This document shows positions 1-40,660 of a stretch of 40,660 nucleotides of DNA, in pieces. Both the position numbers and the translations under genes were made by a program. The notes under the pieces are model-generated. The model was not told where the DNA came from. It saw only the letters and a list, made by a program, of their open reading frames with translations, and searched no databases. The DNA is taken from the NCBI GenBank assembly GCA_903831825.1, contig CAIKZE010000046.1, forward strand, positions 1 through 40,660, given 5' to 3'. Positions within the stretch are counted from its first letter, which is position 1. The number at the start of each line of letters is the position of its first letter. The stretch is from an uncultured Lentisphaeria bacterium. GTDB lineage: Bacteria > Verrucomicrobiota > Lentisphaeria > Victivallales > Victivallaceae.

Positions 1-211
1 ACTCCGAGACTTTGGAGTGTCGTTGAACAGAGCGGTTTTCATTTTTAAACTTTTCTTTCCCGCAGTCGCGGGACCCGGCAAGCGGGGCATACTTTTCTCG
101 CTCCTTCACACTCCGAGTCATTGGAGTGTCGTTGAACAGAACCGTTTTTAACCACGGAGACACAGAGGCACAGAGAAAACCAGACTCCGAGTGTTTAAAG
201 TCCCGTTGAAC
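1..211. repeat. Three direct copies of a hairpin-bearing ~40-bp repeat
   Basis: Copies begin at 1, 110 and 184. Each starts ACTCCGAG and continues to GTTGAACA. In the first two copies ACTCC pairs with GGAGT across an 8-base loop, so the copies fold as small hairpins, followed by GTCGTTGAACAGA and a CGGTTTT or CCGTTTT tail. The third copy is degenerate (AAAGT replaces GGAGT). Spacing is irregular (109 and 74), so this is not a CRISPR array. Confidence 0.65.
58..73. repeat. REP-like hairpin TCCCGC-N4-GCGGGA (copy 1)
   Basis: A perfect 6-bp-arm hairpin with a 4-base loop (AGTC). The same arms occur at 9123-9138 and 29660-29675, which makes this a dispersed small repeat in the genome. Confidence 0.55.
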
Positions 212-790
212 ATACGCCATCCCATTATTCCCATACTTCTCATTATTCCCATTATTCCCATCGGCATTTGCCGACAGCATCAAGCATTTCCGAGAAGATA
301 GAGACATCCCCAGTATGGCGGTTTTGCCAAAACCGCCTTTCCTGCCAGTTTCGGCGAAACTGGCATACTTCCCCCGCTTTCAATTTTCATTTTTTTGCTT
401 TCAACTTTCGCACTTTAGAACTCCAGAACTTTAGAACTTCCCGTCACCTGTCCCTTTACATATAGTAAATTTGTCAATCAAAAACCGTGCAAAGGATTTA
501 AAATAAGGATGTTAAATCAAGTTTTATGCAAAATTAAACAGGGCTTGCCCGCCGTAGGCGTGGATGGACAGGATTAACGGGATTTTTTAACCACTAAACA
601 CGCGAAAAAGCACGAAACGGAAAGCATAAATTTATGCACAAAAATATATTAGAAAAAGGGTCGGATTTCGACGTGATCGGGTAAAAAGTCAAATGCATAC
701 TGAGTATTATGCCCGGCATACACTGCCTTATTTATGGAATAATGAACTCAAGAGGCAGGTTTTTAAGTTTGGGTACCTTCAAAAGCCTGC

Positions 791-819
791 TTGCATTTCG
801 TCTGGACTTGATACATATT
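791..819 (+). promoter_or_regulatory. Candidate promoter of the hsd operon
   Basis: TTGCAT at 791-796 and CATATT at 814-819 are separated by 17 bases, about 110 bases before the hsdM start. The same block (TGCTTGCATTT, then TCTG, then CATATT) recurs upstream of the RhuM gene at 22691-22718 with a 16-base spacer. The shared block is seen in the sequence; that it is a sigma-70 promoter is inference. Confidence 0.45.
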
Positions 820-928
820 AGAGGTTGATATTCGCCATTGGCCAGGCGGATTGGCTGGAGAGAATAAGACTCTCGAATGTCCGTGCCGATCACCTTGTAA
901 GATTGCTATATACAATTATGGAGTATTG

Positions 929-2404
929 ATGAACAAGAAAGAACTTGAAGACTATCTCTGGGGCGCGGCCAATATTCTGCGCGGAATGATTGACGCCGCC
1001 GACTTTAAACAATACATTTTCCCGTTATTATTTTTCAAACGCATCAGCGATGTATGGGATGAGGAATATCAAACCGCTCTTAAAGAAAGCGGGAACGACC
1101 TCGCTTATGCCCAGTTCCGCGAAAACCACCGGTTCCAGATTCCAAAAAATTGCCATTGGGATGACGTCCGCAAGAAAACCGTTGATGTCGGCGCGGCCCT
1201 GCAAAAAGCCATCAGCGGAATTGAAAAAGCCAATTTCGACATGCTCCATGACGTGTTCGGCGATGCGCAATGGACGAATAAACGCCGGATGAGCGATGAA
1301 AAGATGCTCGACCTGATTGAACATTTCAGCCGGATGAATTTAACCGTCAGCAATGTTCCCCATGACATCATGGGCGAAGGCTACGAATACCTGATTAAAA
1401 AGTTTGCCGACGACAGCGGCCATACCGCCGCCGAATTTTACACTAACCGCACCGTCGTAAAACTCATGACTCAGATTACCGATCCGCAACCCGGCGAAAG
1501 CATTTATGACCCTACTTGCGGCAGCGGCGGGATTCTGCTATCCAGCGCGCTGCATGTCAAAGAACAGGGCAAGGAATACCGTACCCTGAAACTTTACGGG
1601 CAGGAACTGAACCTGATCACCTCCGCCATTGCCCGAATCAATATGTTTATGCACAATGTCGATGAATTCCTGATTGTGCAGGGCGACACGCTGGAAAGCC
1701 CGCAGATACTCGAAGACGATGAGCTTAAAACGTTTGACGTAATCATGGCGAATCCGCCGTACAGTGTTAAACGCTGGAATCAGCAAAAGTGGATGAACGA
1801 CCCGTTCGGACGCAATATCTGGGGAACCCCGCCGCAGGGTTGCGCCGATTATGCGTTTCAACAGCATATCATGAAAAGCCTGAATCCTGAAACCGGCAGA
1901 AGCGTGGTGCTCTGGCCCCACGGCGTATTGTTCCGGGATTCCGAAAGCGACATTCGCAAACGCATGATTGAGGAAGATTGCGTTGACGCAGTGATCGGGA
2001 TGGGTAAAAACCTTTTCTATAATAGCAGTATGGAAAGCTGCCTGCTGGTATGCAGAATGCGGAAACCGAAAGCAAGACAAGGAAAAATTATTTTTATTGA
2101 CGCCAAAGAAGAATTGAGGATTGACCGTACCAATGCCTGGCTGGAACCGCACCATATAAAAAAGATCAGCGAGGCCTATTGGAAGTTTAAAGATGTCGCA
2201 GGCTTCGCCAAAATAATGAGCAATAAAGAGGTGCTGGCGAATAATGGCAACCTGAGTGTGCAGTTGTATGTCAAACAGGCGGAAGTCGCCAACGAACACA
2301 ATACTGAAAAGTTGATTGGTGATATTAAAACCGGACAAAAACAGATCAAAGCCTCGCTCGAAAAGTTATTCACTCAACTGAAAAATATAGGTATTGAAGT
2401 ATGA
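929..2404 (+). CDS. hsdM: Type I restriction-modification DNA methyltransferase subunit HsdM
   Basis: This is the methyltransferase subunit that adds N6-methyl groups to adenine in complex with HsdS. At the N-terminus is the helical HsdM_N region (LEDYLWGAANILRG, FKRISDVW). The AdoMet-binding motif DPTCGSGG starts near residue 194 and the catalytic NPPY at 275-278. The length (491 aa) is normal for the family. The frame is open back to 851, but I chose ATG 929 because GGAG (920-923) sits 5 nt before it and the protein then begins MNKKELEDYLWG as relatives do. The stop overlaps the hsdS start by 4 nt (ATGA), indicating translational coupling. Confidence 0.95.
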   Translation: MNKKELEDYLWGAANILRGMIDAADFKQYIFPLLFFKRISDVWDEEYQTALKESGNDLAYAQFRENHRFQIPKNCHWDDVRKKTVDVGAALQKAISGIEKANFDMLHDVFGDAQWTNKRRMSDEKMLDLIEHFSRMNLTVSNVPHDIMGEGYEYLIKKFADDSGHTAAEFYTNRTVVKLMTQITDPQPGESIYDPTCGSGGILLSSALHVKEQGKEYRTLKLYGQELNLITSAIARINMFMHNVDEFLIVQGDTLESPQILEDDELKTFDVIMANPPYSVKRWNQQKWMNDPFGRNIWGTPPQGCADYAFQQHIMKSLNPETGRSVVLWPHGVLFRDSESDIRKRMIEEDCVDAVIGMGKNLFYNSSMESCLLVCRMRKPKARQGKIIFIDAKEELRIDRTNAWLEPHHIKKISEAYWKFKDVAGFAKIMSNKEVLANNGNLSVQLYVKQAEVANEHNTEKLIGDIKTGQKQIKASLEKLFTQLKNIGIEV

Positions 2405-3585
2405 AGTTGAGAAAGGATAAATGGGATAACAGTAAACTTCGAAGTATTACGCATAGAATTACTAAAGGCACAACGCCTACTTCAATTGGTTGTAATTTTC
2501 ATGCCTCTGGCATTAACTTTATAAAAGCCGAGTCCTTAACAGAGAATGGCGAATTCGTTGTAGATAAATTTGCGTATATTGATGAAGAAACTAATAGTAA
2601 ATTGAAGCGTTCTATAATTGAAGAAAACGATATTCTTTTTTCAATCGCTGGTGTTATTGGCCGTGTCGCCATTGCGAATAATGAAATACTACCGGCAAAC
2701 ACAAATCAAGCGTTGTCGATTATTAAACCTAACCTTGATTATGTAATCCCAAATTATTTAAGGTTCTTTTTGATTTCTGATTTTTTTAAGAAACAAGTTC
2801 GAAATAAAACGGTTCAAACAGCACAAGCAAACATTAATCTTGAATCGCTTGGCAATTCTGACATTTTACTTCCGCCGCTTGAAGAACAAAAAACAATTGC
2901 CGCTCTCTTTCAATCCATCGAAACGACGATTGAGCAAGTGGATGGGCAGGAAAAAAATTTACTGAATTTAAAAAAACAGATGCTGCGTGAATTGTTTGGT
3001 GAAACGCAACAATTCGGCAATTATCTGCATAAAAGTGATTTTGAAAAAGTTAAATTTGAAAAGATCGCATTAAACATATCTGAACGAGTCGAACCGCAGA
3101 AAACGACACTGGATACTTATGTCGGATTAGAGCATTTAGACCCTGATAATCTTGTTATCGCCAGAACCGGAACCCCGGATGATGTAATCGGCACGAAATT
3201 AAAAATCTATAAAGGCGACATTATATTCGGGAAGCGTCGAGCCTATCAGCGCAAAGTTGCGGTTTCGTATTTTGACGGCATTGCCTCCGCCCACAGCATG
3301 ATATTAAGGGCCAATGAAAAGCATATTGAAAAGGAGTTCCTGCCCTTTTTTATGCAATCCGATGTATTTATGAACCGTGCCGTTCAAATTTCGGAAGGTT
3401 CGCTCTCGCCGACGATCAAATGGAAAACATTAGCCGCGCAAGAGTTTTATTTGCCCCAAAAAGAGAAACAGCAAGAATTGACCAAAGTATTTAAGCAGTT
3501 TGATATTACCAGAGAGCAGCTCAAGCAGCAAAAAATCACGCTGAAAAACTTGAAACAGAAACTATTAAGCGAGATATTAGGATAG
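2401..3585 (+). CDS. hsdS: Type I restriction-modification specificity subunit HsdS
   Basis: This subunit recognises the split DNA target of the type I complex. The 394-residue protein has the expected two-part layout: target recognition domain 1 (about 1-155), a conserved helical spacer beginning LPPLEEQKTIAALFQSI (about 158-200), target recognition domain 2 (about 210-345), and a second helical repeat (LPQKEKQQELTKVFKQF to the end). The two helical segments resemble each other as usual, and no truncation or internal inverted repeat was noticed. It overlaps hsdM by 4 nt and is followed 5 nt later by the dinD-like gene. The recognition sequence cannot be read from the protein. Confidence 0.93.
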   Translation: MKLRKDKWDNSKLRSITHRITKGTTPTSIGCNFHASGINFIKAESLTENGEFVVDKFAYIDEETNSKLKRSIIEENDILFSIAGVIGRVAIANNEILPANTNQALSIIKPNLDYVIPNYLRFFLISDFFKKQVRNKTVQTAQANINLESLGNSDILLPPLEEQKTIAALFQSIETTIEQVDGQEKNLLNLKKQMLRELFGETQQFGNYLHKSDFEKVKFEKIALNISERVEPQKTTLDTYVGLEHLDPDNLVIARTGTPDDVIGTKLKIYKGDIIFGKRRAYQRKVAVSYFDGIASAHSMILRANEKHIEKEFLPFFMQSDVFMNRAVQISEGSLSPTIKWKTLAAQEFYLPQKEKQQELTKVFKQFDITREQLKQQKITLKNLKQKLLSEILG

Positions 3586-3590
3586 TAAAT

Positions 3591-4433
3591 ATGAAAAAAG
3601 AACTTATTATTGAACTATTTGAGAAATTTGAAGGGGCCTGTTACCTTGCCAACAATCTGGAATGCTGGAGCGCCAGAGAATTGCAGGAGATATTAGGCTA
3701 TGCCGAATGGCGGAATTTTCTTAAAGTAATAGACAAGGCAAAGACGGCTTGTGAAAATGCCGATGTCAAGGTGTCAGATCATTTTGTTGATGTCAACAAA
3801 ATGATCGAGATTGGTAAAGGCGGTCAGCGTGAAGTGGATGACATGGCCTTAACCCGTTATGCCTGCTATCTGATCGCACAAAATGGCGACTCGGTCAAGA
3901 GTGAAATTTCCTTTGCGCAGACCTATTTTGCGGTTCAGACCCGGAAGCAGGAAATAATAGAACAGCGGATTTTAGATATGGACCGGGTAATCGCCCGCGA
4001 TAAGTTAACGAAATCCGAAAAGAAACTATCAGGCATAATTTATGAGCGCGGCGTTGATGAAATGGGTTTTGCCCTTATCCGCTCAAAAGGAGATCATGCG
4101 TTATTCGGCGGTTTCTCCACCAGCGCCATGAAGCACAAACTGATGATTCCCGATGGCAGGCCATTGGCAGATTTTTTACCTACGCTCACCATCAAAGCCA
4201 AAGATTTTGCGGCCGAACTTACCAGCCATAATGTCATAGAAAAAGATTTATCCGGCACTAACAAGATATCCGACGAACATGTGGAAAACAATCGGGCGGT
4301 TCGCAAAATGCTGATTGAGCGGGGAGTAAAACCGGAAGCGCTGCCGCCGGCGGAAGACGTCAAAAAGATTCAGCGTAAATTAGACGGAGATGAAAGAAAA
4401 TTGCTCAAAGATATAAAGAAGAAAAAGGATTAG
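3591..4433 (+). CDS. dinD: DinD-like DNA-damage-inducible protein D
   Basis: The 280-residue protein matches the DinD family in length and in its N-terminal block (NLECWSARELQEILGYAEW, RYACYLIAQNGD). That block resembles the Bro-N/KilA-type N-terminal regions of phage and accessory proteins. E. coli DinD is SOS-induced and reported to inhibit RecA filaments; the role of the copies inside restriction operons is unknown. The C-terminal half is charged and ends in lysine-rich KKKKD. It is packed between hsdS (5 nt gap) and hsdR (4 nt gap), so it is co-transcribed with the restriction system. No LexA box was recognised. Confidence 0.88.
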   Translation: MKKELIIELFEKFEGACYLANNLECWSARELQEILGYAEWRNFLKVIDKAKTACENADVKVSDHFVDVNKMIEIGKGGQREVDDMALTRYACYLIAQNGDSVKSEISFAQTYFAVQTRKQEIIEQRILDMDRVIARDKLTKSEKKLSGIIYERGVDEMGFALIRSKGDHALFGGFSTSAMKHKLMIPDGRPLADFLPTLTIKAKDFAAELTSHNVIEKDLSGTNKISDEHVENNRAVRKMLIERGVKPEALPPAEDVKKIQRKLDGDERKLLKDIKKKKD

Positions 4434-4437
4434 CAAT

Positions 4438-7416
4438 ATGGCATTCAATGAGCTTAACAGCGTGGAATATTTCATTATTCACCAGCTTACCGGGATTAAT
4501 CTGAACCAGGTTCAGCATGGGATGGTCAAGGAAGAAGCCGCGCCTTATGTCAATAATGCCAAATGGAAATATGTTCAGCCGGAATTGCTGCCGCGCGAGA
4601 TAACCGATGTTTTTCTGGAAAAGGAATTAAAAGAGTCATTAATTCGCCTGAACCCGGCAATCGCCGCCAATCCCGAACGCGCCGAAGAGGTCATTCACAA
4701 ACTGCGCGCCATTCTGATTACCGTCGGAAATGTCGGGCTGGTGCGCGCAAATGAAGAATTTGCCAAATGGCTGCGCGGAGAAATCTCGATGCCGATTGGC
4801 AATGACAATGAGCATGTAAATATCCGCCTGATAGATTTTGAGTGCATAAACAACAATACTTTTCTGCTGACGAATCAGTTCAAAATACGCGTCCGGGAAA
4901 CTAAAATACCCGATATCGTAATGTTTGTAAACGGCATTCCGCTGGTCGTGGGTGAAGTGAAAACTCCGGTGCGTCCGGCGGTTACCTGGTTTGACGGTGC
5001 GCACGATATTCATGTGATTTACGAAAACGCCGCGCCGCAACTGTTTGTGCCGAATGTGTTCTCTTTTGCTTCCGAAGGGAAAGAACTGTATATCGGCGGA
5101 GTAAGAACCCCGCTGGAATTCTGGTCGCCATGGCGGCTGGAGGATGAAAAAGATGAACTGCATCATTTTGCCGGTTTGCAGGATGTCGCCCGGCAGGTAA
5201 CTCATTTGCTGAAGCCTTCCACGCTGCTGGACATCTTGCAATACTTCACGATTTACGCCACCAGCAGCAAAAAGAAAAAGATAAAAGTGGTCTGCCGTTA
5301 CCAGCAGTACGAAGGCGCCAATGCCATTGTCGAGCGGGTAAAGGAAGGCAAAATCAAGAAAGGCCTAATCTGGCATTTTCAGGGCTCGGGCAAATCGCTG
5401 CTGATGCTGTTTGCCGCACAAAAAATGCGCAAGCAGGAGGAATTAGGTAGTCCCACGGTACTGATTGTGGTTGACCGGGTGGACCTGGACACGCAGATAA
5501 CCGCGACTTTCAATACCGCCGAAGTGCCGAATATGGTAACCACCGACAATATCAAAGAACTGCATGATCTGCTGGAAAGAGACTCCCGGAAAATCATCAT
5601 TACCATGATTCATAAATTTAAAGAGGCGTATCCCGATATGAACAAGCGGGAAAATATCATCGTGATGGTGGACGAAGCGCACCGGACGCAGGAAGGCGAC
5701 CTGGGCCGCAAAATGAGAAACGCACTACCTAACGCCTTTCTTTTCGGCTTGACCGGAACGCCGATCAACCGTGCTGACAAAAATACGTTCTGGGCATTCG
5801 GGGCCGAAGAAGATTCGAACGGTTACATGAGCCGTTACACTTTTCAGGACAGCATTCGCGACAACGCCACGCTGCCGCTGCACTTTGAACCGCGCCTGCC
5901 GGACTATCACATAGACAAAGATAGCCTGGATGTCGCATTCAAAGAATTGGCGAACGACCTGAGCGAAGACGACCGCAACAAACTGAGCCAGAAAGCCGCG
6001 AAAATGGCGGTATTTTTAAAATCTCCGGAACGGGTGCGCACCATCGTTCAGGATATAGCGGAGCATTTTCAAAAGCATGTGGAACCGGAAGTGTTCAAGG
6101 CAATGATCGTAACCCCCGACCGCTATGCCTGCATCCAGTACAAAGCGGAACTGGATAAATTGCGTTCCCCTGAATCCAGCATTGTTGTCATCAGCACCTC
6201 CGTCAATGATAATTCGGAAGTAAAACAGAACTTCGGCATGGACCGGGACCAGCAGGAAAAGGTGATTGAAAAGTTCAATGATCCGGATTCGCCGCTGAAA
6301 TTCCTGATTGTTACCGCGAAACTGCTAACCGGTTTTGATTCGCCGATTCTACAGACGATGTATCTGGATAAATCGCTTAAAGACCATACGCTGCTGCAAG
6401 CGATCTGCCGTACAAACCGGCTCTTTCCGAATAAAACCTTTGGCCGGATAGTTGATTACTTCGGGGTTTTTGACGACACGGCCAGCGCGCTGGCATTCGA
6501 TGAAGAATCGGTCAAGAAAGTTATCACCAACTTGCAGGAATTGCGCGACAAACTGCCGGAACAAGTAACGCTTTGCCTGTCGCATTTTTCGGGCGTGGAT
6601 AGAACCGTTGAAGGTTTTGAAGGCTTGCAGGCCGCGCAGGATCGCATCAACTCGAACGATAAACGCGATGCTTTTGCCAAAGATTTCAGTTTATTGTCGA
6701 AGTTGTGGGAAGCACTTTCCCCGGATGACGTACTGAGAAATTATCAAAGAGATTATAAATGGCTTTCACAGGTTTATACCTCAGTCAAACCGGGGGCCGA
6801 CGATAACGGCAGATTATTATGGCATGCTTTAGGCGCGCAAACGACGGCGCTTATTCATGAACATATCCATGTTACAGGCATCAATCACGATATGGAAGAA
6901 GTGATTTTAGATGCTGACGTAATCGATAACCTGATGAATAAGAAGGATCCGAAACAGGCGGAAAAAGTTTTGAAAATCCTTGTAAGTAGACTTGGCAAAC
7001 ATGGCGGCAATCCGATTTTCAGGAAGTTAAGCGAAAGGCTTGAAGCATTGAGAGACAAGGCCGAAAAAGGTTTGATTAACTCCATTGAATTCATTAAAGA
7101 ACTTTGCCAGATAGCGAAAGAGACACTACAGGCGGAAAAACAAACCGTTACGCCGGAAGAACAAAAAAGCGCGAAAACCGCCTTGACCGAATTGTTTCTT
7201 GAACTGAAAACGGACACCACGCCGGCCATTGTCGAGCGGATAGTCAATGATATTGATGAAATTGTTCGTCTGGTCCGCTTTGACGGCTGGCAAAATACGA
7301 TTCCCGGCGAAAGAGAAGTTCAAAAATCTTTACGCAAGACATTGTTGAAATATCAGTTGCATAAGGATGAAGAACTTTTCAATAAGTCGTATGAATATAT
7401 CAAGGAATATTATTAA
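4438..7416 (+). CDS. hsdR: Type I restriction endonuclease subunit HsdR
   Basis: This is the motor and nuclease subunit, which translocates DNA using ATP and cuts at a distance. The nuclease core is visible as D159 (PDIVMF) with E173 and K175 (GEVKTP), a PD-(D/E)xK signature. Superfamily 2 helicase motifs follow: Walker A GSGKS with K319, DEAH at 412-415, a TGTP motif shortly after, and a later QAICRTNR motif VI. The length of 992 aa is typical. The C-terminal third is helical and presumably contacts HsdM. All catalytic residues I looked for are present, so the system appears intact. It is the last gene of the tightly packed operon; no hairpin terminator is evident after it. Confidence 0.95.
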   Translation: MAFNELNSVEYFIIHQLTGINLNQVQHGMVKEEAAPYVNNAKWKYVQPELLPREITDVFLEKELKESLIRLNPAIAANPERAEEVIHKLRAILITVGNVGLVRANEEFAKWLRGEISMPIGNDNEHVNIRLIDFECINNNTFLLTNQFKIRVRETKIPDIVMFVNGIPLVVGEVKTPVRPAVTWFDGAHDIHVIYENAAPQLFVPNVFSFASEGKELYIGGVRTPLEFWSPWRLEDEKDELHHFAGLQDVARQVTHLLKPSTLLDILQYFTIYATSSKKKKIKVVCRYQQYEGANAIVERVKEGKIKKGLIWHFQGSGKSLLMLFAAQKMRKQEELGSPTVLIVVDRVDLDTQITATFNTAEVPNMVTTDNIKELHDLLERDSRKIIITMIHKFKEAYPDMNKRENIIVMVDEAHRTQEGDLGRKMRNALPNAFLFGLTGTPINRADKNTFWAFGAEEDSNGYMSRYTFQDSIRDNATLPLHFEPRLPDYHIDKDSLDVAFKELANDLSEDDRNKLSQKAAKMAVFLKSPERVRTIVQDIAEHFQKHVEPEVFKAMIVTPDRYACIQYKAELDKLRSPESSIVVISTSVNDNSEVKQNFGMDRDQQEKVIEKFNDPDSPLKFLIVTAKLLTGFDSPILQTMYLDKSLKDHTLLQAICRTNRLFPNKTFGRIVDYFGVFDDTASALAFDEESVKKVITNLQELRDKLPEQVTLCLSHFSGVDRTVEGFEGLQAAQDRINSNDKRDAFAKDFSLLSKLWEALSPDDVLRNYQRDYKWLSQVYTSVKPGADDNGRLLWHALGAQTTALIHEHIHVTGINHDMEEVILDADVIDNLMNKKDPKQAEKVLKILVSRLGKHGGNPIFRKLSERLEALRDKAEKGLINSIEFIKELCQIAKETLQAEKQTVTPEEQKSAKTALTELFLELKTDTTPAIVERIVNDIDEIVRLVRFDGWQNTIPGEREVQKSLRKTLLKYQLHKDEELFNKSYEYIKEYY

Positions 7417-7617
7417 TCCGTACTTAGCCTGTTTTGTACTATCGGGATCGTACTTTAGCTTTTGTGTTTTGAATTTATATTATAGCTGAGATAAATGGTT
7501 TTGAGGGCCTTGGGACTGGTAAGAAGTGAAGTTATCTGCAAGACATAAGGAAAAGCGGAATGGAAGATTTTGAACAGATAATCCGGCTTGTGATTAAGAT
7601 AAAGAGGTAATGAAAAA

Positions 7618-8442
7618 ATGAAAAACCAGAAAATTGATGTTCAAGGTAAAGAGATAACAATTATAACCAGAGAACAGAAAGACTACATTTCTTTGACAGA
7701 TATTGCCAAATACAAAAACATTGATGCTCCCGCTGATATTGTAAAAAACTGGATGCGAAGCCGGAGCACGATTGATTTTCTCGGGTTATGGGAAAGATTA
7801 AATAACCCAAATTTTAAACTGGTCGAATTCGACCAGTTTAGAAATGAAGCCGGGGCTAATTACTTTGTCTTATCCCCGCTGAAATGGATTGAAACCACTA
7901 ATGCTATCGGCATTATTTCCAGATCCGGCAAAAACGGTGGGACTTTTGCTCACAAAGATATTGCTTTTGAATTTGCCTCCTGGGTTTCGTCAGAATTCAA
8001 ACTGTATCTTATTAAAGAATTTCAGCGGCTTAAAGATGAAGAGAACAACCGTCTCAGACTGGACTGGACTCTGCAGCGGACTATCTCTAAAATAAATTAC
8101 CTTATTCATACCGACGCCATAAAAGCGAATCTTATTCCTCCTGAATTATCGAAAAAACAAACTCAGTTAATCTATGCCAGTGAAGCCGATATTCTCAATA
8201 TGGCGATGTTCGGCATGACCGCCAAAGAATGGCGTGACCGCAATCCCGGCAAAGACGGAAATATCCGGGACACGGCAACGCTGGAACAACTGGTGGTTCT
8301 GTCCAATCTGGAAAGTATTAATTCGGTTTTAATACATCAAGCGGTTCCGCCAGGTGAACGTTTGACCCATTTGAACCAAATAGCCATTACGCAGATGAAA
8401 TCGCTGTTGGAGAATAGAAATATCAAGCGGTTGAAGCAATAA
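7618..8442 (+). CDS. KilA-N domain protein
   Basis: The KilA-N DNA-binding region covers about residues 10-130 (YISLTDIAKYKN, NPNFKLVEFDQFRNEAG, SGKNGGTFAHKDIAFEFA), followed by a C-terminal half of roughly 140 residues typical of chromosomal KilA-N proteins (QTQLIYASEADILNMAMFG, AKEWRDRNPG). Such genes come from phages and accompany restriction loci as accessory genes of unknown function. It lies 201 nt after hsdR in the same direction, preceded by AGAGG and a 16-codon mini-frame at 7560-7610 that ends just before the ATG. A 26-bp perfect palindrome lies inside the coding sequence at 7815-7840. The family call is firm; the cellular role is not known. Confidence 0.88.
   Translation: MKNQKIDVQGKEITIITREQKDYISLTDIAKYKNIDAPADIVKNWMRSRSTIDFLGLWERLNNPNFKLVEFDQFRNEAGANYFVLSPLKWIETTNAIGIISRSGKNGGTFAHKDIAFEFASWVSSEFKLYLIKEFQRLKDEENNRLRLDWTLQRTISKINYLIHTDAIKANLIPPELSKKQTQLIYASEADILNMAMFGMTAKEWRDRNPGKDGNIRDTATLEQLVVLSNLESINSVLIHQAVPPGERLTHLNQIAITQMKSLLENRNIKRLKQ
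7815..7840. repeat. 26-bp perfect palindrome inside the KilA-N gene
   Basis: TAAACTGGTCGAA is followed directly by its reverse complement with no spacer. It encodes the conserved KLVEFDQFR segment of the KilA-N domain. The symmetry is exact over 13 bp per arm. Confidence 0.9.
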
Positions 8443-8616
8443 TATGAATAACCCAGCGAAAGAAATCAAAGCAAGCAGATTATCGTTACGCTGTCACGAT
8501 AATTGGTTGAGCAATCTTGATGCAGGCGGCATCAAACGTTTATAGCACCAACGGGCGCGGATTGTTCGACCCCGACGAGGTCGCAGGTATATTGGATGAT
8601 TGTTTCTATAAACGTG

Positions 8617-8633
8617 TTATCCCGTCGGGATAA
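8617..8633. repeat. 17-bp palindrome TTATCCCG-T-CGGGATAA
   Basis: The arms are exact 8-bp reverse complements around a single central base. There is no T-run after it, so a terminator reading is weak. Confidence 0.7.
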
Positions 8634-8685
8634 TAAAACCATTGGAGCAGAAACCTCCGCCTGAACCAGGATTGAAAAGAGGTTG

Positions 8686-8710
8686 AGTCCGTGACAAATT
8701 GTCACGGACT
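8686..8710. repeat. 25-bp palindrome with 12-bp arms
   Basis: AGTCCGTGACAA is followed by one base (A, 8698) and its exact reverse complement. It lies about 245 bp after the KilA-N gene. With no poly-T it is more likely a protein binding site or repeat element than a terminator. Confidence 0.8.
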
Positions 8711-9000
8711 TAGGTTAGAAAGTTTCAGACGGCAATACCTGGAATATCGGGTTCGCTCTTTAGTTTTGGCGCTTTCGTTGCTTGAATACCGGAACAATAT
8801 GCCGCTCCGCTGGAGCTGAAAATTATTTTATGGTTTTAATGCTATTAATATTCCGCACCGCTGTCGCTACGGCATTTCCAATAAATTCATTATTACCTTG
8901 AAGACAGACCTTTCGGCATTGCCTGGTATAAATTCCGGAATCCGCTGTTGACTAATTGCAGAATCGCGATAATTTTCATTTGGAACAAATGAGACTTGGA

Positions 9001-9028
9001 GAATTCAGTAGTCAGAATTCAGTAGTCA
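9001..9028. repeat. Tandem duplication of GAATTCAGTAGTCA
   Basis: Two exact 14-bp units lie side by side, followed by a third start (GAATA). This is a spacer-type repeat with no coding role visible. Confidence 0.8.
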
Positions 9029-9122
9029 GAATAAAACGGTATTACGGCATGACAGTTTAACGGTATTACAGTCAAACCGTAAAACCGTGAAGCCGTTAAA
9101 CCGGCAAATGATTTCTTTGTGT

Positions 9123-9138
9123 TCCCGCGCCTGCGGGA
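9123..9138. repeat. REP-like hairpin TCCCGC-N4-GCGGGA (copy 2)
   Basis: Same arms as at 58-73 and 29660-29675, with loop GCCT. It lies at the very start of the longest frame of the debranching gene, which argues that the codons around 9119 are not the true gene start. Confidence 0.55.
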
Positions 9139-9214
9139 TGACTCTGTGGTTAAAAACGGAGATTCAAAAGAGAGTGGAAAGCAGGAATATCAGAAAACCA
9201 TTGCGGAGGTTAGG

Positions 9215-12200
9215 TTGAAACAGACACCATTGCCCAATAAAGAATTACTGCAACAGTGCGGAGACAATCTGGAGTTCACCCTGGAACTGGACTCTCCGAT
9301 GCAGGGAAACGCGTTTTTGCGCACCAATATCGGCTGCGCGGCAGTACGCCGTCAGGAAATTATTGCACATACCGAAAAAGAGGAACCGGTGCTGGCCAGG
9401 GACTGGCATGACCTGGCGATGTCGCGAATCAGCGACACCCTGTTCAAAATCACCCTGCCAGTGGTCGAAGTCGGTTGTTTCGAAGCTAAAGCCTGGTTTC
9501 TGGAAGACGGCGCGGGGAGCCCGGTCTGGGTCAAGGGCGAAAATACCAAAATAAAAGTGGAACCCTCATCCGAAGTCTGCGCCAATACCATGTACACGCT
9601 GTTTGTCCGGCAGTTCGGACCCAACATGGACGGACGGGCGATGCGTCCGCCGGATTCGGCCGGCCTGCTTGAGAAAAGAGGATACGCCGTAATTCCGCCT
9701 TCCGGCACTTTCCGGCAGGTGATCCGCAATCTTGATCTTATTACCGATAAGCTGAGGAGCCGGATCATCCAGTTGCTGCCCATTCATCCCGAACCGACAA
9801 CGTATGCCCGGATGGGACATTTCGGCAGCCCGTTCGCGGCGCTGGATTTTTTCAACGTTAATCCGGCGTATGCCGAATTTGACGTCAAAGCCACGCCGAT
9901 GGAACAGTTCGGCGAACTGATTGATGCAGTCCATGCCCGCAACGCCAGACTTTTTATCGATATTCCGGTAAACCATACCGGCTGGGCGTCGAAAGTCCAG
10001 ATTGACCATCCGGAATGGTTTGTCCGGAAAGAAGACGGGACATTCGTCTCTCCCGGCGCCTGGGGCGTAACCTGGGCCGACCTCTGCAAACTGGAATACC
10101 GGAAGCCGGAAGTTCACGCGCTGATGGCGGAGGTGTTTCTGTTCTGGTGCCGCAAAGGCGTTGACGGTTTCCGTTGCGACGCCGGTTATATGCTGCCTTA
10201 TGAAGCCTGGGAATACATCGTCGCCAAAGTCCGCAGCGAGTATCCGGAAACGATTTTTCTGCTGGAAGGATTAGGCGGTCCGGTGCGGGTAACCGAGCGA
10301 CTGCTGGGCAGCGCCGGGCTTAACTGGGCATATTCCGAACTGTTCCAGAACTACGACCGCAATCAGATTTCGAACTATCTGCCGGGATCCATCAACGCCG
10401 GCTCGGCTAAAGGTCTCCAGGTGCATTTTTCTGAAACTCACGACAACAGCCGTCTGGCGGCGCGTTCCAAAGCATACTCCATGATGCGCAACGCCCTGTG
10501 CGCCTTGTTTTCCCAGAGCGGCGCGTTCGGCTTTACCAACGGCGTGGAATGGTTTGCGGAAGCGAAAGTTGACGTCCACGGCGCGGAACCGATAAACTGG
10601 GGGAATGAAGACAACCAGATAGAATTTCTCCGCCGCTTGCAAACTTTGCTGGAAATTCATCCGGCGTTTTATGCCGGAGCCAAACTTGAACTGATTCAAA
10701 CCGGACATGAGAACAGCCTGGCCCTGGCCAGGACGTCGGCTGACGGCAGCAAACATCTGCTGATCCTGGTCAACTTGGATGAAAAAAATTCCAATGCTGT
10801 TCACTGGACGAAAAAGCGGTTTGATGTGCCTCGTGACGGATTTACCGACCTCCTCGGAGGGGAAAAGATTTTTTGCGAGAACTTAGGGGAGGGGGTGCGC
10901 CGCGCCCTGCCGCCGGGAAAGGTTTACTGTCTTTCGCCCGACGGCGCCGATTGCGATTTGCTGAACGAAGCGTTGTCCCGGAACCGGACGGTTCCGGAAC
11001 GGATTCTTCAACAGCGTTTCCGGACAATGCTGCTGGAGATTATTATCCAGGCGGAAGGTTTCGGCGACATCAGTTGCCGTACCGGCGATCTCAACCGGCT
11101 GACGGAACTGCTGAAAAAAGACCCCGCGGCGCTTTGCGCGGAATTATTCGGCATGGACTTGCCGCCGGTGGTAAACTGGCGCAACGGCGTCGATCAGCGG
11201 CGCACCGTCATGATTCCGGAGAAACATCTGCTGGCGGTCTGGTCGCAGGATCCGTTCCGGGCGGAAATCAAAGACGGCGAAACCACATTGCGATTTTCAC
11301 AGAGTCTGCCGCTGGACGGCGGCGGACATTTCACGATTATTCAACCGGTTTGCAAAAAAGTTGACGCCAACAAGCATCTGCAAATAAAATTAACTTCTTT
11401 CGAGTACCATCATGTAATCCTGTCGCACGGGACGCTGCTGCTGCTGTCCGGCCCGGAACATGCGCGGTTCAGAACTCTTTATACCGGAAAAGAGGTCCGC
11501 AAGCACGATCTTTATGCGCTATGCACCAATGACTTGGGCGGCATGAGCCAGGTTCGCGGCGCCTGGGGCACGCTTGCCAGCAAATATGACGCGATTCTGG
11601 CCGGCAACTGCAACCGGGCATTTCCGGTTGACCGCTCCGTGATGTTCACCCGCTGTCGCGGCTGGATAGTATATTGCGATTATTCACAGGAGATAAATCC
11701 GGCTTGTCTGCTGAGATTTACCGCCGGTCTGGATAATGTCGTGCAATGGCTATTCAGCGTGCCGGTCGGGCAGGGCAAGACAATCCAGATTCAGCTTTCA
11801 CTGGAAATGTCCAATGACAAAAATTATGTTCAACTCCATTTTTACCGTCCTCCGGCCAGTGATAACGGCGACACCGCGCTGGCGGATGAGAACAAAGTCA
11901 AAATTATTCTGCGCCCGGATATCGAGGACCGCTGCAACCATGAAGTGACCAAAGCCCATACCGGCCCGGAAAACGCTTTCCCGGCCGCGGTGCGGCAGCA
12001 GCCGGGCGGCTTCGACTTCAATCCGTCCGGGCAGCGCAATCTGACGATGCGTCTTTCAACCGGCACTTTTACCTTTCAGCCGGAATGGCACTACATGGCG
12101 TCGCTGCCGCTGGAAGCGGAACGCGGCCTGGAATCGCACACGGACCTGTTCAGCCCGGGATTTTTCGAATTGCCCCTGGGCGGCGGCGAATCGGTGACCC

Positions 12201-13468
12201 TTTCCGCCGGCATCAACCTTGCCGCGCCGGAATCCGAACCGATCTCCGAGAACGGGGTGGCGCTGCCGGAAATCATGAACCCGGAAGACGCCATGCTTCG
12301 CGCCATCAAACATTTTGTGGTAAAACGGGATGATTCGAAAACTGTCATCGCCGGTTATCCCTGGTTCCTGGACTGGGGCAGGGACACGCTGATTTGTCTG
12401 CGCGGCATGATTGCCGCCGGATACATGACCGAAGCCAAAGATATCTGCCGCCAGTTCGCCAGATTTGAACGTCACGGGACCATTCCTAACGTCATCCGCG
12501 GCGGCGATGTCTCCAATCGCGAAACCAGTGATGCTCCGCTGTGGTTCTTCACCGCCGTGGCGGATTACATCAAAGCGGCGGGCGGCAATTACATTCTGGA
12601 TGAAGACTGCGGCGGGCGGACGCTCCGGCAGATACTTGTTTCAATCGGCAAAAATTACCGCGGCGGCACGCCGAACGGCATCATTATGGACCCTGAAACC
12701 GGCCTTATCTTCAGTCCTTCCCATTTCACCTGGATGGATACCAACTATCCGGCGGGAACGCCCCGCGAAGGTTATCCGGTGGAAATCCAGGCGTTATGGT
12801 ATGCCGCGCTGCAACTGCTCGCCGAAATAGAACCGGATGGGGATTGGGCTGAACTGCGTGAAAAAGTCAGAAAAAACTTCGAAGAGCTTTTCTATTTGAA
12901 AGACAGCGGATATTTGAGCGACTGTCTGCATGCCGCCCCGGGAACGCCGGCGCGGCGCGCAACCGCCGATGACGCCTGCCGTTCCAATCAACTGTTTGCA
13001 GTTACGCTGGGACTGGTTGCCGGCCGGGAAATCCAGATGTCAATTCTGTCCGCCTGCGAACAACTGATTATTCCAGGCGCCATCCGCACGCTGGCCGACC
13101 GTCCGGTTAAATATCCGCTGCCGGTCTTCCATGGCGGGGGACAGCTTAACGATCCGTCCAAACCTTACTGGGGGACGTATAAAGGCGATGAAGACACCAG
13201 ACGCAAACCGGCTTATCACAACGGCACCGCCTGGACCTGGCCGTTCCCCTCTTACTGCGAAGCGCTGTACATGATTGGCGGCGAGAAATGCCGTTTCCGC
13301 GCCGCATCGCTGCTGATGTCGGCGTCGGAAATAATCAACAGCGGGGTTCCCTGCCATACTCCGGAAATCCTGGACGGCGACTCGCCGCACAACTGGCGCG
13401 GCTGCGGCGCGCAGGCCTGGGGCATTACGGAATTGTTCAGAGTTTATAAGATTTTAATTTTGAAATAG
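9215..13468 (+). CDS. Fused glycogen debranching enzyme: GH13 glucanotransferase plus GDE_C glucosidase
   Basis: The predicted role is to shift maltosyl/maltotriosyl units and then hydrolyse the exposed alpha-1,6 branch of glycogen. After an N-terminal domain (about 1-125) comes a GH13 barrel: region I DIPVNHTG, region II GFRCDAGY with nucleophile D322, region III with acid E351, and region IV ETHDN with D410. The last ~400 residues match the amylo-1,6-glucosidase GDE_C domain (PWFLDWGRDTLI near 1052, GTIPN, DAPLWFF). This is the domain order of eukaryotic debranching enzymes, at 1417 aa. I start it at TTG 9215 because GGAGG (9205-9209) lies 5 nt upstream; the frame is open from GTG 9119 but that part is a REP hairpin. 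First gene of the glycogen locus. Confidence 0.88.
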   Translation: MKQTPLPNKELLQQCGDNLEFTLELDSPMQGNAFLRTNIGCAAVRRQEIIAHTEKEEPVLARDWHDLAMSRISDTLFKITLPVVEVGCFEAKAWFLEDGAGSPVWVKGENTKIKVEPSSEVCANTMYTLFVRQFGPNMDGRAMRPPDSAGLLEKRGYAVIPPSGTFRQVIRNLDLITDKLRSRIIQLLPIHPEPTTYARMGHFGSPFAALDFFNVNPAYAEFDVKATPMEQFGELIDAVHARNARLFIDIPVNHTGWASKVQIDHPEWFVRKEDGTFVSPGAWGVTWADLCKLEYRKPEVHALMAEVFLFWCRKGVDGFRCDAGYMLPYEAWEYIVAKVRSEYPETIFLLEGLGGPVRVTERLLGSAGLNWAYSELFQNYDRNQISNYLPGSINAGSAKGLQVHFSETHDNSRLAARSKAYSMMRNALCALFSQSGAFGFTNGVEWFAEAKVDVHGAEPINWGNEDNQIEFLRRLQTLLEIHPAFYAGAKLELIQTGHENSLALARTSADGSKHLLILVNLDEKNSNAVHWTKKRFDVPRDGFTDLLGGEKIFCENLGEGVRRALPPGKVYCLSPDGADCDLLNEALSRNRTVPERILQQRFRTMLLEIIIQAEGFGDISCRTGDLNRLTELLKKDPAALCAELFGMDLPPVVNWRNGVDQRRTVMIPEKHLLAVWSQDPFRAEIKDGETTLRFSQSLPLDGGGHFTIIQPVCKKVDANKHLQIKLTSFEYHHVILSHGTLLLLSGPEHARFRTLYTGKEVRKHDLYALCTNDLGGMSQVRGAWGTLASKYDAILAGNCNRAFPVDRSVMFTRCRGWIVYCDYSQEINPACLLRFTAGLDNVVQWLFSVPVGQGKTIQIQLSLEMSNDKNYVQLHFYRPPASDNGDTALADENKVKIILRPDIEDRCNHEVTKAHTGPENAFPAAVRQQPGGFDFNPSGQRNLTMRLSTGTFTFQPEWHYMASLPLEAERGLESHTDLFSPGFFELPLGGGESVTLSAGINLAAPESEPISENGVALPEIMNPEDAMLRAIKHFVVKRDDSKTVIAGYPWFLDWGRDTLICLRGMIAAGYMTEAKDICRQFARFERHGTIPNVIRGGDVSNRETSDAPLWFFTAVADYIKAAGGNYILDEDCGGRTLRQILVSIGKNYRGGTPNGIIMDPETGLIFSPSHFTWMDTNYPAGTPREGYPVEIQALWYAALQLLAEIEPDGDWAELREKVRKNFEELFYLKDSGYLSDCLHAAPGTPARRATADDACRSNQLFAVTLGLVAGREIQMSILSACEQLIIPGAIRTLADRPVKYPLPVFHGGGQLNDPSKPYWGTYKGDEDTRRKPAYHNGTAWTWPFPSYCEALYMIGGEKCRFRAASLLMSASEIINSGVPCHTPEILDGDSPHNWRGCGAQAWGITELFRVYKILILK

Positions 13469-13583
13469 ACATCTTCAATATTTGTGCTATATTATATAGT
13501 AATTAAGAAGATTATGCCATGTATTTTCGGGTTTGCATAACCCCGGCGTAATGGACTGATTAAAGCATAAGGGAAAGGGAGTT

Positions 13584-13612
13584 CCGCATTTATAGGGATA
13601 TAGGGAATGCGG
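13584..13612 (+). other. Stem-loop between the debranching and CBM48 genes
   Basis: CCGCATT (13584-13590) pairs with AATGCGG (13606-13612) across a 15-base loop. It lies 29 nt before the CBM48 start codon and just upstream of its AGGAGG. It may affect mRNA stability or translation; it lacks a proper T-run for termination. Confidence 0.4.
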
Positions 13613-13641
13613 TTTAAAATATTAATTAGGAGGAAGTGAAA

Positions 13642-13944
13642 ATGGCAACCAAGAAGATCGTGAAAAGCGCTTCAACGTCAGGACGCAAAAGAGTTATATT
13701 TGAAGTACAGACCAAACCCGGCAGCACGGTGTTTATCGCCGGCGATTTCAACGAATGGGACTGTACCAAGAAGCAGCTTACCGACAAGGAAAATAATGGT
13801 ATTTTCCAGTGCGCGGTAATGCTGGGCACCGGTACTTACGAATATAAGTATTTCATCAATGACACCTGGTGCGTTGATCCCGGCAATCCCAAATTCAAGC
13901 CGAATGAAATGGGAACTCTCAACAGCGTTATTACTGTTGATTGA
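13642..13944 (+). CDS. Free-standing CBM48/AMPK-type glycogen-binding domain protein
   Basis: The 100-residue protein consists of little more than one glycogen-binding module. After about 15 basic residues (MATKKIVKSASTSGRK) it reads VFIAGDFNEWD, then GTYEYKYFIND and CVDPGNP, the signature of the CBM48/AMPK-beta fold. No catalytic domain is attached, unlike most CBM48 modules, which sit on branching or debranching enzymes. ATG 13642 is preferred over GTG 13636 because AGGAGG (13628-13633) is 8 nt away. It lies between the debranching enzyme and phosphorylase genes and is followed by a strong terminator at 14142, so it ends one transcription unit. It probably tethers or marks glycogen; its partner is unknown. 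Confidence 0.82.
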   Translation: MATKKIVKSASTSGRKRVIFEVQTKPGSTVFIAGDFNEWDCTKKQLTDKENNGIFQCAVMLGTGTYEYKYFINDTWCVDPGNPKFKPNEMGTLNSVITVD

Positions 13945-14311
13945 GATTTTTCAAATCAAAAAATGCTGAATTAATTTGACCGGCAAGCTTTCCGGATGGA
14001 GTGTCATTGTCTGTAATGTTCACCCATGGTTTGTTTGCCTGACGGATTCATTTTTCAATATTTGATAAAATCAGCCGGAAGCGGATTTGAACTATCTGTG
14101 TCTGTCAGGTATTGTATGCACGGTGGTAATTTAAGATGTTTCTGTGCTGAAAAAAGCACAGTATTTTTTTAGATTTTTTCAGGAGGGGTTCAAGCCTGCA
14201 AATATACAGCAGATTGTTTTTGCTGATGTAAAAATCCTGATAATCAACAGTTTACAATCCGGATAAATGGCGTCTGTCTTAATTCCGGACAACCTTTACG
14301 GGAAGAAAAAT
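13945..14311 (+). other. Intergenic region holding the terminator before glgP
   Basis: No gene is seen in these 367 bases. The notable content is the hairpin terminator at 14142-14170, followed by about 140 bases that must hold the promoter and leader of glgP. I could not identify a convincing promoter. Confidence 0.5.
14142..14170 (+). terminator. Rho-independent terminator after the CBM48 gene
   Basis: CTGTGCT (14142-14148) and AGCACAG (14155-14161) form a perfect 7-bp stem with a GAAAAA loop, followed at once by TATTTTTTT. It separates the debranching/CBM48 unit from glgP-glgA-glgB. Confidence 0.85.
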
Positions 14312-16849
14312 ATGGAAAAGTTAAAACTCTTCAATGTTAATCCGAAAATTCCGGAACAGCTCAATTTTCTGGATGAACTTTCATTCAATATGTGGTGGTG
14401 CTGGAATTATGAAGCTATCGAACTGTTTCGCCGGATTGATATTTCGCTCTGGCGCGCGGTTCACGGCAACAGCCGTCTGTTTCTGAATCTGGTGTCCCAG
14501 GAGCATCTTGAAGAGCTTGCCCATGACAAAGGTTTTCTGGAAATTCTCAAAAATGTCGAAGTAATATACCGGAAACACGTCAAGCAGGATATTGGAGATA
14601 AGGAAAGACGCATTGCTTACTTTTCGCTGGAATACGGTATTCATGAAAGTCTGCGTCTTTATTCCGGCGGGCTGGGCGTGCTGGCCGGAGATCATCTGAA
14701 AGCGGCGTCCGACCTGAACCTGCCGATTGTCAGCGTCGGACTGCTTTACCGTCAGGGATATTTTAAACAGTTCCTGGACAGCAACGGTCACCAGAATGAA
14801 CGCTATCCGGAAAATGAACTTAATTACATGCCGGTAACCCGCGCCAAGGATAAAGACGGCAATGAAGTGAACGTAAAACTCCGCCTGCTGGACCGTGAAG
14901 TCACGGCCGCGGTCTGGAAAATGGATGTCGGCAATATTCCGCTGATCCTTCTTGACACTGAAATTCCCGAAAATCCTCCGGATTTCAAGGAAATAACCTG
15001 GCGGCTGTACGGCGGAGACAAGCGCATGCGGCTGCATCAGGAATTGCTGCTGGGCATCGGCGGTTTTCAGGCCCTGGTCAAAATGGGTTATGTTCCGGCG
15101 GTATGCCATATGAACGAAGGCCATGCCGCGTTCCTGAGTCTTGCCCGCATCGCATATCTGATGCATACTCAAAAGGTGGATTTCGATACCGCGGTGACAA
15201 TTGTCTGGCGTTCCAACATCTTTACCACTCACACGCCGGTTCCGGCCGGCAACGAAGTGTTTGAAGTCGGCCTGTTAAAGCCGTATCTTGAAGTGCTGAT
15301 GACCGAAATGGGCATTGACGTCAACCGGGTGCTTAACTGGGGCATGCCGCCGCAGGATAAAGATGCGCATGAAATGTCCATGACCATTCTCGGGCTGCGC
15401 ATGGCCAACTTTACCAACGGCGTCAGCCGGCTGCACGGGGAAGTCGCCAGAAAGATGTGGAAAGATTTGTGGCCGGAACGTCCGATTGACGAAATTCCCA
15501 TCTCGCATATCACCAACGGCGTCCATGTCGCTTCGTGGATATCCGAGCGCAACAAACTGTTGTTCGATCATTACCTGAGTCCCGGCTGGATGGAAATCCA
15601 GTGCTCCAAGAAGCACAAAGCCATGATTGACAATATTCCGGATGAGGAATTATGGCATACCCATGAAATGTGCCGGTTGACGCTGGTCCGCCATGCGCGT
15701 ACCCGGTTGAAACTGCAGATGAGAAACCGCAATGCCTCGTCCCGCGAAATGATCAGCACCAAAAACATCCTGAACCAGGATATTCTGACAATCGGGTTTG
15801 CCCGCCGTTTCGCCACATATAAACGGGCGAGTCTGCTGTTGCAGGACCCGGACCGGCTGCGGGCGCTGCTTACCGACCCGGAACGTCCGGTGCAGATTAT
15901 CTTCGCAGGCAAGGCCCATCCCGCGGATGAAGCCGGCAAGCGGCTGATTCAGGAGATTATCAATTTTTCGTATAATGCGAATGTCCGCCACCGGATGGTA
16001 TTTCTGGAAGACTACGACATCAATCTGGCAAGATACCTTGTTCAGGGCGTGGACGTCTGGCTGAACACCCCGCTGCGTCCGCAGGAAGCCAGCGGCACCT
16101 CCGGCATGAAAGCCGCCATCAACGGCGTTCTCAATTGCAGTATCCTGGACGGCTGGTGGGTTGAAGGCTATTCCGCGGATTGCGGCTGGAGCATTCCCAC
16201 GGATGAAGGTTATGACAGCAACGATGACCGCGACAGAATTGAGGCGCAGGCGCTTTATAACATAATTGAGAACGACATCATTCCGACTTTCTATGACCGC
16301 TCTGAAGGCGATCTGCCGCAGCGCTGGGTCAGAATGATGAAAGAATCCATCAAGATGGGGCTGGGTTCATTCTCCAGCATCCGGATGGTAAGTGAATATT
16401 ATGAGCGGTTCTACGCGCCGGCGCTGAGAAATTATGACGATTTGATGCAGGACGGATCCGCCAAGGCGGTTAAAATGGTCGCCAACAAGCGTCGTTATGA
16501 CCGCTATCACGACCAGATTTATATTGAAAACCCGCAAACCGACGTTGATCTCAGCGCACTGCATGTCTGCGACAAATTTAAAGCGACCGCCAAGGTTTAC
16601 CTCGGCGAGTTGAAACCCGATGAAGTGGATGTGGAAGTCTATTACGGACCGGTTGACAGCCAGAATCAGATCAAGCGGAGCAATACCGCCCTCATGAACC
16701 TGGCCTCCGATCTGGGCAACGGCAATTACCTGTATGAATACGAACTGACCTGCAATCATTCCGGCCGTTTCGGCCTGACCGCACGGGTAACCCCGGTCGG
16801 ACATGAATGGGACAACAGCATTCCGGGTTTCATAAAATGGGCCGAATAA
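14312..16849 (+). CDS. glgP: Alpha-glucan (glycogen) phosphorylase, GT35, with N-terminal DUF3417 region
   Basis: The enzyme releases glucose-1-phosphate from glycogen chain ends using phosphate and PLP. The N-terminus (LSFNMWWCWNYEAIELF) is the DUF3417 region of the bacterial/archaeal phosphorylase subgroup. The body has SLEYGIHESLRLYSGGLGVLAGDHLKAASD split around residues 107-138, GFARRFATYKR, and RPQEASGTSGMKAAING with the PLP lysine at K600. The length is 845 aa from ATG 14312, chosen because GGAAG (14301-14305) is 6 nt upstream and family members begin near here; the frame also has ATG 14267 with a poor ribosome site. It follows a terminator and precedes glgA by 76 nt, so it likely heads a glgP-glgA-glgB unit. 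Confidence 0.94.
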   Translation: MEKLKLFNVNPKIPEQLNFLDELSFNMWWCWNYEAIELFRRIDISLWRAVHGNSRLFLNLVSQEHLEELAHDKGFLEILKNVEVIYRKHVKQDIGDKERRIAYFSLEYGIHESLRLYSGGLGVLAGDHLKAASDLNLPIVSVGLLYRQGYFKQFLDSNGHQNERYPENELNYMPVTRAKDKDGNEVNVKLRLLDREVTAAVWKMDVGNIPLILLDTEIPENPPDFKEITWRLYGGDKRMRLHQELLLGIGGFQALVKMGYVPAVCHMNEGHAAFLSLARIAYLMHTQKVDFDTAVTIVWRSNIFTTHTPVPAGNEVFEVGLLKPYLEVLMTEMGIDVNRVLNWGMPPQDKDAHEMSMTILGLRMANFTNGVSRLHGEVARKMWKDLWPERPIDEIPISHITNGVHVASWISERNKLLFDHYLSPGWMEIQCSKKHKAMIDNIPDEELWHTHEMCRLTLVRHARTRLKLQMRNRNASSREMISTKNILNQDILTIGFARRFATYKRASLLLQDPDRLRALLTDPERPVQIIFAGKAHPADEAGKRLIQEIINFSYNANVRHRMVFLEDYDINLARYLVQGVDVWLNTPLRPQEASGTSGMKAAINGVLNCSILDGWWVEGYSADCGWSIPTDEGYDSNDDRDRIEAQALYNIIENDIIPTFYDRSEGDLPQRWVRMMKESIKMGLGSFSSIRMVSEYYERFYAPALRNYDDLMQDGSAKAVKMVANKRRYDRYHDQIYIENPQTDVDLSALHVCDKFKATAKVYLGELKPDEVDVEVYYGPVDSQNQIKRSNTALMNLASDLGNGNYLYEYELTCNHSGRFGLTARVTPVGHEWDNSIPGFIKWAE

Positions 16850-16925
16850 AAAAATTGGAAATGTTGAAATAATTATTATACTGGTTAAATTGGAATAAGA
16901 GTAATTTTGGTAGCGGGGAGCAACA

Positions 16926-18443
16926 ATGAGAGTACCAACCAACCCTAAAAATCCGAGAATTCTGATTGTAACGCCGGAGATCACGTATCTGCCGGAGGGA
17001 ATGGGCAATATGTCCAACATGCTGCAGGCGAAAGCCGGCGGCCTGGCGGACGTTTCAGCTTCGCTGGTGGCGGCGCTGTTTAAACAGGGTGCGGACGTTC
17101 ATGTCGCCCTGCCGCATTATCGCAGAATGTTTCACATTGATGTGGGCAAGCTCATCAACAGCGAATTGCTGGTTTATAAAAGTCATCTGTCCAATTCCAG
17201 GATTCATCTGGCGGAAGACCGGGTATTTTACTACCGCGACACGGTTTACAGCAATTATCACGAAGACAGCTTGAAGTTTGCGCTGGCGTTCCAGCGCGAA
17301 ATTATCAATAATATTATTCCCAAAGTCGAACCCGACCTGATTCACTGCAACGACTGGATGACCGGGCTTATCCCGGCCGCGGCGCGCCGCATGGGCATTC
17401 CCTGCCTGTTTACGGTGCATAACATCCATACCCAGAAAATAACGCTGGATTACATTGAAGACCGCGGCATTGACTCGGCCGATTTCTGGAATAATCTTTA
17501 TTTCCAGCGTCCGCCGCATAATTACGAGGAATCCCGTTCGACTAATCCGGTGGATATGCTGACCAGCGGGATATTCGCGTCGCATTTCATCAATACCGTC
17601 AGCCCGACTTTCCTCGATGAAATCGTCGAAGGCCGGCATCCGTTTATTCCCGGCAATATTCAATATGAAATATCCTGCAAGAAACAGTCCGGCTGCGCCA
17701 AAGGGATTCTAAATGCTCCGGACGAAACATTCAATCCGGAAACCGATATGATGATTGAGGCCTGCTACAACGCAGGCAATCACGCCGAGAAAAAAATAGA
17801 GAACAAAGTGGCGTTCCAGCGCAAAACCGGACTGCATGTTGATCCTAACGCGCCGCTGTTTTTCTGGCCTTCGCGGCTTGACCCGATCCAGAAAGGCTGC
17901 CAGCTCCTGACCGACATTCTCTATAAACTGGTCTCCGACTATTGGGGCGAAAAACTCCAGGTGGCGATTGTCGCCAACGGTGCTTATGAAAAATATTTCC
18001 ATGAAATTGTCAGGTTCCATAATTTGCATAAACGCGTGGCGGTATGCGCTTTTGACGAAGCCCTTTCGCATCTGGGTTATGCGGCCTCCGACTTCATGCT
18101 GATACCTTCGAAATTCGAGCCATGCGGACTGCCGCAGATGATCAGTCCGATCTATGGTTCGCTGTCGATCGCCATGGATACCGGCGGCCTGCATGATACG
18201 GTGGAACATCTTAACCTGGAGAAGAATGAAGGCAACGGTTTTGTCTTCAAGACTTATGACGCCAACGGACTGCGCTGGGCGATTGACCAGGCAATGAGTT
18301 TCTACCGGCAGCCGAAAGCAGTTAAAGCAAAACAGATTTCCAGGATTATGAAAGAATCCAAAACGCGGTTCAACCATTCCGTAACCGCGCAGGAATATAT
18401 AGACATTTACGAAGTAATGCTTGAACGCCAGCTTGTCCACTGA
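16926..18443 (+). CDS. glgA: Glycogen synthase, GT5
   Basis: It transfers glucose from a nucleotide sugar (ADP-glucose in bacterial relatives) to the growing alpha-1,4 chain. The N-terminal KAGGLADV motif (K36) binds the donor, and the C-terminal EPCGLPQ motif (E398) is the retaining GT-B signature. DLIHCNDWMTGLIP and TVHNIHTQ are further family blocks. At 505 aa it is of normal length. GGGAG lies 6 nt before the ATG. It overlaps the next frame by one base (TGATG), implying coupled translation with glgB. The first segment carries an insertion (YLPEGMGNMSNMLQA) between the first strand and KAGG, which is longer than in E. coli GlgA. Confidence 0.93.
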   Translation: MRVPTNPKNPRILIVTPEITYLPEGMGNMSNMLQAKAGGLADVSASLVAALFKQGADVHVALPHYRRMFHIDVGKLINSELLVYKSHLSNSRIHLAEDRVFYYRDTVYSNYHEDSLKFALAFQREIINNIIPKVEPDLIHCNDWMTGLIPAAARRMGIPCLFTVHNIHTQKITLDYIEDRGIDSADFWNNLYFQRPPHNYEESRSTNPVDMLTSGIFASHFINTVSPTFLDEIVEGRHPFIPGNIQYEISCKKQSGCAKGILNAPDETFNPETDMMIEACYNAGNHAEKKIENKVAFQRKTGLHVDPNAPLFFWPSRLDPIQKGCQLLTDILYKLVSDYWGEKLQVAIVANGAYEKYFHEIVRFHNLHKRVAVCAFDEALSHLGYAASDFMLIPSKFEPCGLPQMISPIYGSLSIAMDTGGLHDTVEHLNLEKNEGNGFVFKTYDANGLRWAIDQAMSFYRQPKAVKAKQISRIMKESKTRFNHSVTAQEYIDIYEVMLERQLVH

Positions 18444-20485
18444 TGACTGTGCCGCCTATCAAAAAGGAACCGTTTATGTTCAAACACCGGCCGAATGTCA
18501 TTGCCGAATTGCGGCAGGATTCTTATCTGGCGCCTTACCTTGACCGCCTGAACTCGCGCCGTCTCCAGGCTGAAGACATGGAACGGAAAATCGTCGGGGA
18601 AGGGCGTTCGCTGGCTGATTTCGCGTCCGGGCATGAATTTTTCGGACTCCACTTCCGCGACGGCGGCTGGATTTTTCGCGAATGGGCGCCGAATGCGACG
18701 GAAATATTTATGGTCGGAGACTTTTCCGACTGGAAAGAGTTGCCTAAATTCAGCTTGAAGAAAAGCGGCGGCACTGGAGTCTGGGAAGCCATACTGCCGG
18801 CCGGCGCCATGTGTCACGGCATGCTTTACCGGTTGAAAATCCACTGGCGCGGCGGTTCGGGTGACCGGCTGCCGGCTTATGCCAGGCGGGTAGTCCAGGA
18901 CCAGCATACCCTGATTTTCAATGCTCAGGTATGGCAGCCGCAACCTTACAACTGGAAAAACCGCCCGCCGGATTTCAGCAATAAACCGCCGATGATCTAC
19001 GAAACCCATGTCGGCATGTCCCGCGAGTTTGCCGGTGTCTCTTCCTACCGGCAGTTTCAGGAAGAAGTGCTGCCGCGGATCGTCCGTTCCGGCTACAACA
19101 CCGTCCAGATCATGGCCGTAATGGAACATCCGTACTACGGCTCGTTCGGCTATCATGTATCCAACTTTTTCGCCGCGTCTTCCCGTTTCGGCACCCCGGA
19201 AGAATTCAAGGAACTCGTGGATACCGCCCACGGCTGCTGCCTGCGGGTGATTATTGACCTGATCCACTCCCACGCCGTGCGCAACGAAATCGAAGGCCTC
19301 GGACGCTTTGACGGAACCAGATATCAATATTTCCATGCGGGGGACCGGGGCAGCCATTCCGCCTGGGATTCCTACTGCTTCGACTATTCCAAACCCCAGG
19401 TGCTCCATTTTCTGCTGTCCAACTGCCGTTTCTGGCTGGACGAATACCGGGTGGACGGATTCCGTTTCGACGGCATCACCAGTATGCTCTACCATCATCA
19501 CGGCCTTGGAAACGCGTTTACCAGCTATCATGATTATTTCAGCAGCCAGGTGGACGAAGAATCGCTGACTTACCTGACACTGGCAAACAAAGTGATTCAC
19601 CAGGTCCGTCCGGACGCGATCACCATTGCCGAGGACGTCAGCGGGATGCCGGGACTGGCCGCGCCGGTTGAGCAGTGCGGCTGCGGTTTCGACTACCGCC
19701 TGGCGATGGGCGTGACCGACTACTGGTTTAAACTGTTCGACATTCCGGATGAAGCCTGGAGCATGTCCGGATTGTGGCATGAACTCACCAACCGGCGGCG
19801 CGATGAAAAGACGATCAGCTATGTCGAATGCCATGACCAGGCGATTGTCGGCGGCCAGACCGTCATCTTCCGGCTGATCGGCAAAGATATGTATGACGCC
19901 ATGCATAAGGATTCCCGCAATTTGTTGGTTGACCGCGGCATGGCCATTCACAAGATGGCGCGGCTGGCAACGCTTGCCACAGCCGGCAACGGCTACCTGA
20001 ATTTCATGGGCAATGAATTCGGGCATCCGGAATGGATTGATTTTCCACGCCAGGGTAATAACTGGTCATATCACTATGCCAGGCGGCAATGGTCGCTGGC
20101 GGATAATCCCGACCTGCGCTATCATTTCCTTCAGGCCTTTGACCGCGAAATGGTTAAAATAGCGCAAAAATACAATCTGATTAATACCGGGTCGCAGAAA
20201 TTATACATAAACGACGATCAAAAAATAATGGCGTTTGAACGCGGCGGCCTGTTCTTTTTCTTCAACTTCCATCCGTCTGAATCATATACTAATTATCCGG
20301 TGGAAACCTTGCCCGGAGAATATGTTTTGGAACTGGATACCGACTCCCCGGACTTCGGCGGCCACGCCCGGCTCACTCCGGGACAGCATTATTTCACCAC
20401 CCCCGAAAAACACGGCAATGAAATCCGCAACATGTTGAAATTATATCTGCCTTCCCGCACCGCCATCGTCCTCAGAAGGAAATAA
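18443..20485 (+). CDS. glgB: 1,4-alpha-glucan branching enzyme, GH13_8 (eukaryote-like) type
   Basis: It cuts alpha-1,4 chains and re-attaches them as alpha-1,6 branches. A CBM48-like N-terminal domain (FREWAPNATEIFMVGDFSDW) precedes the barrel. Region I is DLIHSHAVRNE, region II GFRFDG with nucleophile D343, region III IAEDVS with E397, and region IV ECHDQA with D465; VQIMAVMEHPYYGSFGYH is characteristic of the eukaryotic-type subfamily. The length is 680 aa from ATG 18443; ATG 18476 is an equally good start because AAGGAA is 6 nt before it. The last ~20 codons are the sequence repeated downstream at 22615-22656 and 23791-23871. The gene is intact, so any insertion event rebuilt its end. Confidence 0.94.
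   Translation: MTVPPIKKEPFMFKHRPNVIAELRQDSYLAPYLDRLNSRRLQAEDMERKIVGEGRSLADFASGHEFFGLHFRDGGWIFREWAPNATEIFMVGDFSDWKELPKFSLKKSGGTGVWEAILPAGAMCHGMLYRLKIHWRGGSGDRLPAYARRVVQDQHTLIFNAQVWQPQPYNWKNRPPDFSNKPPMIYETHVGMSREFAGVSSYRQFQEEVLPRIVRSGYNTVQIMAVMEHPYYGSFGYHVSNFFAASSRFGTPEEFKELVDTAHGCCLRVIIDLIHSHAVRNEIEGLGRFDGTRYQYFHAGDRGSHSAWDSYCFDYSKPQVLHFLLSNCRFWLDEYRVDGFRFDGITSMLYHHHGLGNAFTSYHDYFSSQVDEESLTYLTLANKVIHQVRPDAITIAEDVSGMPGLAAPVEQCGCGFDYRLAMGVTDYWFKLFDIPDEAWSMSGLWHELTNRRRDEKTISYVECHDQAIVGGQTVIFRLIGKDMYDAMHKDSRNLLVDRGMAIHKMARLATLATAGNGYLNFMGNEFGHPEWIDFPRQGNNWSYHYARRQWSLADNPDLRYHFLQAFDREMVKIAQKYNLINTGSQKLYINDDQKIMAFERGGLFFFFNFHPSESYTNYPVETLPGEYVLELDTDSPDFGGHARLTPGQHYFTTPEKHGNEIRNMLKLYLPSRTAIVLRRK
20421..20485 (+). 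repeat. glgB 3'-end repeat, copy 1 (in the intact gene)
   Basis: This is the in-frame end of glgB, finishing YLPSRTAIVLRRK and stop. It is the reference copy for two orphan repeats downstream, all on the + strand and all still readable in the same frame. Confidence 0.85.
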
Positions 20486-20826
20486 ACTCGCACAGGGTAT
20501 TGAGTTCCGAATGATAAAAAAGAATAATATTCTGATGCAGGTTATCTCGGATATATGTGGGATGCCAAAGATATAATGTGTCATAGATGCGGAATAGAAC
20601 TATTATTAAAACAAATGTAGGTGAGGTAATTTCAAAACTATTGTTTTCATGTTTTCTACTATGCGTTTTGAGCGTAGCAATAGATCCTTATTTCAACTGA
20701 TTAAAAATGGGCTTTTGAAATTACCTCTAGAGATAATTTATTTTAAAACGTATAATGTTCTTGTCACTATTGAAATAGAAATCAGAGCGGTATATGTTAT
20801 GTTTGTGAATATAGGGGGTTTATACC
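20486..20826. other. Intergenic region between glgB and the accessory pair
   Basis: No gene is seen in these 341 bases. The frame at 20649-20846 crosses the hairpin structure and lacks a ribosome site. The main content is the nested inverted repeat at 20623-20727. The DNA is AT-rich compared with the glycogen genes, consistent with foreign material starting right after the glgB stop. Confidence 0.5.
20623..20727. other. 105-nt nested inverted repeat, candidate structured RNA or binding site
   Basis: The outer arms GAGGTAATTTCAAAA (20623-20637) and TTTTGAAATTACCTC (20713-20727) are exact 15-bp complements. Next to the left arm CTATTG (20638-20643) pairs with CAATAG (20678-20683), and inside that CTATGC (20659-20664) pairs with GCGTAG (20672-20677) with one G-U, closing a GTTTTGA loop. 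Three stems nest in one fold. It lies 99 nt before the unknown gene pair. Whether it is transcribed is not known. Confidence 0.6.
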
Positions 20827-21231
20827 TTGAAGAAACCAACATATAAGCATAACTCGAAACATTTGTCTGTTTCTTGCCCTGGGAATCTTAGTTTGAAGCA
20901 ATTAACGGCATTGGCTGCTCGTGTTCGTTATGTTGGAAGTTCTGATCACAAGGGGCATGGAAATTCTTTTTTCCCGCCCCCGGCAACGCCGCGTCCAACC
21001 GCATCGCTTTGTGACAATGTTATAACATTGGCGGTGGCAAATAAATGGTTAAAGCAAGGTATCTCAAGAGGGAACATTAACTGGTTTGAGCCTGCGGTTG
21101 GATATCCACGCTATGTTTGGTTTATCAATGATGATAATATAGTCTATGAAGCTAGGCTGACCAATCCGGGAAACGGTGAGTATAAAGGGTATCCTTTATA
21201 TCCGGATCAGCAAGTAAAAGGTCTTAAATGA
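20827..21231 (+). CDS. Uncharacterised 134-residue protein coupled to the ImmA/IrrE-like gene
   Basis: I do not recognise a named family with certainty. The protein is compact, basic at the N-terminus (MKKPTYKHNSKH), has a glycine/proline-rich stretch (SDHKGHGN, FFPPPATPRP), and ends in an aromatic block (GYPRYVWFIND, VYEARL, GEYKGYPL) that looks like a small alpha/beta enzyme or toxin-like domain. No signal peptide or membrane segment is present. It starts at TTG 20827, 8 nt after GGGGG, and its stop overlaps the next start (ATGA), so the two products are made together. Position in an accessory module between glgB-tail repeats suggests a mobile two-gene system such as toxin-antitoxin or defence; that is inference only. 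Confidence 0.7.
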   Translation: MKKPTYKHNSKHLSVSCPGNLSLKQLTALAARVRYVGSSDHKGHGNSFFPPPATPRPTASLCDNVITLAVANKWLKQGISRGNINWFEPAVGYPRYVWFINDDNIVYEARLTNPGNGEYKGYPLYPDQQVKGLK

Positions 21232-22532
21232 GTAGTATTTCGATAACAATCGGAGATTGGATTAAAGGGACGCCGCCTGAAGAGTTGGCGTTTACTAATG
21301 TTCCTTTAAAAATTAAACTAGATGATGAGATTATTACTCAACTTTCTGACCGTGAAAGCCGTTCATTAAGAGACGATCTTTTTATACCCCTTTACCCTTT
21401 GGCCGAATGGATCGCCGCTAATTGGTGGCGGTTACTTTATGAATGCAATGATCTGCATCGAAGAAATGACCTATCTTATGAATACTGTCATTATATGCGT
21501 TATGCTGGTGATGGGTATTTTTTACCTGACTTGAGAATTATGCCATGTGGTAATGAGATTGTATTTGATTGCATCAGAAGAGCTGATGATCTGTATTCAT
21601 TTGTAAACTCATTCAAAACATCAGTTCCTTTAAAAGATGTTGAGAGTGAATTTAAAAAATTCATAGAATTAGTTATCAGTCGACTACTGCATTGTGATAT
21701 AAAAAAAACTGTTCTTCAGAAAGATTGGGCCGCAATAAATGCTACTTTGCGTGATAAGGAAGAAAGATTTTTTTGTATTGCCGCGGCCCAGTTGGGCTTG
21801 GACCCGTATAACATTACGGAAGAACTATCTGATAGTATTATATCTGCATACGAATTGTTAAATAATAAGGTTGAACTTGGCGATTATTTCAGCGCTGTTC
21901 CGCAAAGCAATTTGGGTGAAATTACTGCGTGGATGAATAATGTAGCAGATAAAATGCTTAACAATACGCCGAAAAATAAAACACTGGCGAATATAAAAAA
22001 AGAGATTTCGGTTGTTGCAGATGGGGAAACGCCTTGGGCGCAAGGGTATAAAATTGCAAATTTTATCAGTAAAAAACTTTTCGGAGGAAAAAAATCCACG
22101 CAACGACTGTATGACTTTATCGATTCTGCGCAGATAAAATTCGATTCACGGCCTATTTCGCCGCTTTTTTGTAACGCATTGGTGAGTAGTTCCTCAAACA
22201 ATGAACCGGCTTTCATGGTTGATTTACAAGAAAATACTACGAAGAATAATTTTTTGGCTGGTCGGATGTTGGGTGAATATTTCTGTAATATTAAGACATC
22301 AATAGTAAACTGTATCTCTGTGGCCAAGACATTCAACCAACAGAGGAACAGAGCTTTTGCTGCCGAGTTATTGGCTCCGGCGGCATTTATTAAAGAAAAG
22401 CTTGGAGACTCCAAGGAAGTTGACTATGATGCTATTTCTGAATTGGCGTCAGAATGTCAGACCGAGGAATTCGTAATTCGCTATCAGATACAAAATCACC
22501 ATCTGGCAAAAATTACGCCTCAATATATCTAG
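21228..22532 (+). CDS. ImmA/IrrE-like protein with lost metal-binding site
   Basis: This is a 434-residue cytoplasmic protein. The N-terminal two thirds are unfamiliar. The C-terminal part follows the ImmA/IrrE metallopeptidase pattern: a helix NNFLAGRMLGEYF at the place of the usual HExxH helix (R346-ML-G-E), then NRAFAAELLAPAAFIKE (AELLAP at 378-383), and a closing ECQTEEFVIRYQIQNHHL resembling the FGVS..V.YRL.N end of the family. The HExxH residues are missing, so a zinc protease is unlikely; it may be a pseudo-enzyme regulator of its partner. It overlaps the preceding gene by 4 nt. Codon use is AT-rich compared with the glycogen genes, suggesting transfer. The family assignment is by eye and moderate. 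Confidence 0.6.
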   Translation: MSSISITIGDWIKGTPPEELAFTNVPLKIKLDDEIITQLSDRESRSLRDDLFIPLYPLAEWIAANWWRLLYECNDLHRRNDLSYEYCHYMRYAGDGYFLPDLRIMPCGNEIVFDCIRRADDLYSFVNSFKTSVPLKDVESEFKKFIELVISRLLHCDIKKTVLQKDWAAINATLRDKEERFFCIAAAQLGLDPYNITEELSDSIISAYELLNNKVELGDYFSAVPQSNLGEITAWMNNVADKMLNNTPKNKTLANIKKEISVVADGETPWAQGYKIANFISKKLFGGKKSTQRLYDFIDSAQIKFDSRPISPLFCNALVSSSSNNEPAFMVDLQENTTKNNFLAGRMLGEYFCNIKTSIVNCISVAKTFNQQRNRAFAAELLAPAAFIKEKLGDSKEVDYDAISELASECQTEEFVIRYQIQNHHLAKITPQYI

Positions 22533-22614
22533 ACAATGCTTTATCGTGATTGAGATATGTTGCCTTACTTTATTTTTGGTGCGATTTATAACATTCCGCT
22601 CTTTTTATGGGAGA

Positions 22615-22656
22615 TATTTGCCTTCCCGCACCGCTATCGTCCTTAGAAGAATATGA
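22615..22656 (+). repeat. glgB 3'-end repeat, copy 2 (orphan)
   Basis: It reads YLPSRTAIVLRRI and then TGA in the glgB frame. Differences from copy 1 are mostly silent (GCC to GCT, CTC to CTT, AGG to AGA), so it behaves like a coding remnant of a related glgB rather than a random repeat. It lies between the ImmA-like gene and the RhuM gene. Confidence 0.8.
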
Positions 22657-22690
22657 ACCGGTTGGACGGAACATTGGACGAAAAACTTGC

Positions 22691-22718
22691 TTGCATTTTA
22701 TCTGAACACACGCATATT
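22691..22718 (+). promoter_or_regulatory. Candidate promoter of the RhuM gene
   Basis: TTGCAT (22691-22696), a 16-base spacer and CATATT (22713-22718) lie 26 nt before the ATG. The flanking text TGCTTGCATTT and TCTG matches the element in front of hsdM (791-819). Confidence 0.45.
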
Positions 22719-22744
22719 TTATCCTGATAGGACAAAGAATAAAG

Positions 22745-23779
22745 ATGCAAATAAAAAGAAATGAAACTATGTGGGAACCTGATAGCGAAATTGTTATTTA
22801 CCAAAATCAGGACGGCAATGTCAAAATAGATGTGCGTCTGGAAGAGGAGACCGTTTGGCTGACACAGGCACAAATGGCGCTATTATTTAACAAAAGTAGA
22901 ACTACCATCACCGAACATATTCAGAATATATTCAAGGAAGGAGAACTCTGTGAGAGTTCAGTATGTCGGAATTTCCGACATACTGCCCAGGACGGCAAAA
23001 CATATGGAACCAATTACTATAATCTTGATATCATTATCTCCGTGGGCTACCGGGTAAAATCGCATCAGGGTACACAGTTCAGAATATGGGCGACGCAACG
23101 GCTTAAAGAATATATTGTTAAGGGTTTTGCGCTGAACGATGACCGCTTTAAGCGGGGCAATTCAATGAACTATTTCAACGAGTTGCAGGAACGCATTCGC
23201 GAGATTCGTTTGTCCGAGAGATTTTTCTATCAAAAAATAAAAGACATCTACACCACCAGCATAGACTATGACCCCGACGATGAAAAAACCATTGAGTTTT
23301 TCAAGATAGTGCAGAACAAACTGCTGTGGGCAATCAGCCGTCAAACCGCCGCTGAACTGATTTATCGCCGCGTGGACGCCGCATTGCCGCTTCTGGGGAT
23401 GCAGTCGTTAGACAAAAGCAGCGCGTCCAAGGTCAAAAAGAGTGATATCAGCATTGCAAAAAACTATTTGAACGAAGACGAAATAAAACTGCTTGGCTTA
23501 TTAGTCGAGCAATATCTGGCTTTTGCCGAGACCATGGCGCAGCAGCGCAAACCGATGTATATGGCGGATTGGATAAGCAAATTAGACGATATTTTGCAGC
23601 TTAACGGCAGAGAATTGCTTACTCATGCCGGAAAAATCAGTCATGAAATGGCCTTGCAAAAATCAAATCAGGAATTTGAGAAATATCAGGAAGAGCAAAA
23701 AATAATTGCCCATGAGCTAAGTTTAAAAGAGATAGAAGCGGATATTAAGCAATTGAAACAAATAGCAAAAAATGATTAA
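22745..23779 (+). CDS. RhuM-family protein
   Basis: The 344-residue protein carries the family blocks EIVIYQNQDGNVKIDVRLE split around residues 14-32, TVWLTQAQMALLF, ESSVCRNFRHTAQDGKTY, YNLDIIISVGYRVKS and QFRIWATQRLKEYIVKGF. RhuM was named from a Salmonella pathogenicity island; the N-terminal half looks like a DNA-binding accessory domain and such genes recur in genomic islands with restriction systems, but the biochemical role is not established. The C-terminal tail is rich in E and K and probably coiled (EFEKYQEEQKIIAHELSLK). ATG 22745 is used; the AGGA before it is 12 nt away, so the start is less sure (ATG 22769 is an alternative). It is flanked by glgB-tail copies 2 and 3. Confidence 0.9.
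   Translation: MQIKRNETMWEPDSEIVIYQNQDGNVKIDVRLEEETVWLTQAQMALLFNKSRTTITEHIQNIFKEGELCESSVCRNFRHTAQDGKTYGTNYYNLDIIISVGYRVKSHQGTQFRIWATQRLKEYIVKGFALNDDRFKRGNSMNYFNELQERIREIRLSERFFYQKIKDIYTTSIDYDPDDEKTIEFFKIVQNKLLWAISRQTAAELIYRRVDAALPLLGMQSLDKSSASKVKKSDISIAKNYLNEDEIKLLGLLVEQYLAFAETMAQQRKPMYMADWISKLDDILQLNGRELLTHAGKISHEMALQKSNQEFEKYQEEQKIIAHELSLKEIEADIKQLKQIAKND
22959..22985. repeat. 27-bp palindrome inside the RhuM gene
   Basis: CAGTATGTCGGAA, one central T, then the exact reverse complement. It encodes the conserved SVCRNFRHTA segment. The arms are 13 bp, without mismatch. Confidence 0.9.
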
Positions 23780-23790
23780 GGCGGACTATG

Positions 23791-23871
23791 CCGGAGCACG
23801 TCAATTAAATCCGCAGCATGTTGAAGCTATATCTGCCTTCCCGCAGTGCCATCGTCCTCAGAAAAATATGA
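23791..23871 (+). repeat. glgB 3'-end repeat, copy 3 (orphan, longest)
   Basis: In the glgB frame it reads P-E-H-V-N, a stop in place of Glu, then IRSMLKLYLPSRSAIVLRKI and TGA. Compared with copy 1 it has one codon deleted, one nonsense change and several silent changes. It begins 12 nt after the RhuM stop and marks the end of the accessory block. Downstream, the minus-strand glycan locus begins. Confidence 0.85.
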
Positions 23872-23902
23872 ACTTGGCGTTTGTGTTGTAACGTCTATTT
23901 TT

Positions 23903-26900
23903 TCACAGCTTCAGGTAGATGATGCTGTATGATTTTAATATATCTTTAGGTACCGTTATCTGATATTGGCCGTTCTCCAGTTTCTTATATGGAACACTCT
24001 TTGGGCCGGAGAAATCAGGCGATGCCGCATACGCTTCAGAGATGGAGGCCAGCGGGAGATTGAAGATTAAATCCTCTTTCAATTCAGGCCATGCCGGATT
24101 AAACGCTTTCGTCCGCACGTCTTCATCTTTTTTATTGACAACTCCGGAGCCGTTTAATAAATGAACCATTGTAATTATTCCGCCATCCTTGCCGGGCTGG
24201 GCATATACGCTTACAAAAACGCTTTCTGGAATATTCGCCGGTGTTATAAACGGATCTTTGCCGGTGGCTTGCTGAAGAATAGACATATACAGCTTGGCAA
24301 GTTTTTCGTCTTTGACAAAACTCCATTTTTTGTTTATGGTTGTCTCCGGTTCATAAAGATTTCCGCCTAATTGAGCGCTGCAATAAAAGAACTTTCCTTT
24401 CCCATAATTGGCTTCAAATCCTATCGGCGCTTCCTGATGGTTATTGCTCTTGGCGAAAAGGAACTGAATGGATTTATTCTTATCGGAAACTTGGGTTGGG
24501 AGATAATTTACCGGGGACAGCGTTTTAATATTCTCTTTATCCGCAGTCACTAATTCGCTTGTCTTTAAAATCTTAACCGGAACCGGAATCGCAATGCCGA
24601 AGACATCCTTGAACGGCCACTCCTTCCTGTAGGTCCCCATTTCGTCAGCAAGCCCGGCATGGCCGGAAAGATAGACATTCCCTCCGTTCCTTACATAATC
24701 TCTCAGCGCTTCTATCTGTTTATCGCCGAGGCATGACGCGCTGTTTATAAGCACGGATTTGTACTGCTTCAGTTTCTCCGGTTTCAGTTCCTCGTCAAAG
24801 ATGAATGAATGTTGAAAATGGTTATCCGTCAGCGTTTCGGAGGTTCCGATAATTTCCCCCGCAAACCCCATATCTTTCTGCCAGTCCCTGCTTTGTTCAG
24901 AGAAAAGCAGCGCCGTGTTTGAAACCGGCCGCGCATTTTTCATATCCATATTCAGCGGGAAATTTATAAAATCGCTTTTACCTGCCGGTTTAACCAGATT
25001 TGTAACCAGCCACGTTATCTGTCCATTCATATTGTTCATGGCCCAGCCGAAATATGCCAGATCCCAATCATCCATGGGGTAAACCAAACCAAATACCGGG
25101 GTGCCGTAGGTTTCCCGCAACGCGTTTTTGGCCTTTCTGAATGCATATATTGCGCGGCAGCTTGCCATTACATTACGGGACATTATTTCAGTACCCAGAA
25201 AATTACAGGCCCTGGCGACATTCGTTACGCCGGCGCCGAAATTAATTGAAGCGAAGTCGCTGCAATACCCGTAATGAGTAGTATAACAGAGCATTGTGAA
25301 ATCGGGCTTGAACTTATTTATTTGCTGACGGAGTTCCACCCACCAGTCCCCGACGGCTTTCTTGCGCCAGCTCAACCATGTCCTCCATACCACAGAGTCC
25401 TTGTTGAAAAGCTCCGGCGAAGTTTCATCAAGCGGCAGGACAAGGCCTGTCTCCCGGTGGAATGTTTCCCGGCAATCCTTGCAGCCGCAGAAGGTCGGAC
25501 CGTGAAAAAATACTTCGTCAATCATTATTCCGTCGATGCCGGTATTTTTTATAAAGCCGGTGATCCATTTGAAGTAATGTTCTTTGAACAACTTATTTAC
25601 CGGACATAAGCCGCGGGTCGGCAAACCGGTATCAACCGTGCGCTGCAGCCAGTCAGTATGCCCGGTCAGGACTCTGAATCCGCTGTCCAGATTCCAAAGC
25701 AAAGTCAAATCCTGATGATCAACAAGCGTTATGTCTTTCTTGTGAGCTTCCTGAGTCAGGAGTTTTATGTTCTCTTCCACCCTGTCCAGATGACTCGGAA
25801 AGGTATGTCTGGATAAAAATCCGTTCACAATGACCGCATTTACATTTTCCTTTTTGAGTTCCGAAAAACGCCGTTCAGCAAGTTCAGCGGTCGCATACTC
25901 GGTAAAATTACCCCAATTGGACGGGCCGAGAGAACCGATTACGGCATGATACCGCCAGTCAAGCGAAGTATCTTTCGCGTCCGGCAGGCAAATCTCGTAT
26001 TTCATTACCAGCGGTTTCGCATTGGCAATATCTTTTTGCGACGGCAGGCTGATCTCATCAATGGCGACTTTAAAATCAGGTTGTTTCTGGTAGTCTCTGC
26101 TCTTATACATCACCGATGGTTCAAACATATCTTCAGCCAGCCAGAAACCGCGCCTGAATTTAAAGTCTTCAGCCGTTGTTTGCAGTAATTGAAATCCCAG
26201 TGTTGAAATGTGCCAGTTTCCTTTCAATTCGACAGTCGCGCCGCCGTTTTCAATCCACTGCGGCCAGGTAACTGTTTTCACGGAATTTTTATCCATCACC
26301 AAATCCTCGGCTATCCGCATTCCATTACAGCCGACAGAGAATTTTTCTGAAGGTTCTGCAAAAGCCGCCGCCCGGAAAGTCACCAGATAAAGGCCGGGTT
26401 TCTCAAGCATACATTTAAACGCGGCATCATTTATTCCAGTTACCGCCGAATAAAGCGCGCCGGAAGGTGCCGCGGTCTCTATTTTTAAATCATTCCCGGA
26501 AAGCCAACCAAAACCATCTTTAGCCGAATATGCTTTTGTTCCCGCCGCTTGATACATTTTGCCGGTTTTCGGAGAACCAAATGAAAAGAGCGAAATTTCC
26601 GGCATATCACTGACTTCACTGCATGTTTTGTTGGCATGGCGTTTCTCATAGTCCTCATACTTGCCCTCAAAAATAATGACTTTGCTGTTTAAAATTTCTC
26701 CGGAAATACCGGGTTTTCTACCCAGTCCGCATTTAATAAATTTCCCATCCTTCCTGACGGACCATAGTCCTTGAATAACGGTGGGGCCGTAATCAGAAGC
26801 AGAAGCTACGCCTTCCGGATTAAAGTCAAAAACTATTTTTCTATCGCCATTTTCAAATGCCAGCCAGCGGACAGAACTTCCAATAAAGTTGCCGTCAGGA

Positions 26901-27364
26901 GTTGAGTTGCTTAAAACGCCATTATTGATTTCATTTTTTAAAACTTTTCCTGAGATTGCGGTCCATTTCATATTAGCCAGTGTTTCCAGAGGAATATTGA
27001 AAGAATAGCTTAACGAAGAATCATTGCCTTTGGCATATGCCGGAAGCATGATTTGAAAGCTCAGTTCCAATTCTTTGCCGTCGGGACTGACGGCGATTTC
27101 GCGCCTGAACGGCATCTCTTTGGCGGAACTCCATAGATTATTTATCTTCCAGCCGGCCTTGTTGGCCGCGGAGCTTTTTTCTGTCGCAAAGTTGCTGAAT
27201 GCTTTGAAATCAGGAAAGCCGATGCCGTCGCTATTGATAATTATTTTATCTCGCAGATATACTATGCCGTCATTGGCTTTATCGGCGTTGAAAACATCTT
27301 CCGCCTGCAATCCGGGCGATAACATCACTACAGCAGGGAACAGCAGTTTGAATATCAGCTTCAT
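23903..27364 (-). CDS. Large secreted putative glycoside hydrolase with amidotransferase-like domain
   Basis: The 1153-residue protein starts with a Sec signal peptide (MKLIFKLLFPAVVMLSPGLQA). The first ~430 residues look like beta-sandwich substrate-binding domains. A TIM-barrel-like centre follows: ENVNAVIVNGFLSRHTF, KKDITLVDHQDLTLLW, DGIMIDEVFFHGP (about 615-625, with a possible acidic active site) and CGCKDCRETFHRETG. About residues 820-935 (TALLFSEQSRDW, VLINSASCLGDKQIEALRDYVRNGG split) resemble the class I amidotransferase-like trimerisation domain of GH42 and related enzymes. ATG 27364 is preferred over 27370 because AAGGA then has a 6-nt spacing. It is last in the regulator-pseudopilin-hydrolase unit. 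The exact GH family is not recognised. Confidence 0.72.
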   Translation of the reverse strand: MKLIFKLLFPAVVMLSPGLQAEDVFNADKANDGIVYLRDKIIINSDGIGFPDFKAFSNFATEKSSAANKAGWKINNLWSSAKEMPFRREIAVSPDGKELELSFQIMLPAYAKGNDSSLSYSFNIPLETLANMKWTAISGKVLKNEINNGVLSNSTPDGNFIGSSVRWLAFENGDRKIVFDFNPEGVASASDYGPTVIQGLWSVRKDGKFIKCGLGRKPGISGEILNSKVIIFEGKYEDYEKRHANKTCSEVSDMPEISLFSFGSPKTGKMYQAAGTKAYSAKDGFGWLSGNDLKIETAAPSGALYSAVTGINDAAFKCMLEKPGLYLVTFRAAAFAEPSEKFSVGCNGMRIAEDLVMDKNSVKTVTWPQWIENGGATVELKGNWHISTLGFQLLQTTAEDFKFRRGFWLAEDMFEPSVMYKSRDYQKQPDFKVAIDEISLPSQKDIANAKPLVMKYEICLPDAKDTSLDWRYHAVIGSLGPSNWGNFTEYATAELAERRFSELKKENVNAVIVNGFLSRHTFPSHLDRVEENIKLLTQEAHKKDITLVDHQDLTLLWNLDSGFRVLTGHTDWLQRTVDTGLPTRGLCPVNKLFKEHYFKWITGFIKNTGIDGIMIDEVFFHGPTFCGCKDCRETFHRETGLVLPLDETSPELFNKDSVVWRTWLSWRKKAVGDWWVELRQQINKFKPDFTMLCYTTHYGYCSDFASINFGAGVTNVARACNFLGTEIMSRNVMASCRAIYAFRKAKNALRETYGTPVFGLVYPMDDWDLAYFGWAMNNMNGQITWLVTNLVKPAGKSDFINFPLNMDMKNARPVSNTALLFSEQSRDWQKDMGFAGEIIGTSETLTDNHFQHSFIFDEELKPEKLKQYKSVLINSASCLGDKQIEALRDYVRNGGNVYLSGHAGLADEMGTYRKEWPFKDVFGIAIPVPVKILKTSELVTADKENIKTLSPVNYLPTQVSDKNKSIQFLFAKSNNHQEAPIGFEANYGKGKFFYCSAQLGGNLYEPETTINKKWSFVKDEKLAKLYMSILQQATGKDPFITPANIPESVFVSVYAQPGKDGGIITMVHLLNGSGVVNKKDEDVRTKAFNPAWPELKEDLIFNLPLASISEAYAASPDFSGPKSVPYKKLENGQYQITVPKDILKSYSIIYLKL

Positions 27365-27393
27365 GTTCATTCCTTAATGATATTTTATCAGCA

Positions 27394-28155
27394 TCAGCGG
27401 TTGTCGAGTACATTCATATATTGGGGATATAGTGTCATCGGGGCATATTGCGCCTTTTGGATAGGACGGATATTGCCGGCCAGGGCCAGAATATTGCATT
27501 TCCCGTTATGATTATAATATATATTGGCCGCCGCCATATAAGCAGTAGTCCGCGGCGCCATATCTGACCATGCCATATTACCGGGACGACTTGCCTGGGA
27601 GTAACGGGTGCGCGCAAAAGTAATGTCATTGTAGTTTTCGGTAGTGGTTGCAGATGCGGCGTATGCTTCCGATATCAGGTAGAAATTATAACTGACGTAC
27701 AAGGTGCTTGCTGTGTTGGTAGAAGGATTGCGTCCGAAATTCAGCGTGTCTCCAGGGCATTGAAACATCTTCTGGAAAACACTGCCGGGACTCCGGTCCG
27801 GATTAAAGCCGTCCGCCAGCGCCTTATTTCCAAAATACCCTTTTGCAATCAGAAGATGAGCCGGATAACCTTCGGTTTTGTCGCCGGAATAATTACCGAA
27901 AGCAAAGCCTAATGTAGTAGCGGTATTGGACGCTCCGTCCGGCTTCATATTATCTCTGGCCCTGAAGTCTTTATTGTCATTCCCATACATCGAATCCGCC
28001 AGTCCAATCTGTTTCAGGTTGCCGGCACATGCAATGAAACGGGCCTCCGCTCTGGCTTTGTTCAATGCCGGCAGCAACATTGAGACCAGAATTGTGATGA
28101 TGCAGATCACAACGAGGAGTTCAATGAGCGTGAATTTCGACCTTTGATTTTTCAT
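27394..28155 (-). CDS. Pseudopilin-like protein with type IV prepilin N-terminus
   Basis: It begins [35 protein letters not shown], the processing site plus hydrophobic helix of type II secretion pseudopilins; prepilin peptidase would cut before F8. At 253 aa it fits the large lineage-specific families of such proteins in Planctomycetes and Lentisphaerae. Near the C-terminus the usual H-x9-DG signature is present in altered form ([16 protein letters not shown]), with Ala in place of Asp. AAGGAAG lies 7 nt before the ATG. It is 27 nt after the regulator and 29 nt before the secreted hydrolase, so it is probably co-expressed and may present or export the hydrolase at the cell surface (inference). 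Confidence 0.85.
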
Positions 28156-28182
28156 GGCACGACTTCCTTTCTTTTACGTTGT

Positions 28183-29289
28183 TTATAAAGATAATTGTTC
28201 AGCCGCAAGCATCGTAGATTCGCGTTCGATGACCCGGGAGCTGAATATTTGTTGTTCCGGTCTGAATTTATCTTCCAGCAGATGCTGCGCCGCAATCCGT
28301 CCTATTTCCTCATACGGAAAATCCATACTTGAAAGAGACGGAAACAGCATCTGATTGCTGCTGACTTCTCTGGTTGCCATGATTTTCACGTTTTCAGGCA
28401 GGCCTAAGCAATGATTCACGGAATGCCGCATGCGCATCATGAAAATTAAGTCAGGGTCGAGCAACAATGCATCAAACTTATTTTTCTTATAGAAACCGGC
28501 AATAATTCCGCCGATGGTTTTATCATTGGCCGCCAACGTATCCAGCCAGGCGGCGTAGCGCAGCCCGCATTTCGCCAGTCCGGATTTATAACCATCCAGC
28601 ACCGGATGATCTTTTTCCGCGATATAGTTGTGCGCCAATGCAATCCGGCGGCAGCCCCGTTCCGTCAGGAATTTCACCGCCGTCTCCATCGCATTTAGCC
28701 GGTCCATGCTTAACACGAACCATTCCTTGATGAAATCTTTATAGATATTAAAATCCGGCGCTTGGTTTTCGACAAAAGCCACCCGGCAGCCGCGCTTCGA
28801 CAGCATTGGAAACAAGTCACGATACCAGTAGCCGTTGACTACGAGCCGGCTGTCGGCATTGACGAAATCCAGCGTGTTCCAGTTAATATCATGGTCATTG
28901 TTGGTCGGAGAAACCGGCACCGCCTCCACCCGGCAACCATATTCAAACGCAACCTGGGAAACGCCTTTCAGCATCCGGCGGGTCATTTGGGTGCTGATAA
29001 ATGGGGATGTTTCGCTGAGAAGATCAGCGCACGGCAACAGAAAAGTTATATGGGTTGCCGTTTTTCTAACGCCAAGCGGGCCTATCCGGCGTCCTTTGCC
29101 TTTCAGTAATTCGATAATCTTATCGTCTTCGAGCATTGCCAGCGCCGGACGCACCGTATTCCGGGCATATGCATATTTCTTCGCCAGCTCCAATTCATTC
29201 GGCAGAAATTCTCCGGGCCGATAAAGTCCGTTCGCAATATCCCGTTTTATCGCTTCGTACAGTTCCAGTCTTTTGACAGGTTCCCGCAT
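28183..29289 (-). CDS. GntR-type HTH regulator with LacI-like sugar-sensing domain
   Basis: This is a transcription factor of 368 aa. Residues about 5-75 form a GntR winged helix (LYEAIKRDIANGLYRPGEFLPNE split, LAKKYAYARNTVRPAL, KGKGRRIG). Residues about 85-368 form a periplasmic-binding-protein-like sensor (THITFLLPC, RLVVNGYWYRD, GCRRIALAHNYIAEKD, RIAAQHLLEDKF, SRVIERES). This is the AraR-like arrangement, in which a sugar releases the protein from DNA. ATG 29289 is chosen (GAGGG 8 nt upstream) over TTG 29304. Its own promoter contains a palindrome (29327-29336), suggesting autoregulation. It heads the unit that includes the pseudopilin and the secreted hydrolase. Confidence 0.88.
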   Translation of the reverse strand: MREPVKRLELYEAIKRDIANGLYRPGEFLPNELELAKKYAYARNTVRPALAMLEDDKIIELLKGKGRRIGPLGVRKTATHITFLLPCADLLSETSPFISTQMTRRMLKGVSQVAFEYGCRVEAVPVSPTNNDHDINWNTLDFVNADSRLVVNGYWYRDLFPMLSKRGCRVAFVENQAPDFNIYKDFIKEWFVLSMDRLNAMETAVKFLTERGCRRIALAHNYIAEKDHPVLDGYKSGLAKCGLRYAAWLDTLAANDKTIGGIIAGFYKKNKFDALLLDPDLIFMMRMRHSVNHCLGLPENVKIMATREVSSNQMLFPSLSSMDFPYEEIGRIAAQHLLEDKFRPEQQIFSSRVIERESTMLAAEQLSL

Positions 29290-29321
29290 TACATGATCCC
29301 TCAATTAATTTGTTAATAATA

Positions 29322-29351
29322 GATATACAACGTTGTTCCATTAAAAGTCAA
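29322..29351 (-). promoter_or_regulatory. Regulator promoter with embedded operator
   Basis: On the minus strand TTGACT (29351-29346), an 18-base spacer and TATATC (29327-29322) form a reasonable sigma-70 promoter. The perfect palindrome ACAACGTTGT (29327-29336) sits in the spacer and touches the -10 box, where a bound GntR-type protein would block polymerase. The sites are seen; their function is inferred. Confidence 0.5.
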
Positions 29352-29528
29352 TAGGCATCCGCAAAAAAATCATTTTTTTTATAAATGCAGTGATGGTCTA
29401 TGGGGAATATTGTGGGAATAATGCGAATAAAAGTGTGTGGAGAGGTGTCGAGAGGCAAAGATAAAAGACAAAAGTAAAAAGATAAAAGTTTTAACATTAA
29501 CCAGGAATCCGGAAAACAGGGAGGAAGA

Positions 29529-29803
29529 TATACTCTATAAGGTTGAAAATTTAAAATAGATTGCGAGGATTTTGAGAATTGGTTCGTATTCTGAGAGGCT
29601 GCCGATACCGGGGTATCGAAGGCCTCGAAGAGTGCGAATCCAAACTCAAAAGATCGCAATCCCGCAGGCGCGGGACGAGTGTCTTGCGGCTGTATTTTTC
29701 CGTTCCTCCTTCAGGCGATATTCATATCGCCAATCAGCCGGATCGAAAAAATCCAATCCACAATCCGACTCGTCTATGTTAAATTTTCAGCCTTATAGAG
29801 TAT
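29529..29803. mobile_element. MITE-like 275-bp element with terminal inverted repeats
   Basis: The ends 29529-29559 and 29773-29803 are inverted copies of about 31 bp with two mismatches, beginning TATACTCTATAAGG. The interior is a series of hairpins: CGATACC-GG-GGTATCG (29603-29618), TCCCGC-N4-GCGGGA (29660-29675) and GGCGATAT-TC-ATATCGCC (29714-29731). It encodes no protein. No target-site duplication was evident at the edges, so it could also be a non-mobile repeat element. Confidence 0.55.
29660..29675. repeat. REP-like hairpin TCCCGC-N4-GCGGGA (copy 3)
   Basis: Same arms as at 58-73 and 9123-9138, with loop AGGC. It lies inside the inverted-repeat element. Confidence 0.55.
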
Positions 29804-29920
29804 AAACTATGGCGAATATTATCTCAAAACAATAGCGTCCGGATGGAAAAAATCAATGATTGCAGGATATAAACCGAAAGTTAATTTAGCATATTCATTG
29901 CAATGCTTAAATATGTCTTT

Positions 29921-30991
29921 TTAATATTTCCCGTACTTATGGACGGATTCATACATTGCCACTACATTTTCCGTGGGGGAATTGTCCTGCAGAGCATGGG
30001 TAGGGGCGAAGCAATAGCCGCCGCCAGGCATCATAATTTCCAAGGTTTTCCGGCAGTAATCAACGGTTTCGTCCGCCGTGCCATACGCCACCGGCCCGGC
30101 AGTGCTTATGCAGCCATGAAAGGCAAGCCTGCCGCCGAATTTCGACTTCAAATAGTCTGGAGCCATGTTTTTTGCCTCAGGCTGCAAAGTATCAACCACT
30201 GAAATGCCCATGTCAATAAAGTCTTCGTAGGCCCAACTGCTTGATCCGCACGAGTGAATCATCACGGGGATTTTGAAGCTTTTCGCCAAGTCCACGAACC
30301 TTTGATGATGCGGACGGATCTGCTTCCGGAAAAGCTCCATGCTGATTAGCGGAGAGTTCTGGCTGCCGAGATCCTCGCCTATCCACAGGAAGTCAATTCC
30401 GCCATCGGCCGCCTCAAGCGTGCGACGGGTTATCTCAAGCTGGATATCGACCCTGCGTTTCGTCAGAAGCATTCCCGCAGTGTCGTCAGTCACCAGATCG
30501 ATCAGAGTCTGTTCGACGCCGCGAAGCGTTCCGTTTTTGTTGATGATGTCGCAGGTTCCAGGTCCGCCGGTGCCAACTGCATATTCGCGATACAGACAAC
30601 ACAGTTCCTTGACCTTCGAGTAGTCAAAATGATCGGGATTCGGCATCGGCCACGCGGCGACCTCTTCCTCTGCGGCTTTCTCCAAAGGGAAGTCACAGAA
30701 ATCCCAGTAGCCGCCAGATCCGTGTTCGATCCATGTGCGATGGATGCCCCACTCGTCCACGAGCACATTCCGCGCAGGAATATCCTGATGCAACTTAGGG
30801 CCCGTATATGGCGGATTAATGCCGCGGAAGTCGATGCCCATGGTCTTTCTCAGCGCTTCATCGTCATCGACCTTGAGTTCGAAGTGCTTCTTGAGTTTAC
30901 TGTCGATTCCTGGATTGGCAAAGTAATTTACTGGGACTCTGTCAGTCTCCTCGTGCCTGAATGTCCTCAAGACACGTTCTTTTGAATTCAT
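29921..30991 (-). CDS. Uroporphyrinogen decarboxylase-family protein (methyltransferase-like)
   Basis: The 356-residue protein shows the UroD fold family start (MNSKERVLRTFRHEETDRVPV) and end (GGGYCFAPTHALQDNSPTEN split). The MIHSCGSS segment, with H246 and C248, matches the H-x-C metal ligands of the MtaA/CmuA-type corrinoid methyltransferases rather than true heme-pathway UroD. Such proteins often sit beside sugar-degradation genes in Lentisphaerae-like genomes. ATG 30991 is used because AAAGGG is 8 nt upstream and homologues begin with this sequence; the frame is open to 31066. It follows the 1582-residue secreted protein by 88 nt. The substrate is unknown; methylated-sugar or aromatic demethylation is a hypothesis. 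A corrinoid protein gene is not visible nearby. Confidence 0.85.
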   Translation of the reverse strand: MNSKERVLRTFRHEETDRVPVNYFANPGIDSKLKKHFELKVDDDEALRKTMGIDFRGINPPYTGPKLHQDIPARNVLVDEWGIHRTWIEHGSGGYWDFCDFPLEKAAEEEVAAWPMPNPDHFDYSKVKELCCLYREYAVGTGGPGTCDIINKNGTLRGVEQTLIDLVTDDTAGMLLTKRRVDIQLEITRRTLEAADGGIDFLWIGEDLGSQNSPLISMELFRKQIRPHHQRFVDLAKSFKIPVMIHSCGSSSWAYEDFIDMGISVVDTLQPEAKNMAPDYLKSKFGGRLAFHGCISTAGPVAYGTADETVDYCRKTLEIMMPGGGYCFAPTHALQDNSPTENVVAMYESVHKYGKY

Positions 30992-31079
30992 GATTTTTAC
31001 CCTTTTTTCAAAATGGTTTAATGGCAACATCAGATACTGGTAGTATAATTTTTTAATGACTTGCAATTCCCTCTACTTG

Positions 31080-34000
31080 CTAATTGGTTTCCTCAATTTT
31101 TACAACATCAATCCAGACTGGCGAAGCAGACATATTAACAATAGTCAAGTATGTCTCTGACACGTCAGGCGGCATTTTGAAATCAAAAGAATAGTCCTGC
31201 CATTGCCTGTTTTCACGCTGAGGGACAATAACAGAATCAGGAAATACTTTTCTCAAACTCGCATACTCCAACTCGCCATATGGAACGCTCTGAATTTTTA
31301 TAGAACCACCATCTTTCTCCGTCCTGTATTTAAGAGAAAGCCTGTAACTGGTTTCCGGCTTAAGTATCAGGCGATGCCCGGTATTAAAATACCATGGTTT
31401 CATCGGGGCTTTTTCCGGGTTTTTCCTGCTTACCCATATATTCGGGAAATCAAGTTTCCCGTCAAGGCGCAATGAATATCTGCCTTCCGCCGGGTTCGAA
31501 CTGTCCATTATCCCATCCGCATGATTGAGAAAATCCTGCGTAATTTTCGGATTGTACGCAAGGTGCGTAAACCAGTTATGTCCGATAGTTCTCCAGCCGT
31601 CAGGCGTACCCTTTCCCGCGGAATCCGTTTCGAACCCGCCATTGCGTATGGAAGGCGCAAGAAGGCATGAGTCGTTTGCGGCGAGTGTTCCGGACGCATC
31701 ATCGGCTTTGACTGTAATCGCTGACAGTTTTTTCAAACTCTGAACCCCGCGCATGGGAATACTGATGCGGCATATATCCCCGGCTCCGACAAGCGCATTT
31801 GCCGGAGCTTTTTCAAGAATAATGCCATCCGGGACGCTGTAATTCAGATTAAGCCGCATGCTTTTCCCGGAAAGATTTAAAAGATATACATCGAGTTTAT
31901 CTTCCCCTTTTTTACGCGGCCACAATGCGTGTATTCTCAATGATTCTCTTTCAGGCGCTTCAGAGGGGATCAGAATTCCCGCGAACTTAGCTTTTGGTGC
32001 CTTGAAACTGATGGCGCCGCCATCTTTTTTAAGTTCTATTTTACGAACTTCCTCCTCCTCCATTAAATATGCATACGCATTTGAGGCTTTTTCAATGATC
32101 GGATCTGTCAAGGTTATTTCAGCGTCTCCGATTTCAAATTCATTCTGGATATTTATCAGAGCCCCTTTGCGGAATGGTTCATCTGTCTTGAACCATTTGG
32201 CGGTTATTCCCGCCTTGCTTACCCTGAGATTAATGTCATCCATGAATTTCTTCATGTACATCCAGTCTTTTGTCATTTTCCTTTGAGAATAAAACTTCTT
32301 GATATTTGCCGCATGAGAAACGTCATCAAGTCTCAAAAAAAGCGCTACAAATCTGACGTATTCCTCAGGAGACCGAATATATCCTCCGCCGGGGTTGGAG
32401 TTGCCTCGAAGCAGTTTGGCCTCGGGAAAGGCATAGAGCAGAGGAGATCCATCCGCATATTCGCTCATGCCCCATAACCCGAAATCAGCAAATTGAAGGA
32501 GATAATCAGGCGAACCTTCTATTGTCAGGAAAAAATTGGGATCTTTTTTGCGCGCGGCGTCTATGGCGTCCGCATATGTCCGCGCCAAACCTTTTGCAAA
32601 AAAACCGAATTGTTTCCCATGGGAATGCGCAGTATTAAAACAATCCATATATCCGGAGGCCTCATCTGAATAAACGCCTGTTGCGCCTTCAAGTTGGCTA
32701 TAGTTTTTGACCATTCCGTTTATAATGTAATTGCGCCACTCATCGTTTGCGGGATCAAGTATCATGTCTCCGATCGGATGATATCCCCAGGCGAGCGAGT
32801 TGCCGGATTCATCTTTTATAACATTTCCAAGGCCGAATTCAACTGGCGGTATCGTTATCTTTTCCGGCAAAAGACTTTTGGGGCAACCATCAATATTATT
32901 CATTTTCCCAAAGTCGTTGAACCAGCCTTTGCATGTCCAGTAATATGAGTGATAGAACCCTTTTTTGCTCGATTGTGAATGTGCGTTCCTGAAGTCTTCC
33001 GGCGAACCGAATTTCGGATTTATCAGAGGAAATGTCGTCGCAACCTCTCCGGTGAAATGCTGGAAATATGAAGCCCCGATCCATTCCATTTCCGGAACAA
33101 GATGCGTCATATAGCGGGATGCCATACTTGATGAAACCCAGTCCCACGAACAGAGCCAGCCGTCCGCATTGCGGGCCCAGTTGCTGTTGACTCTTGAGAA
33201 ATCCATTACTGAATGCGCCCATTCACTGTAATAATCGGCGGACCGGTGCCAGTCTCCTTCATGCCAGCCGGCCGCGTAATTCATGCCGGCGCTTTTTCCG
33301 GGCTCAATCATAATTTTTTTCTTGAATCCTGTTTTCACGAACGGACTTTTTTCGTTCACAAGACTGATATAAGTTCCAATTCCATCATTGTCGCGCAGTT
33401 GTCCGGTGAAAGAACCAAGCTTGCCTGTGTAGAGGGAGAGCCATCCCATGGAATACCATCCCGGATATACGCCGGAGGTACCGAAGCCAGGGCCCACGAA
33501 AGATTTTCCCGCATTTGTTATTTGATACGGGGCACCGGGAAAATCCGCGGTCGCATGACTGGGCAAGAGCACGACTGAATAATTTCCTTCAGCGTCATCC
33601 CCTATCCTCAGTCCGGAGAAAGTGGGGAATTCGATATTGCTGAGATCCATTTTTGAATCATTTTTGATGTCAATTCCCCATGAAGGCAGTCCTTTTTCAG
33701 GCATTTTCAGTTCAACCGCCGCCTTGATTTCTCCTCCCCATAATCCATAATCCAACGTCAGAGTCGTTGAATTATTGACCTTTTCTACTTTTATGTTCTG
33801 TAAATCATTCTTTTCAGGCTCTGTCTTTATGGACTCTCTTCGCGTTGGAGAACTGTATGAAAGAGAAAAAATATTTTGTTCATGTCCGAAAGGGATTATC
33901 CATCCGGCGCTTTTCGTGTTCCACCCCATCAAGAAACCGCTTGCGGCGTCAAAAAGAATTTCCTGTTCCTGGTTGGACAGCGCTATGATGTCTTTGCCGC

Positions 34001-35828
34001 GCGGAACCACAGTCAGCGTCCAGTTTTTTATCCCGCCGTTTTCCGAATGGGACGCGTCTTTTTTGATCACGGCTTTAATCTGCACTGTTTGTGATTTACC
34101 GGGGATGAATGCCAGCTTGTTGTCAAACGGTTTCCATGTCTTGCCGGAATTTTCGCAATACTCGTAGGAGACATTTGCTGAACCCGCTTTGCCGTTACAG
34201 GCGGGAATGCCGATTTCCAAAAGTTTGCCGCAGGCTATTTTCTGAAAAATCATTTCGCCTGAAATGGCTGTTTCATTATGGGAGATTCCACCTTTTCCTT
34301 CAGGAGCCGGAGCCCCTTCTTTTACAAGCGCGATACGGTCAAGGATGCAGCAATCGAATCCCGATCTTAATCTGAAAACATGGTACCCTTCGTTTATTTC
34401 AGATATGTCGCCAGGCACCCATATCCATTGGCATTCAGCGAAATATTTGAGAGGGAAATCGTTCTTTGAAGTGTAATCTATCCTGATTGTCTTTTGTCCG
34501 TCAAACTGGTAAACCACATCGGGTTTATATCTCATTGAACACTCCGGCATCTCGGGAGCCCTGAGTGCAATTCCTTTGCGAAACAGTTTTACCCTGAACC
34601 ACACGCAATATTTTGATTTTCCAGGCACATAAAAATCGAAGCTGATTAGATTACGGTTAAATATTCCCTGGTAAAGCGCTTTTCCGGCGCAGGCGTCCTG
34701 CTGTTCCATTATCCATGAGTTCTCTTTCGGCGCAATAATAAGATTGTCGGCATTTGAAGAATCAAGCCATACAGTCCCGTTATTATCAGGCATTGAAGCT
34801 TTGACCAGATTCCACATGCCGTTCGAATAGCGAAGGCCTTTCCAGTCAGTTGGGACCAACCCTATGTCACCGCCTTGCCAGACCATTTTTCCCGGTATTG
34901 TCCGCGAGGCTTTCCCCCCTTTCGCCGCTATAACAGCGGATATATCATAAACGGTTGGTGAACTTTTCGATGACGACTCGGAAAGCGTGATGCTGAAAAG
35001 CAGATTCGGAGTTTGGGAATTCAGCGGCTTGGGAAATATTCCGTTTTCCGGAATGCCATGCCATGTCTTTCCTTTATCGGCGGAATACTCCATGCTTATT
35101 CCGCCTCCGGCACTGGAACTTTTGATGTTTATTGATTTCAGTTCTTCCCCGTTTGATAAAGTTACCGGTTTGGTAAAAGATGTTTCTTTTGAAGGCATTT
35201 CAGGATTGAATGTGGGAGTCAGCGTTTCCTCCTTTTCCGGATCCATGTCCTTCGGGAGGATTGCGATTATGCTAAGCCGGGTACCGCCCTGCCAGTCAAG
35301 AGAAATAGTGTTTTCCCCTTTTTTTAAATTGTACTCTCTCCCTTTTTTCCAGACCCATCTTTTTAATACCGGGTCATTGGGATCTGTGCTGTTGTTGTCG
35401 GAGACGATACAGCCTTCACCATTATTGATACTCTCGGTATGGCACCAATGCCCGATGCTTGGGAACCATGCTTTGTGCCAGACAACATAATTGCCGGGTT
35501 TATCCAGATGGAATTTATACCATCCGCGGTTTAAATATTGAACATACCTGTCTCCAGCGTCACAGAAAATTTCCGAGGGATCTTTTTCATTCTGGCGCGC
35601 AAAATCAAAAGGCCCGGACGCGTCAATAACAACCCTGTCCTTGTTGTCCTGGCAGTAAGTTCTCGGCAGTCTGAGCGTGCCGCCTGAATAAATGTTTCCG
35701 CCATTTTCATCTATTATAATCTTTTTATTTATGGTTTCACAGGTTTCATCCGAAAAAACCGGCGATTGCAATACAGTCATAACAGACGCCAGCAGCGCCA
35801 TACATTTAATTACTGATCCCTTCTTCAT
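31080..35828 (-). CDS. Giant secreted putative glycoside hydrolase, 1582 residues
   Basis: A signal peptide (MKKGSVIKCMALLASVMTVLQSPVFS) is followed by repeated beta-sandwich, CBM-like regions with the same wording (PGNYVVWHKAW early; KYCVWFRVKLF near 440-450). Residues about 660-1290 form the putative catalytic part: WHEGDWHRSADYYSEWAHS, WLCSWDWVSS (near 893), YFQHFTGEVATTFP, GVYSDEASGYMD (near 1053) with acidic residues as candidates, and FLTIEGSPDYLLQF. This arrangement resembles the uncharacterised DUF6259-type proteins. A C-terminal jelly-roll (about 1410-1582, NGGFETDSAGKGTPDGWR) is a CBM_4_9-like module. The start is ATG 35828, 6 nt after GAGGAA; the frame is open to 35903. It lies 43 nt after the 274-residue secreted protein. 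Confidence 0.68.
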   Translation of the reverse strand: MKKGSVIKCMALLASVMTVLQSPVFSDETCETINKKIIIDENGGNIYSGGTLRLPRTYCQDNKDRVVIDASGPFDFARQNEKDPSEIFCDAGDRYVQYLNRGWYKFHLDKPGNYVVWHKAWFPSIGHWCHTESINNGEGCIVSDNNSTDPNDPVLKRWVWKKGREYNLKKGENTISLDWQGGTRLSIIAILPKDMDPEKEETLTPTFNPEMPSKETSFTKPVTLSNGEELKSINIKSSSAGGGISMEYSADKGKTWHGIPENGIFPKPLNSQTPNLLFSITLSESSSKSSPTVYDISAVIAAKGGKASRTIPGKMVWQGGDIGLVPTDWKGLRYSNGMWNLVKASMPDNNGTVWLDSSNADNLIIAPKENSWIMEQQDACAGKALYQGIFNRNLISFDFYVPGKSKYCVWFRVKLFRKGIALRAPEMPECSMRYKPDVVYQFDGQKTIRIDYTSKNDFPLKYFAECQWIWVPGDISEINEGYHVFRLRSGFDCCILDRIALVKEGAPAPEGKGGISHNETAISGEMIFQKIACGKLLEIGIPACNGKAGSANVSYEYCENSGKTWKPFDNKLAFIPGKSQTVQIKAVIKKDASHSENGGIKNWTLTVVPRGKDIIALSNQEQEILFDAASGFLMGWNTKSAGWIIPFGHEQNIFSLSYSSPTRRESIKTEPEKNDLQNIKVEKVNNSTTLTLDYGLWGGEIKAAVELKMPEKGLPSWGIDIKNDSKMDLSNIEFPTFSGLRIGDDAEGNYSVVLLPSHATADFPGAPYQITNAGKSFVGPGFGTSGVYPGWYSMGWLSLYTGKLGSFTGQLRDNDGIGTYISLVNEKSPFVKTGFKKKIMIEPGKSAGMNYAAGWHEGDWHRSADYYSEWAHSVMDFSRVNSNWARNADGWLCSWDWVSSSMASRYMTHLVPEMEWIGASYFQHFTGEVATTFPLINPKFGSPEDFRNAHSQSSKKGFYHSYYWTCKGWFNDFGKMNNIDGCPKSLLPEKITIPPVEFGLGNVIKDESGNSLAWGYHPIGDMILDPANDEWRNYIINGMVKNYSQLEGATGVYSDEASGYMDCFNTAHSHGKQFGFFAKGLARTYADAIDAARKKDPNFFLTIEGSPDYLLQFADFGLWGMSEYADGSPLLYAFPEAKLLRGNSNPGGGYIRSPEEYVRFVALFLRLDDVSHAANIKKFYSQRKMTKDWMYMKKFMDDINLRVSKAGITAKWFKTDEPFRKGALINIQNEFEIGDAEITLTDPIIEKASNAYAYLMEEEEVRKIELKKDGGAISFKAPKAKFAGILIPSEAPERESLRIHALWPRKKGEDKLDVYLLNLSGKSMRLNLNYSVPDGIILEKAPANALVGAGDICRISIPMRGVQSLKKLSAITVKADDASGTLAANDSCLLAPSIRNGGFETDSAGKGTPDGWRTIGHNWFTHLAYNPKITQDFLNHADGIMDSSNPAEGRYSLRLDGKLDFPNIWVSRKNPEKAPMKPWYFNTGHRLILKPETSYRLSLKYRTEKDGGSIKIQSVPYGELEYASLRKVFPDSVIVPQRENRQWQDYSFDFKMPPDVSETYLTIVNMSASPVWIDVVKIEETN

Positions 35829-35871
35829 GAGCATTTCCTCTGTATAAGTTGCATTTAAATTATGATTGCGT

Positions 35872-36696
35872 TCAATCCATTCTTTCAAATGAAATATCGT
35901 CAAATAATATTCTGCTTCCGGATATTCTCAGCACCCCGATTTTCACAAATGCCGTACCCGGCCAGAATTGTTCGCCGACAGCCCCAAATTTTGCCATGTC
36001 ATGTACTTGTCCGGAAAAATCTTTCCATCCATCCCCAGTTTTCAGCCCCTTTATTATGACGGGATAAATGTATACGTCGCCATAGCAATGTTCCCTGACT
36101 TTTGTGCCGGCTGGAAATTTTTTCCCGCAGACTCCTGACAGCGTGACTTCCCAAATCCCGTTATTGTTTTGGAGAGAAGACACTTTTCCTGCCGTCAGGG
36201 TGCAGTTTGGCAGATCAGCGTAAGCTCCGGAATCATCAACATCAAAAGCCGCAAGAAAGAGGTTTCCCCCGCTTTTCCACTTGCTGCCGTCTTTCACTTT
36301 CAATATTTTGTCTTCCGCGCTGCAAGCCTCGGCGAGAACAGTTTCGGAATCATAAATAATGTGTATCTGTTCAACCTTGATCGGCCTTTTATATTTGTCA
36401 AAAGGCGCCAGCGCCAGGAAAAAATCACAAGGTTCCTTGCCTGTGTTTTTTACGCATCCTGATATTTTATACTTTTTTGTCACGTCAACCGGAATGAATT
36501 CCGAAGCGAAAGCCGACTGTCCCGTCAGCTCAAAACAGTTTCCTCCGGTTTTTGAGGCATCAGGCAGCGTTTTTATTCCAGTCCAGTTTCTTTCGCCGTC
36601 TTCAGCATTGCCATTCTCAACCAAGTTCTGGGCGAGGGAAGAAAGAGTCCATGCAAACAGGATCCCCAATAATAGAACTGTAGTCTGCTTTCTCAT
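35872..36696 (-). CDS. Secreted probable carbohydrate-binding protein
   Basis: The 274-residue protein begins with a signal peptide (MRKQTTVLLLGILFAWTLSSLAQ) and then NLVENGNAEDGERNW, the typical opening of a CBM_4_9-like jelly roll. It ends VLRISGSRILFDDISFERMD, the matching closing strand that often carries calcium or sugar contacts. No catalytic domain is seen. The start at ATG 36696 follows AGGAG by 6-7 nt; the longer frame to 36777 has no ribosome site. It is encoded between the rhamnosidase and the giant hydrolase; a CTGCC-TCGG-GGCAG hairpin (36730-36743) lies in the 162-nt spacer before it. A role in holding the target glycan is inferred from the fold alone. Confidence 0.65.
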   Translation of the reverse strand: MRKQTTVLLLGILFAWTLSSLAQNLVENGNAEDGERNWTGIKTLPDASKTGGNCFELTGQSAFASEFIPVDVTKKYKISGCVKNTGKEPCDFFLALAPFDKYKRPIKVEQIHIIYDSETVLAEACSAEDKILKVKDGSKWKSGGNLFLAAFDVDDSGAYADLPNCTLTAGKVSSLQNNNGIWEVTLSGVCGKKFPAGTKVREHCYGDVYIYPVIIKGLKTGDGWKDFSGQVHDMAKFGAVGEQFWPGTAFVKIGVLRISGSRILFDDISFERMD

Positions 36697-36858
36697 AACA
36701 ATCTCCTTTTTTTGTTTTCTTATAACGAACTGCCTCGGGGCAGAGCCAGCCAGGTATATGGCAATTAAGCGCCCCAATGCCGGGGAATTAACCCTCTGTT
36801 GATTAAACTTTTTTTACTTAACATGTATTAGCTATTGTTTCCATTTGCCTCTTGATGG

Positions 36859-39800
36859 TTACTTGCTCCATGGAGAAATGAAAATATAGTTACCGGCTGA
36901 AATTTGGAAGACGGCGGAATTTTCAGCCAATTGTCTGCAAAACGTTTCGCTGCCGGACAACTTCTCCTTGATTTGCCTTGCATCGGTTGTCGGGACATAA
37001 ACAGTTGCGGCAGCATTTGCCGGAACCGTTATTTTAAGTTCAATATAACCTCTTTTCAGATGCCATTCAACATGGACAGTTCCATACGGCGACTTGAATG
37101 AGGCGTCAACATATTTCAGGTTGCCGACAATTGCGGGCTTGATGAGAATATTGGAAAATCCCGGACTGGCGGGATCAGGGCGAATGCCCGCAAGCCCCTG
37201 GTAAAACCAGACGCCAATCGCATTGTAGCAGTTATGTATATGGGAGCGTTTTCCGTTCCAGTATTCCCATGTGGTGGTAGCTCCTTTCCTCAGCATATAA
37301 CCGTAGCCGGGCTGAGTGACCTGAGAGAGCATGGCAAACATGAGATCATTGCGGCCGGAAGCCAGCAACTGTTTCTGCAGGAAATAGACGCCAACCAAGC
37401 CCACGGCAAAATGGGAGTTGTGCTTCACTGATATTTCATCTTCAAGTTTTTTCATCACTGTGCCGCGGAGAGCTTCAGGAACCACGCCAGTCAACAACGG
37501 AAATGCCAGATCAATCTGGTCTCCGTCCGCATAGGCATTGTTGACCGGATTGAAAAATGTGTTATGTACCGCGGTTCGCGCGGCAGTCATTAATCTGCGA
37601 AACTCCCGGCAGTCTGCTTTTTTGTTTAGCGCCTCCGCCAATTCAGCAGCCAGTTCGTAACAGTATATCCGGAAACAATTGTTGATGAGGTCAATGGATT
37701 GCGGGTCATTCTGGTTTATATCATCGGGGACAGCCCAGTCACCCAGACACCAGTTGCGATAGTCGGTTGACGGCCATTGTCTTAGAATATTGTCAACACA
37801 ATGCGATTCCACAAATCTGAGCCACTTTTTAATAGCCGGATAGTTTTTCGAAACCATTTGCCGATCTCCGTAATAAAGATAGCAATAGTATGTGCTGGTC
37901 AATAGAAATCCGCACCATACAGGCCCGCCGCCGGCCCGATAAGGATTAGGCGCCGTGTGCGGCATATCGCCATCAGCCCGCTGAGAGTCCAGCCATGCCG
38001 CGGTCCAATTTTTAAGTAAAGGGATTGGCTGAAACATCATCATAATGGATTCCATGGACGACTGTCCGTCGCCGCCATATCCCAGACGTTCGCGGTGCGG
38101 ACAATCCATAAAAATTCCACCGATGCTCAGACAACGCAACGTATATTCGATCATATCGCAAATATTGTTCAACAATTTGCTGGAACATTTGAACCGGCCC
38201 GCCGCGGCAAAATCTGTGTGAATCAGGTAAGCCCTGATATCCTTTTTAACAGGCGCGGCGGACAATCCTTTGACTTTGACATAGCGGAACCCGTGGTAGC
38301 TGAAATGATTGCAAAAACTATCTTCTCCCCTGCCGGAAGATATATACGCGTCCAATTGCCCGTAACCATCATTGGCGTTATCGTCCAAGGTGTCAAAATA
38401 TCTGAATTTAACGCTTTGTCCGGCAATCAGGCCGGACAGTTTCATTTCGAACCATCCGGTAAGATTGGTTCCCATGTCAACAAGCCATTCTCCATTGTCC
38501 AGCAATTGTATTTGGGTTGGGGATATTATGCGCTGAATACGATTGGGTTCAACTGGCTGGGCGCTGATTTTAATCTTGTCAACTACACAGACAACCGCAT
38601 TCTTCCAGCGCGCATCGTCGAAATTTACATCATTCCATTGCGGAACGAAAAGACGGTTGTCAATTATTTCACCGCCGGATTGCGCGCATTTCCAATTTCC
38701 TGTATGTATGATATGGCTGGGAGAGGCTTTCCAGTGACGGTCAGTTTTCGCGACAATCCGCCAATCATGACGATCATGAATTTCCAACTGTGCCTTCACC
38801 AATGGTCCCGGATGAAATACGCCGGCCAGTCCTTTGCGATACCAGCCATGGGCAATCCAAAATGCGATACAGTTTTTCCCCTTGTTCAAGTGTTTTTTCA
38901 CATCGTGAGTAATGTACCATGCCCGCTCATCATATTGTGAAACCGCCGGGCTCAACACATGATCGTCAACTTTATGTCCATTTATATATAGCTCATAATA
39001 TCCCAAAGCAGTAACATGGACGAAGGCCTTGTCAGGAAGCTCCTCCAGCACAAATGAACTCCTCAACCATGGGGTGGGACGCAGATATTCGGCGAGTTCC
39101 TCCCATGGTTTGCCTTTTGCCGCTTTCACTATATGTGCCGGAGGCCAGTCGGAATCGTCAAACGACGGCAACTCCCACCCTTCCGTCTTTCCGCATTTCG
39201 CGCGCCATTGTCCATTGGTGACCACAACCATTGGCTCGCCGGCGTCGAACTCAAACCAGAATCCGCCAATCAGTCCGGATGGGCGATATAGAGCTCCGAC
39301 TTCAATTGCGATCACATTTTTGCCGGCGTGAATAAATCCGGTGATATCTTCTGTAGTCTTAAATCCGATCTGTCTGCCATTGACAAACACAGGGAACCCT
39401 CCGGTTGCCTCCACCTGACTGAAAGCTCTGATTACCCGGCGATCCGGCGGTAACTCAATTGTGCGGCGAAACCGGCAGTCGGAACCCATATCATTTTTTG
39501 AAGACCATATCCATTGTTCCCGGGATTCAATGGCGGATGATTTCCCGCTATTGAGTCCGATCCATTCTCCTTTCCAATCCTGGGAACATAGCAATCCCGT
39601 AGTCCACATGGCGGGTTTGCTCCATGTTGATATACGATTATTCTGGTTCCAGACACGAACTTTCCAGTAACAGACGGTTCTGCTTTTTAATGGCATGCCG
39701 CAATATTCAACCAACACGCTTTGTGAACTTTCAACCTTTCCGCTATCCCATAAATCACCTTTTTCAGACTCCAGAAGCTCCAGAGACGAAGCCACAATCA

Positions 39801-39918
39801 CCCGATAGGCTTTTTGCCTGACTCCGTGCGCATGCGAATGCATCTGCCAGCTCAGGCGAGGGTTTTCGGTATCAAGCCCAAGCGGATTGTTTAAAAATTC
39901 ACATGTCAAATTACGCAT
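36859..39918 (-). CDS. Alpha-L-rhamnosidase, GH78
   Basis: It hydrolyses terminal alpha-L-rhamnose with inversion. Domains in order: N-terminal beta-sandwich (CEFLNNPLGLDTENPRLSWQ), Bac_rhamnosid_N (ALGYYELYINGHKVDDHVL), a concanavalin-like domain ending FSYHGFRYVKVKGL (about residues 550-563), then the (alpha/alpha)6 barrel with MDCPHRERLGYGGDGQ, where E610 is the likely general acid, and a C-terminal beta domain (WYFQGLAGIRPD-like, here VWFYQGLAGIRPDPASPGF). The length is 1019 aa from ATG 39918 (AAGGA 7 nt upstream; frame open to 39945). There is no signal peptide, so it acts inside the cell on imported oligosaccharides. Part of it (38196-38347) is duplicated upstream at 40000-40153. Confidence 0.94.
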   Translation of the reverse strand: MRNLTCEFLNNPLGLDTENPRLSWQMHSHAHGVRQKAYRVIVASSLELLESEKGDLWDSGKVESSQSVLVEYCGMPLKSRTVCYWKVRVWNQNNRISTWSKPAMWTTGLLCSQDWKGEWIGLNSGKSSAIESREQWIWSSKNDMGSDCRFRRTIELPPDRRVIRAFSQVEATGGFPVFVNGRQIGFKTTEDITGFIHAGKNVIAIEVGALYRPSGLIGGFWFEFDAGEPMVVVTNGQWRAKCGKTEGWELPSFDDSDWPPAHIVKAAKGKPWEELAEYLRPTPWLRSSFVLEELPDKAFVHVTALGYYELYINGHKVDDHVLSPAVSQYDERAWYITHDVKKHLNKGKNCIAFWIAHGWYRKGLAGVFHPGPLVKAQLEIHDRHDWRIVAKTDRHWKASPSHIIHTGNWKCAQSGGEIIDNRLFVPQWNDVNFDDARWKNAVVCVVDKIKISAQPVEPNRIQRIISPTQIQLLDNGEWLVDMGTNLTGWFEMKLSGLIAGQSVKFRYFDTLDDNANDGYGQLDAYISSGRGEDSFCNHFSYHGFRYVKVKGLSAAPVKKDIRAYLIHTDFAAAGRFKCSSKLLNNICDMIEYTLRCLSIGGIFMDCPHRERLGYGGDGQSSMESIMMMFQPIPLLKNWTAAWLDSQRADGDMPHTAPNPYRAGGGPVWCGFLLTSTYYCYLYYGDRQMVSKNYPAIKKWLRFVESHCVDNILRQWPSTDYRNWCLGDWAVPDDINQNDPQSIDLINNCFRIYCYELAAELAEALNKKADCREFRRLMTAARTAVHNTFFNPVNNAYADGDQIDLAFPLLTGVVPEALRGTVMKKLEDEISVKHNSHFAVGLVGVYFLQKQLLASGRNDLMFAMLSQVTQPGYGYMLRKGATTTWEYWNGKRSHIHNCYNAIGVWFYQGLAGIRPDPASPGFSNILIKPAIVGNLKYVDASFKSPYGTVHVEWHLKRGYIELKITVPANAAATVYVPTTDARQIKEKLSGSETFCRQLAENSAVFQISAGNYIFISPWSK

Positions 39919-39999
39919 ATCTTTATCCTTATTGCAATTATTCACATTATTATTCCAATAGCCAAATCAACACGGGATCGGCTTTTGTTTCAGTCTCTC

Positions 40000-40153
40000 C
40001 GGCCCCCCGCGGCAAAATCTGTGTGAACCAGGCAAGCCCTGATATCCTTTTTAACCGGCGCGGCGGACAATCCTTTGACTTTGACATAGCGGAACCCGCG
40101 GCAACTAAATGATTGCAAAAACTATCTTCTCCCCTGCCGGAAGGTATATCCGT
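40000..40153 (-). pseudogene. Internal fragment of a GH78 rhamnosidase gene (duplicate)
   Basis: About 150 bp match 38196-38347 of the intact rhamnosidase gene at roughly 93% identity, in the same orientation. It covers residues ~524-575 (the HGFRYVKVKGL region). One base is missing in the copy (CTAAAT at 40105-40110 against CTGAAAT), which shifts the frame, and similarity stops sharply on both sides. It cannot encode an enzyme. It lies about 80 bp upstream of the intact gene's start. Confidence 0.85.
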
Positions 40154-40362
40154 GGTAAAGATTTAGTCGCGAAAAATTGTTATCCCCAAAAAAAATTGAA
40201 ATTTTTCGAGCCGCCTGGTTTGTTGTTCATGTTTCATCATCATCTTTGAACCCTCATTCAATTTTTTTTGTAAAAAATTCATTGAAAAAAAACTACTCAT
40301 CATTCTATTGTATAAATACCACTCACTGCATCCGGCAGTCACCCAAACTGAATGCGTTTCCT
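40154..40362. other. AT-rich gap between the two GH78 remnants
   Basis: No gene is seen. The minus strand shows poly-T tracts (near 40184-40191, 40262-40269 and 40286-40294) and AAAAATT/AATTTTT complementarity around 40171-40206. A short frame of about 20 codons beginning MMMKHEQQTRRLEK near 40240 has no support beyond being open. Confidence 0.4.
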
Positions 40363-40506
40363 TTAGACAATAAAATCAGAATCCGCCGAAACGCAGAGCC
40401 GTAACGACTGCGCTTCACTGTTGCAGAAGAATTTTTTGCGGAAACAAATATACTGATTAGGTCCGGTACTGGCTGGCAACCATATCCATTTTGTCGTTTC
40501 TGACAT
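40363..40506 (-). pseudogene. Start fragment of a second GH78-like gene
   Basis: ATG 40506, with GGAGA 8 nt upstream, opens a 47-residue frame that reads TTKWIWLPAST, QYICFRKKFF, SLRLCVSADSDFIV and then TAA. This is the usual opening of rhamnosidase-like proteins (WIW, FRK.F, L.VSAD..F..YVNG). Past the stop another frame continues GNAFSLGDC to about 40325, suggesting a frameshift where YVNG should be. The gene is cut off within about 60 codons. It lies 18 nt after the SGNH hydrolase stop, so it was once an operon partner. Confidence 0.65.
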
Positions 40507-40524
40507 ATTGTGTTTCTCCCCGTT

Positions 40525-40660
40525 TTAAAACGTCATCGCCTCAAAGGCCTGTTCATACAACCAGTGGCCGAAATCATTGGGATGGTTGATGTTATTTCCA
40601 AGAAGAGAGGACTGGTCCTTGCGCTTAAGTACCATTTCCCAAGTGGAATAAACGTCAACA
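40525..40660 (-). CDS. C-terminal end of an SGNH/GDSL-type esterase (partial)
   Basis: Only the last 44 codons are in the window; the gene continues beyond the right edge. It reads VYSTWEMVLKRKDQS, GNNINHPNDFGHWLYEQAFEAMTF and stop at 40525-40527. HPNDFGH is the catalytic Asp/His block of SGNH hydrolases (Asp and His three residues apart). Such esterases remove acyl groups from plant polysaccharides, which suits its place beside rhamnosidase genes. The identification rests on this one motif. Confidence 0.7.
   Translation of the reverse strand, partial: VDVYSTWEMVLKRKDQSSLLGNNINHPNDFGHWLYEQAFEAMTF

Follow-up and report, generated by a model that had tools for sequence, protein, structure and literature searches.

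The 3' end of glgB, the gene of the glycogen branching enzyme, appears to have taken up a small defence-type module on two occasions, each time by an insertion that duplicated part of its target; we give this reading a probability of roughly 0.55. The window, i.e., the whole stretch of 40,660 nucleotides analysed here, contains the following features at this locus:

18443..20485, + strand: glgB, glycogen branching enzyme, whose 3' end is copied (PF02806, PF00128, PF02922)
20411..20488, + strand: W1, the in-place glgB tail (repeat family D1; self-BLAST)
20489..22613, + strand: module B, the P3/P2 pair with its flanks, read as the second insertion (bounded by W1 and W2; shared changes)
20827..21231, + strand: P3, 134 aa, TTG start, without family match
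21228..22532, + strand: P2, 434 aa, ImmA/IrrE-like (family members against Peptidase_M78; weak capP match); the two-gene module spans 20827-22532
22614..22658, + strand: W2, orphan glgB tail, 45 nt (86.7% to W1, E 3.5e-8)
22659..23796, + strand: module A, leader and RhuM, read as the first insertion (bounded by W2 and W3)
22688..22765, + strand: leader, with a counterpart behind glgB in the same-genus genome G001
22745..23779, + strand: RhuM-family gene, PADLOC candidate family PDC-S05 (PF13310; PDC-S05)
23797..23874, + strand: W3, orphan glgB tail, 78 nt, with an in-frame TAA (85.9% to W1, E 4.9e-19; variable columns)

The glgB-tail repeat is confirmed as real and as local to the glgB locus. 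Self-BLAST of the window recovers W1, W2 and W3 as direct copies, and the reading in the glgB frame (W1 YLPSRTAIVLRRK*, W2 YLPSRTAIVLRRI*, W3 YLPSRSAIVLRKI*) agrees with it, which bears out the sequence-only reading that the gene end recurs twice on the same strand and in the same frame and that tails bound each module, P3/P2 lying between W1 and W2 and RhuM between W2 and W3. The further claim that the base changes are mostly silent holds for W1 and W2 (6 changes in the coding part, 5 of them silent) but not for W1 and W3, where 8 of 11 changes are non-silent and one of these is the stop codon in W3. The copies are unequal in extent, because homology to the glgB tail runs over 78-81 nt at W3 and over 45 nt at W2, with different left limits; W3 also matches the glgB tail of the same-genus genome G002 at 91% over 81 nt. 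A 31-nt core allowing up to 3 mismatches finds only W1, W2 and W3 in the genome. A degenerate 20-nt core finds the three at 0-1 mismatch, no further place at that stringency in the 5.9-Mb draft (93.5% complete), and 8 more places at 2-3 mismatches, the reversed control pattern giving 2 matches. The core searches confine the tails to the glgB locus, and a dispersed repeat family, named beforehand as an outcome that would speak against serial insertion, was not seen. A metagenome-assembly chimera of strain variants is highly improbable as the source of the copies: although the genome, in 506 contigs, is a draft lacking a second assembly, any two of the tails are separated by 6-11 changes, their flanks are unrelated and contain intact ORFs, and G001, a separate assembly, bears an orphan tail of its own.

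The glgB protein is 89% identical in G001 and G002. Among the glgB loci of 20 relatives, viewed over 2.5-15 kb, a repeated tail is absent from 18 and another shows a 12-nt match at chance level, so that 19 of the 20 are without a convincing extra tail, and relatives retaining all tails in the absence of the modules were not observed. At the remaining locus, in G001, 20 nt of that genome's glgB tail recur without mismatch, starting 91 nt past the stop (E 4e-7), and different cargo lies behind glgB, between 142-bp repeats of 98% identity. G002 has a single tail behind glgB; P2 was not found in this genome, and RhuM is present there on other contigs only. The upstream side of glgB is collinear in G001 and G002, and downstream of the gene there is no synteny across the three same-genus genomes. 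In the comparison of glgB-downstream regions that had been proposed, other cargo behind an orphan tail was seen in G001, and no genome, conspecific or other, showed an empty site with conserved sequence on both sides.

We interpret these observations as successive insertions behind glgB, each of which left one tail copy, as the sequence-only reading had suggested. In the first event the leader and RhuM would have been placed behind glgB, and the displaced original tail would be W3; in the second the P3/P2 pair would have entered between glgB and module A, leaving W2 behind. The glgB-side copy would each time preserve the C-terminus of the enzyme, while the distal copy would be orphaned and left to decay. 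This order is probable on the few characters at hand, because the informative changes pair W1 with W2 and leave W3 outside: alignment columns 50 and 68 join W1 with W2, and columns 33 and 39 place W1-W3 together against G001 and G002. The only strong counterpart of the module A leader in the 37 genomes searched (86%) likewise lies behind glgB, in G001, before another gene; part of module A therefore predates one insertion, and RhuM may have arrived through an exchange of cargo behind an old leader.

A site-specific integrase would not be required for such events. The incoming DNA could have been joined so that its two junctions overlap, the overlap being about 45-180 bp. One route would combine homologous recombination within the conserved glycogen genes at one junction with illegitimate joining at the opposite one; another would be the bridging of offset breaks in sister chromosomes. 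As no conspecific empty site was found, the insertion mechanism is only what we infer, and the same applies to the manner of joining and to the donor. The sliding divergence of glgB across G000, G001 and G002 displays no clear recombination tract.

The 3' end of a gene is a classic place for an attachment site, and in CIME/ICE accretion at such ends the serial tails of one gene bound the modules. Site-specific integration at an attachment site in the glgB 3' end, with a tyrosine or serine recombinase supplied in trans and similar to the accretion of integrase-less relics beside ICEs, would agree with the use of one gene twice, with the strand kept and the gene restored each time. We nevertheless consider it unlikely. 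The attachment-site idea of the sequence-only reading is left unsupported because the duplications of 45 and 78 nt have unequal left limits, the draft has no further glgB-tail core at 0-1 mismatch, the related modules described below sit at copied tails and heads of unrelated genes without a shared core, and none of the 20 scanned window ORFs matches a recombinase family, as the initial impression that no integrase is visible had it. The tails also fold no better than shuffled sequences (z 0.58, -0.05, -0.14). In comparison with CIME/ICE accretion, the modules comprise one or two genes, related modules sit at unrelated genes, and neither an attachment-site core nor, among the scanned ORFs, an integrase was found. 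Integron cassettes, which have attC sites with paired arms and an integron integrase, fit poorly as well: the repeats are coding gene ends without a fold beyond that of shuffles, and there is no integrase among the same ORFs.

The lack of folding also bears on the possibility that the tail is a terminator or RNA element, copied or kept for its function. Every copy lies behind a gene of its own orientation, and a terminator-like site lies at 23876-23895, just past W3, but the copies themselves contain no such site, and the scanned stretch has 5 against 3.2 expected. A search of 20300-24100 against Rfam returned three matches at E <=1, all under the gathering score. Given also the unequal extents of the copies and the decay of W3, we regard a functional element as having very little probability.

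The architecture is not specific to glgB: copied ends of unrelated genes flank related modules elsewhere. In G094 copies of a WYL-gene tail (148 and 55 bp) enclose the P3/P2 homologues; the WYL gene is found at E 1e-40 in 4 of 43 genomes of the family of G094. In G191 such homologues are bounded by a copied hsdS tail and a copied head of an ImmA gene, a pattern that matches the joining of two alleles better than a simple target duplication. A RhuM homologue in G129 is bounded by a copy of the head of a chromate-transporter gene (179 bp, 95.5%), and in the genome of the window itself 178-bp copies of 93% identity surround an AlbA_2-type gene located at the start of a RhuM gene. The 178-bp unit, at C360, has an additional partial relative (83%) at C188. 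No common core was found among the six duplicated targets, whose repeats measure 45-179 bp. A search for RhuM in E. coli, in which 4698 records matched one query, gave no fresh insertion in the five regions viewed, three of which are at selC and two ICE-like by annotation.

Compared with controls, such scars are in modest statistical excess, and the strength of the excess varies with the control chosen. Of 14 further P3/P2 loci that could be tested, 4 have strong flanking repeats; none was found at the remaining 10. A first control found repeats at 1 of 360 random intervals (p 6e-6 for the P3/P2 excess), but 64 of these 360 came from eight P3/P2 loci already without flanking repeat and some places were covered twice. 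For this reason a second, cleaner control of matched geometry was run, which found repeats at 5 of 318 intervals and weakened the excess (p 2e-4). Gene-end copies alone (2 of 14) give p 0.004 with the first control and 0.03 with the second. When the comparison is restricted to stretches of the own genome, p is 0.22; there, 5 of 96 random intervals carry repeats, of which at least three lie within paralogous ORFs. The two other P3/P2 positives are not gene-end copies: locus L150 has intergenic repeats and L148 a 620-bp integrase fragment of 76% identity. RhuM loci, whose flanks (mostly about 1.3 kb) are shorter than those of P3/P2, lack a strong flanking repeat in 27 of 30 cases, and two of the three positives are intergenic repeats; against the second control, p is 0.03 for any repeat and 0.47 for the single gene-end copy. 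L153, L178 and L150 were discarded as target-duplication scars, their repeats being intergenic.

RecA-dependent loss and regain, in which a tail-flanked module leaves as a circle or deletes through its repeats and returns by homologous recombination, would be in keeping with the several tails that G000 and G001 each carry at glgB. Short repeats that are 13-14% diverged, as both W2 and W3 are from W1, should however be poor RecA substrates, and the first origin of the repeats is left unexplained, which makes this alternative quite unlikely. Its closest parallel is HpyAII of Helicobacter pylori, for which 80-bp flanking repeats and loss and regain are reported (Aras 2001, cited in PMC7494987). 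Like HpyAII, the glgB modules combine a defence-type locus with long direct repeats of similar length, but no deleted or regained form of them was seen.

The preferred reading, insertion with target duplication, resembles the long target duplication described for Helicobacter restriction-modification genes (Nobusato 2000, Gene 259:99; Furuta 2010, NAR; as cited in PMC3031569, PMC1643837 and PMC4978471). As far as these accounts describe it, both have an accessory block between direct repeats that are long and variable and stem from the target, and both lack a transposase. Such insertions are characterized by repeats, tens to hundreds of bp in length, of which only one copy exists where the insert is absent; here they measure 45 and 78 nt, and G002 has a single tail. 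The glgB locus differs in having RhuM and ImmA-like cargo instead of restriction-modification genes, two successive events at one gene, partly decayed repeats, and no empty site found in a close strain. Long target duplication may thus extend to defence-type cargo other than restriction-modification and to Lentisphaeria; none of the titles and abstracts considered ties RhuM or ImmA-like genes to it. Turnover of accessory genes anchored by a conserved gene without visible integrase (PMC5635113, 2017) and homology-facilitated illegitimate recombination (PMC2884548) are comparable, in the parts considered, in the conserved anchor gene and the accessory turnover, but differ in that glgB lacks an evident recombination tract when three genomes are compared by simple sliding divergence.

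A two-gene family beside copied gene ends in three unrelated settings, and scars in a core gene that order two events, offer a handle on how small defence modules, of one or two genes, move in the absence of visible mobile elements. The P3/P2 pair might itself constitute a new class of minimal mobile element, whose proteins, or their unbalanced toxicity, provoke offset breaks into which it joins, giving gene-end duplications of 45-180 bp without transposase or integrase. On this reading, which we consider very unlikely, RhuM modules may move in the same way.

The cargo probably has a defence role. The RhuM gene matches PF13310 (E 3.5e-102, 341.5 bits against a curated cut-off of 33.7) and PADLOC PDC-S05 (E 9e-136). 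P3 has no match in Pfam, NCBIfam, PHROGs or PADLOC at E 0.1 and nothing better than E 0.42 among profiles of solved structures, and precedes P2 in 14 of 16 P2 loci, the window locus counted. P2 itself has no Peptidase_M78 match, which 4 of 10 aligned members of its family have (E <=0.01, best 8.4e-6), and matches capP weakly (E 5e-4). Against solved-structure profiles P2 matched only weakly, for the most part to apolipoprotein helices (best E 0.0045), and AlphaFold models from two-row alignments were set aside (mean pLDDT 35.8 for P2, 36.4 for P3). One P2 relative was found in viral contigs, and in G247 and G191 the P3/P2 relatives sit between hsdS and hsdR.

The end of glgB recurs twice downstream on the same strand and in the same frame, as the sequence-only reading had claimed, with the gene's own tail (W1) in place and two orphan copies (W2, W3) behind it:

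window 20411-20488, direct order: glgB tail (W1)
window 22614-22658, direct order: orphan glgB tail (W2), 87% over 45 nt
window 23797-23874, direct order: orphan glgB tail (W3), 86% over 78 nt

All three are readable in the glgB frame up to the stop codon. The further statement that the base changes are mostly silent holds for W1 and W2, between which changes are almost exclusively silent, and fails for W1 and W3, where 8 of the 11 changes are not silent, one being a stop codon; W3 is therefore decaying. In the draft genome (G000; 5.9 Mb, 506 contigs, 93.5% complete) the tail core has no match beyond W1-W3 at 0-1 mismatch, and at 2-3 mismatches 8 further matches against 2 for a reversed control pattern.

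The tails enclose two modules, the P3/P2 pair (a 134-aa protein of no known family and a 434-aa ImmA/IrrE-like protein) between W1 and W2, and a leader with a RhuM-family gene between W2 and W3. This arrangement is best read as duplicative insertion with variable overlap. Both glgB-side junctions lie directly behind the stop codon and the two orphan tails start at different points of the glgB end, a pattern that fits homologous recombination plus illegitimate joining: recombination in glgB would have brought in the donor's glgB-module junction on one side, and the incoming DNA would have been joined illegitimately on the other. The alternative, joining across offset breaks, fits the same junctions equally well. 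PMC2884548 describes such a combination of homologous and illegitimate joining in competent species, and recombination on the glgB side would be consistent with hotspots supplied through recombination in flanking core genes (PMC5635113). An integrase using the glgB tail as its attachment site is improbable, as neither the expected common core among the six duplicated targets compared nor the expected resident site (tail core at 0-1 mismatch, draft genome) was found.

The relatives examined include two genomes of the same genus, G001 and G002, which in the glgB comparison are sisters relative to G000 (146 sites versus 96 and 91). At columns 33 and 39 of the tail alignment W1, W2 and W3 have common states and G001 and G002 differ, so W3 belongs to the G000 lineage; column 33, the first base of the W2 repeat, is masked for W2 in the variable-column table, and the sequence itself has the same letter. 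W1 and W2 also agree with each other at columns 50 and 68, and hence RhuM would have arrived behind glgB before P3/P2, judging from the few characters that set W1 and W2 against W3. W3 is nearer to the G002 tail (7 of 78 changed) than to W1 (11 of 78), as would be expected if W3 were the old tail and W1 the most changed. Columns 20 and 30, where W1 agrees with G001 and W3 with G002, conflict and need parallel change.

Among 20 glgB loci of relatives, followed for 2.5 to 15 kb downstream, the repeated tail is absent in 18. One locus (L041) has only a 12-nt match (E 0.009), and G001 repeats its own tail in an exact 20-nt copy beginning 91 nt after the stop. Behind its glgB stands a module of other genes enclosed by 142-bp repeats (98% identical); a dispersed repeat family of the genus includes part of this unit, of which near full-length copies were seen only twice. 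In a search of 37 genomes, just one strong counterpart of the 78-bp leader from which RhuM reads came up; it too stands behind glgB, in G001, with a different gene after it. The leader is thus probably older than the presence of RhuM behind glgB, and this counterpart together with the other cargo marks the region as one of long-standing turnover. G000, G001 and G002 share a dispersed repeat whose core is of the GGATATTGGATATTCC type, with at least 49 to 66 matches per genome (196-bp query, E 0.001; 40 candidates scored per genome).

P2 relatives are sporadic. They occur in 11 of 387 phylum genomes (G000 included), in 6 of 384 genomes from the class to which another carrier, G191, belongs (two of these overlap with the phylum set and two are partial matches only), on 6 plasmid records and on one viral contig; P3 precedes P2 at 14 of 16 loci. 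In G094 copies of a WYL-domain gene end enclose the pair; this tail occurs at three local places and elsewhere as a paralogue's own end (75%) and at two chance-level places. In G191 an hsdS tail and an ImmA gene head are each present twice, in the layout [tail-module-head][tail-module-head]. In G247, where the pair stands between hsdS and hsdR, a flanking copy was not detected. At L105 and L107 the pair stands between hsdS and hsdR, in L107 together with further genes, and so may serve as an accessory to type I restriction-modification. On Agrobacterium plasmid pAt2 (L148) it lies next to a restriction endonuclease gene, between repeated integrase 3' parts:

L148 4746-5364: integrase 3' part, first copy
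L148 8470-9089: integrase 3' part, second copy, 76% identity

Of 30 RhuM loci one, in G129, carries a 179-bp copy of the head of the gene that follows, which encodes a chromate transporter. A search of 283 kb of G000 outside the window found what is a second serial-scar region:

L219 16900-19300 (G000, contig C360): SLFN_AlbA_2-type gene flanked on both sides by 178-bp copies, of which the second extends into a broken RhuM start

The unit recurs once more next to it, as a partial copy of 58 bp, and contig C188 carries a partial relative of it (83%); by eye, a truncated Bro-type fragment is possibly present too.

Strong flanking repeats occur at 4 of 14 P3/P2 loci (L107, L108, L148, L150; window excluded, L151 dropped for its 107-bp upstream flank) and gene-end copies at two (L107, L108). 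In a first control, drawn in part from repeat-free P3/P2 loci, 1 of 360 random intervals had such repeats (p 6e-6 for any repeat, 0.004 for gene-end copies); when those loci were excluded, a second control had 5 of 318 (2e-4 and 0.03). All five of its positives come from G000 stretches (5 of 96), so G000 is repeat-rich, and against these stretches alone the values are 0.015 and 0.22. RhuM has repeats at 3 of 30 loci and a gene-end copy at one (p 0.03 and 0.47 against 6 of 318 intervals of matching geometry). Evidence for a process specific to the modules thus comes more from the individual structures than from the counts. G000 including the window has 25 local repeats in 324 kb, many within paralogous or internally repeated ORFs; the complete relative G011 has 4 in 400 kb, all within ORFs.

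Insertion with long target duplication comes from Helicobacter pylori comparisons and is tied to restriction-modification genes (PMC1643837, PMC3031569); for HpyAII, 80-bp flanking repeats serving deletion and regain are described (PMC7494987). The glgB case would work alike but differs in its cargo, which in neither module is restriction-modification, and in having two steps at one gene. G001 and G002 keep the window's gene order upstream of glgB and lose it downstream, and an empty site retaining both flanks did not turn up among the relatives.

The window, which is contig C46 of G000 in full, runs from a type I restriction-modification system through a glycogen cluster, with glgB last, and the two modules to mostly carbohydrate-type genes:

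window 851-8442: type I restriction-modification system; a Bro-N gene separates hsdS from hsdR, and a KilA-N gene follows
window 38194-38348 and 39999-40152: alpha-L-rhamnosidase partial copies, 155 bp, 93.5% identity

The latter, an internal piece of the rhamnosidase gene (36859-39945, minus strand) duplicated upstream of its start, is another local partial gene duplication. A 276-bp stretch at 29529-29804 with 32-bp inverted ends is MITE-like; its 92% identical counterpart in G002 stands where window 13515-13544 aligns, an apparent empty site at which the window is without the element.

Follow-up and report, generated by a model that had tools for sequence, protein, structure and literature searches.

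Introduction

CapP and IrrE are active zinc proteases that control HTH repressors by cleavage, and ImmA-like proteins such as these two respond to stress signals. The ImmA/IrrE fold is common to the pairs CapP-CapH, ImmA-ImmR and IrrE/PprI-DdrO. Proteins with this domain are also part of predicted or confirmed toxin-antitoxin (TA) systems. Xre-COG2856 pairs, which are mobile two-gene operons with a COG2856 (ImmA) protein, were predicted to be TA systems, and the protein family was described by its HEXXH motif (Makarova et al., 2009, PMC2701414). In RosmerTA, which consists of the toxin RmrT and the ImmA-domain antitoxin RmrA, the ImmA domain is a confirmed antitoxin that occurs with different toxins, and the toxin comes first in 58% of the cases (PMC10440598). 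The ImmA hub of NetFlax (node D25) is comparable in its diverse second partners. TumE is a toxin that was shown experimentally to target translation (PMC10584680).

Here we describe a gene pair, termed A and B, in a 40,660 nt stretch of DNA from an uncultured Lentisphaeria bacterium (contig CAIKZE010000046.1); this whole stretch is referred to as the window. The pair resembles RosmerTA and NetFlax D25 in having two genes, an ImmA/IrrE-domain partner, a diverse second partner and, with A as the candidate toxin, the common toxin-first order. It differs from RosmerTA in that A is no known RmrT by PADLOC profile and in that the B clade is without catalytic site throughout and mostly without a recognised HTH. 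With the Xre-COG2856 pairs it shares the mobile two-gene operon and the ImmA protein, but it has neither an Xre partner nor HEXXH. Structurally, B is most similar to CapP and IrrE; whereas CapP, ImmA and IrrE cleave an HTH repressor, the ligand sites of B are occupied by Arg, Asp or Glu, and Gln, and no HTH is recognisable in its partner A. The module is widespread and apparently without an existing name. We read A-B as a self-contained, horizontally mobile TA-type module of the ImmA-antitoxin kind, similar to RosmerTA and possibly active in phage defence, in which A would exert the toxic effect, with B as its antitoxin or as a sensor, and we give this reading a probability of about 0.6.

Results

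Organization of the Gene Pair

An earlier note on this DNA, made from the sequence alone, reported an overlapping gene pair; both reading frames were found at those positions, with ATGA in common. B proteins without catalytic site are called dead here, those with HExxH active. The features of the pair are:

20827-21231, plus strand: gene A, 134 amino acids, TTG start; small protein, candidate toxin (family alignments A4 and A6)
About 8 nt upstream of the TTG start: GGGGG, possible ribosome-binding site of A
20947-20952, plus strand: residues H41-K42 of A, invariant across the A family
21010-21012, plus strand: residue C62 of A, invariant in the A family and aligned with the invariant Cys of the A2 family
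21181-21195, plus strand: motif Y-K-G-Y-P of A, which is Y-H-G-Y-P in most homologues
21228-21231, plus strand: overlap ATGA of the A stop and the B start, 4 nt common to both reading frames
21228-22532, plus strand: gene B, 434 amino acids, ATG start; ImmA/IrrE fold without catalytic site, candidate antitoxin or regulator
21228-22022, plus strand: N-terminal and middle region of B, residues 1-265, outside the ImmA domain; dead and active forms are homologous here
22023-22529, plus strand: C-terminal ImmA/IrrE-like domain of B, approximately residues 266-434
22263-22277, plus strand: pseudo-active site R346-M-L-G-E350 of B, which replaces HExxH (75-member alignment)
22338-22340, plus strand: residue Q371 of B, invariant in 75 of 75, where active relatives have Glu as the third metal ligand

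Protein A had been described as small and aromatic-rich; small it is, and with 15 aromatic residues out of 134 it is mildly aromatic only.

Protein B Has an ImmA/IrrE Fold with a Lost Catalytic Site

On its own, the window's B gave no significant match in Pfam (M78 included), NCBIfam or PHROGs, and in PADLOC it matched capP only, weakly (E 5e-4). Single-sequence searches (Pfam, NCBIfam, PHROGs, PDB, phages, viral contigs) were altogether uninformative and family alignments were needed. Peptidase_M78 (PF06114) is matched by 38 of the 75 B homologues (best 1.3e-8). Thus the ImmA/IrrE profile search that the earlier note had proposed as a check fails for the window protein and succeeds for its family. 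The AlphaFold2 model of B, built on a 71-row alignment of the window protein and the fetched loci, has a pLDDT of 91.5 and a pTM of 0.90. Its top PDB matches in Foldseek, with a probability of 1.00, are CapP (7t5t, E 1.7e-3) and IrrE (3dte/3dti); they cover approximately 170-180 of the 434 residues, with a TM-score by target of 0.39-0.43. Matches of the B profile to ApoE in the PDB were discarded as a probable artefact of helical composition. According to Pfam, AlphaFold2 with Foldseek, and the tree described below, the B proteins are a single clade with an ImmA/IrrE fold, and at the family level this assignment is firm. This relationship had first been recognised by the FAAELLAP helix and the C-terminal layout.

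Residues 342-352 of B read FLAGRMLGEYF and residues 375-384 RAFAAELLAP, and GRMLGEY is located at the site of AHELGHY in ImmA/IrrE proteases. The earlier conclusion that the catalytic site is gone extends to the family, since HExxH is absent at the site in all 75 aligned B proteins. The first His is replaced by Arg in 75 of 75 and the second by Asp or Glu in 70 of 75; Gln replaces the third-ligand Glu without exception (75/75). Because the replacing residues are invariant or nearly so in 75 homologues, the missing HExxH is the result of neither chance nor decay. One string of the HExxH type, HEPRH in the B protein of L023, lies elsewhere than the site. A more distant B that was found later (L112) keeps the Gln and lacks the Arg.

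When trees included active and canonical ImmA proteins, the dead B proteins formed one side of a branch with a support of 100/98, which was 100/99 after removal of the six catalytic columns. As its stem is long, the dead clade is more certain in its unity than in its exact sister. Phyla are intermixed within the tree, and the window's B is located on a long branch. Judged by these sequences, the catalytic site of the B clade was lost once and never regained. What had been seen as a single dead protein is indeed dead; it belongs to a whole dead clade, which has an active sister clade.

Protein A Belongs to a Family without Known Relatives

No significant match of A was found in single-sequence searches of Pfam, NCBIfam and PHROGs, nor did the A family, with family alignments included, match anything in Pfam, NCBIfam, PHROGs, PADLOC or the PDB. 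With an E cutoff of 1, the RmrT toxin models of PADLOC gave no match among 73 A sequences. Comparison with TumE gave no PF20126 match, and hhalign with a Rhizobium TumE protein yielded a probability of 0.2%. The AlphaFold2 model of A (pLDDT 81, pTM 0.77) consists of two main helices and a small sheet, and a fold search against the PDB and viral structure models revealed no relative. Thus structure prediction of the single proteins, as suggested in the earlier note, resulted in an ImmA/IrrE fold for B and in a model without known relative for A. Since A has no HTH match in Pfam, it is not an Xre-type HTH partner and the pair differs, as had been claimed, from the XRE-ImmA arrangement.

Residues Y35, G37, H41, K42, C62, P94, Y119 and P123 are invariant in the A family, and H41 aligns with an invariant His of the A2 family. 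From the conservation in A and A2 one might guess that H41 and C62 are catalytic; nucleic acid or the translation machinery as the target of A would likewise be a guess. In four loci (L083, L088, L056, L015) A is located at the C-terminus of a long reading frame; a fusion was considered and rejected, as the part upstream of A reads as non-coding (GC3, odd composition).

A and B Are Tightly Coupled and Patchily Distributed

In tblastn and whole-genome searches, relatives of B were identified on plasmids from Agrobacterium, Rhizobium, Tistrella, Massilia and Acidithiobacillus. Of 289 genomes that belong to the window's phylum, 10 contain B relatives, with the window's own counted and two being weak fragments only. 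Barring few exceptions, a small A-homologous gene precedes these B relatives. When genome contigs were scanned with the A family, 126 confirmed A relatives were obtained, and 80 loci were kept. They belong, among others, to Pseudomonadota, desulfobacteria, Chlorobiota, Cyanobacteriota, Acidobacteriota, Planctomycetota, Spirochaetota, Armatimonadota and Lentisphaerota. In all 80 loci B directly follows A on the same strand, and 60 of the 64 adjacent pairs examined overlap, mostly by 4 or 8 nt, B starts being chosen by rule. The tight coupling to a small gene that had been noticed in the window is therefore found across the family.

Neighbours other than A and B are hardly common to the 80 loci. 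The survey of neighbourhoods that the earlier note had recommended thus revealed neither conserved neighbours nor a housekeeping context. The distribution is patchy (many phyla, plasmids and one viral-collection contig), and the pair is present in about 3-4% of the genomes sampled in two phyla. Pairwise distances of A and B from 65 loci correlate with r = 0.72, to which shared descent adds; the best of 2000 permutations reached 0.40. As type II TA modules would be, A-B is a conserved overlapping two-gene operon with a patchy, mobile distribution. The closest relative of the window's B (L017, 9297-10787; 36% identity) has no adjoining A and is possibly an orphan antitoxin.

The Pair Is Located in a Cassette at the glgB 3′ End

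The pair lies downstream of glgB, the 3′ end of which is present in three copies:

20443-20488, plus strand: glgB 3′ end, first repeat copy
22614-22659, plus strand: second, partial copy (39 of 46 nt by eye), right end of the A-B cassette
23797-23874, plus strand: third copy (86% over 78 nt), right end of the RhuM cassette

Of the three copies, the third is the closest to the native glgB end of the same-genus genome G288, with 91% identity, and the pair is absent from G288 and from a second genome of the genus, G206. The simplest reading is that two successive insertions took place at the glgB 3′ end, an A-B cassette (approximately 20489-22659) and a RhuM cassette (approximately 22660-23874). 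Each ends in a glgB-end copy, as in site-specific integration; no integrase was found inside either cassette. The glgB 3′ end looks like an integration hotspot at the end of a protein-coding gene, with no integrase nearby. G206 has its own short repeat of the glgB end at the same place, and the 78 nt just upstream of RhuM are 86% identical to the stretch after glgB in G206 (L182). There a different gene follows glgB behind that 78-bp stretch, as if cargo had been exchanged behind a shared leader. The RhuM-family gene (22745-23779; PF13310, E 3.5e-102) is a PADLOC candidate (PDC-S05) and has three copies in the genome. The pair had been assigned to an inserted module next to RhuM: the insertion is supported by the bracketing glgB copies, RhuM as part of the unit is not, being a separate adjacent cassette that is not conserved beside the pair elsewhere.

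Upstream of A we observed a 118-bp element (20622-20739) with 15-nt perfect terminal inverted repeats, of which three other copies are present in the same genome with 97% identity; it is probably a miniature inverted-repeat transposable element. An inverted repeat upstream of A was considered as an operator and rejected, as it is part of this element and repeated elsewhere in the genome. At the beginning of the window a complete type I restriction-modification operon is located (851-7416), which codes for HsdM, HsdS, then at 3591-4433 for a DinD-like protein, and for HsdR. A KilA-N-type gene comes after it (7618-8442); all were named from their translations.

Plasmid homologues of the pair are located near restriction genes (Agrobacterium pAt2), dptH (Massilia), MazEF (Thiodictyon) and VapC/Phd (Agrobacterium pAt). 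Known defence genes are also present around the pair in other genomes, but in a PADLOC scan of the genome loci, genes within 2 kb of the pair were not clearly richer in defence matches than those more than 4.5 kb away. Defence or addiction, to which the earlier note had pointed, would be a possible role. Rfam gave no match above threshold.

An Active Sister Form and Changing Partners

A homologous pair with an intact site, A2-B2, was identified in Castellaniella caeni (L056:14409-16293), where B reads LAHEIAH...EQRARAFAAEFLLP; this organism also carries dead B copies. Ten further near full-length B2 proteins with HExxH (L114-L121, L173, L174), each directly preceded by A2, come from other genomes of the phylum of Castellaniella and from plasmids. 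The B2 proteins keep HExxH and the downstream Glu. By hhalign, A2 is a homologue of A (probability 95.7, E 8.5e-9), and the two have in common the His, the Cys and the segment P..iW/iY...YHGYP. The homology of B2 with dead B extends over 400 columns and includes the N-terminal part (E 1.6e-19). All three active B2 proteins tested are matched over the ImmA domain by PADLOC RmrA profiles (down to 1.8e-17), and one RmrA profile matches 29 of the 75 dead B proteins (best 1.2e-7), the window's B matching capP only; these profiles may merely recognise the ImmA domain.

Two active B2-type proteins (L122, 1303-3045; L123, 709-2604) are fused to another N-terminal domain, which in L122 is weakly DUF6575-like and is possibly another partner of B. 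In an Azospirillum locus (L175) the upstream gene codes for 262 amino acids and has no family match. Because the L122/L123 domain and this gene differ from A, the B domain appears to change partners.

The Rhizobium etli plasmid pRetIE4771b carries a TumE gene (PF20126, E 9e-7), directly after which a dead B domain is fused to an HTH of the ArsR/HVO_A0114 type. This locus (L013, 5135-7098) might contain a new TumA-type partner. Its B groups, on a long branch, with A-linked B proteins of Agrobacterium and Tistrella plasmids (98/85), and this position among A-linked B proteins suggests a partner swap. In contrast to TumE-TumA, most B proteins have no HTH, and A and TumE are without profile similarity. 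It may be that the HTH is the actual antitoxin of this locus, B being a mere add-on.

Interrupted A Genes Outnumber Interrupted B Genes

An interrupted or truncated A gene is present beside an intact B in six loci (L048, L078, L150, L152, L156 and L118, the last one with a truncated A2), and an intact A beside an interrupted B in two (L060, L126). Only loci not cut by contig ends were counted; in L017 A is absent altogether. B is three times longer, thus neutral decay predicts the opposite ratio, and 6 of 8 at p = 0.25 gives a binomial value of 0.004 in a test that was chosen post hoc, for a small sample that derives partly from metagenome assemblies and includes loci found through B.

Discussion

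Several observations argue for a TA module. B directly follows A in 80 of 80 loci while the other neighbours vary, the distances of A and B correlate, and the spread is patchy and mobile. The ImmA domain is the antitoxin in RosmerTA (PMC10440598), RmrA profiles match part of the dead B proteins and the B2 proteins tested, perhaps by the ImmA domain only, and a dead B variant is paired with the validated toxin family TumE. The homologous sister form A2-B2 keeps HExxH and Glu. Interrupted A beside intact B outnumbers the reverse, in a small set examined post hoc. An antitoxin role of B, which the earlier note had considered, would by analogy agree with the RosmerTA precedent and the TumE-linked variant. 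Against a TA module it can be said that most B proteins are without a recognised HTH, which leaves autoregulation unaccounted for; that intact A beside broken B exists (L060, L126), as does a dead B without A (L017); and that PADLOC matches are not clearly commoner near the pair than at a distance. A toxic role of A is deduced from context, as comparison with known toxin families and folds gave no match.

We infer that A is toxic, that B neutralises it and that a trigger exists, and the same applies to a role in defence. As antitoxin or sensor, B would hold the presumed toxic effector A in a complex and neutralise it by binding and not by cutting, until a trigger frees or activates A. As the metal-binding and catalytic residues are lost while the fold and the N-terminal part are kept, B should neutralise A without cutting. 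The retention of A despite the loss of the protease site speaks against cleavage of A as the core function.

The same pairing might serve regulation without any toxicity, with B controlling A, by cleavage in the active form and by sequestration in the dead one, to switch other genes as in ImmA-ImmR, IrrE-DdrO and CapP-CapH. The closest solved structures of B, CapP and IrrE, are indeed proteases that control repressors, and the active sister form places an A-like protein beside a protease. However, A has no HTH recognisable by Pfam and its AlphaFold2 model is not an obvious DNA-binding fold, a conserved third gene is not available as target, and the fact that a whole clade kept A after losing the protease residues speaks against a main role of A as a substrate for cleavage, which makes this explanation rather unlikely. 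Quite improbable, too, is an immune pair that is not a TA system, in which B senses a phage product, the effector A needs B and neither is toxic alone. It would fit the module-like spread, the occasional nearness to restriction, Dpt, Septu and CBASS genes and the stress-signal response of ImmA-like proteins elsewhere (IrrE, CapP), but the precedents with similar gene pairs are TA systems, and the commoner decay is the one expected if A alone were harmful, a weak indication.

The window's B is diverged and located on a long branch, as a functionless, decaying ImmA protease would be, and the pair could then be an accident of assembly or annotation. This is contradicted by the invariance of R346 and Q371 (75/75), a clade that spans phyla and an operon found in 80 of 80 loci, and we regard it as highly improbable. 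Equally hard to credit is a housekeeping pair with a metabolic role tied to glycogen genes: in the window the pair does directly follow glgB, but its absence from G206 and G288, the unrelated neighbours elsewhere and the occurrence in about 3-4% of genomes of two phyla largely refute this.

A further-reaching version of the TA module, which we regard as tentative and doubtful, is that with A a toxin family of new fold has its founding member, and that the B clade is an antitoxin protease turned once into a pure binder with a rebuilt Arg/Asp-Glu/Gln site for sensing the trigger, while the sister clade controls the homologous toxin by proteolysis. If this were true, one toxin family would be under two control mechanisms. 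The dead clade suggests that protease activity is not needed for neutralisation, and the paired dead and active forms would allow a direct test of whether ImmA protease activity is needed to neutralise or to trigger. If A-B is a TA module, a toxin family spread over many phyla, without known fold or Pfam entry, would be gained. A-B thus adds a candidate toxin family and a candidate clade of pseudoprotease antitoxins to the ImmA-antitoxin modules.
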